NCBI RefSeq assembly: GCF_014230055.1
Contig: NZ_JACHVA010000046.1
Location: 1-64,000, forward strand
Direction of reading: 5' to 3'
DNA length: 64,000 bases
Source of the DNA: Puniceicoccus vermicola
GTDB taxonomy: Bacteria > Verrucomicrobiota > Verrucomicrobiia > Opitutales > Puniceicoccaceae
Shown in pieces: positions 1-64,000 of this stretch. The notes beneath the pieces are model-generated. The model had not been told where the DNA came from, did no database searches, and saw nothing but the letters and a program-made list of their open reading frames with translations. How positions within the stretch are numbered: the stretch's first letter is position 1; every line of letters starts with the position of its first letter. Made by a program: the position numbers and the translations under genes.

Positions 1-364
1 CCACCAGCGACTCTTCCACGCTGGACTCGCGGCGTTTGTAACGCTCGATGATCTGAGTCTCGAAGCTCGCTCCACGAAGCTTTGGGACCTTCAAGGTCAC
101 TTTGCCCGCTCCAGTCTCCAATCCCCGTTCATAATGTCCGCTGCGATGGGCCGAACGCTCTTCGCTGCGCTCATAGCGACCGGCATTGCACAGATGCTCC
201 GCCTCGGCGTTCAAAAGGCCGTTCAAGGCATCCTCTACCGTTCCACGGACGAATCCGCTTAGGTCCTTCTTCAGATGATCGAAGTTGATGCGAACAACTT
301 CACTTGCTTCGGCCTCCCGGCCTGTTACTGTCTCTTCAGGTGTCTTTTCGTTGGTCTCTTCCAT
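1..364 (-). CDS. IS256-family transposase, N-terminal part (runs off the left edge)
   Basis: Read from an ATG at 364 down to the window edge there are 121 codons without a stop. The translation begins MEETNEKTPEETVTG and contains the conserved early segment AGRYERSEERSAHRSGHY followed by GKVTLKVPKLRG, which is typical of the N-terminal, DNA-binding part of IS256/Mutator-type transposases. The catalytic DDE residues of this family lie further downstream and are outside the window, so I cannot say whether the element is intact. It is next to ordinary chromosomal genes and marks the left flank of the polysaccharide locus. Confidence 0.9.
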   Translation of the reverse strand, partial: MEETNEKTPEETVTGREAEASEVVRINFDHLKKDLSGFVRGTVEDALNGLLNAEAEHLCNAGRYERSEERSAHRSGHYERGLETGAGKVTLKVPKLRGASFETQIIERYKRRESSVEESLV

Positions 365-425
365 GGCTGTTAGTTGTCGTTAACCAACTGCCTACCGGAT
401 AACCGGCGGAAAGGCACTCTTTTCA
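1..425 (-). mobile_element. Right-hand end of an IS256-type insertion sequence (boundary approximate)
   Basis: The transposase start at 364 and the neighbouring gene's stop at 448 leave 83 bases that must hold the terminal inverted repeat of the element. A short inverted motif (CCGG-ATAA-CCGG) lies near 395. The exact IS end and any target duplication cannot be set because the other end is outside the window; the boundary at about 425 is a guess. Confidence 0.45.
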
Positions 426-447
426 ATTTTGCGAAACTTTTGGGACG

Positions 448-789
448 TTACCGGCGGCCGATCATCCAGGTGGTCGCCCCGTAGCCTGCGGCGGTCACCA
501 GACAGGAGATTAAAAGCGATACCCAGAAATGGACTCCGTTGCGGAGGAGAATGGGCAGAGCGATGAAGAACAGGAGGGAGGGGATGAGCAGCCAGAGGAT
601 GTCGGAGGTCAGGTTGGAGACTTTTGCAGTGTCTCCGGTATCGAGGTAGAGCCAAACGATTGCCAGCAGAGAGGTGAGTGGGAGGGGCGCAATGAGCGCT
701 CCGAAGACACTCAATCTTTTGGCGATCTCGCTAACCGCAACGATGACGATTGCGGTTAGCAGGACTTTGACGGCTGCATAGAGCCTGAT
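448..789 (-). CDS. Small DUF3147-like integral membrane protein with an apparent ATC start
   Basis: The reading frame encodes a four-helix membrane protein with the segments VKVLLTAIVIVAVSEIAKR, SVFGALIAPLPLTSLLAIVW, YLDTGD and IPSLLFFIALPILLRNGV, the pattern of the DUF3147 family (usually about 110-120 residues, function unknown). Family-like sequence continues upstream of the first TTG (at 714) as far as codon ATC at 787-789, directly after an in-frame TAG. An ATC start would give 113 residues, the expected length, and is one base away from ATG. Either AUC is used, or the start has been lost by mutation or sequencing error. A GGAGG lies about 13 bases before ATC. A TTG start at 714 would give 88 residues and remove the first helix. 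Confidence 0.7.
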   Translation of the reverse strand: MRLYAAVKVLLTAIVIVAVSEIAKRLSVFGALIAPLPLTSLLAIVWLYLDTGDTAKVSNLTSDILWLLIPSLLFFIALPILLRNGVHFWVSLLISCLVTAAGYGATTWMIGRR

Positions 790-876
790 TCTCGCCCGCT
801 AGCCTCCTCCCGGAAAGTCGCGTTGTCGACGCGATCCTTCCGGAGAGGGCTTGGCTCAATGGGCGGATGTTGGCGC

Positions 877-2691
877 TCAGGTATTCTTTGTTTCGGAATT
901 GACCGTTTCAATGATCTCTTCCTGCGCAGTGGAGATAGCCTCATCGAGACGATGGTCGGCACGGACTTCGGTCAGCCTCTTCTGAACGGCTTCCTCGACA
1001 TAGACCTCTTGGGAGAGGCCGATGTAGAGGGTATAGATGATACAGAGCAGGATCAGAGTGAACGGTAGGCCAGTCGTAATCGAGGCGGTTTGCAGGGTTT
1101 GTAAACCACCGCCGAGGAGAAGCACCGCGGCTAGGACACCTTCCATAATTGCCCAGAATACGCGTTGAGGAACGGGCGAATCAAGCTTCCCTCCCGAGGT
1201 GAGGTGGTCGACGACCAACGATCCGGAGTCAGACGAAGTGACGAAGAAGACGGTCACGAGGAAGATACCAATGATGGAGAGGATCGTCGTCATCGGGAAG
1301 GATTCCAGCATGGCGAAGAGTGCCGTGGAGACATCGTTGGAGACGGCACCGTAGATATCGGATACTCCCCCGGCTTGCAGCCAAATAGCCGATCCGCCAA
1401 AAACAGACATCCAGATGAAAGACAGCAAAGTCGGAACGAGAATTACACCGAGGATAAACTCGCGGACGGTTCGCCCTTTGGAAATGCGGGCGATGAACAT
1501 GCCGACGAAAGGGGACCAGGAAATCCACCACGCCCAATAGAAGACGGTCCAGCCACCCTGCCAGTCACTACCGCGATAGGTCTCCGTCCACAGACTCAAT
1601 TCCGGAAGGATGGTTAGGTAACTGCCGAGGTTCTGGGTGAACCCACTGAGAATGTAGATCGTCGGCCCGGCGATGAGGACGAAGATCATGAAGATCCCCG
1701 CGAGGCCCATATTGATTTCACTCAATCGCTTCACCCCGCCATCGAGTCCCGCGACCACCGACATGGTGGCCATTCCGGTGATGACGGCGATGAGCATGAT
1801 CTGGATCGGAATGCTGATGCCGATTCCAAAAAGGTAATCCAGGCCGGCGTTAACCTGGGCGACGCCGAGTCCGAGGGAAGTGGCGAGGCCCGCCAGCGTG
1901 GCGAGAACAGAAAGGACATCGATGACGTTGCCCCAAAAACCGTAGATGCGATCACCGAGGATCGGGTGAAAGATGGAACGGATGGTGAGCGGCAATCCTC
2001 GATTGTAAGCGAAGAAGGCCAGACCGAGACCAACGATGGCATAAATCGCCCAAGGGTGAAGGCCCCAGTGGTAGAAGGTCGTGACCATGGCCGCTTCGGC
2101 GGCTTCCGGCGTGTTGCCCTCGACTCCAGAGAACATTGGCGAGGGTGAATCGTAGTGGTAAATGGGCTCGCCGACGCTCCAGAACATCAGGCCGATCCCC
2201 ATGCCCGCACTGAGAAGCATAGCGTACCAAGCGGGGGTTGAAAACTCGGGCCGTGCTTTCTTGCCCCCTATCCTGACCCGCCCCAAGCGGCTAAAAGCGA
2301 AGTAGGCTGCGGCGGCGATGAAAATATTGGCGGCAAATACGAAGAACCATCCAAAGGTTGTCGCAATCCACTCCTTCATGTTGTCGGCCACTACATCGGC
2401 ACGTTCATCGAAGAAGAGAATCGCGGCGATGAGGACGACCAAGACAATGACCGAAGCCCCAGTGACGTGAGGATGGATGTCAAAACCAAGTCCGCTCCAA
2501 TTACGGTCTCCAGGCTCCCGGTTTTTTTTGTCCCCATCCAGAAGAGTGGCCGTCGGGCGAATCTGAAGCCCTCGGAATTTTTCTCTCTCGCGGATCGCTT
2601 TCTCGCGGGCGGTTTTTTCGGCTTTGCGCAGCTTTTCCGCCAGACTGCGTTTCTCGATGGATTCTTTACTCGGTCTTGGGTCAATACTCAT
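877..2691 (-). CDS. BCCT-family betaine/carnitine/choline-type transporter
   Basis: A 604-residue, twelve-helix secondary transporter of the betaine/carnitine/choline transporter family. The glycine-rich stretch GMGIG lies at about 163-167, followed by the family segment FWSVGEPIYHY, and the BCCT signature WTVFYWAWW lies at about 381-389. Members take up quaternary ammonium compatible solutes with Na+ or H+; the substrate here cannot be read from sequence. Residues 8-40 form a highly charged K/R/E-rich extension before the first membrane segment. It stands alone, is not part of the glycan operon, and fits a marine or halophilic lifestyle. Confidence 0.95.
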   Translation of the reverse strand: MSIDPRPSKESIEKRSLAEKLRKAEKTAREKAIREREKFRGLQIRPTATLLDGDKKNREPGDRNWSGLGFDIHPHVTGASVIVLVVLIAAILFFDERADVVADNMKEWIATTFGWFFVFAANIFIAAAAYFAFSRLGRVRIGGKKARPEFSTPAWYAMLLSAGMGIGLMFWSVGEPIYHYDSPSPMFSGVEGNTPEAAEAAMVTTFYHWGLHPWAIYAIVGLGLAFFAYNRGLPLTIRSIFHPILGDRIYGFWGNVIDVLSVLATLAGLATSLGLGVAQVNAGLDYLFGIGISIPIQIMLIAVITGMATMSVVAGLDGGVKRLSEINMGLAGIFMIFVLIAGPTIYILSGFTQNLGSYLTILPELSLWTETYRGSDWQGGWTVFYWAWWISWSPFVGMFIARISKGRTVREFILGVILVPTLLSFIWMSVFGGSAIWLQAGGVSDIYGAVSNDVSTALFAMLESFPMTTILSIIGIFLVTVFFVTSSDSGSLVVDHLTSGGKLDSPVPQRVFWAIMEGVLAAVLLLGGGLQTLQTASITTGLPFTLILLCIIYTLYIGLSQEVYVEEAVQKRLTEVRADHRLDEAISTAQEEIIETVNSETKNT

Positions 2692-2881
2692 GGGCTCGGA
2701 ACTAATTTTTTAATGAGAAAGTTCCCTGCGCCTGAACAGCGGGACCCCGGGGCAGGTCCTGATCAGGTAGGGAGGGGGCAATAGGTTTGTTGGGCTAACT
2801 TATGACATGCCAGTCGCTTAAGTGCGAAAACTAAATTATCATTGAGGTCAATTGGCTGTGGAATTTTGAAGGAATGCGTCA

Positions 2882-3880
2882 TTAAGAGGGCTTTCTTGCG
2901 ACAAACCACATATGAGAGGATAGTTTTGCGGCTTTTATAAATTCTTGAAGTTTCTCAATCACGTCGTCGTCTGGATCGGGGAGTATTTGTTGGATGATAG
3001 GACAATCGATTTCGCTGGGATCATCGACTTGGTTGATGAGAAGATCGACATCGAGCTCGCCGGGAGTGGTGACTTCCAAAGGTTCAAGACCGCAATTTTT
3101 GAGCATAATCGCCATTGATTCCGGATTGAAGAGTGTGGTGTGCTCGTGGTCGAAACTGCTAAACTTCTCTTTGAGAAGTAGGCCTCCCAAGCTAATTCCA
3201 TTAGGACATGAGCCGATGAAAATTCCGCCCGGTTTCAAGTATTCTGAGGTTTTCTTTACGAAAAGTGAGGGCTCAGAGAGGTGCTCGATCACTTCAAATG
3301 CGGCGATGACATCTGCTTGTCCTGTTGGATGGCTCAGCTCTTCAATGGTCTCTTCGTAAGTCTCAAATCCTTTCCGGCGGCAGGTTTCTGCGTGACCGGG
3401 AGTTGGCTCGACAGCGATGATATGATCGAAGAAATTCTGATCACGGATCGCTTCGCAGTAAATCCCGTAAGCGGCTCCTACCTCAAGCATTGTCCCACCC
3501 GATGATCCGTAGTGCTTACACAAAGCAACCGTTTGTTTTGCACGGGGAGTGAATATCTTATCTTTTCGGGTCTTCTCCGTTGCGGGGAAAATTACGGAGT
3601 TCCACACTTCGTAATTCTTGGACTGGCGATAAAACTGACCCAATAGTTCGGTCGAAGGACGTGGGTTTGTGAAATGAGTTTTGCAGTCAGCGCACTGGTG
3701 ATAGATGAAGCCGTCTTTCCTTCCCCACTCCCCACTGTTGGAAGATCCGCATGCCGGGCAATTCGACTGAACAAATTGATCCAAGTGATCTAGGAGAAAT
3801 TGTTTATCCGCTTCAACTGCCCATTTTTTCTGGGCCATCAGATCGGATGGTCGAATGTCTTCGGTTTTGAAGTTTGACAT
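2882..3880 (-). CDS. Class I SAM-dependent methyltransferase with N-terminal zinc finger
   Basis: 332 residues. Four cysteines in two CxxC pairs (C41/C44 and C63/C66) form a probable zinc ribbon, followed by a Rossmann methyltransferase core with the SAM motif LEVGAAYG (about 132-139) and the post-motif FEVIEHL (about 195-201). Such proteins occur in nucleotide-sugar and glycan clusters and methylate sugars at O or C positions. It is the last gene of the minus-strand operon, four bases after the amidotransferase gene, so its acceptor is probably the same sugar. The exact methylated position is unknown. Confidence 0.85.
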   Translation of the reverse strand: MSNFKTEDIRPSDLMAQKKWAVEADKQFLLDHLDQFVQSNCPACGSSNSGEWGRKDGFIYHQCADCKTHFTNPRPSTELLGQFYRQSKNYEVWNSVIFPATEKTRKDKIFTPRAKQTVALCKHYGSSGGTMLEVGAAYGIYCEAIRDQNFFDHIIAVEPTPGHAETCRRKGFETYEETIEELSHPTGQADVIAAFEVIEHLSEPSLFVKKTSEYLKPGGIFIGSCPNGISLGGLLLKEKFSSFDHEHTTLFNPESMAIMLKNCGLEPLEVTTPGELDVDLLINQVDDPSEIDCPIIQQILPDPDDDVIEKLQEFIKAAKLSSHMWFVARKPS

Positions 3881-3884
3881 GGTT

Positions 3885-5087
3885 TTACTCCTTAAAATAG
3901 ATCTCGGTTTCGCTCTCGGAAAGGTTCACCTGACCGTAAGATTTGACGTCTCCGCGTGGCGTTTGTTTGTGCCATTGATTGTCTTTGATCCACCAAACTT
4001 TGGGGCTTCTGAAGGTGTCCGCGATGTGATCAAACTCCTCTTCGGACATGCCAACATATTCGAGCCATCGATTGAGGTCTTTGCGTGGTTTGACGTGATC
4101 GTACTTTTCGACCATTTCTAGCGCCTTTTCCCGATCGAAGTAACCGGATCTGACATCTTTGCTACTGTGATCTGTGGCTCTCCCGTATCCGAATTTGATA
4201 AACTTCATGTAGTCATGGATCCCATTCTCATGCATGTCATCCAGGTTCGACATTCTTCGGTAGGTGCGTTCAAACGGTTGCTCTGATAGTTCAAAATCAT
4301 ACTTTTCGATCATTTCCTCCGTGTGCTTGTTGGGGTTCCAATCAAAGAAATTCCCAACGTAGAGGCCTATGGTTTTGCTATCTGCAAATTCATGATCGGA
4401 AGGCATTCTGAGCCAAGCGAGATCTTTTTCGTTCACGCCAGGTGTCTTCTCGACGATGTCTTTGATGGTGTAACCTCTCAGATCGTGTTCGTAAACGGTT
4501 CGTTTATTGTATTGAACGTAGTCGTTCATGTCGAACATGCCCGCAACGCTCCAAGTGATCTCTCCCCACAGGACCAGTGGAATCTTGAATCTAACGGCTA
4601 CTTGCATGGGGAAAATCTTGATTCCGGCGTGGCAGTGCCAGTTCATATCTCCCATTAAACGGAAGCAGCTTTCGTTTAGCTTTTTTAGAACCTCTATGCT
4701 GGGTCCCATTACGATATGATCCGCTCCAAATTTGGATCTCATTCGGTCCAGATTTCTCTGGCCTTCTGGGAGGTAGTTGTTGCCGTGGTAGGTGACCAGT
4801 AGGGGTTTTAATCCGTATTCGATGGCTTTATCTACCTGAAAGTAGCTATCTTTGCCACCGCTGACGGGAACTACGCAATCATAGTTGGATTCGGATGTCG
4901 CTTTTGCTTGGGTTACGAGTTCTTTCCACTTGGCTTCGCGTTGTTCCCAGAAGGCGGGCGTGAGGCTATTCATCTCCTCTTGTAGTAGGCATGCACTACA
5001 GACTCCTTCGCGATTGAACGAGAGGTTGACTGAAACCGCTGGGTAGAGGCACCTCTTGCAATAGTGAATATTTGGTTTCTTGATCAT
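3885..5087 (-). CDS. N-acetyl sugar amidotransferase, PseA/WbpG type
   Basis: Predicted ATP-dependent amidotransferase that turns an N-acetyl group on a sugar into an acetamidino group, with ammonia supplied by partner HisH/HisF-like proteins. Visible features are two CxxC pairs (C10/C13, C30/C33) and the PP-loop SGGKDS (about 76-81), followed by the conserved YHGNNYLPEGQ and WGEITWS segments. The start was set at the ATG at 5087 (MIKKPNIHYCKRCLYP) because the 30 extra codons upstream lie inside the hisF-like gene and look like no known family sequence. 400 residues fits the family. In Pseudomonas aeruginosa O-antigen loci wbpG sits beside hisH2/hisF2, as here; in Campylobacter PseA acts on pseudaminic acid. 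Confidence 0.9.
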   Translation of the reverse strand: MIKKPNIHYCKRCLYPAVSVNLSFNREGVCSACLLQEEMNSLTPAFWEQREAKWKELVTQAKATSESNYDCVVPVSGGKDSYFQVDKAIEYGLKPLLVTYHGNNYLPEGQRNLDRMRSKFGADHIVMGPSIEVLKKLNESCFRLMGDMNWHCHAGIKIFPMQVAVRFKIPLVLWGEITWSVAGMFDMNDYVQYNKRTVYEHDLRGYTIKDIVEKTPGVNEKDLAWLRMPSDHEFADSKTIGLYVGNFFDWNPNKHTEEMIEKYDFELSEQPFERTYRRMSNLDDMHENGIHDYMKFIKFGYGRATDHSSKDVRSGYFDREKALEMVEKYDHVKPRKDLNRWLEYVGMSEEEFDHIADTFRSPKVWWIKDNQWHKQTPRGDVKSYGQVNLSESETEIYFKE

Positions 5088-5098
5088 CGTGAATAAGA

Positions 5099-5896
5099 TT
5101 AAAGAATATGGTTGTCGTTGGAGAGAGCCTGGTGCCTCCTCACTGGATACTCTTTTTCGAAAAGGTATTTCCTGCATTCATGGACGCTGTTCTCTGAATG
5201 TTGGAAAATATTCGCGGCGGCTACAGCGCAGGCATCGGTTTCAGAGAGGACTGCGGCGAAATCTTCCCACTTTCCTGCTCCACCCAGCGCGATGACTGGG
5301 ACGCTAACTGCATTTACGACACGATTGATCAAGTCAATGTCGAATCCAGACCCGGTTCCATCTCTCTGGATCGAGTTTATTAGGATCTCCCCGGCACCCA
5401 GTTTCTCAACCGCTCTGGCATGTTCGACCGGAGAGACTCCAGTGTGTGCGTGTCCACCTTTGAACACCTCATATTGCCCGTTCTCGGTCGGTTTTGCATC
5501 GATCGAGACGACCACACATTGGCTTCCGAACTCGGTGGCAATTTCACGGATGAGCTGCGGGTTGTCGAATGCTGCCGTGTTGAGAGTTATCTTGTCCGCA
5601 CCGAGGCGAAGAAGTTCTCTTGCGCTTCGGAGATCTCTAATTCCACCTCCAAATGTTAGGGGGACGGAGCATTTTTCTGCGACTTTTTGAACGAGAACTT
5701 CAAGGTCTGCAGCCTCTGCAAAATCATCCTCTGGATCGGTAATATCGATGTAGATCAGCTCGTCGCTCATCCAGTTGCTGATTCGTTCGACTGCAGGAGT
5801 TGGGTTGCCTAAGATGTTGTACCTGGAAAATCTTCGGCTTTGAACAATCTTTCCGTCTCGAAGCAGTATGACTGGAATAATTCGTTTCTTCAGCAT
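5099..5896 (-). CDS. HisF-like cyclase-subunit paralogue for sugar amidination
   Basis: A 265-residue (beta/alpha)8-barrel protein clearly related to HisF: MLKKRIIPVI at the start, FGGGIRD at about 82-88, SIDAKP at about 131-136 and INSIQRDGTGSG. The residue matching the catalytic Asp11 of histidine-pathway HisF is leucine (VILLRDG), while the second catalytic aspartate (SIDAK, about 133) is kept. Loss of Asp11 suggests that it does not make imidazole glycerol phosphate but passes ammonia to the adjacent PseA/WbpG-type enzyme. It is three bases downstream of the hisH-like gene and no other histidine genes are nearby. Confidence 0.9.
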   Translation of the reverse strand: MLKKRIIPVILLRDGKIVQSRRFSRYNILGNPTPAVERISNWMSDELIYIDITDPEDDFAEAADLEVLVQKVAEKCSVPLTFGGGIRDLRSARELLRLGADKITLNTAAFDNPQLIREIATEFGSQCVVVSIDAKPTENGQYEVFKGGHAHTGVSPVEHARAVEKLGAGEILINSIQRDGTGSGFDIDLINRVVNAVSVPVIALGGAGKWEDFAAVLSETDACAVAAANIFQHSENSVHECRKYLFEKEYPVRRHQALSNDNHIL

Positions 5897-5898
5897 GA

Positions 5899-6528
5899 TT
5901 AAACCTGCAGGAAGTTTCTTAGCAACTGTTGTCCGTTTCTCTGGCTTTTCTCGGGGTGAAACTGAACACCAAAGGTATTTTCTTTCTCAAAAGCGGCGAT
6001 GAATTTTCTCCCGTATTCGCAGTGGCTGAAGGACGCATCCTTGTCCTCGCTTATGAACTGATAACTGTGGTCAAAGTAGAAATTTGACTCTTCCGGATCG
6101 ATACCTTGGAAGAGAGTGGAATTTTTTTCGAAGAGAACATCATTCCATCCGATGTGAGGGAGTCTGAGGTTGAGTTGAGGTTCGACCGAGAGGAAATGAT
6201 CGACACGACCTTTGACTTTTCCGAAACCTCTTGTTGGGGTGAATTCAGAGCCCTCTTCTGCAAGTATTTGCATGCCGACGCAAATGCCGAGGAATGGCTT
6301 TTTCCCTTCATCAATAGACTCTTTGATCGGATGAAAGAGTTCCAGTTCCTGAAGTCTTTTCATCGCTGAGCTAAATGCGCCGACTCCGGGGAGGATGAGG
6401 TGGGTGCAGTCGGTCGTTTGTTCAAACATCTGAACATGAACCATTGGGCAGTCTAGTTTTCGAACTGCGTTCCATACGGAGGAGAAATTTCCCGAACCGT
6501 AGTCAATGATTCCTACTTTAATACTCAT
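5899..6528 (-). CDS. HisH-like glutamine amidotransferase for sugar amidination
   Basis: 209 residues, class I glutamine amidotransferase of HisH type. The catalytic cysteine lies in GICVGMQ (C83), with the histidine and glutamate of the triad in FHPEKSQ (H191, E193); the N-terminal IIDYGSGNFSSV is the family start. It should hydrolyse glutamine and deliver ammonia through the HisF-like barrel encoded next. With the PseA/WbpG-type gene this is a complete three-part sugar amidination module. A true histidine-biosynthesis role is less likely given the altered HisF partner and the glycan neighbourhood. Confidence 0.92.
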   Translation of the reverse strand: MSIKVGIIDYGSGNFSSVWNAVRKLDCPMVHVQMFEQTTDCTHLILPGVGAFSSAMKRLQELELFHPIKESIDEGKKPFLGICVGMQILAEEGSEFTPTRGFGKVKGRVDHFLSVEPQLNLRLPHIGWNDVLFEKNSTLFQGIDPEESNFYFDHSYQFISEDKDASFSHCEYGRKFIAAFEKENTFGVQFHPEKSQRNGQQLLRNFLQV

Positions 6529-6545
6529 GTTTGCTCGAGTGGGAG

Positions 6546-7622
6546 TTAACCTATCTTCTGGTAGAGGAATTCCCGATAATCACCATCGCGACCACTATGC
6601 TTTTGCTGGAATAAGTCGTAGTGCTTGTACAGGAGTTTGAATTGGTTTTCTGGTAGAGGGTATTGGGAGGCGGGAGTCCGCTCATGCCCCTCGTTGACGA
6701 CGCCTTCTCGATCCATGTTGTTGTGGAGGAAGTAGTGGCGGCAGGATGTCGTGATTTTTTCGAGATATTTTTGAATGACGGGGAAGCTCATTTCGGAGAG
6801 ACTGAAAGTGTTGAGAAAAACATCTACGCTGTTTGCGGGTAGATTATCAATGGACCAATTGGGGCAAAGAATAACGTCGTATTCTTCTATGGTTTTCTCC
6901 CAGTTGATTGACCCGCCTTCGTGGAGATAAATCTTTCGGTCCGGGAGAGTCTTGCTCAAATAATAGGCTCCAACGACAAGTGTTTCGGGGAGGTCAAAGT
7001 CGATGTAGGTGAACCGATCGGTACGCTTCATGAGGAAGTGAGCCATACCGCAGTAGCCTGCACCGATTTCGGCCACGACTGGCTTCTCGATATCGGCGGT
7101 CATTCCTTCAATTTGAGTGGCCAAGGCATGGTAGCGGAGGACTTTGGAGCCGATCAGTGTGCCGTTCCAGAGATAGCCCCACGGGTGCCCCACCTTCGGG
7201 ATTTCTAGTTGCGAAAAATCGGATCCATACAGGTTGGACCAAATCATTAGGTCGTGGGCGAAGGTTTTTGCGTAGGAAATGCGCGCTTCTTTATTCTCAA
7301 TGAGCTGTTTGTGTCCAGCGTACTGCTTGACTAGGACTCCTAGCTCGTTGCGCCAAAAATTGCCGAGGAGTTCCCCAAGTCGATCAGTGCCATCATCATA
7401 AAAAGCATCGTAGTGGGGCATCCGTTGATTGACGTGTTTCCTCCACTCGCCAGCGGGTTGGTAAATTTCCGGTTGGTTTTCCTGATGATCCTTGATGTTG
7501 CGATACATCCCTTTGATCCGTTGAAGAAGATCGGTATCTTCTTCGGCGCACTGGTTTTTTAGAGGTTTTAGTCCCTCCTCGAGTTGAGAAAGGTTGTAGA
7601 AGGGTTCTGATTCTTGGCTCAT
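6546..7622 (-). CDS. Putative sugar O-methyltransferase
   Basis: 358 residues. A helical N-terminal half is followed by a class I methyltransferase fold with the SAM-binding motif AEIGAGYCG (about 184-192). Overall it resembles the 'putative sugar O-methyltransferase' group found in O-antigen and capsule loci, including the segments FGHP-like VGHPWGYLW and NTFSLSEM. It lies between the PseG-like gene (121 bases upstream) and the hisH-like gene (17 bases downstream), so it probably caps or decorates the same nonulosonic acid or the chain end. The acceptor is not identifiable from sequence. Confidence 0.8.
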   Translation of the reverse strand: MSQESEPFYNLSQLEEGLKPLKNQCAEEDTDLLQRIKGMYRNIKDHQENQPEIYQPAGEWRKHVNQRMPHYDAFYDDGTDRLGELLGNFWRNELGVLVKQYAGHKQLIENKEARISYAKTFAHDLMIWSNLYGSDFSQLEIPKVGHPWGYLWNGTLIGSKVLRYHALATQIEGMTADIEKPVVAEIGAGYCGMAHFLMKRTDRFTYIDFDLPETLVVGAYYLSKTLPDRKIYLHEGGSINWEKTIEEYDVILCPNWSIDNLPANSVDVFLNTFSLSEMSFPVIQKYLEKITTSCRHYFLHNNMDREGVVNEGHERTPASQYPLPENQFKLLYKHYDLFQQKHSGRDGDYREFLYQKIG

Positions 7623-7743
7623 GGGAAAATTTTGAATTTGATGGTTATAGAAGTGCCCATTTGAAAGGTGGAGGGCAAGGTCTCAGTTTTTGACTGTTGT
7701 AGCGGCGCGGTTTTTTCTGAGCAGACAAACTTTTTGGGGCAAA

Positions 7744-8763
7744 TCAGATGAGATCCAGTATCGTCTCGGCGATGGCTTTAGCGCCATTTTTCGGAATCAC
7801 GTTTTGGGTCGATTTGTGCATTTCCAGCAACTTGACTCGGTTTGATCGTAGATCTCCCACGATATCGACCGCATCGCGTAGGCTTTTCTCGCCCGGAGGA
7901 AGCGTGATACAGGCGTTTAGTTCGGTAAGTTCTTCGAAAAGGTAGTTCCAGTTCTTTTTCTGGAGAATGTTGAGTGCGGGGATGCCGATATGAGCCGCTT
8001 CGTATGTGGTAAGACCTCCCGCGCACAAGACTATGGATGCGTTCTTGAGGACTCGCCACATGGATTCGTTTGACTTGATTAGGATGATCTCATGGCGGTT
8101 TTTAGCGGCGGTATCAATGAGGTCGGTATAGGAGTGCCGATAGGCGTTTCCGAGGGCGACCCAGATGACCAGCTTTTTCACGTTCTTTCCGAGAAGGTTG
8201 AGAAGCTGTAAGGTTCGGTTTGGTGCGTCTGAGCCTCCCATGCTGATCGCTACGGAGAGGTGATCCTCGTTTAGATGCTCTTCGTAGAGGCGGGTCGAGA
8301 TAGGTTTTAGCCATTGTGGCAAAACCGAATACTTGAGCCCTTTGTGAATCGTCGGGAATTTTTTGAAATTTTTCCACGAGGGGGGTTCGACCGTGGTTCG
8401 ATGGAATAGGTGATCCATCTGCTCAAGTTGATCGAAAATCGACGAGAGTGATACCTTCAGGGCACCTGTTGGTAGGCTCTCCAAGGCGGTTTCACTAATC
8501 GTCAGCATGTCGAAAACGATGAGTGAGGGGGAGCGCTTACGGATCATCGGAATTGCTGAGAACTCACTCTCAACCAGGTCCCATCGGACGTCTGAGTTTT
8601 CTAAGAGGTGAGTGCCGGAGGAGTCGCCGATGACGATCAGGCTGCTATCCGATGCGTGCTTGATATGATCAAGGACGAGTAGTGATCGCACGAGATGTCC
8701 AAGCCCGTCAGATTCGGACGCGCGGACCCAAAATAGGATGCGTGGAAGAACCTGCTTCTTCAC
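7744..8763 (-). CDS. PseG/SpsG-like nucleotide-sugar hydrolase (or related GT-B protein)
   Basis: 339 residues, GT-B fold. The N-terminal motif DGLGHLVRSL (about 19-28) matches the GxGHxxR motif of PseG/SpsG, with the likely catalytic histidine at 23; the C-terminal nucleotide-binding half has SMGGSDAPN and CAGGLTTYEAAHIGIPAL. PseG hydrolyses UDP-2,4-diacetamido-2,4,6-trideoxyhexose to the free sugar used by a NeuB-type synthase. The gene follows a NeuB/SpsE-like synthase by four bases, which supports that role. SpsG-like proteins whose reaction is unproven are the alternative. Confidence 0.8.
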   Translation of the reverse strand: MKKQVLPRILFWVRASESDGLGHLVRSLLVLDHIKHASDSSLIVIGDSSGTHLLENSDVRWDLVESEFSAIPMIRKRSPSLIVFDMLTISETALESLPTGALKVSLSSIFDQLEQMDHLFHRTTVEPPSWKNFKKFPTIHKGLKYSVLPQWLKPISTRLYEEHLNEDHLSVAISMGGSDAPNRTLQLLNLLGKNVKKLVIWVALGNAYRHSYTDLIDTAAKNRHEIILIKSNESMWRVLKNASIVLCAGGLTTYEAAHIGIPALNILQKKNWNYLFEELTELNACITLPPGEKSLRDAVDIVGDLRSNRVKLLEMHKSTQNVIPKNGAKAIAETILDLI

Positions 8764-8767
8764 GGGG

Positions 8768-9775
8768 CTATTTTGATTGCCAGAAGTGGTGTGGCTCGAT
8801 CGGATCGTTGGCCTTCACTGCAGCGGAAATCGGTTTGCCGACAATTTGGTCGATGCTCTCTGCGGGCATTTGGTTCTGAGGTCTGACGATGAGAATGTCT
8901 TCGTCGGTGATGGTCTGGCCGGCGGGGATATCCCGGGCTGCATACAGTCCTCGTCTTGCTCGTTGACGGGTGTAATTCTCGGCTTCCCCAATTTTTGTGG
9001 GTTGATATTGAAGGCTTGCTTCGATCGCACGGATGGACGCGACATACTCTTTCATGACCTTGGGCTCTGCTGCGTGTTTGTGATCGAAACCGGAGAGGGT
9101 TCTATCCGTTGTGAAATGTTTTTCGATCCACGTTGCTCCAAGAGTTACTGCCGCACATGCCGCTTCGGAGGAGAGGGTGTGGTCCGAGAATCCCACGGCG
9201 GTGCCGAAAGCATGTTTCAAGGTGTTGATGAACGACAGGTTCGTGTCTTGTAGAAGGGAGGGGTATGCGGATACGCAGTGCAATAGCACGAGTTTTTCGC
9301 CCTCGATTCCCTCTTTGCTGAGGACATTGACGCTATTCTCAATGTCGGAAAGGGATGACATCCCAGTCGATACGACCATGGTCTTTCCGTATGCGGCGGC
9401 CTCCCGCAGGAAACGGACATTGTTTAGGTCGGAGGATGCGATTTTGAGATAGGGGCAGTTTAAGGTTTCGAGTAATTGAAGACCTTTCGAATCGAAAGCG
9501 GAAGCGGAGCAGGGGATGCCCTTTTGTTTGGCATCGGCAAAAATCTCGGTCCATTCCTCGTCGCTCAAGACGCCCTCTTGTCGAATCCGCAAGACCTCGG
9601 AAATATCATAGTGCCCATAGTGATATTTCGCCTGTCGGTATAGGCCTTCGGGATATATGATCTGGTATTTAACCGAATCGGCTCCGGAGTCGAAGGCTAC
9701 TGTGTTGAGGTCTTTTGCCAGTTCGACAGAGCCGTTATAATTGCTGCCAGCTTCGGCGATGATATGAACTCCCAT
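8768..9775 (-). CDS. NeuB/SpsE-like nonulosonic acid synthase (copy 1)
   Basis: 335 residues. A TIM-barrel synthase domain (IIAEAGSNYNGS near the start, VKYQIIYP, SSDLNN, HCVSAYP, GFSDHT, EKHFTTDR) is followed by a C-terminal antifreeze-like SAF domain from about residue 275 (RRGLYAARDIPAGQTITDEDI). The family condenses phosphoenolpyruvate with a 2-acetamido hexose to give a nine-carbon acid (sialic, legionaminic or pseudaminic type). The adjacent PseG-like gene points to a 2,4-diacetamido substrate rather than ManNAc. A second, separate copy is at 27850-28890. Confidence 0.92.
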   Translation of the reverse strand: MGVHIIAEAGSNYNGSVELAKDLNTVAFDSGADSVKYQIIYPEGLYRQAKYHYGHYDISEVLRIRQEGVLSDEEWTEIFADAKQKGIPCSASAFDSKGLQLLETLNCPYLKIASSDLNNVRFLREAAAYGKTMVVSTGMSSLSDIENSVNVLSKEGIEGEKLVLLHCVSAYPSLLQDTNLSFINTLKHAFGTAVGFSDHTLSSEAACAAVTLGATWIEKHFTTDRTLSGFDHKHAAEPKVMKEYVASIRAIEASLQYQPTKIGEAENYTRQRARRGLYAARDIPAGQTITDEDILIVRPQNQMPAESIDQIVGKPISAAVKANDPIEPHHFWQSK

Positions 9776-9794
9776 AATATTGTCTTCTCTAGGT

Positions 9795-10877
9795 TTAGGC
9801 GATGCTGGCGTACTCGCGCGCTTGTTGGGCGAAGTTTTTCATCGCAGCATCCTGCGTCTGTTTGATGCGGTCCCAGTGGGATTTCTCGGCGGCGGCTCTG
9901 CGCTCTGGAAGCTCGGTGAGTCTATCCAGCCGATCTTTCACGTCACTGAGGATGTTCTTTGATTTTACAATGTCTACATTCCAATCCTGGAAGCCGACGG
10001 TGTCCATTAGGCTGAGAGCTCTCTCATCGTAGCTCAGTTTGATAAAAGGCGTGTTGAGGGCCATGCAGGGGAGGGCTGAATGCACGCGATAGGTTATGTT
10101 CAGGCGGCAATTTTTCAGCATAGCCAAGTAGGCGTGAGGATCCGAGATGTAGACGTAGGGAACTTCATTGATGGAAGCTGCAAACGAAATGTCCCGATGG
10201 TCGTGACAGAGAAGGCGGATATCTTCGTGGCCCCGCTCCTTCAGCAGGGCGATGATGTTCGCAATATCTCCATGAACCTGGGTTTGCCGCTGGAGAGAAA
10301 TATTCATCAGGGAAGGATGTCGGACACTGATTAGGGTGCAGTCTCGATCTCGATCTGCAACCGTGGGGAGTTTTGTCGTGATGCGCTCGAGGAAAATGGT
10401 CGGGCATCCTCCCAGCATTGTTTGCGAGAGTCCGATGGATTGAAGGTACTCGTGGGTTGCGATGTCACGGGCGAGAGAGAAATCTGCTCGTTCGCCCAGA
10501 GCTTTGAGAAGTTTATCCGACATCACGTCGGTTCGGTTCACCAAATTATCCTGACGGTTGTAGATTCTTCCACGGGAAAGGCTGAAAAGCATGAGAGGGG
10601 GTTCGAGGCTTTTGAGTGCGTCGATATTGATGTCCAGCTCTCCGTTCTCGTAGAGATTTCCTCCTCCCACGATGACTCCGTCGCCGTATTGGTTGATTTC
10701 GTGGATGGTTTTGCTGGTGAGACCACTGCGAACGCCGGACTCATATTTGGAGGTGGCGGGGACGGTGATTAGGTTTACGAAGCAGCCAAACGCTTCGTCA
10801 AGAGCGGCTTTTAGGCCGAGGTAAATCACGTCGTTGCCGACATTGAATCCAATCGGGCGGATGCAAAAGATGTTCAT
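9795..10877 (-). CDS. Polysaccharide pyruvyl transferase family protein
   Basis: 360 residues with the pattern of the polysaccharide pyruvyl transferase family (CsaB/WcaK-like): the opening FNVGNDVIYLGL, GGGNLYENGE, SARD-like SLARDIATHEYLQ, and a C-terminal ITYRVHSALPCMALNTPFIKLSYDER segment. Family members add a ketal pyruvate to a sugar, or are recruited as glycosyltransferase-like proteins. It sits between the cytidylyltransferase and NeuB-like genes, 19 bases from the latter. Whether pyruvate is the real donor here cannot be told from sequence. Confidence 0.85.
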   Translation of the reverse strand: MNIFCIRPIGFNVGNDVIYLGLKAALDEAFGCFVNLITVPATSKYESGVRSGLTSKTIHEINQYGDGVIVGGGNLYENGELDINIDALKSLEPPLMLFSLSRGRIYNRQDNLVNRTDVMSDKLLKALGERADFSLARDIATHEYLQSIGLSQTMLGGCPTIFLERITTKLPTVADRDRDCTLISVRHPSLMNISLQRQTQVHGDIANIIALLKERGHEDIRLLCHDHRDISFAASINEVPYVYISDPHAYLAMLKNCRLNITYRVHSALPCMALNTPFIKLSYDERALSLMDTVGFQDWNVDIVKSKNILSDVKDRLDRLTELPERRAAAEKSHWDRIKQTQDAAMKNFAQQAREYASIA

Positions 10878-10928
10878 ATTAGTTCTGTATCAATCTAGTG
10901 ATTTTTATCGTAAGTATTTCCGCCGGAA

Positions 10929-11636
10929 TCATTTGTTTTCATTGCTAGAGGGGCGAATGAGGTCGAGGGTTTGCGCGTCAATGACGCTCGTATTAGCTTC
11001 TGCTAAAAGGCCTTCGATCCTGTCCATGTCGGAGGCAATATCGATTGTCAACTGAGTTTCAGGACTGGGGTTTTGCAACGGTGGGAGGGTTGCTAATCTA
11101 ATTTTCTCTATGTTCTTGTAGAGAAATGAGGTGACGTGCTCGCGTTCTGCAGAGGGGATTTGTGGCAGCAGATCTGCGAGTTTTTCCAGTCTAATCCATT
11201 CGACTGCGATGCCGTAAGGAAAGGTTCTTGGGATTAGGTTGGTCACCAAGTCGGCACGAGTTTCGTTGGCAACGTTCCATCCCTCATCGATCAGGGCTGC
11301 GTCGGGGAAGGGTGAGTCTCCGTTTATTCTCGCGGCGTAAGTGAGTTGGTAGCTGTTTCCGGCCGATAGAAATCGTTGTGTCACGTTTTCTACCTCTTCT
11401 GGGGAGCCTCGATAGACCTGGCCGCCGATATTCTCAAAATGTTGAACGAGAGGGCTGTCGCAATCGCGGGATGTGGTGGCCAGGACTATCTCGTCCAATG
11501 AACGGCATTTTCTCAGTCGCAAGTAAATGGCTTCGACGAGCGGGATCCCGTCTATGGGCTTAAGAACCTTCCCAGGAAGGCGAGAGGAGTCCATCCGGGC
11601 TAAAATGATGGCACCTCGTGTCTTAGATTTCTCCAT
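10929..11636 (-). CDS. SpsF-like cytidylyltransferase
   Basis: 235 residues. The N-terminal motif ILARMDSSRLPGK (about 11-23) and the following nucleotide-binding pattern place it in the cytidylyltransferase family, near SpsF and CMP-nonulosonate synthetases; RINGDSPFPDAALID is the usual acceptor-side segment. It should activate a sugar acid with CTP. It is the first gene of the minus-strand operon, divergent from the regulator at 11800. Order and content (SpsF, NeuB/SpsE, SpsG-like) resemble the sps genes of Bacillus. Confidence 0.85.
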   Translation of the reverse strand: MEKSKTRGAIILARMDSSRLPGKVLKPIDGIPLVEAIYLRLRKCRSLDEIVLATTSRDCDSPLVQHFENIGGQVYRGSPEEVENVTQRFLSAGNSYQLTYAARINGDSPFPDAALIDEGWNVANETRADLVTNLIPRTFPYGIAVEWIRLEKLADLLPQIPSAEREHVTSFLYKNIEKIRLATLPPLQNPSPETQLTIDIASDMDRIEGLLAEANTSVIDAQTLDLIRPSSNENK

Positions 11637-11799
11637 GTAATTGTTCTCGAATTGAGGATTCGGGTAGCTTGGCTTGCAACGTTAATTTGCGATTGGTCCG
11701 GTCACCGAAGGGCTTCAACCTCATGGACCTTGGCGAGAAAAATCGGATTGTTCAATTCTATCCTTTACTTATTTCAGAAAAAAATGAAACAATTGAAAA
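11637..11799. promoter_or_regulatory. Divergent intergenic region between the two operons
   Basis: 163 bases separate the minus-strand operon start (11636) from the regulator start (11800), so both promoters must lie here. An inverted pair TTCAATT (11751-11757) and AATTGAA (11791-11797) flanks an A/T-rich stretch containing a second small inverted repeat (TTTCA...TGAAA, about 11772-11789) just before the regulator. These could be operator sites for the GbsR/MarR-like product, but no consensus -35/-10 box is convincing. This is inference only. Confidence 0.4.
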
Positions 11800-12315
11800 G
11801 TGTCGGAAATGGACTCGAGTACTCAAGGGAAGCTGACCTTCAATCCACTGCAGGGGGAGATGGTGGACTTTATGGTGCGTTTGTTCCGATTGATGGGTTT
11901 GCCAAAGACAATTGGCTCAATCTACGGGCTTGTGTACGCGAGTCCGCGACCGGTTTCGATGGACGACCTGACCCAGGCTTTGGGGATCAGCCTTGGCTCG
12001 GCGAGTCAGGGTTTGCGTACTCTGAAGGTGTTTCGGGCTATTCGTCCGGTATACACTCAGGGAGAGCGTCGAGAGCACTACGAAGCGGAGACAGATTTTC
12101 AGCAGTTTGTGGGAGCTTTTCTGAAGGGAGAGCTTGAGCAATATATCGAAAATACCGAAAAACGGACTGAGCGGATGATCGGCCACCTGAGGGCGCTCCC
12201 TGAGGATTCGGATAAAGATTTTTATGAAGATCGTGTAGGACGATTGTCATCAATGAACGAGCGTGCTCGGCAGATTTTGCCACTGCTCCATGAGGTCTTC
12301 AACTCGGGCGAATAG
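11800..12315 (+). CDS. GbsR/MarR-family transcriptional regulator
   Basis: 171 residues. A winged helix-turn-helix lies at about 35-85 (GSIYGLVYASPRPVSMDDL, ALGISLGSASQGLRTLK, then a wing with GERREHY), followed by a long helical C-terminal part, as in GbsR-type MarR relatives. The track start is GTG at 11800; ATG at 11809 is also possible. It is the first plus-strand gene, 149 bases before the first exporter gene, and is the natural candidate for controlling one or both divergent operons. The effector is unknown. Confidence 0.8.
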   Translation: MSEMDSSTQGKLTFNPLQGEMVDFMVRLFRLMGLPKTIGSIYGLVYASPRPVSMDDLTQALGISLGSASQGLRTLKVFRAIRPVYTQGERREHYEAETDFQQFVGAFLKGELEQYIENTEKRTERMIGHLRALPEDSDKDFYEDRVGRLSSMNERARQILPLLHEVFNSGE

Positions 12316-12380
12316 GAATAGGGCTGCGGCGTTTTGGCCGCGTACGACTGGATTCATTCCCCGTGTGGGTTTGATCGTCC

Positions 12381-12395
12381 AGGGGCGGTAGCGTG
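12381..12395 (+). promoter_or_regulatory. ops / JUMPStart-type element (RfaH-like antitermination site)
   Basis: GGCGGTAGCGTG at 12384-12395 is identical to the ops element that recruits RfaH to transcribing RNA polymerase in enterobacterial LPS, capsule and haemolysin operons. The match continues upstream (CCAGGG before it), as in the 3' half of JUMPStart. It is on the sense strand, in the untranslated stretch between the regulator and the exporter, 69 bases before the permease start at 12465. I saw no second copy in the window. The role in this organism is inferred. Confidence 0.75.
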
Positions 12396-12464
12396 GCTAT
12401 TTGCAGCAAATTTATTGGGGGATTGAGGTTCTGCGCTTCGATCAGTTTGTAGGAATTTGAATAG

Positions 12465-13307
12465 ATGAAACCTGTTATATACACGCCGGATTCGCCATTA
12501 CGGCGTCCAGTCAACATGATTGCTGAATTCTTCCGTGAGATTGTCTCTTTGCGGGAGTTGATTTGGGCTTTGTTTGTTCGAGATATTAAGGCGCAATATC
12601 GTCAAAGTTTTTTCGGATATTTGTGGATTATCGCCCCGGCTGTTGCGACCTCGGCGGCTTGGTTTTTCTTGAACTCCCAAGGAATTGTTCGGGTGGAGGA
12701 AACCAAGATGCCCTATGCCATTTTTGTGTTGGTCGGGCAGGTTCTTTGGGGCGCTTTCAGCACTTCCCTTCTTATGCCTCTTAGTGCTTTCCAAGCCTGT
12801 CGTCCAGTTGTCATGAAACTGAAGGTCGCCCCCGAGGCATTTCTTATCGCCTCCCTGGGGAAGATCTTTTTCGACCTTTTCGTTCGAGTCCTCTTCCTCA
12901 TTTTGATCCTTCTGATATTCGGTATAGGTTTTTCTTGGGGAAGTCTTATTTTTCTCCCTATTTTATTGGCTTTGTGCTGGCTGGGGATGGCAATTGGGTT
13001 GTTCTTCGTTCCCGTTGGATCTCTGTTTCAAGATATTGGACAGGCGTTGACGATGTTAGTCCCTTTCGCAATGTTCTTGACCCCCGTAGTCTACCCAGCC
13101 CCGGAAGAAGGGTTTGCTGGGGCTCTGATGACATGGAATCCGGTTGCTCCTTTTGTTGAGGCGGGTAGGGATTGGCTCATATTTGGTCAAGCCGGATACT
13201 CGGAGCTTATAATCGGACTATTTATTTCTTCGATCTTTCTCTCAATTGCGGGCTTTTTGGTTCTGCGTGTCGTGCGCCCCCGTCTAATTGAGCGGATGGG
13301 AATGTAG
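12465..13307 (+). CDS. ABC-2 type polysaccharide exporter permease (Wzm-like, system 1)
   Basis: 280 residues with an N-terminal cytoplasmic helix (LIWALFVRDIKAQYRQSFFGYLW) and six membrane segments, the hallmark of Wzm/KpsM/TagG-type permeases that export completed glycan chains across the inner membrane. It is followed 13 bases later by its ATPase gene. It is the first structural gene after the ops element, so the export system would be made first. Confidence 0.93.
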   Translation: MKPVIYTPDSPLRRPVNMIAEFFREIVSLRELIWALFVRDIKAQYRQSFFGYLWIIAPAVATSAAWFFLNSQGIVRVEETKMPYAIFVLVGQVLWGAFSTSLLMPLSAFQACRPVVMKLKVAPEAFLIASLGKIFFDLFVRVLFLILILLIFGIGFSWGSLIFLPILLALCWLGMAIGLFFVPVGSLFQDIGQALTMLVPFAMFLTPVVYPAPEEGFAGALMTWNPVAPFVEAGRDWLIFGQAGYSELIIGLFISSIFLSIAGFLVLRVVRPRLIERMGM

Positions 13308-13320
13308 CAGTAATTTATTC

Positions 13321-14601
13321 ATGTCGGAAGAATCCCTCATATCCTGTGAAAATGTCAGCAAGCGGTTCTGCCGTGATTTTCGACGATCCCTGGTTTACGG
13401 CTGTGCTGATTCGGTAAGAGACTTGGTCGGAATTGGCTCTGAGATAAAATCAGATTCATGTCTGCGAAAGGACGAATTTCTTTCGGTCAAAGATGCCTCG
13501 TTTGAGCTTAAGCGTGGAGAGTCGTTGGGACTCATTGGAAGAAACGGTGCGGGAAAGACGACATTGCTGAAGATTTTGAATGGCTTGATCAAGCCGGATG
13601 CTGGGAAAGTAACGGTGCGGGGTCGAGTGGGGGCGCTGATAGCTCTTGGCGCGGGCTTTAATCCGTTGCTGACCGCTCGCGAAAACATCATGGTCAACGG
13701 AGCGATATTGGGTCTTTCTCGTAAGAGAATTCGAGAGGTTTTTGATGATATCATTTCGTTTGCGGAAATCGAGGAATTTGTGGATTCACCCGTTCGAACA
13801 CTTAGCTCGGGAATGACGGTCAGGCTCGGATTTGCGATAGCAGCACACATGGAACCCGATGTCCTCCTGATTGACGAGGTTCTTGCTGTGGGGGATTTAT
13901 CGTTTAGGAGAAAGTGTCTTCGCTTTGTGGAGGGATTTCGGGAAAATGGGGGAGCATTTATTTTGGTTACCCACAATTTGAACCAAATTCTCTCCAGTTG
14001 TAAGAATGCGATTCTGCTGGAAAAAGGGAGTGTAGTGGCCAGTGGTCCGTCGGTCGAGGTGGTCAATCGTGCGATCGGTCTCCAGTTTTCGGAAAAATCG
14101 GCTTCGCCTGGACAGAGGCTCAAGACTGTTGAAACAGAGAATAAATCGGTGGCGATCATTTCAGCAGGTCTTTTTTCTGGGGATGGAGATGATCCGGTGT
14201 GTGGAAGAGAGGCCGTTGCTCAAATTCGAGTGAGGAGTCGCTTGGATGCGGACGACGTTACGTGGGCCCTTTACATTTGGTCTGATGATTTTTCGAGAAG
14301 ACTACTCTCGTTGCAAAGCAGTGATTTTGAAAAAGTAGATACAATTCGTGCAGGTAGTTCATATGAGTTTCGCTGCAGGCTTCCGGTTTTCCCTCTGGCG
14401 CCGGGTCGATATGGCCTCCGGTTTTCCATTCACGCACATGGAGAATTGCAGGATTCCGTGGGTTATGAAGATGATTGGATTTGGACCCACATTCGTCCTG
14501 CCAGTGTTTCTACTCAGGAAGTTCGTCGCGCGGCAGTTGGGGATTTGGTTTGGGCGGATTGCCTGTGGGAAGAAGCAAAGGCTATGGAGTTAGATGAATA
14601 G
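13321..14601 (+). CDS. Polysaccharide ABC exporter ATPase with C-terminal glycan-binding domain (Wzt-like, system 1)
   Basis: 426 residues from the ATG at 13321 (MSEESLISCENVSKRF); an earlier ATG at 13288 would overlap the permease gene and add non-family sequence. Walker A GRNGAGKTT (about 73-81), signature LSSGM (about 161-165), Walker B VLLIDE (about 181-186) and H-loop histidine near 218. Residues from about 270 to the end form a beta-rich extension like the Wzt C-terminal domain, which in O9a-type systems binds the finished O-polysaccharide end. This suggests a chain carrying a recognised terminal modification, for which the methyltransferases are candidates. Confidence 0.93.
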   Translation: MSEESLISCENVSKRFCRDFRRSLVYGCADSVRDLVGIGSEIKSDSCLRKDEFLSVKDASFELKRGESLGLIGRNGAGKTTLLKILNGLIKPDAGKVTVRGRVGALIALGAGFNPLLTARENIMVNGAILGLSRKRIREVFDDIISFAEIEEFVDSPVRTLSSGMTVRLGFAIAAHMEPDVLLIDEVLAVGDLSFRRKCLRFVEGFRENGGAFILVTHNLNQILSSCKNAILLEKGSVVASGPSVEVVNRAIGLQFSEKSASPGQRLKTVETENKSVAIISAGLFSGDGDDPVCGREAVAQIRVRSRLDADDVTWALYIWSDDFSRRLLSLQSSDFEKVDTIRAGSSYEFRCRLPVFPLAPGRYGLRFSIHAHGELQDSVGYEDDWIWTHIRPASVSTQEVRRAAVGDLVWADCLWEEAKAMELDE

Positions 14602-16435
14602 TAATAGCCGCAATCAAAGTTTTGCTCACTCCATCGCCTTTCAAAATGGCCCTGAGTTCGCGTTGCCATCGATTGAGCGTGTCGAAATCCGCAATCAATC
14701 GGACTACTATGGTGCGTCGAGTCAGTTTTTGAGTCATGCTGGGCGGAGCGCGAAAAGCTGGAAACTTGATTGGCTGTGGCAGCATGGGTGGATACCGAGG
14801 TTTTCTTTGGTAGATCCACTGGTCATCACTTCGACCATTAAAGGATTGGAGCAAGACAAACCCTGGTTCGTTTCCGTTGCTGAGGAGAAGGAATTCTTTT
14901 TGAAAAATGGGTTTGAGAAAGTCGAATCCGTCGGGCTTCCGATTTTGTATGCGAACACTCCTGAGGTTCCGCGAATTGGTGGTTCTCTGCTAGTCATGCC
15001 GATCCACTCGTCGCCTTGGGCGGAGTTGCCTCAGAGATTTAGGGAATTCGTTGGAATGGTTCACGAATTGAAGCCGTATTATTCCAAAATTGTTTTCTGT
15101 CTCCATGAGAGCTGTCTTGATAACGGTCTTTGGGTCAACGAGCTTCGTGAATTTGATATTCCGTTTGTTTTGGGAGCTTCCGTTTCCGATAGGAACTCTT
15201 TGGTGAGATCTTCTCTACTTTTTAAACAATTTGAAACGGTATTGACGAATGGTTTTGGATCCCATTTGCCCTATGCGTCCGCCTTTGGAGCAAAACTTTC
15301 CATTTTTGGTGATTATCCGAAGATTGATCCGAATAGCCTTCAAAATGAGCCATTCTACAAAAAATTTCCTCATTTGCTGAAAACCTATCTTCCACTTTGT
15401 TCGGAAGAGAATATTCGAGAAAAGTTGAACTTTCTTTTTTGCGAACCCCGCGACGCCAAAATGCATGTTGAATGGGGAAGGCAGCAAATCGGGTGGCAGA
15501 ATAAGCTGAGCAAAAAATCGGCAAGACAGCTATTAACGCGAAGGAGAGAATTTGTCTTCGATCCTGCAGAACTCAAAAGGAAAACAAAAAGCTACACTTG
15601 GAAGGGAATTCAACTCCTTCCAGAACCGGTTGAGAATAAGGTCTCATCTTTTCTTTCGAAGGCTTACCGGGACGAACGGAAGAACCATGAACAGATGGAG
15701 GCCTTGAAGACATCAGAGCGCTTTGTTCCGGGAACTGTGAAGATCGATGGTCGTTCTTGGAACTATGCCGATGCTCAGTCCTTTTATCATGCATATCAGG
15801 CGATATATCGGCAGCGCTGCTTTGATTTGCGTTTGGATTTAGTCGATCCACGAATTATCGATGCGGGAGCTCATGTAGGAATGGCATCCCGTTTCTGGAA
15901 GGAGGAGTTTCCGAATGCGGATATCGTTGCGATTGAAGCAGACGGAGATCTTATCCCGCTAATTGAGAAAAACTTGGATGGTTTGCCAGAGCCGAAGCCC
16001 GCAGTTCTTCATGCTGCTCTTTGGACTGATTCGAAGGGTGTAGAGTTTGAGGTTCAGGGTGCCGATGCGGGTCATATTCTCGCAGGCAAACCTGCAAAGG
16101 GATTTCATTTGAGAGTGCCCTCGATTGCTCTGATTGAGGTGGTCGGTGATAAGAAAGTTGATTTCCTCAAAATGGATATTGAGGGGGCAGAGGGAGAAGT
16201 CCTTCGAGCAGGAAAAAGTGGACTTCGATGGGTGGACCGTATCTTCGTAGAATATCATTCGTGGCCCGATCAGCCTCAGAGTCTGGCTGAAATTTTATCG
16301 ATTCTCCGGGATGCCGGTTTTCGAGTGTGGATGAACAGTGAATATTCTCCACGTCGTCCATTTGTGAGCAGACCTACTTCACATGGAATGGATCTTCAGC
16401 TGAATATTTCGGGGATCAAAGAGGATTTGCTTTGA
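14594..16435 (+). CDS. Fusion: GT-B-like N-terminal region plus FkbM methyltransferase domain
   Basis: 613 residues. The C-terminal part (about 380-600) is an FkbM-family methyltransferase with IIDAGAHVGM (about 421-430), IVAIEAD and FLKMDIEGAEGEVL. The N-terminal 350 residues are not clearly assigned; segments such as LTNGFGSHLPYASAFGAKLSIFGD (read here in two parts, about 218-240) resemble GT-B glycosyl- or sialyltransferase-like proteins. The start overlaps the ATPase gene by 8 bases. A protein joining sugar transfer with O-methylation could be the chain-terminating enzyme read by the Wzt domain; this is inference. Confidence 0.75.
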   Translation: MNSNSRNQSFAHSIAFQNGPEFALPSIERVEIRNQSDYYGASSQFLSHAGRSAKSWKLDWLWQHGWIPRFSLVDPLVITSTIKGLEQDKPWFVSVAEEKEFFLKNGFEKVESVGLPILYANTPEVPRIGGSLLVMPIHSSPWAELPQRFREFVGMVHELKPYYSKIVFCLHESCLDNGLWVNELREFDIPFVLGASVSDRNSLVRSSLLFKQFETVLTNGFGSHLPYASAFGAKLSIFGDYPKIDPNSLQNEPFYKKFPHLLKTYLPLCSEENIREKLNFLFCEPRDAKMHVEWGRQQIGWQNKLSKKSARQLLTRRREFVFDPAELKRKTKSYTWKGIQLLPEPVENKVSSFLSKAYRDERKNHEQMEALKTSERFVPGTVKIDGRSWNYADAQSFYHAYQAIYRQRCFDLRLDLVDPRIIDAGAHVGMASRFWKEEFPNADIVAIEADGDLIPLIEKNLDGLPEPKPAVLHAALWTDSKGVEFEVQGADAGHILAGKPAKGFHLRVPSIALIEVVGDKKVDFLKMDIEGAEGEVLRAGKSGLRWVDRIFVEYHSWPDQPQSLAEILSILRDAGFRVWMNSEYSPRRPFVSRPTSHGMDLQLNISGIKEDLL

Positions 16436-17682
16436 GAATCCTGCATGTCGCGAACCAGGATGTCGGCGGCGCGGCGCGAGCCATGCTGCGACTTCACGAA
16501 GGTCTGCTGAGCCAAGGAGAGGACTCCCACGTCTTAGTGGCGAAGAAAAAGATGGCCTTGCCCAAAGTCGAGGAGTGGAAGGGCTCTATGAATCCCGTAT
16601 CCAGAGTGCAACGCCGATCCCGAAGATGGTGGCTGGACTGTTGTGCACAGATGCGTGAGCGAAATCAACCCGTCGGCTTCGAATTGTTTACGGATGACCG
16701 AACCCGTTTCGGGGATCACATTGTTGACGATTTAAACGAGTTTGACCTCGTGAATTTTCATTGGATCTCTCAATTCGTTGACCATGCCAAGGTTTTTCCC
16801 CGATTGAAGGTCCCTGTGGTTTGGACCCTTCACGATCAGAACCCATTTACTGGCGGCTGTCATTACGATTTCGGATGTGAGAGATGGCGCCAAGGGTGTG
16901 GGTCTTGTCCTCAGCTAGGTTCAGATTCCGAACGAGATTTTTCGGCCAAGGCCTGGCTCCGGAAAAAGGAGGTCTATCAACGAGTTGGAGAGGGGATGCA
17001 TATCGTGACCCCGTCAGAATGGCTGGGGAAACTGGCGCAGGAAAGTCCTTTGTTGGGATCCCATCCAGTCCGGGTCATCCCCTATGGAGTTCCAACAGAT
17101 ATCTTTCACCCCGGAGGACGAAGTGGGTTGCGATCAGCTTTCAAAATTGGAGACATGGATCGGGTCATCTTGTTTGTTTCGGATAATTTGAACAATCGGC
17201 GAAAAGGTTTTCAGGTACTTCGAGACGCTTTGAGGGCGCTGAGGCCTCGCACGGGAAGTCGAGTGGTCGTCTTGTCGGTCGGGGTCGGTTCTGAGAATGA
17301 CCTGGGGGAGTTTGAGCATCACCACCTCGGAACGCTCAGAAAAGAAGAGCTTGTCTCGGCGGCTTTTTCGGCAGCCGACATTTTTGTGGCTCCTGCCTTG
17401 CAGGACAATTTACCGAACACATTGCTTGAATCTCTTGCATGCGGAACTCCAATTGTTGGATCGCGAAGCGGCGGTATTCCCGATGCCGTAAGACCGGGAA
17501 AGACTGGATGGCTTTTTGATTCGGGAAGTTCTCATTCTCTTCATGACGTGCTCGCAGAGGCTCTGAGCAGCGAAGAATTGCTCGACATGAGAAAGGAGTG
17601 CCGAGAAATGGCCCTGCAGCGGTACTCCCTAGAGGTTCAAGCCAGAAAGTATATTTCTCTATATAACGAGATTCTCCCTTGA
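16432..17682 (+). CDS. GT4-family glycosyltransferase
   Basis: 416 residues, GT-B fold of the GT4 family: LHVANQDVGGAARAMLRLH at the N-terminus, VWTLHDQNPFTGGCHY, VIPYGVPTDIFHPG, and the donor-binding region DNLPNTLLESLACGTPIVG with the E-x7-E motif. The start is TTG at 16432, overlapping the previous stop as TTGA; no better start exists because the homology begins at the second residue. The donor sugar is unknown. Followed by a 200-base gap before gmd. Confidence 0.92.
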   Translation: MRILHVANQDVGGAARAMLRLHEGLLSQGEDSHVLVAKKKMALPKVEEWKGSMNPVSRVQRRSRRWWLDCCAQMRERNQPVGFELFTDDRTRFGDHIVDDLNEFDLVNFHWISQFVDHAKVFPRLKVPVVWTLHDQNPFTGGCHYDFGCERWRQGCGSCPQLGSDSERDFSAKAWLRKKEVYQRVGEGMHIVTPSEWLGKLAQESPLLGSHPVRVIPYGVPTDIFHPGGRSGLRSAFKIGDMDRVILFVSDNLNNRRKGFQVLRDALRALRPRTGSRVVVLSVGVGSENDLGEFEHHHLGTLRKEELVSAAFSAADIFVAPALQDNLPNTLLESLACGTPIVGSRSGGIPDAVRPGKTGWLFDSGSSHSLHDVLAEALSSEELLDMRKECREMALQRYSLEVQARKYISLYNEILP

Positions 17683-17882
17683 GGAAGGTAAGGAGTTGAA
17701 AAACGGGCAACGGGACCATCTAAAAGCCGGATTACGGTCTAGTGCGAGTTCTCTCTCAAGGAATTCAGTGCTTTGTCTCATTGCCTCTGATTGATATCGA
17801 GATAGGTTGTAAATTGAAATCCGAAGACGCTGTGAATTTTCGAAGTGCAGACAAATCGGGAGAATTGTCACATGCTTGACCA

Positions 17883-18899
17883 ATGAAAACTGCCCTAATC
17901 ACTGGTATCACTGGACAAGACGGATCCTATCTTGCGGAGTTCCTTCTCGGCAAAGGATACGAGGTGCACGGAATCGTTCGGAGGGCGAGCATGTTCAATC
18001 GTTCCCGCATTGAGCATCTGCGTGCTGATCCTGAAATTTACGGAAAGCGTCTGTTCCTGCATTACGCAGATCTTCAGGATGCCACTCCTCTGCGGCGGAT
18101 TCTCCAGAAGAGCGCTCCAGATGAGATCTACCACTTGGCGGGGCAGAGTCATGTGGGGCTGAGTTTTGATATTCCGGAATCGACGGTTCACGAGGTAGCG
18201 ACTGCTACCTTGTCGATCCTCGAAATCTGTCGCGACCTTCCGAAACTCCCACGGTTCTATCATGCATCGTCGAGTGAAGTATTTGGATCACCCGACGACT
18301 CTCCCCAGACGGAAAGAACGCCATACAGACCCGAGAATCCTTATGGATGTTCAAAGGCCTTTGCGACGCAGATGGTCCGGGTTTACCGGAAAGCTCACGG
18401 GCTCTTTGCCGTTTCCGGTATCGCTTACAACCACGAGTCGAGTCGCCGGGGGGAGAATTTTGTAACGAAGAAGATTGTTCGCTCGGCGGCCGAGATTGCG
18501 AAAGGAGGATCGCAACCTCTGGTGCTCGGTAATCTGGATTCCGAACGCGATTGGGGATTTGCCCCAGAGTATGTTGAGGCAATGTGGTTGATGTTGCAGC
18601 ATGAGGTTCCACAAGACCTGGTTCTGGCGACGGGTTCGCCTTGTTCGGTTCGTTCATTTACCAAGGATGCCTTCGCTGCCGCAGGAATTCAGGTGGCCTT
18701 CGAAGGGGAGGGTGAATCGGAGATCGGCAGAAATGAATTGACGGGAGAGACAATCGTGCGGGTCAGTCCGGAGTTTTTCCGTAAGATCGATACGACACGA
18801 TTGGTAGGGGATCCTCAAGCAGCTTTGAATGCGATTGGATGGAGGGCGCGCACCATCGGTGGGGATGTCGCTCGCAAGATGCTTCTGGCCGAGATGTAG
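17883..18899 (+). CDS. gmd: GDP-mannose 4,6-dehydratase
   Basis: 338 residues. The opening MKTALITGITGQDGSYLAEF is the classic Gmd NAD(P)-binding start (TGxxGxxG), followed by GIVRRASMFNR, AGQSHVG, ASSSEVFG and the catalytic YGCSKA. It converts GDP-D-mannose to GDP-4-keto-6-deoxymannose, precursor of GDP-fucose, GDP-rhamnose, colitose or perosamine. No reductase or aminotransferase that would complete such a path is visible in the window. A 200-base A/T-richer stretch precedes it, with a weak promoter-like pair (TTGTCT, then TATCGA 16 bases on) but nothing certain. Confidence 0.95.
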   Translation: MKTALITGITGQDGSYLAEFLLGKGYEVHGIVRRASMFNRSRIEHLRADPEIYGKRLFLHYADLQDATPLRRILQKSAPDEIYHLAGQSHVGLSFDIPESTVHEVATATLSILEICRDLPKLPRFYHASSSEVFGSPDDSPQTERTPYRPENPYGCSKAFATQMVRVYRKAHGLFAVSGIAYNHESSRRGENFVTKKIVRSAAEIAKGGSQPLVLGNLDSERDWGFAPEYVEAMWLMLQHEVPQDLVLATGSPCSVRSFTKDAFAAAGIQVAFEGEGESEIGRNELTGETIVRVSPEFFRKIDTTRLVGDPQAALNAIGWRARTIGGDVARKMLLAEM

Positions 18900-18940
18900 G
18901 ATCACTTGAGATAGCCTTCGAAAACATCTATTCCACTCTC

Positions 18941-19876
18941 GTGAAACCCAGTATCTCTATTGTCACACCGACGTACCAATCGGGAGAGTATTTGGAAGCG
19001 TGCATTCTTTCGATCAAAGCGCAGAAGTATCCAAATCTTGAGTATATTATCGTCGATGGAGGGAGCACTGACCAGACTGCAGAGATCGTTGGACGCCATC
19101 GGGACGTGGTGACTCATTTTATTTCGGAGCCGGACAAAGGAATGTATGATGCCATCAACAAAGGATTTGCTTTAGCAACCGGAGAGGTTCGGTGCTGGTT
19201 GAATTCCGATGATAGCTATTTCTCGGGGGCACTTTCAATGGTGGGAGAGATTTTTCAGACGTTTCCGGATGTTTATTGGATTACCGGGTTTCCCGCGATT
19301 TCCACGAGAGGGGTGGTTACGAGTGTAGGGGGAGGGGTGTTTCCGAGGGAGTGGATCCGAATGGGACTCTGCAATGGGAAGGCGCTCCCTCACATTACCC
19401 AGGAGACCGTTTTCTGGCGGCGGGAATGCTGGGATACTTTTGGTCCAATTCCCTCTGATCTCAAACTTGCGGGTGATTTTTGGCTTTGGCAGCGATTTTC
19501 CGAGAAGTGGGATCTTGTTTTCGTGAAAGTGTTATTCGCGAGTTTTTGCCGCCGCAGTGGGCAGCTCTCGGATCGCGGGCGAGAAGAATACGAACGGGAA
19601 ATGAACCAGATTGTAGAAGAAAGAGTAGTGGGGGCTCTTGATCGTAGGAGAATGCGTCTTCGTCTAATTGGAAGACTCTGGTGGATTCTCAGATGGATTC
19701 CCAAGGCGAAAGGGCTGATCCTCCGGGCGCTTGGCTCCGGGGCTACGTCTATGCCGATGTTAACTTACTCGCTGGAAAATGGTTGGCGTAGGCGCCGGAT
19801 TTATCTGGGCGAGGAGCGGACCTTGGTAGATAAGATTTTTTCCCGAATAAAGAATGTCGAACTGGGTAAGTCCTGA
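18941..19876 (+). CDS. GT2-family glycosyltransferase
   Basis: 311 residues from a GTG at 18941 (VKPSISIVTPTYQSGEYL). The open frame extends back into gmd but that part has no family similarity. GT-A fold with VDGGSTDQT and PDKGMYDAINKG, and LNSDD as the metal-binding DxD-type motif, similar to glycosyltransferases of the WcaA/colanic-acid group. Adds one sugar to the lipid-linked chain at the cytoplasmic face. The C-terminus has basic amphipathic helices likely to touch the membrane. Confidence 0.88.
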   Translation: MKPSISIVTPTYQSGEYLEACILSIKAQKYPNLEYIIVDGGSTDQTAEIVGRHRDVVTHFISEPDKGMYDAINKGFALATGEVRCWLNSDDSYFSGALSMVGEIFQTFPDVYWITGFPAISTRGVVTSVGGGVFPREWIRMGLCNGKALPHITQETVFWRRECWDTFGPIPSDLKLAGDFWLWQRFSEKWDLVFVKVLFASFCRRSGQLSDRGREEYEREMNQIVEERVVGALDRRRMRLRLIGRLWWILRWIPKAKGLILRALGSGATSMPMLTYSLENGWRRRRIYLGEERTLVDKIFSRIKNVELGKS

Positions 19877-19914
19877 AATGGCGATGCAATCGAACCGAAG
19901 AATACTAACCGTCG

Positions 19915-21123
19915 ATGCCATCGTTTAATGAACGTGGCCAATCGGGGCGTGATCTGGTTATTATTGATTGGGGATGTGGAGGGCATTCCCGAATGTATCT
20001 GGAGAAAATCGTATCTGCATTGGTTCCGGTGTGTGACCGAATTGTGGTTCTCTCGGAGTACGAGCAGGAACTGAAGTGCTTTATCGATTCGCGGTTGAGC
20101 GATGAAAAAACGGTCCAGGTCGGCAGCATCTCTTTTGCGAATTGGAAGACCCGTTTCCTTCCTCCCCGCCTATGCTCTCGTGTGGGGGCTTTCGTTAGTG
20201 GTTTGCAAACGCGGAGAAAGATTCGGAAACAATTTGGTTCTTCTCGAAATGCCCGGATATTCTTTCCCCGGATTGCTGAGTGGGAATCGATCTATCATCG
20301 TTGGTTTTGTGCGGGATTAGGGATTCCTTGGTCGGGCCTGATCATAAACTTCAAGGGGCTGCGTGTTGAAGGCGCGGACATGAGTATTCTTCGTAACTTC
20401 AACGAGCGGAAATGTCTTGGTGTTCTAACCTTGGATGAGAATCGCACAGAATGGCTATCAGAGAGAGTTTCGGGAAAAATTGTCGGATTCCTGGCGGATG
20501 TTTCGGAGACCGATTGGGACCCGGCGAGTGCCTTGGCTTCGGAAATTCGAGAACGGGCTCGAGGGCGCAAGGTTATCCTTTTGATCGGACTGTTGAGTCC
20601 GAAAAAGGGAGTGATCAACTTTGTTAAAATGGCTCTTGAGACTGAGGACGAAAATCTATTTTTCGTCCTCGCCGGAGAATTAAATGCGGACTCTTTCAAT
20701 CAAGAAGAACAGCGACTTCTCTTCGAGAAATTTGTGCGAAGAGATCATTGTTTTCTCCACGGAGATGCACTTGTGTCGGAAAATGAGTATAACGCCGTCT
20801 TTCGATTGGCTTCAGTTGTCTGTATCGCTTATCGGAATTTTAGCGCTAGCTCGAATACATTGACCAAGGCAGCCTTCTTTGAGATTCCGGTGGTTGTGGG
20901 GCGAGGATTCCTATTGGAGGAAAGAGTCACAGAATATGGCCTTGGTGAAGTCGTCGATGAGCACGACCCGCTTGCGATTCTTGCGGCTGTCAGAAGACTT
21001 GCAGAGGGAGGTCTCGAGAAAAAAACATCGGACTGGGAAAGATTTCAGAAAGAGTTTTCCAATGACGCCTTTACGCATCAATTGAGGAGTTTCATTACGA
21101 GTGTTTTTTCAAAGAATCGATGA
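19915..21123 (+). CDS. GT-B-fold glycosyltransferase, GT4-like and divergent
   Basis: 402 residues. The C-terminal half has VILLIGLLSPKKGV, FVLAGEL and a donor-site region around SSNTLTKAAFFEIPVVVG, matching a GT4-like layout, although the usual E-x7-E motif is not well kept. The N-terminal half opens with IIDWGCGGHSRMYLEKIV, reminiscent of acceptor-binding GT-B domains. Its stop overlaps the sulfotransferase start by four bases. Donor and acceptor are unknown. Confidence 0.75.
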   Translation: MPSFNERGQSGRDLVIIDWGCGGHSRMYLEKIVSALVPVCDRIVVLSEYEQELKCFIDSRLSDEKTVQVGSISFANWKTRFLPPRLCSRVGAFVSGLQTRRKIRKQFGSSRNARIFFPRIAEWESIYHRWFCAGLGIPWSGLIINFKGLRVEGADMSILRNFNERKCLGVLTLDENRTEWLSERVSGKIVGFLADVSETDWDPASALASEIRERARGRKVILLIGLLSPKKGVINFVKMALETEDENLFFVLAGELNADSFNQEEQRLLFEKFVRRDHCFLHGDALVSENEYNAVFRLASVVCIAYRNFSASSNTLTKAAFFEIPVVVGRGFLLEERVTEYGLGEVVDEHDPLAILAAVRRLAEGGLEKKTSDWERFQKEFSNDAFTHQLRSFITSVFSKNR

Positions 21124-21944
21124 AGACCGTTAAGAACAAACGCTGGAAACAGGTGACAGCGCCTTTCCGAATGTTGCCTACTTTTTTCATCCCAGGGGAG
21201 GCGAAGTGTGGAACGACTTCTTTGTTTCGATATCTTTCAATGCATCCGGAGGTTTTCCCTTCCGATGTCAAAGAGCCGAATAATTTCTGGCAGTATGGAT
21301 CGAGTCCTCTCTGGTGTCGTCAGCACTATCCGTTTAGGACGACATCATTTCTTCGGAAATTATCAGGGAAGCGAACGGTTACGGGGGAAGCGTCGCCGGA
21401 GTATCTGTCGAAAGTCTCAGTCCCTGCGTCGATCGCGGAACTCTGCCCCGAACCGTTTCTCATTTTTCTTTTCAGGGATCCGGTCGAGCGCGCTTTCTCC
21501 GATCACCATATGCTGGTTAAGGCTGGTGTCGAGACTGTGCCTTTTGAGGAGCGAGTGGAGCAATCCCTCGCTTGGATTCGTGACCCTGGAATGGCGGAAG
21601 TACTTGAGCGATTGAACGAGCTGGAGCACCATCCGGCACGGTACCTCCTCCGGGGAGCCTATCTTAAGAATCTTGGCCCGTGGCTCCGTCGTTTTTCGCG
21701 GGAGAGGATGTTATTTATCGAGAGCGAGAGTTTCTTCGCTGATCCGGGAGTAGAGGTAAACCGTACGCTTAAATTTCTGGGACTCTCCCCCTTGGAGAAT
21801 CAGGAATGGCCTGTTTTCAAAAAAGGACGGGACAAACAGCCGATCGATCCCGAGATTCGGAAAAGACTCGATGAGTATTTTGCCCCTTTGAATCGTGAGC
21901 TTTATAACTTCTTGGGGGAAGACTGGTCCTGGCCCGCCTCATGA
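21120..21944 (+). CDS. PAPS-dependent carbohydrate sulfotransferase
   Basis: 274 residues with both PAPS-binding motifs of the heparan-sulfate/NodH-type sulfotransferase family: the 5'-phosphosulfate loop PGEAKCGTTSLF (about 25-36) and the 3'-phosphate motif LFRDPVERAFSDHHM (about 116-130, with R118 and S126). It transfers sulfate from PAPS to a sugar hydroxyl. Start and stop both overlap neighbouring glycosyltransferase genes as ATGA, so it is translated with them. Its presence predicts a sulfated glycan, common in marine organisms. No PAPS-synthesis gene is in the window. Confidence 0.9.
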   Translation: MKTVKNKRWKQVTAPFRMLPTFFIPGEAKCGTTSLFRYLSMHPEVFPSDVKEPNNFWQYGSSPLWCRQHYPFRTTSFLRKLSGKRTVTGEASPEYLSKVSVPASIAELCPEPFLIFLFRDPVERAFSDHHMLVKAGVETVPFEERVEQSLAWIRDPGMAEVLERLNELEHHPARYLLRGAYLKNLGPWLRRFSRERMLFIESESFFADPGVEVNRTLKFLGLSPLENQEWPVFKKGRDKQPIDPEIRKRLDEYFAPLNRELYNFLGEDWSWPAS

Positions 21945-22771
21945 CTCCGGCTACGCAGAAAAGGTTTCGAGTGATCGGGATCGTTCTCGCTCGGAACGAG
22001 GATATTTTTATTCGGACCGCGATAGAGAACATTGTTCCGGCGTGTGACGAGATTCTCGTATTCGATCATGGTTCCTCGGATGGAACCGTCGCGATTATCA
22101 AGGATCTCGCTGCCAGGGAGTCCAAGATCGAGTTCCTATCCATTCGGAGTCCGGAGGAGTCTCATCGCGCGATTGAAAAATTTGCCGGAAGTGCAACCTG
22201 GATTTTTGCCGTAGATGGAGACGAGATCTACGACCCAGGACGCACGAAAGAATTTTGTGATCGTCTGAGAATGGGTGAATTTGCGGAGTACTTCCAGTTG
22301 AGAGGAAATGTTTTGCATGTAGATGAGAGGTCAGAGGGCGAATACCGCGGGTTTCTGGCACCTCCGAGCCGCCCGATGACGAAGATGTTTAACTTCTCGC
22401 TTCTTGAGAGCTGGACGGACGGGTTTGAGCGTTTGCACGGAGGAAAGCAGGTATTTAAGGCTCCGGATCAACCGGTGCGACGGCTGGCGATTTCAGACCA
22501 GTATGATTTTGCGGAATCGCCGTTTCGCTGTCTGCACATGGTATTTCTCAAACGGAGTTCCCGGGAGAAATCCGATCAGGGACCACGGCTGAATATTGCG
22601 GACGATGTCAGCGCTCGTTTTGGCGAAAGGTGGAAGCGAAAAATAAAGAAGTTTTTAGGCTTACGGTTGAGTTCCCCCGGTAAGTTGAAGAATTACCGTC
22701 TTGGTGATAAGGTGACGGTAGTAGATCCGGCGTTTGAGCTAGGATCGCCAAGCCGGAAAAAAGAGAATTGA
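21941..22771 (+). CDS. GT2-family glycosyltransferase (WaaE/KdtX-like layout)
   Basis: 276 residues. The N-terminal GT-A domain shows IGIVLARNEDIFI, FDHGSSDGTV and AVDGDEIYDP, the last being the metal-binding DxD-type motif. The C-terminal region contains CLHMVFLKRSS and may contact the acceptor. Sandwiched between the sulfotransferase (ATGA overlap) and a methyltransferase (TGATG overlap), so it probably adds the residue that one of them modifies. Donor not known. Confidence 0.85.
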   Translation: MTPATQKRFRVIGIVLARNEDIFIRTAIENIVPACDEILVFDHGSSDGTVAIIKDLAARESKIEFLSIRSPEESHRAIEKFAGSATWIFAVDGDEIYDPGRTKEFCDRLRMGEFAEYFQLRGNVLHVDERSEGEYRGFLAPPSRPMTKMFNFSLLESWTDGFERLHGGKQVFKAPDQPVRRLAISDQYDFAESPFRCLHMVFLKRSSREKSDQGPRLNIADDVSARFGERWKRKIKKFLGLRLSSPGKLKNYRLGDKVTVVDPAFELGSPSRKKEN

Positions 22772-23625
22772 TGGATATAAAGAAGAAGAGTCTTCCTCAA
22801 AGGATAATTAGAAAATTCGGTCTCTACCCAGAGTTCTGGATTAAGACGGTGCTGTATCGCTGTACTCCGGGAGGTTGGGGATATTATAGGAAATTAAACT
22901 CCCATGTGAAAGAGGCCGGTCGCCGTGCGGAGAATGCGAAGGAGGTGCGGGAAAAGCACACCGGAGATTCCGGCTGGAGCGAGAAAACGGATCCCTCGGG
23001 AAATTTCACCTATCGTGATTATGCGACTTACCAAGAGTACCTCGATCATCAAAAAGTTAAATTTGATGAGATGATCGAAGCGGGCAAGGGGTTCGATCCT
23101 AAGTCGGTTGGTGCGATGAGAACCCGTTTCTTTCGTCGGTTTCGGAGTCTTCCTTATCATTTTGAAAATGACGCCGTGATTCTCTGTGCCGGAGCCCGCC
23201 AAGGGACAGAGGTCGAGGTCCTGCAGGACATGGGATTTTCGAATGCCTATGGGACGGATTTGAATCCCGGCCCAGAGAACCGCTGGGTGAGGAAAGGGGA
23301 TTTCATGAAAATGGACGAGGAAGATTCCTCGGTAGATCTGGTCTTCTGCAATGCGATCGACCATGTCCTGGACATCGATCTTTTTCTTGCTGAGCAAACC
23401 CGCGTTATCCGACCGGGCGGGTATGCGATGTACGAGTTTATCAAGAATACCAAGGGTGGCGCATTTGAAGCGGTGGAATGGGAATCCGACGGGGCTCTTT
23501 TGCGAAAGCTACTTGAGTATTTCGAGGACGTGATTATCGCGGAAAAGGAAGCGCACTGGCGCTGGATCTTGTTGAAGAGCCCGATCAAGCAAGATCGGGC
23601 TGCTGAGGTGAGGAAGGTTGTTTAA
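22771..23625 (+). CDS. Class I SAM-dependent methyltransferase
   Basis: 284 residues from ATG 22771, which overlaps the previous stop (TGATG); a TTG one codon earlier is possible. The SAM-binding strand is ILCAGARQGTEVEVLQD (about 146-162) and the catalytic-side strand DLVFCNAIDHVLDIDLFL, giving a Methyltransf_11-like core. It probably methylates a sugar in the growing chain. The sequence has no clear specificity mark. Confidence 0.8.
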   Translation: MDIKKKSLPQRIIRKFGLYPEFWIKTVLYRCTPGGWGYYRKLNSHVKEAGRRAENAKEVREKHTGDSGWSEKTDPSGNFTYRDYATYQEYLDHQKVKFDEMIEAGKGFDPKSVGAMRTRFFRRFRSLPYHFENDAVILCAGARQGTEVEVLQDMGFSNAYGTDLNPGPENRWVRKGDFMKMDEEDSSVDLVFCNAIDHVLDIDLFLAEQTRVIRPGGYAMYEFIKNTKGGAFEAVEWESDGALLRKLLEYFEDVIIAEKEAHWRWILLKSPIKQDRAAEVRKVV

Positions 23626-23642
23626 CGATTCCTCGGTTTGGA

Positions 23643-24788
23643 ATGAGTCGTCCTACTCCTGCGATATTTATCTATAAACGAACGACGATCCGGGATCGCG
23701 CGTTGCAGGGAAGTTCATCCGACAGCTACACGCTGTATGGGCTTCCAGAGTTGCAGAGCGAAGGCTATCCGGTGGAGGTGGGGCGGTTCCAAAAGCCCGG
23801 AAAGTTTCTTGGGTGGGTGGCGGCATGTCTGCGTCGAGTCTGTGTGAAAATGACTGGGTACTGCGGGGATTTCCGTCAGTCGATCGCAGGACTAGGGAAG
23901 ATTCGGCGAGCTTCGGCTCTGGTCCTTACTAGCAATAATTCCGCGTTCCCTGTTTTATTCCTCCGATGGATCGGTTTTCCGCTGCCGCCTATCTTCGTCA
24001 TCTCAGTCGGCTTGGAATGGAATCCTCCCAACGAATCGGCCCGACGGCTGAGAGCAATATCCCGCCTCTTCAACCGCGCGGACCGTGTTCTGGTTTATTC
24101 CGAAGCCGAGCGCGATTTTCTTCAATCGAGAATCGGGCTCGCTCCAGATCGGATCGTGGCTGTTCCTTTCGGGATACCGGAGAAGTATCTTCCACCAATT
24201 CCGAAGAAAAATGATGCCCTCTCTGACTTCGCCGATTCGTATCGTTGGGATTTTATATCTGTCGGCTCTGATGCACAGCGGGATCTCCCGATGCTGTTGG
24301 ATTGGGTAAAAGGCAATCCGGAGGTCCGGGTGCATCTCGTCCTTGGCGAAGATCTCCTCCGCGAGCTCGGGGAGCTTCCGGATTCGGTGTCCGTTGAATC
24401 CAATCTCACGGTTGAGGAGGTATTTCTACGTTTGCGGGAATCAAGGGCCGCAGTCATCCCTGTTCGAGAGAATCGATATTCTGCGGGAACCACGTTCTTG
24501 ATTCATTCTCTTGCCTGCGGGACTCCGACCTTGGTTTCCGAAACGAGTTGTCTTGGTCCTCAGTACAAGGCAGACAAATCCGGTTGTCTGACCTATCAGC
24601 CCGGGGATTTTCAGGGCTTCTCGCGGGGCATGGACGCTTTTCTAGCGATGTCGGAGGAGGAAAGAGGCGAACGACGTCGAAAAGGATTCGAGTGGGTGAG
24701 GACTGTCGCCAATGGCGATCCGGCTCTTTCGGAGATTAGAAACTTTTTCGAGTCTCACGGGATCGTGGCGGAGTCGAGTAAAGAGTGA
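23643..24788 (+). CDS. GT4-like glycosyltransferase
   Basis: 381 residues. The order of elements is that of a GT-B enzyme: an N-terminal domain with VLTSNNSAFPVLFLRW, a linker with RVLVYSEAERDFLQSRIGL, then IVAVPFGIPEKYLPP and a C-terminal donor domain with SAGTTFLIHSLACGTPTLVSE. The acidic residue normally opening the E-x7-E motif is replaced by T/H in this segment, so catalysis may differ. It is tightly packed with the next gene (TGATG). Confidence 0.82.
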   Translation: MSRPTPAIFIYKRTTIRDRALQGSSSDSYTLYGLPELQSEGYPVEVGRFQKPGKFLGWVAACLRRVCVKMTGYCGDFRQSIAGLGKIRRASALVLTSNNSAFPVLFLRWIGFPLPPIFVISVGLEWNPPNESARRLRAISRLFNRADRVLVYSEAERDFLQSRIGLAPDRIVAVPFGIPEKYLPPIPKKNDALSDFADSYRWDFISVGSDAQRDLPMLLDWVKGNPEVRVHLVLGEDLLRELGELPDSVSVESNLTVEEVFLRLRESRAAVIPVRENRYSAGTTFLIHSLACGTPTLVSETSCLGPQYKADKSGCLTYQPGDFQGFSRGMDAFLAMSEEERGERRRKGFEWVRTVANGDPALSEIRNFFESHGIVAESSKE

Positions 24789-25843
24789 TGAGTCTGACTA
24801 TTTACGATCCGAGACATCTCGCCGAGTCAGGATTCTTTCAGTTTCTGTTTCGTGCCCTGAAAAAGGAGGGGGCGAACGTTGTCGACGAAGTTCCTTTTCC
24901 GTCCCAATCCCGAACGGATCGTCATCACGAAGGAGCTTGGGCGCGGATCGATGGAGCCTTGGTCTTTTTCGACATGAGCGATCATGTCTTCGATTTCGAC
25001 TTGTCGGCACTACAGCGGGCCGATCTCTACCTGAAAGCAAACCTGAATCGATCGATCGCGAAGAAAGTTTTTGTCAGTGAAGGTATTGAGGATGTGGGGG
25101 CAAAACTTCGCCCGTTTACTTTTCTCCCGCCTTCCCTCCGTCGCTGTCAGAAGATAGGGGCCATGCGACTGAGAAAATGGCTCCGCGGACCGACTCTCTT
25201 TCATGTTGTTGGCGTCTATGAAAATCCGCCAGCACGGGGTGAAGCGGATCCGTTCCTCTCTCCAGGGACTCGGATCGAGCCCCATGTCATGCATTTCTGG
25301 GTGCGGTGGCATTTTGCTCAGGCGGTTCGGGAAAGCCAGCTTTCCGGGATCTCTCGCCTGACAAGCCGCGGGAACCGAACGATTGAAGACGGGATCCATG
25401 TGAAGGCTAATCTGAACCATCAGCTTTACCTTTTGAGAATGGCCTCATCGGGCTGCACGGTCCTCAACACCTTCCCCCATGTAGTCTATCCGTGGAAAGT
25501 CCTCGAGTCGATCGCCCTTGGCCGCCCATTCATCGTCGAGCGAGAACCGTTAGTTGAGATTCCCGAAGCATTCCGCCCCGTGGTCGATACACACTTCCTT
25601 GAGGTCCTCCCTGGTTTTGGATCGTTTGATGCTAGTGCTTCTCTCGGGGAGCCGAAATCCTACAGAATCCTCGAGGTGCCTTCGTCACAAGCTATTCGCG
25701 AAGGTTTTGAAAGAGTGACGGCGGTTTTGAGGGACCGGGAGCGCATGGAAACCATGGCGGATGCCTGCCGGGAGTTTTCGCGGGACCGACTTAATCCGGA
25801 GTTCATCGTCAGCTGGTTACGGAAAGAGGTGGCTCGTTTGTAA
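24788..25843 (+). CDS. Probable glycosyltransferase-like protein of unknown type
   Basis: 351 residues from the ATG at 24788 overlapping the previous stop; GTG one codon earlier is an alternative. I do not recognise a family with certainty. The C-terminal region TVLNTFPHVVYPWKVLESIALGRPFIVER looks like the donor end of a GT-B enzyme, and the position between two glycosyltransferase-like genes supports a sugar-transfer role. No transmembrane segments or signal peptide are seen. Confidence 0.6.
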   Translation: MSLTIYDPRHLAESGFFQFLFRALKKEGANVVDEVPFPSQSRTDRHHEGAWARIDGALVFFDMSDHVFDFDLSALQRADLYLKANLNRSIAKKVFVSEGIEDVGAKLRPFTFLPPSLRRCQKIGAMRLRKWLRGPTLFHVVGVYENPPARGEADPFLSPGTRIEPHVMHFWVRWHFAQAVRESQLSGISRLTSRGNRTIEDGIHVKANLNHQLYLLRMASSGCTVLNTFPHVVYPWKVLESIALGRPFIVEREPLVEIPEAFRPVVDTHFLEVLPGFGSFDASASLGEPKSYRILEVPSSQAIREGFERVTAVLRDRERMETMADACREFSRDRLNPEFIVSWLRKEVARL

Positions 25844-27147
25844 TGAAAATCCTGGTCCCCATTTTACGGTTCAATTGGTACCGGACTTTGGCTCCCGTTA
25901 TCGATGAGTGTCTGCGCCGCGGGCATGAAGTTACGTGTTTACACAACGATTCGGAGCGCAATTTCGAGTCGAACCGACCAAACGACAGACTCTTCCCGCG
26001 GTTTCAACACGGAACTCCCCTCGTTGACGGATACCGTAATGACGATGAGTTGTATCGAAAGATACTCGGCGGTGATCATGAGTATCTTCTCAGTATTGAT
26101 CTCCCGCTGCGTGAGTGGATCGAGGATCCCAAGTGGTCTGCTCGCAAGTTTCAGTATGTTTCTATAACGACCCCTGACACCCTGAAGCGGCTGCATGATC
26201 GGGAAACGGTTGCGGCTGTCGACTGCTTCGCCCTCCGAACCGAGTATGAGTTGGAAGCCACGATTCTCGATCGCACGACGGACTATCGTAGTCTCTATGA
26301 GGAGGCTTGTTCGCTGGAGAAAGATGGATTGCGCTACAAAGGATTTGTTGAGCCTCGCTTGGGGAAGGAATGGAATCCGGAGCTTGTGGATGAATTTAGG
26401 CGCAAATCGCGAATCTGCGGATACCCACTTCTCGACGCGTTGAACCTGGTTGATCGGGATGAATTTCGAAAGCAATTGGGGGTTGAATCGGGACGCCCAA
26501 TCATCGGGTTTTGGGCGACTCCAACTGCGGGGCGGGGAGCTCATGCGAGTTGGGATTGGATTTTTGCCGAGCAGCGGATGCACTATTTTTACGCAAAAGC
26601 GATTCGCGCCTATGGGATTCGTGGTATCGCGATGCCCTATGTGAACGAGGCGCATTTAGTTCGGTCTGTTTATGATTTCGCTCAGAAGAATGGTGCCTTT
26701 CTTGTGACCAAATTGAGGCATTACCAAAAGCCGGGAGAGAGTGTTTATTCGACTTATACGGATCGGGTTCTTGGAGAGGATTGTTTTTATCCGCATTCGG
26801 CGATGTCCTTGGCGGCGGTAAGCGATTTGATGATCGGTTTCACGACGAGTGGGACTCCAGAGGCAGTTTGGTCAGGGAGTCCAGTCTTGGACATTGAAGT
26901 GCCTGGATCGAGGAGGGACTTACTGTGTAAAAGCCTCCATATCTGGGATGGAATGTTGAATCATCCGGGGGTTGTGCGTTCGATGACCTCACAGAAAGTG
27001 AAAACGGATCTGGCAGATAAAAACCTTGAGAGTTTTCGTTTCGATGCGAAAGCGAGAGAAGACTACATGAAGAAGTTTTGTGGTCCGGAGGGCGGCGGTT
27101 ATTCCGCGAATGTACTCGACGCTGTTGAGAACCTGACTGGAAATTGA
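25843..27147 (+). CDS. Unassigned GT-B-like protein upstream of the sialic acid genes
   Basis: 434 residues, starting with MKILVPILRFNWYRTLAPVI and overlapping the previous stop by one base (TAATG). The C-terminal part has DLMIGFTTSGTPEAVWSGSPVLDIE, similar in style to the nucleotide-binding end of CDP-glycerol-type or capsule GT-B transferases. It ends seven bases before the NeuA-type gene, so it is a candidate nonulosonic acid transferase, although no sialyltransferase motif could be confirmed. Confidence 0.6.
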   Translation: MKILVPILRFNWYRTLAPVIDECLRRGHEVTCLHNDSERNFESNRPNDRLFPRFQHGTPLVDGYRNDDELYRKILGGDHEYLLSIDLPLREWIEDPKWSARKFQYVSITTPDTLKRLHDRETVAAVDCFALRTEYELEATILDRTTDYRSLYEEACSLEKDGLRYKGFVEPRLGKEWNPELVDEFRRKSRICGYPLLDALNLVDRDEFRKQLGVESGRPIIGFWATPTAGRGAHASWDWIFAEQRMHYFYAKAIRAYGIRGIAMPYVNEAHLVRSVYDFAQKNGAFLVTKLRHYQKPGESVYSTYTDRVLGEDCFYPHSAMSLAAVSDLMIGFTTSGTPEAVWSGSPVLDIEVPGSRRDLLCKSLHIWDGMLNHPGVVRSMTSQKVKTDLADKNLESFRFDAKAREDYMKKFCGPEGGGYSANVLDAVENLTGN

Positions 27148-27154
27148 GGAGAGA

Positions 27155-27853
27155 ATGAAATATTTGTGTATCATCCCAGCCCGTAAAGGATCCAAGGGAG
27201 TTCCAGGGAAGAATATGATCGAGGTTGCGGGAAGACCATTGATTTCTTATTCGCTGGAAACGGCGAAGGCGGCATTTGAGGGACGATCGGATGTCACAAT
27301 ATTTGTATCTACGGATTCTCAAGAGATCCGAGAATATGCCGAGAGTCAGGGGATCGAGGTGCCTTTCCTTCGTCCGGATAAGATATCGGGGGACAAGTCT
27401 CCTTCCATCGATTTTGTCATTCATGCCTTGGATGAGTTTTCGAAGAAGGGGACCCATTTCGAAGCAGTGATCATCTTGCAACCGACTTCTCCTCTTCGTC
27501 CGGTCGGGGCTGTTCGGGAAGCGATGACCATGATGGAAGAGAACCCTGGGAGCGATTCGTTGATCACGGCTTTTGAGGATCCCTCTTTGAATATCGATAT
27601 TCTTTATCATCGCGCGGATTCCGGCTATGGGCTGGCGGTTTCGAAGACTCATAATGCTGGAGGGAGACGTCAGGATTTGCCTCCGGTTTATGTGCGGAAT
27701 GGAGCGATTTATATCGTCCGAAGCGATTACTTGAAAAGAACCCGCCGCTTGATTGCCGATAGTCCTCTCATTTTGGTCATGGATGAAAAGGTCTCCGTGA
27801 ATGTCGATGCGATGGAAGACTTGAAGAAGGTGAAAGATATCTTGGAGAAATGA
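27155..27853 (+). CDS. neuA: CMP-N-acetylneuraminate cytidylyltransferase-type enzyme
   Basis: 232 residues with the sialic acid cytidylyltransferase start IIPARKGSKGVPGKNM, then VSTDSQEI, LQPTSPLRP and NGAIYIVRSDYL. It activates a nonulosonic acid with CTP to give the CMP-sugar donor. Its stop overlaps the neuB-type gene by four bases and the neuC-type gene follows, giving a complete A-B-C set. The acid could be Neu5Ac or legionaminic acid; sequence alone does not separate them. Confidence 0.92.
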   Translation: MKYLCIIPARKGSKGVPGKNMIEVAGRPLISYSLETAKAAFEGRSDVTIFVSTDSQEIREYAESQGIEVPFLRPDKISGDKSPSIDFVIHALDEFSKKGTHFEAVIILQPTSPLRPVGAVREAMTMMEENPGSDSLITAFEDPSLNIDILYHRADSGYGLAVSKTHNAGGRRQDLPPVYVRNGAIYIVRSDYLKRTRRLIADSPLILVMDEKVSVNVDAMEDLKKVKDILEK

Positions 27854-28890
27854 ATACGAATTGGTTCGAGGAACTTTCAGAGGGGAACCGTAAGCCTTTG
27901 GTAGTTGCAGAGGTGGCCCAAGCCCACGAAGGCTCCCTTGGCATCGCGCATAGTTTTATCGATGCTGTTGCAGCCACGGGGGCCGATGCGATAAAATTCC
28001 AGACTCATATGGCCGATCGGGAGAGCACGCTCCGAGAGCCGTGGAGAATCCCTTTCAGCTACGAAGACGGCACCCGTTTTGACTATTGGAAGCGAATGGA
28101 ATTTACTCCAGAGCAGTGGAAAGGTCTTGCCGATCATTGTTCAGAGAAGGGGCTGATTTTTCTGAGTTCTCCTTTCAGTTTTGAAGCGGTTGCGCTTTTG
28201 GAATCTTTGAACATGTCAGCATTCAAAGTGGCCTCGGGAGAGATCGAAAACTTCCCTCTTCTGGACCGTATCGCGAAGTGTGGAAAGCCAGTCTTGCTTT
28301 CCTCGGGCCTGAGTGACTGGGCGATCTTTGATCGCGCTGTAGAGAGGGTACGGGGTCATGGTGCGAAAGTGGGAGTCTTTCAATGCACGACCGCGTATCC
28401 CACGCGTGCGGAGGAGGTCGGTTTAAATGTGATTTCGGAGATGAGTGAGAGATACGATTGCCCAGTCGGGCTTTCTGATCATTCCGGCACCGTTTATCCC
28501 TGTCTCGCGGCTGCTTCGATTGGAGCAAAGCTTCTGGAGGTGCACGTTACCTTTGATCGGCAGATGTTCGGCCCGGATGCTCCGGCTTCTTTGAACCTTG
28601 CGGAACTGAAGAATCTTGTTGAGGGCGTCGATTTCATCGACCGGATGCGAAAGAATCCCTTGGACAAGGATCGTCCTTCGATTGATCTGCCGGGTTTAAG
28701 TCGGACCTTTGGGAAAAGTGTAGTGGCCAGCAGTGATCTTCCCTTTGGAACCGTTCTCCAAGAGGGAGATCTCGCCTTGAAAAAGCCAGGAGACGGATGT
28801 CCTCCCTCCGACTTTTACGAGATGGTCGGAAAGAAGTTAAATAAACCTTTGAAGTCCGATGATCCAATCCGTTGGGATGATTTGGACTAG
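27850..28890 (+). CDS. neuB: N-acetylneuraminate synthase-type enzyme (NeuB, copy 2)
   Basis: 346 residues. TIM-barrel synthase motifs VVAEVAQAHEGS, IKFQTHMADRES, KVASGEIEN, CTTAYPTRAEEVG, GLSDHSGT and EVHVTFDR are followed by a C-terminal SAF domain (FGKSVVASSDLPFGTVLQEGD, read in two parts). Catalyses condensation of PEP with a 2-acetamido-hexose. The start overlaps the neuA-type stop. It is only distantly similar to the minus-strand copy at 8768, which argues for two different products and not a recent duplication. Confidence 0.93.
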   Translation: MNTNWFEELSEGNRKPLVVAEVAQAHEGSLGIAHSFIDAVAATGADAIKFQTHMADRESTLREPWRIPFSYEDGTRFDYWKRMEFTPEQWKGLADHCSEKGLIFLSSPFSFEAVALLESLNMSAFKVASGEIENFPLLDRIAKCGKPVLLSSGLSDWAIFDRAVERVRGHGAKVGVFQCTTAYPTRAEEVGLNVISEMSERYDCPVGLSDHSGTVYPCLAAASIGAKLLEVHVTFDRQMFGPDAPASLNLAELKNLVEGVDFIDRMRKNPLDKDRPSIDLPGLSRTFGKSVVASSDLPFGTVLQEGDLALKKPGDGCPPSDFYEMVGKKLNKPLKSDDPIRWDDLD

Positions 28891-28923
28891 GCTCGGTTTT
28901 AATCGAAAGGGTTCCCTGTTGTC

Positions 28924-30087
28924 ATGAAGCAAAAGAAGAGAAAAGTTTGTGTCGTCGTTACGGCACGTCCGAGTTATTCGCGAATTAAAACAGCAATGGT
29001 GGCTCTTCGGGATCGGGATGATGTGGAATTGCAAGTCGTTGTCGCTGCCTCGGCATTACTGGAGCGATATGGGCGTGCGATTGACGTGATTCGACAGGAC
29101 GGCTTCGAGGTTTCTGCAAGTGTAGTGAATGTGCTGGAAGGCGAGGACCTTCGTAGCATGGCCAAAACGACTGGCTTGGGGATTATCGAAATGGCTTCGG
29201 TCTTGGATTCGCTCAAGCCGGACGTGGTTGTCTCGGTTGCGGATCGATACGAAACGTTGGCGACGGCCGTGGCGACTTCCTACATGAATATTCCGCTTTG
29301 CCACATTCAGGGCGGAGAGGTCACGGGTTCGATCGATGAAAAAGTGAGGCATGCGATTACAAAGCTTTCGGATCTTCATCTCGTCTCGAACGAGAAGGCC
29401 CGTGATCGAGTGATTCATATGGGAGAAGTTCCGGAAAAGGTGCACGTCACTGGTTGTCCTTCTATTGATATTGCTGCGGAGGTTCTGGCGGAACCTCTTC
29501 GTCCGCTTGGATTTCACCGTAAATATGGCGGAGTCGGCAAGGAACAAGATCTTTCCGATGGATATGTGGTCGTTCTTCAACACCCTGTAACGACCGAATA
29601 CGAGGCGGCTCGTAGGCAGGTGATGGAGACTCTGGAGGCCATCTATGAGTTTAATCGGCCGACACTTTGGTTTTGGCCGAATGTGGATGCAGGTTCGGAT
29701 GGGACATCGAAAGGAATCCGTTCCTTTCGGGAGAATCGGGGCGCAGAGAACATTCATTACTACAAGAACATGGAGCCGCGAGATTTCTTGCATTTGCTGA
29801 AAGGATCCATCGGGATCGTAGGAAACTCCAGTGTTGCGATTCGGGAATGTTCGTTCCTCGGTGTAAGAGCGATTGATATTGGAAGCCGACAATCAGGACG
29901 GGACCATGGGGCCAACGTGGTCAATGTGGATTACGATAGGAAACAGATTCTCCAAGCATTGAACGATTGGGAAGTTGGAGAGGCTGTGGAGCCGGACCTG
30001 CTTTATGGGGACGGCAAAGCAGGGGTCCGAATTGCCGATATCCTGGCAACTGCAGAGTTGAGCACGGAGAAGAAGCTGACTTACTGA
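28924..30087 (+). CDS. neuC: UDP-N-acetylglucosamine 2-epimerase, hydrolysing type (NeuC)
   Basis: 387 residues. The start VCVVVTARPSYSRIKTAM, VVSVADRYETLATAVA, CHIQGGEVTGSIDEKVRHA and IGNSS-like GNSSVAIRE are those of NeuC, which releases ManNAc from UDP-GlcNAc. In legionaminic acid pathways the homologue LegG acts on UDP-diNAc-bacillosamine, but no LegB/LegC partners are seen here, so Neu5Ac is the simpler reading. It follows neuB by 33 bases. Confidence 0.92.
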   Translation: MKQKKRKVCVVVTARPSYSRIKTAMVALRDRDDVELQVVVAASALLERYGRAIDVIRQDGFEVSASVVNVLEGEDLRSMAKTTGLGIIEMASVLDSLKPDVVVSVADRYETLATAVATSYMNIPLCHIQGGEVTGSIDEKVRHAITKLSDLHLVSNEKARDRVIHMGEVPEKVHVTGCPSIDIAAEVLAEPLRPLGFHRKYGGVGKEQDLSDGYVVVLQHPVTTEYEAARRQVMETLEAIYEFNRPTLWFWPNVDAGSDGTSKGIRSFRENRGAENIHYYKNMEPRDFLHLLKGSIGIVGNSSVAIRECSFLGVRAIDIGSRQSGRDHGANVVNVDYDRKQILQALNDWEVGEAVEPDLLYGDGKAGVRIADILATAELSTEKKLTY

Positions 30088-30131
30088 GAACCCGAGCCTG
30101 ATTCTTACTTCCTTGATTCTTGAGCCGGAAA

Positions 30132-31085
30132 ATGAACATCCTCATAACCGAGCCGGAGCATTACTCTGAAAAGGCCCTAGGCCTCTACCGTTTCGCGGGA
30201 ACGGTGAAATTGGGGGTGGATCGAGATCGTTCCTTGAAGGATCAAGTCGAGGGTGTGAACGTGTTGGTCATCCGGCTGCGTTTTCGTATCGACCGCGAAG
30301 TCTTAGACGCAGCTACCGATCTTCAGGTGATCGTCACACCAACAACGGGGTTGGATCATCTTGATTTGAAAGAGCTCGATCAGAAGGGCATCCGAATTCT
30401 TTCGCTCAAGGGAGAGACCGAATTTCTTCGATCCATCCCCGCGACCGCAGAATTAACTTGGGGGCTTCTCCTGGCGGTTCGAAGAGGAATTGTTCCGGCG
30501 GCATCTTCCGTGACGAATCGAATTTGGGAGCGGGACCTTTTTCGGGGAAGAGATCTGAAAGGAAAGGTTCTGGGCATTGTTGGATGCGGGCGGATCGGTT
30601 CGATTATGGTCGGATATGCGAAAGCCTTTGGAATGACCGTACTCGTTCACGATTTGCAGACGATTCAGATCGATGGAGTGGATCAGGTCCCGTTGCAGGA
30701 GCTCTATCGAAGATCGGACGTGGTGAGCATTCATCTCCCTTTGGAGGAGGAAACCCGCGGATTCGTGGACCGTGCCGCATTTACGGAAATGAAGGATGGA
30801 GCTGTGTTTCTGAACACAGCACGAAGCGGGATTGTTGATGAAAATGAAATGCTAGAGGCCTTGAAAAGCGGAAAGCTCGCGGGTGTCGGTGTGGATGTCA
30901 TCAGCGGTGAGGACGCCTTCGCTGGAAAGGTTCCTGAGAAGCATCCTTTGCTCGAGTATGCGGACACCGCCGGGAATCTTGTCATCACCCCGCATATCGG
31001 TGGAGCCAGTTGGGATTCAATGCATGCGACTGAAGATTTTTGTGCGGAGCGATTCGTCGACCTGTGCCGCGATGCGGATCTCTAG
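30132..31085 (+). CDS. D-isomer-specific 2-hydroxyacid dehydrogenase
   Basis: 317 residues from ATG 30132 (a TTG at 30120 would add four). NAD-binding motif GKVLGIVGCGRIGSIMVGYA, then the catalytic-site segments AVFLNTARSGIVDE (with the conserved arginine) and TPHIGGASWDS (histidine). Reduces a 2-keto acid to the D-hydroxy acid or the reverse. Such an enzyme among nonulosonic acid and glycan genes might supply a lactate-like or hydroxyacyl decoration; this is inference. The substrate is unknown. Confidence 0.9.
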   Translation: MNILITEPEHYSEKALGLYRFAGTVKLGVDRDRSLKDQVEGVNVLVIRLRFRIDREVLDAATDLQVIVTPTTGLDHLDLKELDQKGIRILSLKGETEFLRSIPATAELTWGLLLAVRRGIVPAASSVTNRIWERDLFRGRDLKGKVLGIVGCGRIGSIMVGYAKAFGMTVLVHDLQTIQIDGVDQVPLQELYRRSDVVSIHLPLEEETRGFVDRAAFTEMKDGAVFLNTARSGIVDENEMLEALKSGKLAGVGVDVISGEDAFAGKVPEKHPLLEYADTAGNLVITPHIGGASWDSMHATEDFCAERFVDLCRDADL

Positions 31086-31109
31086 GTGAATGGGAAAAAC
31101 TGCGTCGGC

Positions 31110-32303
31110 ATGAATAGAGTATTCTTAAGGGTGCGTAAGTGCCTCCGCCCCATTCTTAGACTAGTTCTTCGTGTTCTTGGACGCCGTGGTCCCGTAAGAG
31201 GGGTGTATCAGACCTCTCGTGACTATGCAGAGCGAAGCCGAGAACAACGTGAAAATGGGGTCCGATACGCTCCGATTTTTCCCGAGGAAATCACTGAACG
31301 CCCCTATCCTTTGAGCCTGGCAGGAGATCTACAGGGAGAGTTTTCCAAGCTTCGCCTCCACACAGCCCCCGAGTGCTTTGTCCTAGGAATTCCGAAGGGT
31401 AGAGTTTTGTCAAATCGAGGTACCGTGCTGACCCCGGGACACAAACTCTTGTTTGATGTCTCGAATCAGATGAGTGTGAGAAGGGATTTTGCGAAGGTGC
31501 AATTTCATCAAGCTTTTCAACGCAACATCTTTCCTCCAATTCGCCGGGTTCAGGGGCGTGTAGCGGTGTTGGTTACCGCGGCAGGGGGAAATTACTTCCA
31601 CTGGCTCACGGAGGCGCTACCACGATTGCGATTGTTGGAAATCGCAGAAGGGGGAATTGATCGTATTGACTCTTTTGTCGTGAATCAGGGAGCTTCATTT
31701 ATCGGTGAAAGTCTCGATTTATTGGGGGTTCCACTCAGTCGCCGTATTGATACCGATTGGAACACTCACTTGAAAGCCGATGAGCTCCTTGTGCCTTCGC
31801 TGCCGGGAGTTACTTTAAATCCTCCACGGTGGGCCTGTTCCTTCCTCCAAGAGAGGATGCTCCCTCATGGTGCCCCCTCGGGAAAAGGTCCTCGTATCTA
31901 TATTCGGCGAGGCCAGACGAATCGGAGGTTTGTTCGTAACGAAGAAGAGATTCTCGCGGTTCTGGAGGATTTCGGTTTTGTATCAGTGGATCCGGGGGAG
32001 TTCGATTTGAAGGAGCAAATCGCCATTTTCCGAGACGCGGAAGTCATCGTGGGTTCTCACGGAGCAGCGCTGGCCAATTTGCTTTGGTGCGGGTCCGGAA
32101 CTAAGGTCTTAGAATTGTTGCCACTTCACCGCCCAGGAAAATGGTTTTGGCCCTACTGTTATTGGGCTTTGTCGGCGTCTTGCGATTTGGATTACCATTG
32201 TTTGCAATCGCTAGAGACAGACGGGGACCATGATAAGGAACTGTATGCGGATCAATCGTTCTCCTCTACGGAGATTCGTCAATGGTTGGAGCATCACGTT
32301 TGA
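31110..32303 (+). CDS. GT61-family glycosyltransferase (DUF563)
   Basis: 397 residues from ATG 31110; GTG at 31086, directly after the previous stop, is an alternative. GT61 features: NYFHWLTEALPRL, a strand PRIYIRRGQTNRRFVRNEEE and the conserved VGSHGAALANLLW. This family transfers xylose, GlcNAc or related sugars, usually in the cytoplasm or at the membrane. A short basic N-terminal helix could anchor it. It precedes the nucleotide-sugar dehydrogenase by 44 bases. Confidence 0.9.
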   Translation: MNRVFLRVRKCLRPILRLVLRVLGRRGPVRGVYQTSRDYAERSREQRENGVRYAPIFPEEITERPYPLSLAGDLQGEFSKLRLHTAPECFVLGIPKGRVLSNRGTVLTPGHKLLFDVSNQMSVRRDFAKVQFHQAFQRNIFPPIRRVQGRVAVLVTAAGGNYFHWLTEALPRLRLLEIAEGGIDRIDSFVVNQGASFIGESLDLLGVPLSRRIDTDWNTHLKADELLVPSLPGVTLNPPRWACSFLQERMLPHGAPSGKGPRIYIRRGQTNRRFVRNEEEILAVLEDFGFVSVDPGEFDLKEQIAIFRDAEVIVGSHGAALANLLWCGSGTKVLELLPLHRPGKWFWPYCYWALSASCDLDYHCLQSLETDGDHDKELYADQSFSSTEIRQWLEHHV

Positions 32304-32347
32304 AGATGGAAATCAGGCGGTATGACCGCCAGAATTGAAAGAGTTTC

Positions 32348-33643
32348 ATGAAAATTGCGATTATTGGTTTGGGTTATGTTGGACTTCCACTTGCGATTCG
32401 TTTCGCGTCGTCGGGATCGGAGGTGCTGGGTCTCGACACGGATCCCTCGAAGGTGGAGAGCCTTTCGCGGGGTGATAGTTATATTCGCCACATTCCATCT
32501 ACAGAGGTGGCCTCTCTCGTGGAGAGAGGGGCTTTCGAAGCTTCCACGGATTTTTCCCGCGTAGCTGAGGTCGAAGCAATTTTGATTTGTGTGCCGACTC
32601 CACTCGATGTTCACCGGGAGCCGGATCTTTCCTATGTTCTTCAGTCTGGCGCCGGGATTGCCCCGTATTTGGATTCTGGATTGAAAACTGTGAAGGGCGA
32701 AATAAGGCCGAAGTTAGTGGTTTTGGAATCGACTACTTATCCGGGGACCACGGACACTGAGCTAAGGGAGGTTCTGGAGAAAGGATCCGGCCTGAAAGCT
32801 GGAGTTGGATTTCATCTGGCCTATTCGCCGGAACGGGAAGATCCCGGGCGGACCGATCACTCCGTCCGAACGATTCCGAAGGTGATGGGAGGATACACGG
32901 AAGCTTGCCTCAAGCGTTGCGAGGAACTTTATTCAATGGCCGTGGATCAGATCCATCCGGTATCGTCCTGCCGGATTGCCGAAGCGACCAAGTTGACGGA
33001 GAATATTTTCCGTTCGGTGAACATCGCTCTGATGAATGAGCTGAAAGTCGTCTTCCACGAGATGGGAATCGATGTTTGGGACGTTATTGACGCCGCCTCG
33101 ACAAAACCGTTTGGCTATATGCCGTTCTACCCCGGTCCTGGACTGGGAGGGCACTGTATCCCAATCGATCCCTTCTATCTGACGTGGAAGGCCCGCGAAT
33201 ACGGAAAGCATACTCGGTTCATAGAGCTGGCGGGAGAGGTAAACACCGATATGCCGGACTATGTGATTGGACGTGTGGCAGAAGTCTTGAACGAAGAGGG
33301 TAAAGCGATTCGCGGGTCGAAGATCCTCTTGCTGGGAATCGCCTACAAACCAGATGTGGACGATGATAGGGAGTCTCCTTCGTATGCGCTCATGAGTCGT
33401 TTGGAACGGAGAGGAGCCGCAGTCTCCTACAACGATCCATACGTTCCCGAGATTCGTTCGCTGCGACACTATCCCGAGTTTGCCGGTAGAAAGTCAGTCG
33501 AGATAAGTGCGGAGTACGATCTGATTCTGCTGGCGACGCATCATTCCGAATATAGGGAGTATGATTTCTCCTATTTTGAAGTTCCCATTGTCGATACGAG
33601 AAGTTGTTTGAAGTATCCGGGGCTGCGCTATGTGAAAGCCTAG
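32348..33643 (+). CDS. UDP-GlcNAc/UDP-sugar 6-dehydrogenase, WbpA type
   Basis: 431 residues. N-terminal Rossmann motif IIGLGYVGLPLA, the WbpA-like segment GDSYIRHIPS, ESTTYPGTT, and the catalytic-cysteine motif GPGLGGHCIPIDP; the C-terminal domain carries LGIAYKPDVDDDRESPS. It oxidises the C6 of a UDP-hexose twice to a uronate, most likely UDP-GlcNAcA (by WbpA similarity). With the epimerase at 35582 it can supply a galacto-configured uronate, giving the polymer negative charge. Confidence 0.9.
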   Translation: MKIAIIGLGYVGLPLAIRFASSGSEVLGLDTDPSKVESLSRGDSYIRHIPSTEVASLVERGAFEASTDFSRVAEVEAILICVPTPLDVHREPDLSYVLQSGAGIAPYLDSGLKTVKGEIRPKLVVLESTTYPGTTDTELREVLEKGSGLKAGVGFHLAYSPEREDPGRTDHSVRTIPKVMGGYTEACLKRCEELYSMAVDQIHPVSSCRIAEATKLTENIFRSVNIALMNELKVVFHEMGIDVWDVIDAASTKPFGYMPFYPGPGLGGHCIPIDPFYLTWKAREYGKHTRFIELAGEVNTDMPDYVIGRVAEVLNEEGKAIRGSKILLLGIAYKPDVDDDRESPSYALMSRLERRGAAVSYNDPYVPEIRSLRHYPEFAGRKSVEISAEYDLILLATHHSEYREYDFSYFEVPIVDTRSCLKYPGLRYVKA

Positions 33644-33712
33644 TCATCGCTGGGTTCCGACGGAGTAAGTGAAATAACTTAAAACCATCGTAGAACCGTA
33701 AATTTTTGATCA

Positions 33713-35524
33713 GTGAATTCTACGCATCTTACAGCATTAATAGTGACTCTCGTCTTTTACGGGATTCTTGGCCTAGCTTTTCTCGGGTGGGCGAAGGCGT
33801 TCCTGTTCGCTGCGAGAATTTCCAAGAAAGAATCCGATTCGATACCGCTTTCATTCCTCGTGTGGGCGGGTTGGGCCTGCGTTCTTTTTCTTTTGGGGGT
33901 TATTCATTTCTTTTTACCGATAACTGTGTATGCGATGGTGCCGATTCTACTCGTCGGCATCTGTCTTTCGGTTCTTCTTCTTGATTGGAGAAAAATCGCG
34001 GAGGCAGGTCAGTCTGTGTCTGAGGGAAAGTTATACAAGGTGGTGCTGGCTTTGTTGGTGTTCGGCCTTCTCTTATGGTCTTGTTGGATTGCCTCGCGAG
34101 GCATGATGGCTCCCCGTCAGTTTGACTCCGGCCTTTATCACTTAAACTCGATTCGCTGGTTGAATGAATACCCCCTGATCCCAGGATTGGGAAATCTTCA
34201 CGGGCGTTTAGCTTTTAATTCCAGCTTTTTCACTTTTGTGGCGGCATTAAATATGTACCCGATTTTCGGGTATGGAAGATCTGTCGCCAATGGATTTCTT
34301 CTCATCCTTTCGGTAGTTACTTTCCTGGAGCTTTTACTTCCTCTCCTGAGACGGCCGAGTCAGGTTTTCCATTTGTCCCCGATTCTTTGGGCCATTCCAT
34401 TGTTTTGTCTCCCGGTTCTCGCTTTCTGGAGTCTCTCTTCCTCCGGAATCAGCTCACCTTCGCCGGATCTAACTTCGAATCTCTTGCAGCTGGTGTTGTT
34501 TGTTCTCTTTGCCAGACTGGCCGTCAGGTTTTTCACCACGAGGGAGGTGGTTTCATCCGAGGCTTTGATTTTTTCTCTCCTGGGTGCAACCGCATTAACA
34601 GTGAAACTCAGCAGCGTTGCTTTCTGTGGGATTATGATGGGTCTCCTTTGGGTCGGGATTCTGTGTTCTCGGGGAAAACGACTTCGGCTTGCAGGTTGGT
34701 TTCTATTCGCAGCCTTTCTGGTCCTAGTACTGCAGGCAGGAAGAGGTGTTGTTTTGTCGGGTGCTCCATTGTACCCCTCGACTCTCGGGTATCTTGAACT
34801 TGATTGGTCTGTGCCGCTCGAGAGCATAGAGAACGAGCACCACTGGGTCTCTTCCTGGGCTCGTCAACCGGGTTCCCATTTTAAGGAAGTGCTAGGCTCT
34901 TGGTACTGGTTTGGACCGTGGCTCGACAGAATGAGCTCTGAGTTCACGGAAGTCGTTTTCCCGTTGATCCTTTTTTTGATTGTTGGATCTGCGTCAGTCG
35001 TTTTCTGGAAGATGAGTAGAATAAACGGAAAAGAGCATTGTCTGCGTGTGGGCGTTTTGCTTTTGCCGCTAATCGCGGCATTGGTTTTTTGGTTTTTTAC
35101 CGCTCCAGATCTCCGATTTGCAAATGCGTTCTTCTTTCTCCTTCCCATCTTGGCGATAGCTGGAATCCTTTCGGGGATTCAGTCTACTGGTCGTAGGAAT
35201 GTGATGGTGATGATGACATTGTTCTTTTTTATATTCGGAAATTCCAATCTGATCTATTGGGTTTATCAGAATCGGGACTCTGTCAGAATCATCTCCCGAG
35301 AGGGCTGGCGGCCGACAGAGAAAGTTACATTAGAAGCGAAATTGACGAAAAGTGGATTGTCGGTCTTTGTCCCTGTTTCGGGTCAGCTGACGTGGGATGC
35401 TCCTTTGCCTTCGACTCCTTTTCTCAACGAGAATCTTCGTTTGCGGAAGTCCGATAGCCTTGCTTCAGGATTTACTGTCCAGCCGCCGGACATAGTGGTG
35501 GATTCTAAAAGTAGGCTCCATTGA
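33713..35524 (+). CDS. Multi-pass membrane protein, possibly LIC_10190-like, candidate polymerase or transferase
   Basis: 603 residues from GTG, with about eleven to twelve predicted membrane helices. The loop after the fourth helix, FDSGLYHLNSIRWLNEYP followed by IPGLGNLHGRLAFNSS, resembles the LIC_10190 family of large bacterial membrane proteins, which is found in glycan loci and shares the layout of lipid-linked glycosyltransferases. A periplasmic C-terminal tail of about 80 residues ends it. Role as a Wzy-like polymerase or GT-C enzyme is a guess. Confidence 0.7.
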   Translation: MNSTHLTALIVTLVFYGILGLAFLGWAKAFLFAARISKKESDSIPLSFLVWAGWACVLFLLGVIHFFLPITVYAMVPILLVGICLSVLLLDWRKIAEAGQSVSEGKLYKVVLALLVFGLLLWSCWIASRGMMAPRQFDSGLYHLNSIRWLNEYPLIPGLGNLHGRLAFNSSFFTFVAALNMYPIFGYGRSVANGFLLILSVVTFLELLLPLLRRPSQVFHLSPILWAIPLFCLPVLAFWSLSSSGISSPSPDLTSNLLQLVLFVLFARLAVRFFTTREVVSSEALIFSLLGATALTVKLSSVAFCGIMMGLLWVGILCSRGKRLRLAGWFLFAAFLVLVLQAGRGVVLSGAPLYPSTLGYLELDWSVPLESIENEHHWVSSWARQPGSHFKEVLGSWYWFGPWLDRMSSEFTEVVFPLILFLIVGSASVVFWKMSRINGKEHCLRVGVLLLPLIAALVFWFFTAPDLRFANAFFFLLPILAIAGILSGIQSTGRRNVMVMMTLFFFIFGNSNLIYWVYQNRDSVRIISREGWRPTEKVTLEAKLTKSGLSVFVPVSGQLTWDAPLPSTPFLNENLRLRKSDSLASGFTVQPPDIVVDSKSRLH

Positions 35525-35581
35525 GAATCTTTTTTTTGTCGATCCTTTATAATCGAACGAGAATACCTAGAATCAAGTTAT

Positions 35582-36637
35582 ATGAAATTCTTAATCTCTG
35601 GAGTAGCCGGATTTATTGCGTCGAGGACCGCCCTTTTCCTTCTGGAGCAAGGACACGAGGTTGTCGGCATTGATAATCTGAATGACTATTACGATCAGCG
35701 GCTCAAGTTGCATCGGCTGACTACACTGGGACGGTTTGCCTCGGCTGATCCCGAGAGATTGTCTATTCTCGAGAGATCTGTGAGGGCGGATAAGGAGGTC
35801 GTTCCCCATATCGATATCGATACCCCGCGATTCTCATTTAGAAACCTCGATATCGAAAATAAGAGAGATGTTTTAACGCTGTTCGAAGAACATTCGTTCG
35901 ATGCGGTTCTTAACCTAGCCGCGCGTGCCGGAGTCCGCTACAGCATGGAGAATCCGGACATCTACATGATGACGAATGCGATGGGGACTCTTCACATCTT
36001 GGATGGGATGAAGAATACTGGGGTGAAGAAGATGGTTCTCGCGTCGACCTCGTCCCTCTACGCCGGACAGGAGATGCCGTTTACCGAGGATCTCGCAGTC
36101 AATACTCCGATTTCGCCTTATGCCGCTTCGAAGAAGGCGGCTGAAGCGCTCTGCTATAGCTATCGGCATCTGTACGATTTGGACATTTCCGTATGCCGAT
36201 ACTTCACTGTCTTCGGTCCGATGGGGCGGCCTGATATGTCGCCATTCCGCTTCATTCGTTGGATTGCCGAGGGGGAACCTTTGGTACTATTTGGAGACGG
36301 CAGCCAATCCCGCGACTTTACGCATGTCGATGATATTGCCCGCGGAACCATCGCCGCTCTTCAGCCAGTTGGGTATGAGGTATTCAATCTGGGAGGAGGG
36401 AATAATCCGATTTCGCTCAAGCAATTCATTGCCTGGGTCGAGGAGATGCTCGGGAAAAAGGCGAAAATCGATCGCAAGCCGTTCCACAAGGCCGATGTGA
36501 TGGAAACCTGGGCCGATATTTCCAAAGCCGAACGGATGCTGGGCTGGAAGCCCGAAGAAGGAATTCACGAGGGTGTGCAGCAATGCGTGGATTGGTATTT
36601 GGAGAACCGTGATTGGTTGTCGAAGGTGCGGGTGTAA
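35582..36637 (+). CDS. UDP-glucuronate 4-epimerase-like SDR enzyme
   Basis: 351 residues, extended short-chain dehydrogenase: LISGVAGFIAS at the NAD site, NLAARAGVRYSMENP, STSSLYAG, the catalytic YAASK (with downstream Lys) and RYFTVFGPMGRPDM, the pattern of UDP-uronate 4-epimerases. The nucleotide-binding glycine motif is GxxGxxA, a common variant. Working after the WbpA-like dehydrogenase it would convert a gluco- to a galacto-uronate. It ends eight bases before the first heptamer repeat element. Confidence 0.9.
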   Translation: MKFLISGVAGFIASRTALFLLEQGHEVVGIDNLNDYYDQRLKLHRLTTLGRFASADPERLSILERSVRADKEVVPHIDIDTPRFSFRNLDIENKRDVLTLFEEHSFDAVLNLAARAGVRYSMENPDIYMMTNAMGTLHILDGMKNTGVKKMVLASTSSLYAGQEMPFTEDLAVNTPISPYAASKKAAEALCYSYRHLYDLDISVCRYFTVFGPMGRPDMSPFRFIRWIAEGEPLVLFGDGSQSRDFTHVDDIARGTIAALQPVGYEVFNLGGGNNPISLKQFIAWVEEMLGKKAKIDRKPFHKADVMETWADISKAERMLGWKPEEGIHEGVQQCVDWYLENRDWLSKVRV

Positions 36638-36645
36638 AAGGCGAG

Positions 36646-36744
36646 AGATGGCGAACGTCGAACGCCGAACGTTTAACACTAAACATCGAACGAAGACCAT
36701 TTAGCGTTGGATGTTTAACGTTCGATGTTGAATGTTCGCCATCT
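36646..36744. repeat. Heptamer inverted-repeat element, copy 1
   Basis: An imperfect inverted repeat of 99 bases with AGATGGCGAAC at the left end and its reverse complement (GTTCGCCATCT) at the right. The left arm is six head-to-tail 7-base units of form NAACRYY starting at 36653; the right arm holds the same units in reverse orientation. The centre has a short ATTTAGCG spacer. Immediately upstream of the S23-like gene. Confidence 0.85.
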
Positions 36745-36762
36745 AAATTCGATCAAGATATT

Positions 36763-37170
36763 TTGTGTAAGTATTCAATAGATTCTAGCGAATCCCCAAA
36801 ATGGATTCTCGAAGAAGGTTATGATCTCGAAGAGCGACTTCTCTTGTTTTCTGCGTCGATTATTACACTGACCGATGGAATGCTGAAGAGTCGGGCAGGG
36901 AATCATGTCGCGGCGCAGCTCCTCCGCTCGGGAACCTCTCCGTTTCCCAATCATGGAGAAGCTCAGGCGGCTGAGTCGTTGAAGGACTTCATTCGCAAAT
37001 TGAAAGTATGCTTGAAGGAACTTCGAGAGACTTGGCGCTGGTTACGTTTGCTTGATAAAGTTCCGCTGGCAGAAGATGTGGTCGCCGTGAAAGAGCTTAT
37101 TCGAGAATCCGACGAGTTGATCCGAATCTTTTCAGCAAGTATTAGGACGGCCGAGAAGAGAAAAGGGTGA
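36763..37170 (+). CDS. S23/four-helix-bundle protein inside a repeat pair
   Basis: 135 residues from TTG 36763; the open frame runs further upstream only through the repeat and the epimerase gene. The core (DLEERLLLFSASIITLTDG, then SRAGNHVAAQLLRSGTSPFPN and KLKVCLKELRETWRWLRLL) is the four-helix-bundle family related to 23S rRNA intervening-sequence proteins and to Avd-like proteins. The family's function is unclear, and RNA binding is the usual proposal. It is bracketed by heptamer inverted repeats (36646 and 37171), the second starting at the base after its stop, while neighbours are unrelated glycan genes. This suggests a self-contained cassette. Confidence 0.85.
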   Translation: MCKYSIDSSESPKWILEEGYDLEERLLLFSASIITLTDGMLKSRAGNHVAAQLLRSGTSPFPNHGEAQAAESLKDFIRKLKVCLKELRETWRWLRLLDKVPLAEDVVAVKELIRESDELIRIFSASIRTAEKRKG

Positions 37171-37255
37171 AGATGGCGAACGTTAAACTTTCAACGTCCA
37201 ACATTAAACATTGAACGAGAACTATTTAGCGTTCGAAGTTCAACGTTCGCTATCT
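37171..37255. repeat. Heptamer inverted-repeat element, copy 2
   Basis: 85 bases. Left end AGATGGCGAAC at 37171 begins directly after the S23-like stop codon; six NAACRYY heptamers run from 37178, then a GAACTATTTAGCG-type centre close to that of copy 1, and three reverse-orientation heptamers ending in GCTATCT. Ends seven bases before the next gene's start. Confidence 0.85.
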
Positions 37256-37262
37256 TTAACGT

Positions 37263-38225
37263 ATGACTAAACCTCAAAATAGCTTCCACGCTCCTCAGCT
37301 TCCCGGAGGAAATTCTTTCGACGATCTGCGGGTCGATATTGCCGAGGCGCATCGGATTGCCGATCAGATTTCTTGTGAAAAGCATTCCATTGCGGTTCCG
37401 GCTTGGAAAGGGAAGTTGCGGCTTTTGACCCACCGCATTCTTCGGAAGCTGAACCTGCACGAAGCTCTGGTTGTCAACGGGGTGATGTCCGGTTGGTTGC
37501 GTGATTTTCGGTCCTACTGGAGCGAGGTGCTTGGAGGCCGACCCATTTGGAAGGCTCTGGATTTCTTTTTACTCGCTCATGACTACCGTCGGAGTCAGCA
37601 ACACGCGAAGCCCTTGGAGTGGGATGATGCGGGGCGTCACTTGGAAAATTGGCAGCAGCCCGGTCAAGTGTATCAGATTCTCCAGCAAGTGGAGCGGTTC
37701 GCGCTCAACCCTTACGTCCATCCACCGGTGTGGAAATTTCTGGAGCCCAAAATGAGGGTTTTGGAGTATGGATGCTCGTCCGCGCCGTATTATCACTGCT
37801 ACCGGAAGTTCTTTTCCCATCGGGAGCAGTCATGGGTCTTGGCCGATATCCCCAATTTCCCCTTCCACTATGGAAAGTATCTTTATCGCAGTGACAAAGA
37901 TCTGTCCTTTGCGACCATCGACGTCGAGAACTATGACGACCCGCTGAAGAGCGAAGCGAAGTTTGATGCCATCATTCTGACAACAGTTCTTGAGCACCTT
38001 GAGAATCCGAAAGAGATCGTGGCCTATCTTTTGGACCGCCTCAGGTCCGGCGGAGTCTTTCTCTTTGATTATATTCGGTCAGAAGGAACGGGACTCGATC
38101 ACCCCGGCTCGTTGGAGCAGAGGGAAGAGTGTTTGCGGATCATTCGAGAGCAAACAACCGTCGAGGATGGGCAAATCGGAGATTCTTCGGAGACGGTCGA
38201 TCTCTGCGTCGTTCGGAAAAAGTAG
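37263..38225 (+). CDS. Class I SAM-dependent methyltransferase
   Basis: 320 residues. Residues from about 160 form a methyltransferase core: MRVLEYGCSSAPYYHCY, the acidic strand-2 end WVLADIPNF, DAIILTTVLEHLENPKEI and GGVFLFDYIRSEG. The first 150 residues are helical and not recognised. It starts seven bases after a heptamer repeat. The substrate is probably a glycan sugar, by context. Confidence 0.8.
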   Translation: MTKPQNSFHAPQLPGGNSFDDLRVDIAEAHRIADQISCEKHSIAVPAWKGKLRLLTHRILRKLNLHEALVVNGVMSGWLRDFRSYWSEVLGGRPIWKALDFFLLAHDYRRSQQHAKPLEWDDAGRHLENWQQPGQVYQILQQVERFALNPYVHPPVWKFLEPKMRVLEYGCSSAPYYHCYRKFFSHREQSWVLADIPNFPFHYGKYLYRSDKDLSFATIDVENYDDPLKSEAKFDAIILTTVLEHLENPKEIVAYLLDRLRSGGVFLFDYIRSEGTGLDHPGSLEQREECLRIIREQTTVEDGQIGDSSETVDLCVVRKK

Positions 38226-38285
38226 AGACTTCGGTCCCTTCCCGGTGTCATTCATCGGTCTCAGAATCCATTCTATCGATTTCCA

Positions 38286-39269
38286 ATGCTTAGCCGCCTG
38301 AAAGAACGCCTTCGTCTGGAGGCAAGGGTCTGGTCTGGTCGCAAAGAGGCAAAGTCCTCAAACGCCCGGATTGCTCTCTTTCACGATTTTGCACCGCCTC
38401 CAACCGGGGGAGGGCATCAGTTCCTGCGCGCCTTGATGGCGGAGTGGGAACGCATGGGAATTGAGGTAGCTGTCAATTGCCTGCCGGACTCGGCTGAAGC
38501 CGTGCTGATCAATAGCTTCAACTTTACCTCGGATCTGTTGAGACGGTTGTGGGATCGTGATGTTCGAATGGTGCACCGGGTCGACGGCCCTCTTCAGGTG
38601 TACCGGGGATTTGACGATGGCACCGATTTGGAGATTGCTCGTCTAAATCGTGAGTTCTCTTCGGCCTCGATCTTTCAGTCGGAGTTCAGCCGCAGTGAGA
38701 ACGACCGGCTCGGATTTGGACTGTTGCCGGGCCCTGTCATCTGCAACGCGGCGGATCGGACGATCTTTCAGCCTCGGCAGGGGAAATTTCCTTCTGGTAA
38801 CAAGCCCATCCGGGTGATCGCGGCCAGTTGGTCAGACAATCCCAATAAAGGTCTCGATGTGTTCCAATGGCTGGAGAAGAATTTGGATTCCTCGCGGTTC
38901 CAGTTTACTTTTGTCGGGCGGGCTCAGATGGAATTTGAAAATCTTCGGCACATTCCGGCCGTTCCCAGTGATGAGCTCGCCACACTGTTGAGGGAAAATG
39001 ACATTTTCCTCACGGCGAGCCTGAACGATCCTTGTTCGAATTCGGTAATCGAAGCCCTGACGGTAGGATTGCCCTGCGTCTATCGTCGCAGTGGGGGACA
39101 CCCGGAATTGGTCGGGAAGGCTGGAGCCGGATTTGATTCGCCGGAAGAGATTCCGGATCTTTTGGATGAAGTTGGGCAAAATTGGGCCAAGTATGCGGGC
39201 GAGATTCGGGTTCCCGAAATCACCTCTGTGGCGAAGGAATACTTGCGGGTGTTGGAGGTGACTCCGTAG
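38286..39269 (+). CDS. GT4-family glycosyltransferase
   Basis: 327 residues. N-terminal domain opens with IALFHDFAPPPTGGGHQFLRAL, followed by IFQSEFSRSENDRLGF; the donor domain shows IRVIAASWSDNPNKGLDVF and DPCSNSVIEALTVGLPCVYRRSGGHPE, an E-x7-type GT4 donor site. Shorter than usual for GT4 but complete. Donor unknown. Confidence 0.85.
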   Translation: MLSRLKERLRLEARVWSGRKEAKSSNARIALFHDFAPPPTGGGHQFLRALMAEWERMGIEVAVNCLPDSAEAVLINSFNFTSDLLRRLWDRDVRMVHRVDGPLQVYRGFDDGTDLEIARLNREFSSASIFQSEFSRSENDRLGFGLLPGPVICNAADRTIFQPRQGKFPSGNKPIRVIAASWSDNPNKGLDVFQWLEKNLDSSRFQFTFVGRAQMEFENLRHIPAVPSDELATLLRENDIFLTASLNDPCSNSVIEALTVGLPCVYRRSGGHPELVGKAGAGFDSPEEIPDLLDEVGQNWAKYAGEIRVPEITSVAKEYLRVLEVTP

Positions 39270-39306
39270 CCATGCACTTTTCAGCGGAGAAGAGCGTCAT
39301 TCAATT

Positions 39307-39332
39307 GGAGGGCGGAATGAATTCCGCGCTCC
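39307..39332. repeat. 26-bp REP-like palindrome
   Basis: GGAGGGCGGAAT and its near reverse complement ATTCCGCGCTCC form a 26-base palindrome with one mismatch pair in the stem and a two-base centre. It lies in the 136-base gap between two glycosyltransferase genes and could be a REP-type repeat or transcript hairpin. Confidence 0.65.
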
Positions 39333-39405
39333 GAAAAGAACCGTTCGGCGTGGTTATGTTGTTGGGGCTTGAAATCATAAACACTTCAGTTCTGCCGAGA
39401 ATTAA

Positions 39406-40488
39406 ATGAAGATGATAAAAAAGATGGCGGGCTTGGGACTGCAGATGCGCACTCGCCTGTGGCGTGAGTATTCGCGGCTTGTCTTGGTTCGTGATAACGC
39501 GGGCTGGGCGATTGATGTGGAAATGAAGGCGGTCGGCGAAATCTCCCGCCGGATCGGCTTGAACGTGAAGGAAAAGGACTTCTGGCAACGGTACTCAAAG
39601 CGACAGTCTATTTTTTGGGGAAGCCAGTTCAGTCTATTAAAAGATGACTGGTTGAAGAACGAACATCGGAATGCGACCGCAATGTTTCACGGTTTGCCGG
39701 GAACGGGCCATCCCGAGTTTGATGAGTTGTTTTCCCGAATCGAAAAGCACAAGGACCAATTGCAGCGGGTGCAGGTGACCCACCGGGAGATGGAGGAAGC
39801 ATTGGTCTCGGTCGGGATTCGCAAAGAGATTCTCCATCGCATACCGATCGGGATCGACGGTCGCGTTTTCCAGCCGTTCAGTCACACCGATCGGGAAAGA
39901 ACGCGGGCGACCTTGGGAGTGCCGGGAAATGCCTTTGTGGTTGGCTCTTTTCAGAAGGATGGAAACGGATGGGGCGAAGGGCTCGAACCGAAATTGATCA
40001 AAGGGCCGGATCTCTTCGTGGAAGCCTGCGCTCTTCTCGCCGCGGCTCATCCGAACGTTTTCGTTCTTCTCAGCGGTCCAGCCCGTGGGTACGTAAAGGA
40101 GGGGTTGAAGGAAAAGGGAGTACCCTTCGTTCATCGACAGTTTGAGAATCCAGAAGAAGTCGGGACTCTATATCCCGCGTTGGATGCTTACTTGGTTTCC
40201 TCGCGTCAAGAGGGTGGCCCCAATGCGATCCTCGAATCCATGGCGACCGGGGTGCCCCTAGTTTCGACTCCTGTCGGTCAGGCAACGGACTTGATTCATG
40301 ATGGAGAGAACGCTTTGTTGGTCCCCAAAGAAGACAGCCAGGCGATGGGGGAGGCCCTTTTACAGATCGCTCGGGGAGAGGTGGACCGGGATTCCTTACG
40401 GAGTCACGGATTTGTTACCGCGCAGGAAAATGATTATCGGTCGCAGGATCCTCTCTGGAAGAAGTTTTTTGAGGGATTTGTTGAGTGA
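39406..40488 (+). CDS. GT4-family glycosyltransferase
   Basis: 360 residues from ATG 39406. VTHREMEEALVSVGI and IPIGIDGRVFQPF precede the donor half with FVVGSFQKDGNGW, FVLLSGPARGYVK and RQEGGPNAILESMATGVPLVSTP, where the glutamates of the GT4 donor motif are clear. Probably a later sugar-adding step. The donor is unknown. Confidence 0.9.
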   Translation: MKMIKKMAGLGLQMRTRLWREYSRLVLVRDNAGWAIDVEMKAVGEISRRIGLNVKEKDFWQRYSKRQSIFWGSQFSLLKDDWLKNEHRNATAMFHGLPGTGHPEFDELFSRIEKHKDQLQRVQVTHREMEEALVSVGIRKEILHRIPIGIDGRVFQPFSHTDRERTRATLGVPGNAFVVGSFQKDGNGWGEGLEPKLIKGPDLFVEACALLAAAHPNVFVLLSGPARGYVKEGLKEKGVPFVHRQFENPEEVGTLYPALDAYLVSSRQEGGPNAILESMATGVPLVSTPVGQATDLIHDGENALLVPKEDSQAMGEALLQIARGEVDRDSLRSHGFVTAQENDYRSQDPLWKKFFEGFVE

Positions 40489-40545
40489 GGAATCAGAATG
40501 GTTGCATCCATTCGCCTATGCCGATGGTAGGAGGTTGAGAGGGTC

Positions 40546-41682
40546 ATGAATCATCGTTTTCAGCGATACGTTGTTCGTCCATTTGAGATTCTCCTCAAAT
40601 GCCCGCTCCGTTTCGCCCTCGGTCGCCTATTTCCGTCGAAGTCTCCACGGGTCTTCTACGGCTACGAGCGTATTCCTTCGCGGAATGAGCCCGCATCTGG
40701 CGGTATCGTGAAATTGCAGGATCTTTCGGAGGTCTATCCGAACTGTCGTTGGCGGGCGAATACTCTCTATCTGATCAGTAGTTGCTATCCTTGGACGGTC
40801 CGTTGGCAGGTGAGGGTCGCTCGCTTTTTCGGGGCAAAGATTATTCTGAATCAGAATGGAGTCGCCTATCCCGCTTGGAAGCCGGAGGGATGGGAGATCG
40901 AGAACGAGCGTGCCGCTTGGGTTCACCGACGAGCCGATGCCGTAGTTTACCAAGCAGGGTTTTGCCGTCGTTGCGCTCTCGAATGGTTGAAGGTGGAGGA
41001 GCCGGAATATTCGCGGGTGCTTCTCAACCCGGTGGACGTTCATGCCTTTGGCCCATCTGCAGAAGGTCGTAGTGCCGAAGGGACGTATGATGGATCTGGA
41101 CGGATTCCGTTTCGCATTCTTCTCGCGGGATCTCACCAGTTTGCCTACCGCGTGCGTACGGCTTTGGAAGCGCTCGCGAAGCTCGATGAGGAGTATCGGA
41201 TGATCGTTGCCGGGGCTTACAATTGGGGAGAATCTCAGGAGGATGCGCTGGCCGAGGCTCGGGGTTGGGCTGTAGACCTAGGAGTATCGGATCGAGTCGA
41301 TTTTCAGGGTCGCTACTTGCAAAGTGAGGCGCCCGCTCTGTTTGCGCAGGCAGAGGTTCTTTTGCATACCAAAGTGATGGATCCCTGCCCGCGGCTGGTC
41401 GCCGAAGGGTTGGCCTCCGGGCTGCCGGTTGTCTATGCGGGCAGCGGAGGATTACCGGAGATGGTCTCTTCTGAGGCTGGAGTCGCGGTCGAGTCTGTCG
41501 AAGATTTTGAACGAGAGCGTCCCGCGGACCCGAAACAATTTGCCGAGGCGATTCGAAAGGTTAGAGCGGAATACACCTTGTTCCGCGAAGGTGCTCGGCG
41601 CTGTGCAGAGGAGCGTTTCAACCGGGATGAATGGTTGAAGGCTCATGGCGAATTAATCCGAACCGTTCGTGCCCAATTGTAG
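40546..41682 (+). CDS. GT4-family glycosyltransferase
   Basis: 378 residues. It has ILNQNGVAYPAWKPEGWE, VVYQAGFCRRCALEWL and VLLNPVDVHAFGP, followed by a donor domain with FRILLAGSHQFAYR, YRMIVAGAYNWGES, VDFQGRYLQSE and DPCPRLVAEGLASGLPVVY. The typical GT4 glutamates lie in the last segment. The stop codon TAG is also the start of the left arm of the next repeat (41682). Confidence 0.9.
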   Translation: MNHRFQRYVVRPFEILLKCPLRFALGRLFPSKSPRVFYGYERIPSRNEPASGGIVKLQDLSEVYPNCRWRANTLYLISSCYPWTVRWQVRVARFFGAKIILNQNGVAYPAWKPEGWEIENERAAWVHRRADAVVYQAGFCRRCALEWLKVEEPEYSRVLLNPVDVHAFGPSAEGRSAEGTYDGSGRIPFRILLAGSHQFAYRVRTALEALAKLDEEYRMIVAGAYNWGESQEDALAEARGWAVDLGVSDRVDFQGRYLQSEAPALFAQAEVLLHTKVMDPCPRLVAEGLASGLPVVYAGSGGLPEMVSSEAGVAVESVEDFERERPADPKQFAEAIRKVRAEYTLFREGARRCAEERFNRDEWLKAHGELIRTVRAQL

Positions 41683-41840
41683 GAGGGTTGCTTAAGCGCC
41701 CTCCGCTGCCTCTCCGTTACTCCCATTGGAGCCCAATTATGATTTCGAAAATCATCCTCAGAAAATCTTTGCTTATAGCTGTTCGTTAGAGGTTTGATTC
41801 GTCTTCTCCTCCTAGGTGGGAGCTAAAGCAACCCACCCAC
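41682..41840. repeat. REPIN-like paired inverted repeat, copy A1
   Basis: Left arm at 41682-41704 (core GGGTTGCTTAAGCGCCC) and right arm at 41815-41840, whose reverse complement carries GGGTTGCTTTAGCTCCC. Between the arms is a third hairpin, ATGATTT and AAATCAT at 41739-41755. The right arm ends five bases before the start of the next gene. Same family as 44234-44413. Confidence 0.8.
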
Positions 41841-41845
41841 ATTCA

Positions 41846-42859
41846 ATGACGCCAAGAATTTCCATCCTCCTCCCCGTCTACAACGGGGAGAAGTATCTCC
41901 GGGCTGCGATTGAGAGCATCGTCGCTCAGTCGTATCCGCATTGGGAGCTCCTCGTTTTGGATGATGGCTCGACCGACGGATCGTTGGAAATCGCTCGATC
42001 CTTCACGGATGAGCGTGTCCGGGCTCTGCCCAACGACGAGAATCTGGGTGTGGCCAAAACTTTGAACCGTGCCATAGACAAAGCCCGAGGGGAGCTAATC
42101 GCTCGAATGGACGCGGATGATGGAGCGTTGCCGGAGCGGTTGGCTAAACAGGTAGAGTTTTTGGAAAAGAACCCGAATGTTGATTTGCTTGGCACGAATG
42201 CCATTTCAGCGGAAACCGGCGAGTCTACCTTTGCCGTTCCCACCGAGCACGAAGACATTCGATGCAACCTCCTCTTTAACTGTAGTTTTCTTCATCCGAC
42301 AGTCATGTGGAGGGCAGAGGCCTTTCGCGAAAAGGGATTGGTCTATGAAGAGACTCCCACCGCGGAAGATTATGATCTCTGGGAGAGGGCTTGTTCCCAG
42401 ATCCGCTCTGCGAATCTTTCCGAGCCTCTCCTGCGGTATCGTAATGATCCCGAGGTCAAGGTCACGGCCTACGTGCGGCAGCAAAAAGAAGGAGGTCGTC
42501 GTATTCGCGAACGAGCCCTTCGTCGGTTGGGCATGAAGCCTTCTCGCGAAGAGATGGAGGTTCACCACGCGGTGAGCTATGACAATCTGCCGCAGCCTGC
42601 GGTGGAGTTGTCTCGAGTGGATGAGTGGATGGGGGAGATTCTGCGGGCGAATCGTTCATCGGGGGTCTTGGACGAATCGGCACTGCGGACCCGTTTGCAT
42701 CTCCAAAGGTATTATCACTTGGGCCGCAATCGTCCGGCGACGACCGTGCGCCGACTCTTGTGGGCCGGAAACGGGCTTGCTCGGGTTCCGACCGGGTTGG
42801 CCATTCGATCTCTGACGAAATTGGTTTGTTGCCGTAGCAACCCTTCGCGAGAGGGATGA
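41846..42859 (+). CDS. GT2-family glycosyltransferase
   Basis: 337 residues from ATG 41846 (MTPRISILLPVYNGEKYL); upstream codons lie inside the repeat arm. GT-A motifs LDDGSTDGSL, NLGVAKTLNRAIDKARGE, ARMDADDGALPERL (metal-binding DADD) and HPTVMWRAEAF. Similar to rhamnosyl- and other capsule GT2 enzymes; the donor is unknown. It is flanked by a repeat on both sides. Confidence 0.9.
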   Translation: MTPRISILLPVYNGEKYLRAAIESIVAQSYPHWELLVLDDGSTDGSLEIARSFTDERVRALPNDENLGVAKTLNRAIDKARGELIARMDADDGALPERLAKQVEFLEKNPNVDLLGTNAISAETGESTFAVPTEHEDIRCNLLFNCSFLHPTVMWRAEAFREKGLVYEETPTAEDYDLWERACSQIRSANLSEPLLRYRNDPEVKVTAYVRQQKEGGRRIRERALRRLGMKPSREEMEVHHAVSYDNLPQPAVELSRVDEWMGEILRANRSSGVLDESALRTRLHLQRYYHLGRNRPATTVRRLLWAGNGLARVPTGLAIRSLTKLVCCRSNPSREG

Positions 42860-42877
42860 GCATTGAGATGAAAACGC

Positions 42878-42976
42878 AGATCGCGAACGTTAAACGCTCA
42901 ACTTTAAACACTAAACGTTAAACGGGTTCATTCGATGTTGGACGTTGAAAGTTTGACGTTCGATGTTCGCCATCTT
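42878..42976. repeat. Heptamer inverted-repeat element, copy 3 (no S23 gene)
   Basis: 99 bases: AGATCGCGAAC at the left, GTTCGCCATCT at the right. Six consecutive NAACRYY units start at 42885, then an unpaired centre near 42927, then five to six units in reverse orientation. Same architecture as copies 1 and 2 but with no gene inside or beside it that belongs to the S23 family. It fills the gap between two glycosyltransferase genes. Confidence 0.85.
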
Positions 42977-42986
42977 TGCATTCCCC

Positions 42987-44210
42987 ATGAAAGTTCTTCA
43001 CCTCAGCACCTTTGATCGAATCAATGGCGCCTCGATTGCGGCCTACCGCTTACATCGGTCCTTGATCGAGAGCGGCGTCAATTCGGCGATGTGGGTGCAG
43101 AACAAAGTGACCTCGGATCCGACTGTCTTCGGTCCAAGGAAAGGCGCTGGAAAATACTGGTCACTAGCGCGACCGTGGCTGGATCGCATGGCACTGCTTC
43201 CGGCGAAAGCCTTTCGGGATTCGTATTCATCACCTTCATGGCTTCCGCGATGGGACCTCGGCCCAATGAAAGAGTGGAAGCCGGATGTAATTCATTTGCA
43301 TTGGGTGCAGGGAGGTTTTGTGCCGATTGGACTATTGCCAAAGTTGGCCACCCATATGGGGCGGTCGATTCCGGTTTGCTGGACCTTTCATGACGAATGG
43401 GCGTTCTCCGGTCTGCGGCATTACCCGCCGTTTCCGAGAGAAGAGAATTTATCCAGCCTTTATCAGCGTTGGGAAGAAAAGATCCGGGCCCGGAAAACGA
43501 AAAGCTATGAGGGGCTAAACCTGACGGCGGTGGCCCCAAGCCGTTGGATGGCCGAAAGAGCCCAAGCGAGTTCTGTTTGGTCCGGACATCAAACGGAGGT
43601 TTTACCGAATCCAATCGATACGTCGGTTTTTCATCCCGTGGACCGACAAGTGGCCCGGAGGTTGCTCAAGCTTCCGCAGGATCAGCGGTTGGTTCTCTTT
43701 GGTTCCGAAGCCGGTGCCGGCGATCCTCGTAAAGGGTTCGACCTGTTGCGACAAGCCTGCCGAACCTTGGCGGATTCCGGCAATCGGTTTGGGTTGGTTT
43801 GTTTCGGGAATGGTTCGCCTGGCGATCTCGGGGATATTCCCTGTCACTCGCTCGGATGGTTGCACGACGATGCTTCCCTCGCGCTTGCCTATTCCGCTGC
43901 CGATATTGTCGTTCTGCCTTCGCGACAGGATAATCTGCCCAATACCGGAGTCGAGGCATTGGCGTGTGGTCGTCCGGTCGTCACCTTCGCCATTGGGGGA
44001 ATTCCTGATATCGTGGATGATGGCGAGAGCGGGTTTCTTTGCCCAGAGGAAGACGCTGTGGCGTTGGAGGGCGCAATTCGGAAGCTTCTGGAGGACTACG
44101 ATTTGCGGATCCGGATGGGGAAGACGGCCCGGGAAAGTGCGGAAAGGCGGTTTTCAACGGAGGTGGTTGTGCCGAGTTTCATTGAGCTGTACAAAGGTTT
44201 GATTGGGTGA
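42987..44210 (+). CDS. GT4-family glycosyltransferase
   Basis: 407 residues from ATG 42987 (MKVLHLSTFDRINGASIAAY); the open frame starts inside the repeat but that part is not homologous. VIHLHWVQGGFV, CWTFHDEWAFSGLRHY and VLPNPIDTSVFHP in the N-terminal half; donor region VLPSRQDNLPNTGVEALACGRPVV, with the conserved glutamate. Layout matches the WcaC/WbaC-like GT4 group and resembles the enzyme at 16432. Confidence 0.9.
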   Translation: MKVLHLSTFDRINGASIAAYRLHRSLIESGVNSAMWVQNKVTSDPTVFGPRKGAGKYWSLARPWLDRMALLPAKAFRDSYSSPSWLPRWDLGPMKEWKPDVIHLHWVQGGFVPIGLLPKLATHMGRSIPVCWTFHDEWAFSGLRHYPPFPREENLSSLYQRWEEKIRARKTKSYEGLNLTAVAPSRWMAERAQASSVWSGHQTEVLPNPIDTSVFHPVDRQVARRLLKLPQDQRLVLFGSEAGAGDPRKGFDLLRQACRTLADSGNRFGLVCFGNGSPGDLGDIPCHSLGWLHDDASLALAYSAADIVVLPSRQDNLPNTGVEALACGRPVVTFAIGGIPDIVDDGESGFLCPEEDAVALEGAIRKLLEDYDLRIRMGKTARESAERRFSTEVVVPSFIELYKGLIG

Positions 44211-44233
44211 GAATGAGGAAATCTTTTACCGTA

Positions 44234-44413
44234 GGAGGGTTGCTTTAGCGCCCTCCACTGCTCTCGGCTCGTCTGGCTCCCTCCGCTGCCTCTCTGCAAG
44301 AGTCAAAGCGGTGGAGGCATTCCCCGCTTTGTTTATCGCTGTTCGGCATCCACCTATGCGGAAACGAAATAATTGGGCAGTCGCTCAGGTGGGCGCTGAA
44401 GCAACCCACCCAC
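44234..44413. repeat. REPIN-like paired inverted repeat, copy A2
   Basis: Left arm 44234-44256 (GGGTTGCTTTAGCGCCC core) and right arm 44388-44413 (reverse complement GGGTTGCTTCAGCGCCC). The middle contains a GC-rich hairpin CAAAGCGG/CCGCTTTG (44304-44331, 12-base loop) followed by T-rich sequence. Arms match those of copy A1, 2.5 kb away. Confidence 0.8.
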
Positions 44414-44432
44414 AGTGAACAGATCAGATTCC

Positions 44433-45683
44433 ATGACTCGTTGGTTATTCATCGGAAGCGTCTACCCTCCGTCATGGGAGGAGCGTTTTGGTGTGGGGTC
44501 GTCCCCGACCATTGATGTGCAACGTTCTCTGCTCGCGGGAATGAGTCGCAAGGGGTGGAAGCCGGACGCCATTTTAACGACTCCTCCGGTCCGTCTCTTC
44601 CCACGAGACCGATTTCAGTGGTTTCCCCGAGAACTGGGTGGGACGATCGAGGGGTATCCAGAAACACCATTGGTTTCTTTGGGGATAAACAACCTCGAGC
44701 CATTTAAAACGGTGGGGATCGCCGGGCAACTCAAGCGATACCTTTCGAGCTGGTGTCGGATGGTGCGTGGTGAGGGAGCCACCCCGAAGGTGTTCGTTTA
44801 TAATTTGGGCCCCACGCATGAGCAGGGTGGTTTCTTGGCTGGGATATGTCGCTCTCTGCAGTTGCCGATGTATCCATTTATCACCGATTTGGATTTCTTG
44901 GACCGGGGAAGTTTTTCGCCCTCCACCTGGCGGTTTCGATGGCAGGTTCGGCTCCTGAAAGCGGCGGACAAGATTGCGGCCCTCAATCCAAATGTTCTTA
45001 CGGAGTTTGGTTCCGGCAAGCCGACCCTGCATGTCCCGGGAATTGCGCCGGACGGGCCCTTTTTTCGTGAATTGCTTGATTGTCCGTTGCCGGATGCCTC
45101 TAGCGAGCTACCGACATTCCTCTATTCGGGATCTCTGAATCGTCCGCGGGGAATCATCCGATTACTGAATGCCTATGAGCAGGTAGGACCAGAAAGGTTC
45201 CGGTTGCGAATTACGGGCCGAGGACCGGAAGAAGAGCGCGTTCGAGAGGCCTCTGCGCGTCATAAGAACATTGAGTATCTTGGTTTTCTGAAGACTGAAA
45301 GAGAGCGACTCGAGGCAATGGCGAGTGCGGATGTTCTCTTGAACCCTCACGAAATCGATACGCCGGAAGCACGCTATCTTTTCCCGTCAAAGCTGGCTGA
45401 ATACATGGCTTCTGGACGTCTGGTGGTGAGCTCGCTCCTTCCGGGAATGGCGGCTTTTCCTCTCGAAGAAATGATACTCGCCAAGGAAGACTCCGATGAG
45501 GCGTTTGCGGCGGCGATGGCCCGTGCATTGGAGATGACTGTGGAAGAAAGAAATCAAAAGGCTTTGCGAACACGGGAATGGGCCCGCAATCATTTTGATT
45601 GGGATCAGATCGCGGGTAATTTGGTCGATTTTCTGGAAAGAGATGTGCCGATTCAGGGTGCGCCCGGAAAAATTTCCGATTAG
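44433..45683 (+). CDS. GT4-like glycosyltransferase
   Basis: 416 residues from ATG 44433 (MTRWLFIGSVYPPSWEE); a GTG at 44415 lies beside the repeat arm and is less likely. ITDLDFLDRG, FLYSGSLNRPRGI, LRITGRGPEEERV, IEYLGFL and a donor segment ARYLFPSKLAEYMASGRLVVSS, in which the usual GT4 donor-site glutamate is in KLAEYM. It is followed seven bases later by another GT4 gene. Confidence 0.87.
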   Translation: MTRWLFIGSVYPPSWEERFGVGSSPTIDVQRSLLAGMSRKGWKPDAILTTPPVRLFPRDRFQWFPRELGGTIEGYPETPLVSLGINNLEPFKTVGIAGQLKRYLSSWCRMVRGEGATPKVFVYNLGPTHEQGGFLAGICRSLQLPMYPFITDLDFLDRGSFSPSTWRFRWQVRLLKAADKIAALNPNVLTEFGSGKPTLHVPGIAPDGPFFRELLDCPLPDASSELPTFLYSGSLNRPRGIIRLLNAYEQVGPERFRLRITGRGPEEERVREASARHKNIEYLGFLKTERERLEAMASADVLLNPHEIDTPEARYLFPSKLAEYMASGRLVVSSLLPGMAAFPLEEMILAKEDSDEAFAAAMARALEMTVEERNQKALRTREWARNHFDWDQIAGNLVDFLERDVPIQGAPGKISD

Positions 45684-45690
45684 GGTGAAA

Positions 45691-46761
45691 ATGAAAGTTG
45701 TTCATATTATTAATCGTCTAATCGGAGGGGGGGCGGAAGTGATGATTCCGCAAATTCATCGGCAACACTTGGCGGATGGAATTGATTCCTGGATCTTGAG
45801 CATGGAATCGGGGGATGATCGGGGAACGGAAAAGGTCGTTTCGTTTGGAAAGCGATATCCTCGATGGCAGGAACCATTTCGTTTGAGAAAGGTCCTCCGG
45901 CAAATGGAAGAGTCCGGATCGATCGATGTAGTTCACACGCATCTGACGCAGAGTCAGCTTTTTGGGAAATATGCGATTCGAGGACTGAAAAAAAAGCCGT
46001 TTTTGGTGACGACTGAGCATGATACGAGCAATCGAAGAAGGCATATTCCCGGCGGTCGAGTTTTCGACAGATTCCTCTATGAGGGTTACGACCGAATCAT
46101 TTGTATCAGCGAAGGGGTTCGGGATTCGATGGAGGAGTGGTTGCCCAAGACTCGTTCTCTCTTGCGGGTGGCTTCCAATGGGGTCGATGTGGATGCTTTC
46201 ATGCGGGGCGAGGTGGAACGGAGGGATGGTCCGCTGAGGTTTCTTTCGGTCGGGCGATTGACGGAGAAGAAGAATTTTACGACAGCGATTCGAGCGTTGG
46301 CCGCGGTCGAGCCTGCGGATTGGACCTACACTTTGGTGGGCGATGGAGAACAGAGGCCGGAATTGGAGAGCCTGGTCGATCGTCTCGGCGTCCGGGAGAA
46401 TGTTCATTTTGCCGGATACGTCTCCGATGTGAGTTCCTTCTACGCGAAGAGTGACGTGTTTTTGTTCCCTTCTCTATGGGAAGGATTTGGTTTAGTGGCC
46501 GTTGAGGCGATGGCGGCGGGGTTGCCGGTCCTAGCCAGTGACGTTCCGGGATTGAGCGAAGTGATTGCGCGGGATGGCGTATCCGGGATTCTTCTGCCTT
46601 CGACGGAAGTGGATCAATGGGCCGGGGCAATTCGTAAGTGTCTCTCGGATCGAGACCTCACCCTGAGAATGGGGAAGGGGGCCCGCGAAAGGTCCCGCAA
46701 TTACTCGATCCAGAAGACTGCAGATCGATATCGGGAAGTTTACGCGGAAATGTGCCGATGA
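45691..46761 (+). CDS. GT4-family glycosyltransferase
   Basis: 356 residues from ATG 45691, preceded by GGTGA; the longer open frame upstream overlaps the previous gene. N-terminal MKVVHIINRLIGGGAEVMIP, TEHDTSNRRR, and donor half LRFLSVGRLTEKKNF, TYTLVGDGEQRPELE, FPSLWEGFGLVAVEAMAAGL with the E-x7-E arrangement. Textbook GT4, such as EpsD/WbpX-like enzymes. Its stop overlaps the next start as ATGA. Confidence 0.93.
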   Translation: MKVVHIINRLIGGGAEVMIPQIHRQHLADGIDSWILSMESGDDRGTEKVVSFGKRYPRWQEPFRLRKVLRQMEESGSIDVVHTHLTQSQLFGKYAIRGLKKKPFLVTTEHDTSNRRRHIPGGRVFDRFLYEGYDRIICISEGVRDSMEEWLPKTRSLLRVASNGVDVDAFMRGEVERRDGPLRFLSVGRLTEKKNFTTAIRALAAVEPADWTYTLVGDGEQRPELESLVDRLGVRENVHFAGYVSDVSSFYAKSDVFLFPSLWEGFGLVAVEAMAAGLPVLASDVPGLSEVIARDGVSGILLPSTEVDQWAGAIRKCLSDRDLTLRMGKGARERSRNYSIQKTADRYREVYAEMCR

Positions 46762-48149
46762 ACCAAAATCGAAGCAGTTTGCGGTCAGAGGCCAAGTTGC
46801 TGGCCCTGGTTTTTATTCTCGTCTACGGCTATGTCCTTGTCGCGGGTGTCCTTGTGCAAGAAGTCATTGCACCAGCTGTCACCGATGGGATGACTCCGGC
46901 GGGGTTCATTCCCGAACTGGATTCAGGACCTTTTCACGTGATGGCGGTGCAGATGTCGGAAGATATTCGCGCTCACGGCTGGGAGCGGTGGGAGCTGAAT
47001 CCGGGGTGGTCCGCGAATCAGCCGGTCGGGATTATGGCAGCTGTTTACGCGATCACCGGGCCTTCGCCATTATACCTTCTCCCGCTGAATGCCGGGATTC
47101 ATGGGCTTTCCGTCGTTTTGCTTTTCTTGATTCTCCGGGTCTGCGGCTTCCAATGGAAGGAAAGCTTGGTGGGATCGCTGCCGTTTGCGTTTTTCCCATC
47201 GACGCTTGTCTGGGTCGCTCAGTTTCACAAAGACGGTATCTATTGTCTGGGGCTTTTTGGTCTTTTTTTAGGGAGTCTGCTGATACTGGGTCAGGGAAAG
47301 TGGAGGCTTAAAATATTGGGAGTCTTGCTGATCCTTGCCGGAGCTGGGGCGATATCAGTGGTGCGAGATTATTCGCTTGTGGTTTTCGCCGTTGCGGCCG
47401 GTTCGGCGGGACTTCTATCTCAGCTAATCTTTGCAGGACGGACCGGTGGTCAGTGGAAGGATTCGGCCATCTCACTGTTGGTCTTCTTCGGGACGTTGAT
47501 GCTGATCATCCCCCTGGCGGGTGAAAAAGGTGGAGAAGGGAAGGGAGAGACTCTTCCCGAGGACACTGAAGTGGAAGAAATTGTGGTCGAAAAGGAGACC
47601 GAGAACCTCAACCTAACGGAGAGACTCAGGCGTGGGCCTCCGTCGACTCCTTGGATTCGTACCTCATGGATTCCAAGCCGAGTCGATGATCAAATTCATC
47701 AACTGATCCACAATCGGACGATTTTCTTTTGGCTCTTTCCGGATGCGACCAGCTACGTCGATCAAGAGGTCCAATTTCGCAGTGCTTCCGATGTCATTTT
47801 CTACATTCCCCGAGGCATTGTCGTAGGACTACTCGCCCCGTTCCCCCATCAATGGTACGACGTCCGGACTACTTTGACTGGAAACCTGCAGAGGATGGTC
47901 TCTGGGGCTGAGATGATCGTTTCCTACCTATTGCTGGGCGCTGGGCTCTTCCATCTGGTCCTTCGGCCCTCCAAGCCACTTTTCTTTCTCGTTATCGGTG
48001 CGGGTTTGATGATTCTTGCCTTGGTCTATCCTCTTCCTGCTGTTGGCTCTCTCTACCGAATCCGCTTCGGACCTTATTCGATTCTGCTGGCCATTGGCGC
48101 GGCTTCATTGATTAGGTTCTGGTTTTTTCGCCGAGCCCAGCGAAGTTAA
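46758..48149 (+). CDS. Multi-pass membrane protein of the glycan locus (possible polymerase/GT-C)
   Basis: 463 residues from ATG 46758 (ATGA overlap with the previous gene); the 40 upstream codons of the open frame are in the GT4 gene. About ten membrane helices and a charged acidic loop with VEEIVVEKETENLN at about 275-290. The first periplasmic loop, FIPELDSGPFHVMAVQMSEDIR and NPGWSANQPVGI, is compatible with a GT-C or Wzy-like membrane transferase. No known family is recognised with certainty. Confidence 0.6.
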   Translation: MNQNRSSLRSEAKLLALVFILVYGYVLVAGVLVQEVIAPAVTDGMTPAGFIPELDSGPFHVMAVQMSEDIRAHGWERWELNPGWSANQPVGIMAAVYAITGPSPLYLLPLNAGIHGLSVVLLFLILRVCGFQWKESLVGSLPFAFFPSTLVWVAQFHKDGIYCLGLFGLFLGSLLILGQGKWRLKILGVLLILAGAGAISVVRDYSLVVFAVAAGSAGLLSQLIFAGRTGGQWKDSAISLLVFFGTLMLIIPLAGEKGGEGKGETLPEDTEVEEIVVEKETENLNLTERLRRGPPSTPWIRTSWIPSRVDDQIHQLIHNRTIFFWLFPDATSYVDQEVQFRSASDVIFYIPRGIVVGLLAPFPHQWYDVRTTLTGNLQRMVSGAEMIVSYLLLGAGLFHLVLRPSKPLFFLVIGAGLMILALVYPLPAVGSLYRIRFGPYSILLAIGAASLIRFWFFRRAQRS

Positions 48150-48158
48150 ACGATATTC

Positions 48159-49316
48159 ATGACGAAACTTAAGACGATTGGCTATCTGGCGAACACCAGT
48201 TGGTTCCTTTATCATTTTCGCCTCGCGGATATGAAGGCGGCGCAAAAGTGCGGGCTGCGAGTCATCGCTATTGCTCCAGAGGACGAGTATTCTTCCAGGT
48301 TTCAGGAGGAAGGCGTGGAGTTTTTCCCTATCTCCATGAAGCGTCGGGATATATCGCCTTTGAGAAAGTGGAAAACCGTTCGGCAGATTCGTGAGATTCA
48401 CCGCCGGGAGTCGATCGATTTGATGCACCATTTTACCCTCGAAGCGATCTTATTGGGAACGCTTGCGGCAGGGGCCTCGGGACCCAAGGTCGTCCACTCG
48501 GTAGCGGGTATGGGATTTGCGTTTTCCGGGAACGAGTTGTCCAAACGGTTTTTGCGGGCGTTTTTGCGCCCTCTCCTTCGTTGGTGTTTGCCCCGAGGAC
48601 CGGTCATCGTGGAAAATCGGGGCGATCGTGCCAAGGTGATGCAAATCATGGGTAAGAAACGCCGCTATCCCGTTGAGCAGCTTCCCGGTGGAGGGATTGA
48701 TGTTGATTTGTATTCTTCAGAGGGAGGATTGGCGATCGAGAAGAGTCCGGAAACCGTTCGATTTCTTTCGGCGGGACGTCTTTTGAGAGGGAAAGGTGCG
48801 GGCCTCTTCGCGAAAGCTGCGAAGGAGTATCAGGGACCAAGCGCCGAGTTTTTTCTGGCGGGGATGCCGGACGAAGGGAGCCCGGGATCCTATACTGTGA
48901 AGGAGATTCAAGAATGGACCCGCATCCCCGGGTTCAAGTGGCTCGGGAATGTCGAGGATGTGCCGTCGCTCCTGCGCTCAGTTGATCTGCTGGTGCATCC
49001 GACCTTCTATGGGGAGGGGCTGCCGCGAATTATCATGGAAGCGCAATCCTGCGGCCTGCCTATCATTACCACGAATATTCCTGCGTGTGCGGAGGCCGTC
49101 GAAGATGGGACCCACGGATGGGTGCTGGATCGTAAGGATCCTAAGCTCTTGGCCGAACTCATGGCTCAGGCTGCATCCGATGCGGGGAAAAGAGCCGAAA
49201 TGGGCGAACGGAATCGAGCCTTGGCAGTCGAAAAATTCGACGAGGAAAAGGTCATCCGGAGGACGTTGGAGGTCTACCGGAATCACTTCCCGGACTGGAA
49301 TCCGGAGATTAACTAA
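48159..49316 (+). CDS. GT4-family glycosyltransferase
   Basis: 385 residues. IGYLANTSWFLYHFRLADMK at the start, HHFTLEAILLG, VVHSVAGMGFAFSG, VEQLPGGGIDVDLY, then VRFLSAGRLLRGKG and HPTFYGEGLPRIIMEAQSCGLPI. The layout matches GT4 enzymes that add the second sugar after the priming transferase (PglA/WbiP-like). It lies four bases before the priming transferase gene, which fits that role. Confidence 0.9.
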   Translation: MTKLKTIGYLANTSWFLYHFRLADMKAAQKCGLRVIAIAPEDEYSSRFQEEGVEFFPISMKRRDISPLRKWKTVRQIREIHRRESIDLMHHFTLEAILLGTLAAGASGPKVVHSVAGMGFAFSGNELSKRFLRAFLRPLLRWCLPRGPVIVENRGDRAKVMQIMGKKRRYPVEQLPGGGIDVDLYSSEGGLAIEKSPETVRFLSAGRLLRGKGAGLFAKAAKEYQGPSAEFFLAGMPDEGSPGSYTVKEIQEWTRIPGFKWLGNVEDVPSLLRSVDLLVHPTFYGEGLPRIIMEAQSCGLPIITTNIPACAEAVEDGTHGWVLDRKDPKLLAELMAQAASDAGKRAEMGERNRALAVEKFDEEKVIRRTLEVYRNHFPDWNPEIN

Positions 49317-49320
49317 TTTG

Positions 49321-50691
49321 ATGAAAACAGGGGAGAAGAGCGCTCGGGTGCAGAGCCGTACAGACTGGTATTTTGGAGGACGAAGTTGGCTCGTCGTCGA
49401 CTTTTTTGCCGGGGTCTTCGCCATTCTTTTGGCATACTTTCTCAATCCGGATTTGACGATCGGCTGGCAACCCTCCTTTGCCGGGCAACCAGCTGGTTAT
49501 CCGGCGGCGATTGGGTTTGGGGTATTGCTGGCCTTGGTCGCGGATATTGCGGGATTGCACGATCCGCTGCGCCAGCAGAGGTTTTGGCCAGTCACCATCC
49601 GGATTATATTCTCTTTGGTCATTACCTTTCTTCTGGCCGTGGTCATCCTTTACGGTCTGGCGCTGCAGCAACTGGGGCGAACCGTTTCGATCCAGTCGAT
49701 GATTGCCGCTGGATTGATGATGTCGGGATTTCGGGGAATGCTTTTTCGGATCCAGGGACGGACCCGGCGACGGATTCTTCTCCTCCTCAATCGCGGTCAG
49801 AGGGAGGATCTACGGGATCGAATCGAGAAGAGCGGGCTACCGTTCCGCGTCGCAGATCTCCCGGATTCTTACGATACGACGATTGAAAATACCCGACTGA
49901 TGGAGGTTTGCCACAAGCTCAAGATCGACGAAGTCGTCGTTCCCGAGGAGTCCGGATCCCCCGAAAGCCCTCCCGTTTGGATGGATTGCCTTGAGTCCGG
50001 AATTCAAGTGACTCATGCTAGAGCCTTCGTAGAGCGCTATTTTTATCGGGTCGATTGCTCAGACGTGCGGCCGAACTGGTTCCTCGAGTTGGATCTGAGG
50101 CTCACTCATCCGGTATACCATCGCTGGAAACGGTTTTCCGATATTCTTCTCGCGAGCATTGGCCTCCTCGTGGCGGCTCCCTTCCTTCTGTTTTTCCTCG
50201 GAGTCATTTGGGCGGAGAGCGGACGTCCGCTCTTTTTCAAGCAACAGCGGGTGGGGCTTCGGAGCAAGCCGTTCACCATCTTAAAACTGCGGACCATGTC
50301 GGTCTTGCGAGAGGAAGAGACCCGGGATGCAGACCGCCTCAACGACAGCCGTGTGACGCGGATCGGATACATTCTCCGACGCACGCGCCTCGATGAAGTC
50401 CCTCAGTTCTGGAATATTATTCGCGGGGATATGTCCTTCATTGGTCCCCGCCCAGAGTGGATTGATATCGCCGAAGATTTAGGGGAACGGATCCCGTATT
50501 ATCCGTACCGGACGCTGGTCAAGCCGGGGCTGACTGGATGGGCGCAAATCAATTTCGGTTACGCGGCGAATGACGAAGAGGTACGCGAGAAGCTGGGATT
50601 CGATTTCTACTACCTGAAGAACGCCTCGGTGATGCTCGACTTGCAGATATTGATTCGCACCGTCGGCTCGATCATGCGGGGGAGCCGTTAA
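49321..50691 (+). CDS. Polyprenyl-phosphate sugar-1-phosphate transferase (WcaJ/WbaP-like priming enzyme)
   Basis: 456 residues from ATG 49321; longer open frame upstream is the previous gene in another frame. Four N-terminal helices and a CoA-binding-like domain are followed by the bacterial sugar transferase core: KRFSDILLASIGLLVAAPF, FFKQQRVGLRSKPFTILKLR, RLDEVPQFWNIIRGDMSF, IGPRPEW and LVKPGLTGWAQINFGYAAND. It transfers a sugar-1-phosphate to undecaprenyl phosphate to start the chain. It is the only priming enzyme in the window, so either one glycan is made or others are primed elsewhere. Confidence 0.93.
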   Translation: MKTGEKSARVQSRTDWYFGGRSWLVVDFFAGVFAILLAYFLNPDLTIGWQPSFAGQPAGYPAAIGFGVLLALVADIAGLHDPLRQQRFWPVTIRIIFSLVITFLLAVVILYGLALQQLGRTVSIQSMIAAGLMMSGFRGMLFRIQGRTRRRILLLLNRGQREDLRDRIEKSGLPFRVADLPDSYDTTIENTRLMEVCHKLKIDEVVVPEESGSPESPPVWMDCLESGIQVTHARAFVERYFYRVDCSDVRPNWFLELDLRLTHPVYHRWKRFSDILLASIGLLVAAPFLLFFLGVIWAESGRPLFFKQQRVGLRSKPFTILKLRTMSVLREEETRDADRLNDSRVTRIGYILRRTRLDEVPQFWNIIRGDMSFIGPRPEWIDIAEDLGERIPYYPYRTLVKPGLTGWAQINFGYAANDEEVREKLGFDFYYLKNASVMLDLQILIRTVGSIMRGSR

Positions 50692-50751
50692 AGCAGAGAT
50701 GAAGGGTTTTGGGGCGTCAGCCAACCTGGCTGGTGACGGGATCGAAAGATC

Positions 50752-52566
50752 ATGAGTATCGTTCGTAGACTGGCCTATTCCATTCTCCTGGCCAATTTGG
50801 TTTTGATCCTCGGGGCTGGAATCGGATTTTTCTTCGGTGCTGCTTTTGGTCTTTGGTGGTGGGGACTCTATGGGATTGGAGGGCTTATCGGGGCCAGCGC
50901 TTTCGGGGAGGGGGTTGGATTTCAGAAGTCCGCCTTTCGATCAAATGGGGTTAGGATTTCGGCGGTTCTGATTCTTCATGCCGTATTCCTTCTAGCCGCT
51001 TCCGGGCTTGCTTCTCGTTTTCTCGACGTGGGATGGGATAGCTTGGAAACTCATCAACGGGCGGTTCATCTCATCCGGGAAGGATGGAATATCATCGATC
51101 CGCAGCCGGGGTGGCTCGCGGCGCAACCGGAAGACGGTCTTCTGCGCAAGGCCCCTTCGGTGTTCACGGCTTATCTCGATTTTAACGGGATGTACGTGGT
51201 CTCTTCGCTGATGGGGGATCTTCCTTTTGGTATTGAAGGGGCAAAGGGATATCGAATCCTTTTGTTGTTCATGGTCGCAGTTGTGGTGGGAGACCTCCTG
51301 CGCCGTGCAGGTCTTGGCAGATGGGCGGCTGGGGCGGTAGGGCTCTTCGTCGCGCTCAATCCAGTATGCCTGTATCAACTATGGGTTTTGTTCATGGATT
51401 TCGACGTGGCGGTTTATTCAGCTCTGAGCATCGTCGCACTATACGCACTTTCCGTGCGGGGAGATCTTCGGGCCATCGCTGTCTCGGTAGTCGCCTTATT
51501 ATTGCTCTTGGTTTCGAAACGAAGTGGTTTGGCATTTTCTCTCCCTCTCGGAGGTTTTTTAGCTCTCGGGATTCTCGGTGTGAAACTGGGATGGTGGAAG
51601 AAAGGAGACGATTCTTTAGAGACGCAGAAGGCGTTGCGGTGGCCTCGGTTTCTTCGAAGTGGGAAGGTCCGGGTTATTAGCGCGATCATTTTGGTGTCCG
51701 TATTCGGTGGCCTGCTCTGGGTTATCGGGTCCGCCGGAGGTAGTGGGCAATCGCGCCAAGGAGCATACTATTCACGGGGATTCGTGTACCGAGCGATTTT
51801 CGAGCCCGATCAATTTGATAAGAGTTTGGATCTCGTGGTTCCCGAATCACACCAAGGGCTTTCGCGACCAATACAGTTTTTGCGCTCCCTCGTAGAGGAG
51901 ACGGATATTTATCGAGGGGCTTCCGTGAAGGTTCCTTTGACCTGGAAGCCAAAAGAGTGGGACACCTTCCGAAATATTCAATGGCCGGGGCATGGGGCCG
52001 GAGGGTTCGGGCCTCTCTTTTCCGGGGTTTTGCTGTTTTCGGTCCTGGCCGCGTTGGTCTCCTGGAGGCCGTTTCCACCGAAGGTTTCCTTCGGCAGCTT
52101 TTTTCGAATAGGTCTATTTCTAGTCCTGATCGGGTTTTGTTTCGTTCTCCCGAGTTGGTGGGCCCGATGGGTTCCGTTTGTGTGGGTCTTTCCGCTGTTC
52201 TTTTTGCTGCCTCCGCTCTTTTTTAGGAACCAAAATCCATCCTCTTCACGGCTCCTACTGGCAACCCGAAACCACTGGGTTCCGGCTCTCTGCGCTGGGT
52301 TCGCCTTGGTTTTGGGAGTGGTCAACTCAGTCGCCATCCTCTGCATCAGTAGTGGTGAGACCTTGCGGGTGACCCGGTCCATCGAAGAGGGCCTTGAAAG
52401 CGTTTCTGGTCAGGAGGTTATTTTCGATCCCGGTCGCAACCTGATGACCAAAGCCTGGCTCATTGACCGTGGAATCGATTATCGTCTCTCCGAAGATAAG
52501 GGCGACCTGATTTTTGAGATGGAGCCCTCGACGGCTCGTCTCTATCAACCTGCAGTTTCTCAATGA
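50752..52566 (+). CDS. Large multi-pass membrane protein of unknown family
   Basis: 604 residues with about twelve predicted helices and a large periplasmic loop around residues 330-430 (LETHQRAVHLIREGW and IIDPQPGWLAAQPEDG occur earlier, around 110-150). Its stop overlaps the permease start by four bases. Lipid-linked sugar transferases and O-antigen polymerase-like proteins look like this, but no diagnostic motif was seen, so function is not assigned. Confidence 0.55.
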   Translation: MSIVRRLAYSILLANLVLILGAGIGFFFGAAFGLWWWGLYGIGGLIGASAFGEGVGFQKSAFRSNGVRISAVLILHAVFLLAASGLASRFLDVGWDSLETHQRAVHLIREGWNIIDPQPGWLAAQPEDGLLRKAPSVFTAYLDFNGMYVVSSLMGDLPFGIEGAKGYRILLLFMVAVVVGDLLRRAGLGRWAAGAVGLFVALNPVCLYQLWVLFMDFDVAVYSALSIVALYALSVRGDLRAIAVSVVALLLLLVSKRSGLAFSLPLGGFLALGILGVKLGWWKKGDDSLETQKALRWPRFLRSGKVRVISAIILVSVFGGLLWVIGSAGGSGQSRQGAYYSRGFVYRAIFEPDQFDKSLDLVVPESHQGLSRPIQFLRSLVEETDIYRGASVKVPLTWKPKEWDTFRNIQWPGHGAGGFGPLFSGVLLFSVLAALVSWRPFPPKVSFGSFFRIGLFLVLIGFCFVLPSWWARWVPFVWVFPLFFLLPPLFFRNQNPSSSRLLLATRNHWVPALCAGFALVLGVVNSVAILCISSGETLRVTRSIEEGLESVSGQEVIFDPGRNLMTKAWLIDRGIDYRLSEDKGDLIFEMEPSTARLYQPAVSQ

Positions 52567-53390
52567 TAAAGAACATTCTCAGACTTCCGCTTGATATCGT
52601 ATCGACCCTCGGGACGAATCGCTTACTCCTCTGGCAGTTTACGGTTCGCAATATCCGCGCCCGGCACAAGGGGAGCTACCTCGGCGTGGTCTGGATGGTG
52701 TTGAATCCTCTTCTGATGATGTCCCTTTACTCCTTTGTCTTTGGGGTCATCTTCAATGGTCGGTATGATGCCGCTTCGGACGAAACGGCCCTCGATTATG
52801 CGTTGGGCATCTTCCTGAGCCTCACCATCTTTCAGTTGATCGCGGAGGTGATGGGGGTCTCGACGACCATTATCCTGGGAAACTCCAACATTGTGAAGAG
52901 GGTGGTGTTTCCGCTGGAGATCCTCCCCGTGGCCCAAGTGGGATCTTCGATCTATCACTTTCTGATTAGTATTTGCCTTGTTTTTGTCGGGATTTTTGTC
53001 TTCGGCCGACATCTGTCTTGGACGGCCGCGGCTCTGCCTCTCTTGGTCTTCCCGGTCATTCTTTTTTCCCTCGGGCTTGGTTGGCTGTTTTCGGCGATCG
53101 GGGTATTTGTCCGCGACATTGGGCAGTTGATGCAGTTCCTCACCTTGGCTTTGATGTACTGTAGTGCGATTTTCTATCCGATTGATCGGGTGATCGTTGC
53201 TGGGTTCTACCCCGTTCTGAAATTCAACCCGCTGGCGCACATTGTCGAGCAGGCCCGGAGGACGGTTTTATGGCATGAGCCGCTCCAACTTCAGCCGGTG
53301 TTGTATATTTATCTTACGGCTTTTGCCGTATTCATGTTTGGATTTTTCGTGTTCAACCGGCTCAAAAAAGGCTTTGCGGATGTCCTCTGA
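52563..53390 (+). CDS. ABC-2 type polysaccharide exporter permease (Wzm-like, system 2)
   Basis: 275 residues: N-terminal WQFTVRNIRARHKGSYLGVVW followed by six helices with the family motif KRVVFPLEILPVAQV and FNPLAHIVEQARRT. A second, independent export permease; its ATPase partner is not next to it but 3.3 kb downstream at 56641. It overlaps its neighbours by four and eleven bases. Confidence 0.92.
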   Translation: MIKNILRLPLDIVSTLGTNRLLLWQFTVRNIRARHKGSYLGVVWMVLNPLLMMSLYSFVFGVIFNGRYDAASDETALDYALGIFLSLTIFQLIAEVMGVSTTIILGNSNIVKRVVFPLEILPVAQVGSSIYHFLISICLVFVGIFVFGRHLSWTAAALPLLVFPVILFSLGLGWLFSAIGVFVRDIGQLMQFLTLALMYCSAIFYPIDRVIVAGFYPVLKFNPLAHIVEQARRTVLWHEPLQLQPVLYIYLTAFAVFMFGFFVFNRLKKGFADVL

Positions 53391-54951
53391 GGAGATCTCG
53401 TATCCGGTTGGCGCCACTCGGGGCCCGGGTGGTTCCTGGAAGAGGTTTTGTTGTGGGGAGTTTTCGGCCGTCCACTTTTCCCTTCTGGCTTTTCTCGCCT
53501 TTGCGACTTACGGCTTTCAGTTCCTCGTCCCCGCCTATCGTGCCGATGATATTATCCAGATGCAGCCGGCTTCCGGGGATTCCATGATGTTTCTGATCTT
53601 GGGGCGTTGGGGGTATTATTGGATCTTTGAGCATATTCTGGATACGAGTTCCGGGGGCTTTGTCGCTGGATTTGCCGGGCTTCTGATTCAGATCATTGCG
53701 TCCTATCTAGTGGCACGAGTGATCGGGCTGCGACGTGGAGGATCGATCTTTTTCTTCTGCGCCCTGACGACGATATCTGTCCTATATGCCTATCTCTTCA
53801 GCTTCGATAGCACTCGATTGGCTTATCCGATTGGAAATTTCCTAGCCGCAGCGGGGCTGTTTCTTTGTTTTCGGAAGCATCCGGTCCTCGGGATCCTCTG
53901 TTTTGCGGCCTCCCCCGGCTTTTACCAAGCGTCGATTCAGATTGCTATTGCTGGTGCGGTGGGGGCTTCTCTGAAGCAAACTTTGGATGGGAAGAGGGGA
54001 TTTGATCTGATCAATCTCGCCAAATATGCGCTCCTGATCCTGGCAGGTTTAGTTCTTTATCTGGTGGGGACGAAGGTGATTTATTCCGCGCTCGGGATAC
54101 ACTTAGCACGTTCGGATATGGATTTGGCTACGCTTTTGTCGATGGAGAATGTTGAGCGCTTTCTTCGTTTATTTTCGAGCTGGTCGATTCCGTTTTTCTC
54201 CGGTTTTCGAGTCGAGTATTTCTCAAATTGGGTGGTTGTCCCCAGCGGAGTGGCCGTTCTCATTTTTATATACTTTGTCTGCCTAAAAACCTTTTCTAAG
54301 CGCCTGATCTGTCGAGGAGTTTACGCGTTGGCCTTGCTTTTGGTCCTTCTGGTGAGCCCCTTTCTCCTCTCGCTTGCGGCTCCCCTGAGAGAGGTTTTTC
54401 CTCCGAGAACGCTTTTTGTCTTTGGACTGGTTTATGGGGTCATTGTCGCTTTGCCTCTGGAGGATCTCATCGGTCGTTGGTTCCGAGCCACTGGTCCGGT
54501 GATTGATCGATGGCTGAAGCGCGCCTCTTGCGGGATGGCAGTCGCTGCCGGATTCCTTTTGTTTGGGCATATGCTTTTGGCGAATGAGTATGCGGTTGAT
54601 GATCATTTGGCATCTCAGGCCGACCTCATGGCCGTGAACCGAATTATTTCTCGGATCGAGACCGTCGGCGCCGCCGAAGGGCTTGATTTTTCGAAGCCGA
54701 TACCGATCTACGTTTATGCTAAAACGCCGTGGCGTAAGGCGGGACCAAGAGGCGATATTCGCAGTGCAAGGCACCCTGAGCACGCACGGTCATGGATCTT
54801 TTCTTTTCTCGATGAACGCTTCGAACCGCTTTTCGGTTGGAGCTCCCGAGTCGAACAATCCAAGTTGAAGCCTCTGGCGGAAGAGCGGCCCGCTTGGCCG
54901 GATGAGGAATCCGTCTTTATTCACGAGGGTGCCGTCGTGGTGGTTTTTTAG
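53380..54951 (+). CDS. Membrane glucosyltransferase-like protein (GtrII family)
   Basis: 523 residues from ATG 53380, overlapping the permease stop. Many membrane helices and the N-terminal loop YRADDIIQMQPASGDS and GRWGYYWIFEHIL, matching the glucosyltransferase family represented by phage GtrII/GtrIV (an acidic pair in the first periplasmic loop is essential there). These enzymes glucosylate O-antigen in the periplasm using the polyprenyl-P-glucose made by GtrB, which is encoded next. So this is probably the side-chain glucosyltransferase. Confidence 0.8.
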   Translation: MSSEEISYPVGATRGPGGSWKRFCCGEFSAVHFSLLAFLAFATYGFQFLVPAYRADDIIQMQPASGDSMMFLILGRWGYYWIFEHILDTSSGGFVAGFAGLLIQIIASYLVARVIGLRRGGSIFFFCALTTISVLYAYLFSFDSTRLAYPIGNFLAAAGLFLCFRKHPVLGILCFAASPGFYQASIQIAIAGAVGASLKQTLDGKRGFDLINLAKYALLILAGLVLYLVGTKVIYSALGIHLARSDMDLATLLSMENVERFLRLFSSWSIPFFSGFRVEYFSNWVVVPSGVAVLIFIYFVCLKTFSKRLICRGVYALALLLVLLVSPFLLSLAAPLREVFPPRTLFVFGLVYGVIVALPLEDLIGRWFRATGPVIDRWLKRASCGMAVAAGFLLFGHMLLANEYAVDDHLASQADLMAVNRIISRIETVGAAEGLDFSKPIPIYVYAKTPWRKAGPRGDIRSARHPEHARSWIFSFLDERFEPLFGWSSRVEQSKLKPLAEERPAWPDEESVFIHEGAVVVVF

Positions 54952-54957
54952 GTTTTC

Positions 54958-55911
54958 ATGCACGAACAAACGAAAATCTCCTTGGTTATTCCCTGTTTCA
55001 ACGAAGCTGGGAACATTCCGGGTCTACTCAAGGAGCTAAAAGCTCAGCAGGCTGCGGAATCTTATCGGTGGGAGTTCATCTTCGTCGACGACGGGAGTGC
55101 CGATCAAACGGTCCAAGTCTTGGAAGATGCACAAAAAGAGCTAACCGGAAAGGTGCTCATCGTTGAGTTTTCCCGGAACTTCGGTAAGGAAGCCGCGATT
55201 CTCGCCGGACTGGAGCATTCTACCGGAGAAGTCGTCGTCGTCATGGATGCGGATTTGCAAGATCCCCCGTCTCTGATTGGAGACATGGTGCGCGCGATTC
55301 TCGATGATGGATTCGACATGGCGGCTACCCACCGGGTCGACCGTTCTCATGAGCCTCCCGTTCGATCCTTTTTTTCCAGAATGTTCTACCGAGTTTGGAA
55401 TTGGCTGGCGACTACCCGTTTGACTCCCGGTGCGAGAGACTTCCGGGCTATGTCCCGCGCGGTTGTCGATTGCATTGTTTCATTGCGAGAGTCCAATCGA
55501 TTCTCGAAGGGGATCTTTGAGTGGGTCGGTTTTCGGACGAAGTATTTCTCGTACGAGAACCGTGCGCGAGCGGAAGGAGAGTCAGGGTGGTCGCTACCAG
55601 GTCTGGTATCGTATGCGCTTGATGGATTATTTTCCTTCTCGATTCTTCCTCTTCGATTTGCCTCGCTCTGTGGTGTCACGATTTCGATTTGCGCTTTTCT
55701 TTGGATGGCGTGGGTGATTGTGAAAACGCTGATGTTTGGCGATGAGGTTGCTGGCTATCCTTCGCTAGTGACGATCCTTCTTTTTGTCTCGGGGATTCAA
55801 CTTCTTTGTCTTGGATTGATTGGAGAATATCTGGGACGAACCTATCAGGAATCCAAAGCTCGCCCTCACTATTTGGTTCGCCGGGTTCATCAAAACGGGG
55901 AGGATGTATGA
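54958..55911 (+). CDS. GtrB-like polyprenyl-phosphate glycosyltransferase
   Basis: 317 residues. GT2 domain with IPCFNEAGNIPGLL, FVDDGSADQT, FSRNFGKEAAILAGLEH and MDADLQDPP (DADLQD at 97-102) and two C-terminal membrane helices, the layout of GtrB/DPM-type enzymes which make undecaprenyl-P-glucose or similar. Its usual partner GtrA flippase is absent here; the following ORF of 33 codons is too short to be one. The stop codon overlaps the next start as ATGA. Confidence 0.92.
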   Translation: MHEQTKISLVIPCFNEAGNIPGLLKELKAQQAAESYRWEFIFVDDGSADQTVQVLEDAQKELTGKVLIVEFSRNFGKEAAILAGLEHSTGEVVVVMDADLQDPPSLIGDMVRAILDDGFDMAATHRVDRSHEPPVRSFFSRMFYRVWNWLATTRLTPGARDFRAMSRAVVDCIVSLRESNRFSKGIFEWVGFRTKYFSYENRARAEGESGWSLPGLVSYALDGLFSFSILPLRFASLCGVTISICAFLWMAWVIVKTLMFGDEVAGYPSLVTILLFVSGIQLLCLGLIGEYLGRTYQESKARPHYLVRRVHQNGEDV

Positions 55912-56009
55912 ACTCCTCAAAGGTGCATCTGAGCTATGCCCGAAATGAACCATGGTGGAAGGTATGTATCTGTGGTTTTGACTCAAAATACGAGGTGACT
56001 ATCTCATGA
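55908..56009 (+). CDS. 33-residue ORF with ATGA overlaps at both ends
   Basis: ATG at 55908 overlaps the GtrB stop (ATGA) and its own stop at 56007-56009 overlaps the start of the next gene (ATGA). The product, 33 residues, has the segment NEPWWKVCICGFDSKYEV with two cysteines and a WW pair, no membrane segment, no known family. Overlaps at both ends and the lack of a better start for the next gene suggest it is translated, perhaps to couple the two genes. Chance open frame is possible. Confidence 0.5.
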   Translation: MNSSKVHLSYARNEPWWKVCICGFDSKYEVTIS

Positions 56010-56602
56010 AGCCGTATCCTGTTTTCTTCACGCTTTTGATTACTCTTCTCGGGTACAATCTCGCCTTTCAGTTCACCCGCTATACGGAGTGGACGGTGGA
56101 TCTTGAGGTTCAAACGGGAGGGATCCTGAAATGGTATGTCGATTCCGGAAATGGTTTTTCGGAAGAGGAGGGGAACTATGGTTCGGTTCCCGAGAAGGAA
56201 AAGACTCAGGTTCAAGTGCTGCTCTCGACGGGGGCGCCTCGGAAGATTCGTCTCGATCCTGTCAATACGGAGTCCGAGATCATTCTCGGAAAGGTCCGGT
56301 GGGACGAGCCTTGGCCGGGAGGTTCGGGGCAGATGGATCTCGAGAAGATTGACTGGGAGAACGTCTCGGTCGCGGAGAAAGATGGGTCGGGGAAATGGAG
56401 ACTCGAGCCATTGCCGGAATCGACCGATGTGTATGGTGTTTGGCGTGAGGTGCCCACGCACTCTCTTCTTTGGTGGAGACTGGTCCGACTCTCGGTGGCC
56501 TTGGTTCTCGGAATCTGTGCATTCGTGGGGGGCACGATCTGGAATCGAAAGATTCTAAGGGAGGCCAAAGGCGAAGAAGGGGCTCCTCCTCTCGTCGTCT
56601 AA
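56006..56602 (+). CDS. Membrane-anchored protein with a beta-sandwich-like ectodomain
   Basis: 198 residues. N-terminal helix (PVFFTLLITLLGYNLAF) and C-terminal helix (LVRLSVALVLGICAFVG) enclose a periplasmic domain of about 120 residues with LKWYVDSGNGFSEEEG and GAPRKIRLDPVNTESEI. The latter pattern (a '.YYDSG.GF', then 'LRLDP' arrangement) occurs in ectodomains of several lipid-linked glycosyltransferase systems. It may hold substrate for the GtrII-like enzyme. Function is unknown. Confidence 0.7.
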   Translation: MKPYPVFFTLLITLLGYNLAFQFTRYTEWTVDLEVQTGGILKWYVDSGNGFSEEEGNYGSVPEKEKTQVQVLLSTGAPRKIRLDPVNTESEIILGKVRWDEPWPGGSGQMDLEKIDWENVSVAEKDGSGKWRLEPLPESTDVYGVWREVPTHSLLWWRLVRLSVALVLGICAFVGGTIWNRKILREAKGEEGAPPLVV

Positions 56603-56640
56603 TCATTTTCACGAACCTAAATTTATATTTGTAAGAAGTA

Positions 56641-58086
56641 ATGTCCGATAAAGATGTAGTCGTTTCCGTTCGAAATCTGAGTAAGGCCTATCGAGTCTGG
56701 AGGAGTCCGCTCGATCGGTTGAAGTCGCCTTTTTTAGGGGCGGTCGGACGCCGGTTCCCTCGAAATAGCTATTTCAGCCGAGAACTGCAACGTCGGGCCT
56801 CCCGGGCGTATGATGATTTTTATGCGCTTCAACAGGTCTCTTTCGATATTGAGCGGGGAACCAGTTTCGGAATTCTCGGAAGAAACGGTTCCGGGAAAAG
56901 CACGCTCCTTCAGATCATCGCAGGGACTTTGACTCCTTCGGGCGGCGAGGTCGTGACCAATGGTCGAGTCGCTGCTCTTCTTGAGCTGGGGTCGGGCTTC
57001 AACCCAGAATTCTCAGGGCGGGAGAATGTTTACATGAACGCATCGATTCTGGGGATTTCCAAGAAGACGATCGATGAGCGTTTTGACGAGATTGCATCCT
57101 TCGCCGATATCGGTGATTTCATGGAGCAGCCGGTCAAAACCTATTCGAGTGGGATGTATGTCCGCCTGGCGTTTTCGGTGATCGTCCATGTCGATGCCGA
57201 CGTCCTGATTATTGATGAGGCATTGGCGGTCGGGGATGTCTTTTTCGTGCAAAAGTGCATGCGCTTCCTCAAGAAATTCCGGGAGCGGGGAGTCCTTCTT
57301 TTTGTCAGTCACGACCTTCCCTCGATCAATCGTCTGTGCGATCAGGCGCTCTGGCTCGATAAGGGTGTGGTTCGTCAGCGGGGGATTCCCAAAGATGTCA
57401 CCGAGTCCTATTTCTCGGAATATTATTCGGGTGGTGACAGTGAAAAGTCTGATTCCGAAGCGTTGAAGGAAGCCATTGGCTCCGGAGAGGAAGAGAAGCC
57501 GGTCAGCCAGAGGAAGGCTCCTACGGAGTCGATGCAGATCCTTGGGGAGGAAATTCACGACCAGAGGCTTCAGTATTTGAATTTTAGTGATCATCGGAAC
57601 GATATCGAAGTTTTTGCTTTTCGGCCTGACGGAGATTCGTTTGGCGCAAAGCGGGTTGAGGTCGTCGATGCGAGGCTGACGGATATCGAGGGGCGTCGAC
57701 TGGGATGGATCGTCGGAGGGGAGAAGGTCGAGGCACGAGTCGTTGTCGAAGCGAATGAGACGGTCCAGGATCCGATCATAGGATTTGGACTGAAGGATCC
57801 CAGTGGTCAGGTGCTCTTCGGGGACAATACTTTCCTGACCACGAAAGGGCAGAAATCAGTCCTTCGTAAAGGGCAACGACTGGAGGCTGCCTTTCGTTTT
57901 CAGATGCCGATTCTGCGTCCGGGTGAGTATGTCATGAACGCGACGGTCGCTACGGGATCGCAAACCGATCACGAAATGCAGCATTGGATGCACGATGCCT
58001 GCGTCCTGCGGTCCTATACAAAAAGCGATACTACGGGGATGATCGGAATTCCCATGATTTCGATTGAGATCGGTCCGCTTCGTTAG
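56641..58086 (+). CDS. Polysaccharide ABC exporter ATPase with C-terminal glycan-binding domain (Wzt-like, system 2)
   Basis: 481 residues. Walker A GRNGSGKST (about 81-89), signature TYSSGM, Walker B VLIIDEALAVGD and H-loop VSHD. A basic linker (20-60) with FPRNSYFSREL precedes the P-loop domain. Residues from about 300 make a beta-rich Wzt_C-type domain (IEVFAFRPDGDSFG and GFGLKDPSGQVLFGDNT), a carbohydrate-binding extension. Partner permease is at 52563. The C-terminal domain differs clearly from that of the first ATPase, implying that it recognises a different chain end. Confidence 0.92.
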   Translation: MSDKDVVVSVRNLSKAYRVWRSPLDRLKSPFLGAVGRRFPRNSYFSRELQRRASRAYDDFYALQQVSFDIERGTSFGILGRNGSGKSTLLQIIAGTLTPSGGEVVTNGRVAALLELGSGFNPEFSGRENVYMNASILGISKKTIDERFDEIASFADIGDFMEQPVKTYSSGMYVRLAFSVIVHVDADVLIIDEALAVGDVFFVQKCMRFLKKFRERGVLLFVSHDLPSINRLCDQALWLDKGVVRQRGIPKDVTESYFSEYYSGGDSEKSDSEALKEAIGSGEEEKPVSQRKAPTESMQILGEEIHDQRLQYLNFSDHRNDIEVFAFRPDGDSFGAKRVEVVDARLTDIEGRRLGWIVGGEKVEARVVVEANETVQDPIIGFGLKDPSGQVLFGDNTFLTTKGQKSVLRKGQRLEAAFRFQMPILRPGEYVMNATVATGSQTDHEMQHWMHDACVLRSYTKSDTTGMIGIPMISIEIGPLR

Positions 58087-58156
58087 TGAGGATTTGGTTT
58101 TTCATCGGCTTCTGGCTGAAGGAGTCTGCCTCTAGGAGAGGCTCAATATCGCCACG

Positions 58157-59809
58157 ATGAGCGTTGTTTTCTATCTCGATGAGAAATCTCCTCCGGGACG
58201 ATTCACGAGTGGGTTGATTGCCCTTCGGGGATGGTGCTTGGATGAAGAGCACCGTCCGGTCGAGGATCTGCATACGCGGGTCGACGGCGTTCCATGGCGA
58301 GTCTCCCGGCGAGCTAGAAAGGATTTGGTGGACGCTTTTGATGGGGAAACCGCGGCGGAATGGGGAGGGTTTCTCTTTGAGTATTGGTTGGAGGCAGGAT
58401 CTCATCGAATTGAAGTTTTCGCCGGCGGAAAATGCGTTTGGGCGCGAACGGTGTTTTCCTATGGAATCGTGCGCGACCCTTGGAGACGGTTTTGGCAACT
58501 AAAGGGGCTTCACTCGACGCCGGGCGAATCAGGGAAATTGCCAGCGATTGATGTCGTCGGGGTGTTTTATGATCGTCCGGATTCGGCTTCAGAATGGTTT
58601 TCGTCATTGGCAGAGGCGGCGGAAGATCTCCCCGGCTTGAAGGTCTTCGTTCAAGAGCATGGGGCTATCCCGGTAGTCGCGGATCTGGTCGAGGAGTGGA
58701 GTTCGCGGTTGCGGATTGACTGGGTTCACAACCCGGAAAATCCAGGGTTCGGAGCTGGCTGCAACGCCGCGGCCCGTCGTGGGGATTCTCCCTTTCTCTT
58801 TTTCCTGAATCCAGATGCGACTCTCCCCGAAGGGACTCTGGTCGCCCTTTTGAAGCAGGCGCTGGCAACCCGCGCCGAAGGGTTTGTGGGTTGGGAAGCT
58901 GCACAAACGCCGTGGGAACATCCGAAGATCTATCATCCGCTCACCGGGGAGGTTGAGTGGTCTTCGGCTGCCGCTTGGCTGGTTGATCGTGAGGCTTTCG
59001 AGAAGACAGGTGGATTCGAGGAATCAATTTTTCTCTATGGAGAGGATGTCGAGCTATCCTGGCGTTTACGGGCCGATGGAGGGAGATTGCAGTATGCGTC
59101 AGCGATTCCCGTGGTTCACCACAGCTATTCCGCGGAGAACCTTCATTCCGGGAAACCTTTGCAAATTCGCGAGGGAAGCCGGTCGAATGCATTCATGCGA
59201 GGTCGCTTCGCGGGAGTGCGGGGATGGTTCGGCGCTTCCGAGGAGGTTCGGAGCCACCGGCAGGACTTTCTCCGAGGATTGCGGACGGCCAGTCGGAAGT
59301 TTCGTCAGATGGTTCCTCGTTTTCACGGGTTGCAGCATGAGGTGGCCCGGCTGGGCTGCGAAAACGTGGAGGAGGAGGTTCTTCCAGATAGCCTTCCCGA
59401 GGTAAGGGTTCGCTTGCGGAAGTCGGAAATCGGTTTTCCCGCAGAGGTCGTCGCCGCGCAGATGAATTCTATGAGGGGGATCCGAGTTCACTGGAACTGG
59501 CTCGATGCAGAGGAGGAACCCGTGGAGGGGGAGTGGGTCTTTGATATGGAGGACTCGTGGATGCTCTTTCCGGATGCCTTGGCTCAGATGGTTGCGAAAG
59601 CGAAAAATGGCTCCGTTCGAGGTCTAGGTATGGTCGTTGAGGGAAAAATCGAGCCGGGGCGCTGGAACCTCAAGCACTTCTCCGATGACATCCCAGTCGA
59701 TGATGATCCAAATCGACCCTTTCGACCTGGAGTTCTGAGAAGAGGGCCCGGGGAGTCCCATTTGCTGGCAAAGACATTTTGGCTGGAAGCGGAGCCCGTT
59801 CGTGGATGA
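58157..59809 (+). CDS. Modular GT2-family glycosyltransferase with N-terminal beta domain
   Basis: 550 residues. Residues 1-110 look like an Ig-like accessory domain (LIALRGWCLDEEHRPVEDLH, VDGVPWRVSR). Residues about 130-350 are a GT2 rhamnosyltransferase-like domain with NPENPGFGAGCNAAARRGDS, FFLNPDATL and FLYGEDVELSWRLRADGG. The C-terminal 150 residues contain a second, apparently incomplete GT-A-like segment (WVFDMEDSWMLFPDAL). First of a run of large modular GT2 proteins. Confidence 0.85.
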   Translation: MSVVFYLDEKSPPGRFTSGLIALRGWCLDEEHRPVEDLHTRVDGVPWRVSRRARKDLVDAFDGETAAEWGGFLFEYWLEAGSHRIEVFAGGKCVWARTVFSYGIVRDPWRRFWQLKGLHSTPGESGKLPAIDVVGVFYDRPDSASEWFSSLAEAAEDLPGLKVFVQEHGAIPVVADLVEEWSSRLRIDWVHNPENPGFGAGCNAAARRGDSPFLFFLNPDATLPEGTLVALLKQALATRAEGFVGWEAAQTPWEHPKIYHPLTGEVEWSSAAAWLVDREAFEKTGGFEESIFLYGEDVELSWRLRADGGRLQYASAIPVVHHSYSAENLHSGKPLQIREGSRSNAFMRGRFAGVRGWFGASEEVRSHRQDFLRGLRTASRKFRQMVPRFHGLQHEVARLGCENVEEEVLPDSLPEVRVRLRKSEIGFPAEVVAAQMNSMRGIRVHWNWLDAEEEPVEGEWVFDMEDSWMLFPDALAQMVAKAKNGSVRGLGMVVEGKIEPGRWNLKHFSDDIPVDDDPNRPFRPGVLRRGPGESHLLAKTFWLEAEPVRG

Positions 59810-59844
59810 TGCTCGGTTAGGGATTTATTCCAGAAATTTGTTCG

Positions 59845-61692
59845 ATGGCTAACTTTCAAAAGGTTTTTAACGTAATCCGTCCGCGGATGCCGTTTTTCCA
59901 GCTCGTTCTGAAGCATGTTGCTTTCGAGGGGGAGGGGAGAGACGAGCGGAATCGGCCGCCTGTGGCGGTGACCCTGCATCTGGGAAATCGGACCCTCGAG
60001 TGTCTCAAGGTAGAGCGGGGAAACTTTCGCAGTGATGTTCGCTATCGTAAGCTTTTCCGCACGGGGAAGGGGTTGAAATGGGTGAAGGCGGTCGCCCGTT
60101 GGGCGGATGGCACGGAAACCACCGTCTCTCGCTTCTTGGTTCTCAATATCGCGAAGCGTCCACCCGATCCTTTCGCGCGGAACTACCACCACTTTCTGGA
60201 GAGAAACGGCCCGAAAGAGCGCGATTTTGAAACCCTACGGAATACGGTTGAAAAGCTTCCACTGCGGCCGAAGTTCTCGGTCATCATGCCGACCTACAAT
60301 ACCGAGCCCAAGTGGCTCAGGGCAGCGGTTGATTCGGTGGTGGGACAGATCTATCCGGAGTGGGAATTGTGCATCGCCGATGATGCCTCGACCCGGAAAT
60401 CAACCCTGAGAACGCTGAAGAAACTGGAGGCGAAGGACTCCCGCATTCGGGTGTGTTATCGGAAGGAGAACGGCCATATTTCGCATGCCAGCAACAGTGC
60501 GCTGGATCTCGCCACCGGAGAGTGGATCTCTCTTCTCGACCACGATGACCTCCTCCTCCCTCAAAGTTTGGCGCGGGTCGTTCTGGAGATCAATCGACAC
60601 CCTGACGCGCGGTTCATTTACTCCGACGAAGATAAAATTGATTCCAAAGGGGTTCCTCTCGCTCCTTATTTTAAGCCGGATTGGAATCCGCTCTTTCTGC
60701 TTTCTCAGAACTTTGTCTGCCACTTCACCTCGATTCGTCGCGAGGATATCGAAGCGGTCGGTCGTTTTCGCGCCGGATTTGAAGGAAGTCAGGATTGGGA
60801 TCTGTTTTTGAGACTCGGCAAACACCTGCCGGAGGGCTCCATTCGTCATGTGCCGGAGGTGCTTTACCACTGGCGAATTATTCCTGGATCGTCTGCTGGC
60901 AGCGTCGGAGAAAAGAGCTATTCGGTTCAGGCTTCCCGCCGAGCCATCGAAGACGCCGTAGAATGGAAAAAGAACGCTAACTGGGAATTGGTTGTCGGGA
61001 TGTATTGGATGTGCTCTCCGCCTCCCTGCGAAAGCTATGATTTGGTTCGATTGTCGAAAGGAGCTTCCGGATTCTGGAATTTAGCATCCAGCGTCTCCTC
61101 CGGGAACTCGCCGGTGATTGTCTTCTTGGCGGAGGGAGTTCTGATGGAGAATGAGGTCTGCAGCCGTTTGGCCGGATGGGTCAATTTACCCGGATTCGGG
61201 ATGGTTGCCGGGGCTCTTGGCGATCCGGCGGGCGGAATCATTGAGGCGGGGATGCTGATTCATCCCTACGGCGACCTCTCTCCCATCTTTAAGGAGATGG
61301 GGGCACAGTTTGAAGGGATGGGCAGGCGGGAAATCCTTCCGCAGAATCTTACCGTTCCCGGTCGATGGTTTTTGGCGATCCGGCGGGATTTGTGGAATCA
61401 GTTTTCTCCGGCAGGAGGTGGGTATGAGAGCTGGACCCATCGCATCGCGGCGATTTCTTTGCTGCTGCGTGAAGAGGGGTTCGCGAATGCGATGATCCCG
61501 ACGCTTCGCCTCGTGAGTGGAGAAAAGATTTCTGAGTCCGATTCGGATCCGGATTGTTTAAAGTTCCGGCAGCGTTGGCCACAGTTTTGTGCTCATGATC
61601 CTTCGACGAATCCGAATCTGACCACAGAATACGGGTGTTTCACGTTGGCACAGGATGTCGACGTGCCCACTGAATGGAGTTTTGACCGGTGA
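59845..61692 (+). CDS. Large modular GT2-family glycosyltransferase
   Basis: 615 residues. Residues 1-140 form an accessory region with a strand-rich start, and the GT-A domain begins with KFSVIMPTYNTEPKWLRAAV (about 145). Motifs CIADDASTRKSTLRTL, HASNSALDLATGEWISLLDHDDLLLPQSL (DHDD as metal site), YSDEDKIDSKG and FEGSQDWDLFLRL are clear. A further 200 C-terminal residues may be a second domain. The stop overlaps the next start as GTGA. Confidence 0.88.
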   Translation: MANFQKVFNVIRPRMPFFQLVLKHVAFEGEGRDERNRPPVAVTLHLGNRTLECLKVERGNFRSDVRYRKLFRTGKGLKWVKAVARWADGTETTVSRFLVLNIAKRPPDPFARNYHHFLERNGPKERDFETLRNTVEKLPLRPKFSVIMPTYNTEPKWLRAAVDSVVGQIYPEWELCIADDASTRKSTLRTLKKLEAKDSRIRVCYRKENGHISHASNSALDLATGEWISLLDHDDLLLPQSLARVVLEINRHPDARFIYSDEDKIDSKGVPLAPYFKPDWNPLFLLSQNFVCHFTSIRREDIEAVGRFRAGFEGSQDWDLFLRLGKHLPEGSIRHVPEVLYHWRIIPGSSAGSVGEKSYSVQASRRAIEDAVEWKKNANWELVVGMYWMCSPPPCESYDLVRLSKGASGFWNLASSVSSGNSPVIVFLAEGVLMENEVCSRLAGWVNLPGFGMVAGALGDPAGGIIEAGMLIHPYGDLSPIFKEMGAQFEGMGRREILPQNLTVPGRWFLAIRRDLWNQFSPAGGGYESWTHRIAAISLLLREEGFANAMIPTLRLVSGEKISESDSDPDCLKFRQRWPQFCAHDPSTNPNLTTEYGCFTLAQDVDVPTEWSFDR

Positions 61693-63074
61693 GCGAGATC
61701 TCGATCATCATCCCCTGCTTCAATCACGGCCAGTATCTTGAAGAAGCGGTCGAATCAGTTCGGCAGCAGTTGGTTCCGGTCGAGGAAATCGTGATCGTTG
61801 ACGATGGATCCGATGATCCGGAGACCCTCCGGGTCCTGGAGAAAGTAGCGAAGATCGACCGAGTCACGGTGTTGTCCCAGGAAAATGCGGGGCCGGCAGC
61901 AGCGAGAAATCTTGCCATTCGCGAAGTGCGGACCCCGTTTGTCGCCTCCTTGGATGCAGATGATCGGCTGCTTCCCGATTTCGTGGAAAAATTGCTTCCG
62001 AAGATCAAGGCCGACGAGAAGGTGGGTGTCGCCTATGGGCAGGCGCGGTCCTTCGGGGTTGGTGGGACGGCTCGGTCACCTCAACCCTACCGTTTCCCAG
62101 AAGTGCTTCTCGATCCTTGTATCTATTCGACGGCTATTTTTCGGAAAAGTGACTGGGAGGCTGTTGGAGGTTTTTGCGAGGATATGAGGTCCGGATGGGA
62201 AGATTTCGAATTTTGGATCTCGATTATTGAGACCGGAAGAGAGGTGAGTTACTTGGATGCTCCCGTATTCGAGTATCGAAGACATCAATCGTCGCGTGAT
62301 GTCAATTTCTCTGCCTCGCGGATGAAAGTGTTGGAGGCGTTTGAAACCATTTTCCAAAAGCATCCGAAAATCTATTCCGATCATATTCGATTGCTCTTCG
62401 AAGCACACATGGAACGACTGGATTGGAGGAGTCGGTTTCAGGGGAAAGTCCAACCTGAGTTGAGGTTTTCACAAAATGGATCTGCGAGGGTTTTGAGCCC
62501 TGAGGACGTTCGCGTTTCCGGAAGGCGAGGAATTGCCCAATTTCGTTTGGACGAAGTCCTCATGGATGACCGCGAGTTTCGTTTTCATCCTTTCGGGGGT
62601 CCGGGCGAGTTTCAGCTGATTTCGCTAAAAGTTCTGGATGCGCAAGGAGCCATCCACCAAGAAATCGCTCCAGAAGAATGTCCGATGGTGGATTATTCCT
62701 TCGGACGAAAACTCTCGGAAGGAGACAATTTCTGGCCGGCCGTCTTTTTTCTCGTGAGCGGTCCACAAGCAGGTTTTCGCTTGGACGAACGAATTTCGTT
62801 ATTCGATGGGTGTCAGCTCGAGATCAAGTTTCGCCTACAGCAGGGGGATGTCGGGGCGACTCTCTTTCTTGAGCACTTGAGTGCGTATGAGCGGGATTTC
62901 AATGACTCCGCGGCAAAGATCCGGAGTCTCGGATTGGAACTGGCCCATGTGAAGCAAGAGCTGGAGAAGGAGATGAAAATGCGACGCAAAGTGCAGGGTT
63001 CCCGTGGATATCGTTGGACGCGTCCCTTTGCCCGGCTTTTTTCGCCCAATCGTTCATCGGGAGGAAAACGATGA
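61689..63074 (+). CDS. GT2-family glycosyltransferase with C-terminal extension and coiled coil
   Basis: 461 residues from GTG 61689. N-terminal GT-A domain: IIIPCFNHGQYLEEAVESV, IVDDGSDDPETL, NAGPAAARNLAIRE, SLDADDRLLPDF and GWEDFEFWISIIETG. Residues 260-400 are a beta-type region; near 405-440 a short coiled coil (AKIRSLGLELAHVKQELEKEM) is visible, which often positions GTs in complexes. Ends as ATGA with the next gene. Confidence 0.88.
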   Translation: MSEISIIIPCFNHGQYLEEAVESVRQQLVPVEEIVIVDDGSDDPETLRVLEKVAKIDRVTVLSQENAGPAAARNLAIREVRTPFVASLDADDRLLPDFVEKLLPKIKADEKVGVAYGQARSFGVGGTARSPQPYRFPEVLLDPCIYSTAIFRKSDWEAVGGFCEDMRSGWEDFEFWISIIETGREVSYLDAPVFEYRRHQSSRDVNFSASRMKVLEAFETIFQKHPKIYSDHIRLLFEAHMERLDWRSRFQGKVQPELRFSQNGSARVLSPEDVRVSGRRGIAQFRLDEVLMDDREFRFHPFGGPGEFQLISLKVLDAQGAIHQEIAPEECPMVDYSFGRKLSEGDNFWPAVFFLVSGPQAGFRLDERISLFDGCQLEIKFRLQQGDVGATLFLEHLSAYERDFNDSAAKIRSLGLELAHVKQELEKEMKMRRKVQGSRGYRWTRPFARLFSPNRSSGGKR

Positions 63075-64000
63075 AAGGGCACATCGACAAAGTTGATGAG
63101 TCTCCGAGCTCATTCGCTTCCGGTATGCGCCTTCCGTTGGAGGGCATTCCCGGGTTGAATGGAGAGCGTTGGAATCTTTTGCCGGGAGAGTCGATGGGAT
63201 CCGAACAGCTCGAGAGTAGTCTCGCTTGGCAGGAAACCATTTATTCCGAGTGGTTTGGGGAATCTCGGCTGGAGATCCGCTGGTGCCCGAATCTTTCCAA
63301 TCCCTCGCGCGCCGCAAAGGTTCTGGGATCGATTGCCGTGCAGAGCCTGACTCGTTTCCGATTGGTGATCGTCGTGGCCGAGGAAGCTGCGGATCGGGAG
63401 GTTCGGGAATTTGGCGAGTTCGTCGGCGAGAGCGGCTCTCTTTCGCTGAAAGATTTGTTACTTCGATTGGGGCTTTCGGAGCGGGTCGAACTCTTTTCGG
63501 GAAAGGAAGCCCCGAGATCGACCGCAGGTTGGATCCTGGCGTTGAATGCCGAGGATTGCCTGCACCCGATGGCTCTCTTTTGCCTTCTGAAATCGGTGCG
63601 CGAGAATTCGGGTGATGTCGTTGGGTTCTTTGAGACTCTGACGGATGAGTCAACGGGAGGGCCCCATGCGGTTCACATGAATCGGGGAGCCTCGTTGTAT
63701 TCGGTCCTCGGCGAAGCGGGTTTGAGTCGGTCTCTTTGTTTCTCGAACGAAGCCTGGGAGCTCTTGGAGTTGGATCGTTCTGGCTTTGGCAGAGTGTCTT
63801 CGGACCAACCTACGACGGCGTGGAGTTCTGTGGTTCTTGCAATGGCAAAAGGGCTCTCGATTTCGCGAGTTCCGCTGGCTCTAACTGCGGTTGAAATGAA
63901 ACGAGGGCAGGCGGTCGAGCATGGATGCGGAGGTGATACGATTCAGCCGAGCATCGAGGTTTTGGCGCAGTCTAAGGGACTTCCCCTTCAGGAGTGGAGC
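63071..64000 (+). CDS. GT2-like protein, cut by the right edge
   Basis: ATG at 63071 overlaps the previous stop (ATGA), and 310 codons run open to the window end. The segment RFRLVIVVAEEAA followed by GWILALNAEDCLHPMALFCLLK matches the sheet and DxD-type region (here NAEDC instead of DADD) of a GT2 domain, but the catalytic acidic pair is weakly preserved, so it may be a non-catalytic or divergent module. More domains would be expected beyond the edge, as in the three preceding genes. Confidence 0.75.
   Translation, partial: MKGHIDKVDESPSSFASGMRLPLEGIPGLNGERWNLLPGESMGSEQLESSLAWQETIYSEWFGESRLEIRWCPNLSNPSRAAKVLGSIAVQSLTRFRLVIVVAEEAADREVREFGEFVGESGSLSLKDLLLRLGLSERVELFSGKEAPRSTAGWILALNAEDCLHPMALFCLLKSVRENSGDVVGFFETLTDESTGGPHAVHMNRGASLYSVLGEAGLSRSLCFSNEAWELLELDRSGFGRVSSDQPTTAWSSVVLAMAKGLSISRVPLALTAVEMKRGQAVEHGCGGDTIQPSIEVLAQSKGLPLQEWS

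Follow-up and report, generated by a model that had tools for sequence, protein, structure and literature searches.

Does the S23-type gene at this locus, together with the two inverted repeats that enclose it, form a mobile cassette, and what kind of element would such a unit be? We analyzed the gene and its repeats in the window, i.e. the whole 64-kb stretch of DNA introduced above, in the other sequenced members of the genus and in a wide range of bacteria.

The S23 gene and its repeats

The three repeat copies were located at positions 36646-36744, 37171-37255 and 42878-42975 of the window; as palindromes they are not assigned to a strand. The S23 / 23S rRNA-intervening-sequence-type four-helix-bundle gene (36763..37170, + strand) sits exactly between the first two, as the original prediction had stated. 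Its stop codon TGA occupies 37168-37170 and the right palindrome begins at 37171, the base directly 3' of it. The third copy, also predicted, is a solo palindrome, which has the same dialect as the flanking pair and no gene. The claim that the unit contains no transposase holds as well, since the S23 gene is the only gene between the repeats. The open frame starts at 36613 and passes through the left repeat; the translation start is probably the TTG at 36763. The cassette lies between an upstream gene for an NAD-dependent epimerase (35582..36637, + strand) and a downstream methyltransferase gene (37263..38225, + strand), both of which are co-directional with it and conserved as neighbors in both congeners. 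A gene for a membrane-protein-like product of 603 aa (33713-35524), which is found between the UDP-glucose dehydrogenase and epimerase genes of the window, is absent from this place in both congeners.

The repeats are palindromes of degenerate heptamers of the NAACGTT type with a 7-base period. The heptad register, read directly from the sequence, runs AGATGGC GAACGTC GAACGCC GAACGTT TAACACT AAACATC GAACG... and then returns as the mirror image; the caps are AGATGGC and GCCATCT. This 7-base design was absent from the original prediction. The same architecture, in other dialects, occurs around most S23 genes of the window genome and of other genomes. Palindromes of the window dialect are 83-110 nt long, built of heptamers and capped by AGATGGC. 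Both the left and the right copy fold into hairpins far better than shuffled sequences (z = -7.2 and -4.2, respectively); the hairpin of the solo copy at 42878-42975 is not better than its shuffles (z = -0.6). No Rfam match was found in the region 30000-46000 of the window. Separate from the heptamer repeats, the window contains G/C-rich palindromes led by GTAG (GTAGGAGGGTTGCTTAAGCGCCCTCC) at 41679-41709 and 44231-44261, and at 41814-41846 and 44387-44419. These are probably ordinary REP sequences.

The S23 protein

The protein encoded in the window matches the profile PF05635 with 34-35 bits (34.2 against a cut-off of 33.8) and TIGR02436 with 67.8 bits, well above the cut-off of 24. An AlphaFold2 model with a pLDDT of 89 was compared with known structures using Foldseek. 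It agrees with the crystal structures of S23 proteins (2rld and 2gsc) and, to a lesser degree, with the protein Avd of diversity-generating retroelements (DGRs; 4dwl) and a DGR ribonucleoprotein (8ub7). The structures 2gsc and 2rld are those of XCC0516 from Xanthomonas and of BT_0352, respectively. The window protein has no match to DivGenRetAVD, the NCBIfam model of Avd; the scores that other S23 proteins reach with this model, 32-37 bits, are below its cut-off of 80. The dN/dS values of S23 proteins in Flavobacterium (0.03-0.16) demonstrate that these proteins are under purifying selection. To our knowledge, S23 proteins occur in many phyla, are usually annotated just as 'four helix bundle protein' and have no known function; we also know of no recognised catalytic site in the S23 four-helix bundle.

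Mirror-image arrays flank S23 genes in many phyla

The analysis was extended to 132 S23 loci from about 20 phyla. These comprise 52 loci from the window genome and its relatives and another 80 that come from named genomes in many phyla, the latter collected by a contig scan with a narrow S23 alignment. In the self-similarity of the sequence near S23 genes the lags 7 and 8 stand out within ~300 bases. Both flanks are periodic at one lag in 100 of the 132 loci, compared to 7 of 116 distal control stretches (Fisher p ~1e-31). The shared lag is 7 in 67 of the 100 loci, 8 in 24, and 6 or 9 in a few. An independent sample of 369 gammaproteobacterial genomes, which was searched with the S23 domain of 2gsc, gave the same picture: both flanks are periodic in 21 of 26 S23 loci, but only in 1 of 20 controls. 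The architecture is a general one. No close Xanthomonas match to XCC0516 was found among the 369 genomes, and a search in phages gave no match.

When the left flank is compared with the reverse complement of the right flank, the median score is 20, versus 10 for flanks taken from mismatched loci. The two flanks of an S23 locus are reverse complements of each other, in a dialect specific to the locus. These data demonstrate the architecture and its wide occurrence.

Arrays with a lag of 7 or 8 are present in 66% of the intergenic regions adjacent to S23 and in 27% of the other intergenic regions of the same loci, while other lags are equally frequent (7% versus 8%). The latter 27% means that arrays without the gene are common too. 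Heptameric repeats without S23 have also been described in the literature. They include GGGAATC in Xanthomonas, with many inverted pairs, and GGGGA(C/T)T in Nostoc, both generally not associated with mobile elements (PMC4692102), and TAACTGA in Beggiatoaceae and Cyanobacteria (PMC4679880). A term search found no mention of S23 in the main texts of these two papers. Common arrays of this kind would be expected if simple intergenic repeats grow by strand slippage, unrelated to the S23 gene. However, the arrays are strongly concentrated at S23 genes, their two arms are matching mirror images, and their period and dialect are linked to the S23 clade; slippage is in our view a most improbable explanation.

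Period and dialect follow the protein

The period of the arrays changes 10 times on the S23 tree, as compared to 21.3 times in shuffles (minimum of 2000 shuffles: 15). The clade with octamers (AAAGGCAC/AAAGTTAC) unites Nitrospirota, Balneolota and Bacteroidota with relatives of the window genome. The dialect AGTGGTT is common to Thiohalocapsa, Ruminococcus and a congener of the window genome, and AGGATTC is used in Acidobacteriota, a betaproteobacterium and Chitinophaga; GGGAATA/GGGAACA is found in Cyanobacteriota. A GC-corrected Mantel test of dialect versus S23 distance gave p = 0.0005 for period 7; p was 0.04-0.065 for period 8 alone and 0.0003 in the independent gammaproteobacterial set. 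Comparisons between phyla took the relatives of the window genome as Verrucomicrobiota by assumption. With the named loci alone, excluding these relatives, the Mantel result is borderline (p = 0.05 between phyla and 0.145 overall). In the same named loci the nearest S23 from another phylum has the more similar dialect in 33 of 42 cases, in pairs that are not independent. The link is not strict, because at one site in Flavobacterium two dialects are found with orthologous S23 genes. Together these results demonstrate an agreement of period and sequence with the S23 clade, which is of modest strength: the period, and more weakly the dialect, track the phylogeny of the S23 proteins even across phyla, and the link is real but loose.

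The locus in the genus and its solo palindromes

The window cassette has all of these traits, namely 7-/8-base arms, a mirror-image arrangement and a link to the S23 clade, and its nearest relative shares locus and dialect. This closest S23 relative (L091), from the congener G001, is found with its arrays at the same epimerase-methyltransferase junction. At this junction the congener G002 has two palindromes around a spacer of ~56 nt, and the S23 gene is lost. The spacer aligns with the 3' end of S23 with a score of 42.5 (shuffle mean 25, maximum 43), which is suggestive of an S23 remnant. No empty site was found at the window locus in either sequenced congener. Since the junction is occupied in both of them, the window copy was inherited within the genus and is no newcomer; the gene was already present in the genus ancestor and was lost in G002. 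A recent jump of the window copy was rejected on the same occupancy.

A genome-wide count with a covariance model yielded ~5 palindromes of the window dialect in the window genome (G000), ~24 in G001 and ~13 in G002, and none in the sister genus. Most of these palindromes are solo copies: the ~24 palindromes of G001 compare with one cognate S23 gene. The solo copy at 42878 has a shortened relic at the same junction in G001 and is absent in G002. A solo palindrome upstream of the epimerase gene of G001 is likewise absent in G002, and another one of G001 is missing in the window genome, where the convergent gene pair around the site is conserved.

Some further observations were made around these palindromes. 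Many solo palindromes of G001 (L203, L205, L207, L209, L211) lie directly 3' of stop codons and several of them between convergent genes, a placement that is terminator- or REP-like. In the window genome a repeated transposase-like element abuts heptamer arms of the window dialect at several sites (contigs C51, C52, C140, the end of C136 and the start of C138; loci L046, L045, L041, L044, L053). The element reads like IS3, as if it targeted the palindromes, and several contigs end inside it. A RAYT-like gene (2933-3303 of L091) is located 3' of the methyltransferase gene in G001, which is not so in the window.

Evidence for mobility of S23 cassettes in other genomes

The genome G010, which belongs to the same order as the window genome, contains two cassettes that are 92.7% identical over 453 nt; their surroundings are unrelated. 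Further copies of this cassette are internally deleted. A second family in G010 has 98-99% identity with homology stopping inside the arrays; the contigs are broken in the shared part. In Flavobacterium, queries with flanks only showed that a given site can be filled in one species and empty in a close relative. One S23 cassette is common to three species at sdhA-sdhB, and a different S23 is found in a fourth. Of further species, two carry a palindrome of another dialect that lacks the gene, and in two more the site is almost bare. At mraY-murD the empty site reads AGATAG|TATGAG, and in the filled site the mraY stop and the murD start are separated by the whole cassette. The names of these two sites are our reading of the flanking sequence. 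These loci demonstrate that one genome can have near-identical cassettes at unrelated sites, that orthologous sites can be empty or filled, and that derivatives without the gene exist.

We found no clean target-site duplication; even the clean empty/filled pair at mraY-murD gave no unambiguous one. Some of the empty sites keep remnants of arrays. In Flavobacterium G057 (L278) a site with an S23 cassette in other species is taken up by an inverted repeat (TGTCATTTCGACGAAGGAGAAATC) that is unrelated. Pairs of S23 genes on plasmids were uninformative on mobility, with two Calothrix plasmids sharing a larger region and two Nostoc plasmids having the same neighbors. Cassettes are both gained and lost, and mobility of S23 cassettes outside the genus of the window is well supported. 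The original prediction of a mobile cassette is supported for such units of gene and repeats in other genomes, and empty next to filled sites do exist in Flavobacterium. It is not supported for the window copy, whose locus holds S23 with arrays in G001 and two palindromes in G002.

Transcript structure and candidate enzymes

The cassettes are co-directional with their upstream neighbor in 102 cases versus 16. The transcript of the window locus folds as a long stem with the S23 gene in the loop (z = -5.6), and that of another locus (L162) forms a long stem around the gene with z = -8.1. This placement and folding, the conservation of the locus in the window's genus and the excision of rRNA intervening sequences by RNase III (PMC4990558) would fit an RNA-processing spacer without active mobility. 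S23 and stem would then be a device of operon transcripts, like the rRNA intervening sequences, which RNase III cleaves and which is passed on vertically with occasional loss. Such a spacer does not account for the near-identical cassettes at unrelated sites in G010, for related Flavobacterium having different S23 elements at one intergenic site or for the dispersed gene-less copies, and we consider it unlikely.

A second possibility is that S23, like its relative Avd, presents the element RNA to a cellular reverse transcriptase acting in trans. This would be consistent with the fold match to Avd (4dwl) and the DGR ribonucleoprotein (8ub7), with the DivGenRetAVD matches of other S23 proteins below the cut-off, and with the sense orientation bias of the cassettes. 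However, no RVT_1 match was found in G010, the genome with the near-identical cassettes, nor in the cassette carriers G091, G084 and G096; G010 is 96% complete, so a reverse transcriptase could be absent from the assembly or be of a divergent type. The RVT_1 matches of the window genome lie on other contigs, away from the cassette. The idea of a required reverse transcriptase is weakened by these four genomes, and retromobility of this kind seems quite improbable.

The palindromes could also be REP-like sequences for whose movement a Y1 (RAYT) transposase acts in trans; S23 would then be carried along as a passenger. RAYT-type Y1_Tnp matches are numerous in the window's genus, with 50 in the window genome, an unusually large set, 15 in G001 and 13 in G002; some window-dialect palindromes lie near such genes in G002 and G001. 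But these counts run opposite to those of the palindromes (50 with 5 in the window genome, 15 with ~24 in G001), and Flavobacterium G046, which has a cassette, yields no Y1_Tnp match. Furthermore, the window separately holds GTAG-led palindromes that resemble ordinary REPs, and the repeat period follows the S23 tree. We therefore regard movement by RAYT in trans as highly improbable, although RAYT proteins may have helped within the window's genus, where some palindromes are close to their genes. A plain RAYT/REP pair was rejected by structure and by G046. The analogy with RAYT and REP drawn in the original prediction remains valid in its logic, i.e. solo copies without the gene and a repeat linked to a protein; it breaks down on the missing Y1 transposase, the other design of the palindromes and the G046 cassette. 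A Y1 transposase is not shared by all carriers, nor is an RVT_1 reverse transcriptase.

Discussion

In Coxiella burnetii the rRNA intervening sequence has a terminal stem and an S23 ORF, which is preceded by three heptamers in tandem (PMC4990558). Mobility has been proposed earlier for rRNA intervening sequences with S23. The heptamers make the comparison with rRNA in the original prediction an apt one. Like these sequences, the window cassette has an S23 ORF within terminal inverted repeats that pair as a stem, and in Coxiella the likeness extends to heptameric direct repeats before the ORF. In contrast to them, the window unit lies outside 23S rRNA, between epimerase and methyltransferase genes, and S23 cassettes occur between protein-coding genes, in many dialects, in several copies and with dispersed solo palindromes. 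With RAYT/REP the S23 unit shares a protein gene flanked by palindromes and many gene-less copies throughout the genome. It differs in that it has no gene for a Y1 HUH transposase, S23 being a four-helix bundle, and in that its palindromes are long and built of heptamers instead of short and led by GTAG or GGAG. The fold is common to S23 and Avd, but the S23 cassette shows neither a reverse transcriptase nor a template or variable repeat. Tandem arrays of 7 bases between genes also characterize the heptameric repeat families of Xanthomonas, Nostoc and Beggiatoaceae. MITEs are similarly small, with inverted ends and without a transposase, whereas S23 cassettes carry a gene of their own, under purifying selection where tested, and have tandem arrays as arms. 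A link of S23 genes to such arrays was not found in the open-access literature, most subscription papers being outside this scope. The cassette with S23 and arrays is a variant of something known, with a fair chance of being more than that.

On balance we believe that the S23 cassette belongs to a class of miniature mobile elements that is widespread and has mirror-image 7-/8-base arrays. Such elements would work as follows. The S23 protein, with its Avd-like fold, would bind the arrays of its own element, either as single-stranded DNA or as folded RNA. An element between co-directional genes would rely on the transcript of the host for its expression; there the paired arrays would form a stem, and the gene would lie in the loop. 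To spread the element, replication and repair enzymes of the host would anneal arrays or switch templates between them with the help of S23, and solo palindromes would be both by-products and landing sites of this spread. The element in the window would be an old one, which was present in the genus ancestor and has shed solo palindromes. Binding of the arrays by S23 and its promotion of annealing or template switching would explain why boundaries fall inside arrays, why the arms match and why solo palindromes exist. Weighing against this interpretation are the lack of a clean target-site duplication and of an empty site at the window locus, the preponderance of solo palindromes over cognate S23 genes, the arrays in 27% of the other intergenic regions and the modest, non-strict link between dialect and S23.

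A wider proposal, to which we give slightly less than an even chance, is that S23 proteins are the specificity factors of bacteria-wide transposase-free elements. Each S23 clade would recognise, spread and keep matched its own 7-/8-base array. These elements would be a main source of the unexplained 7-/8-base tandem repeats and palindromes, and the rRNA intervening sequences would be one special case of them.

The arrays give S23 proteins a substrate to test, and they connect the rRNA intervening sequences with a much larger class. They also offer a possible origin for the heptameric repeats of bacterial genomes and suggest that elements can move in the absence of a recognised transposase or reverse transcriptase.
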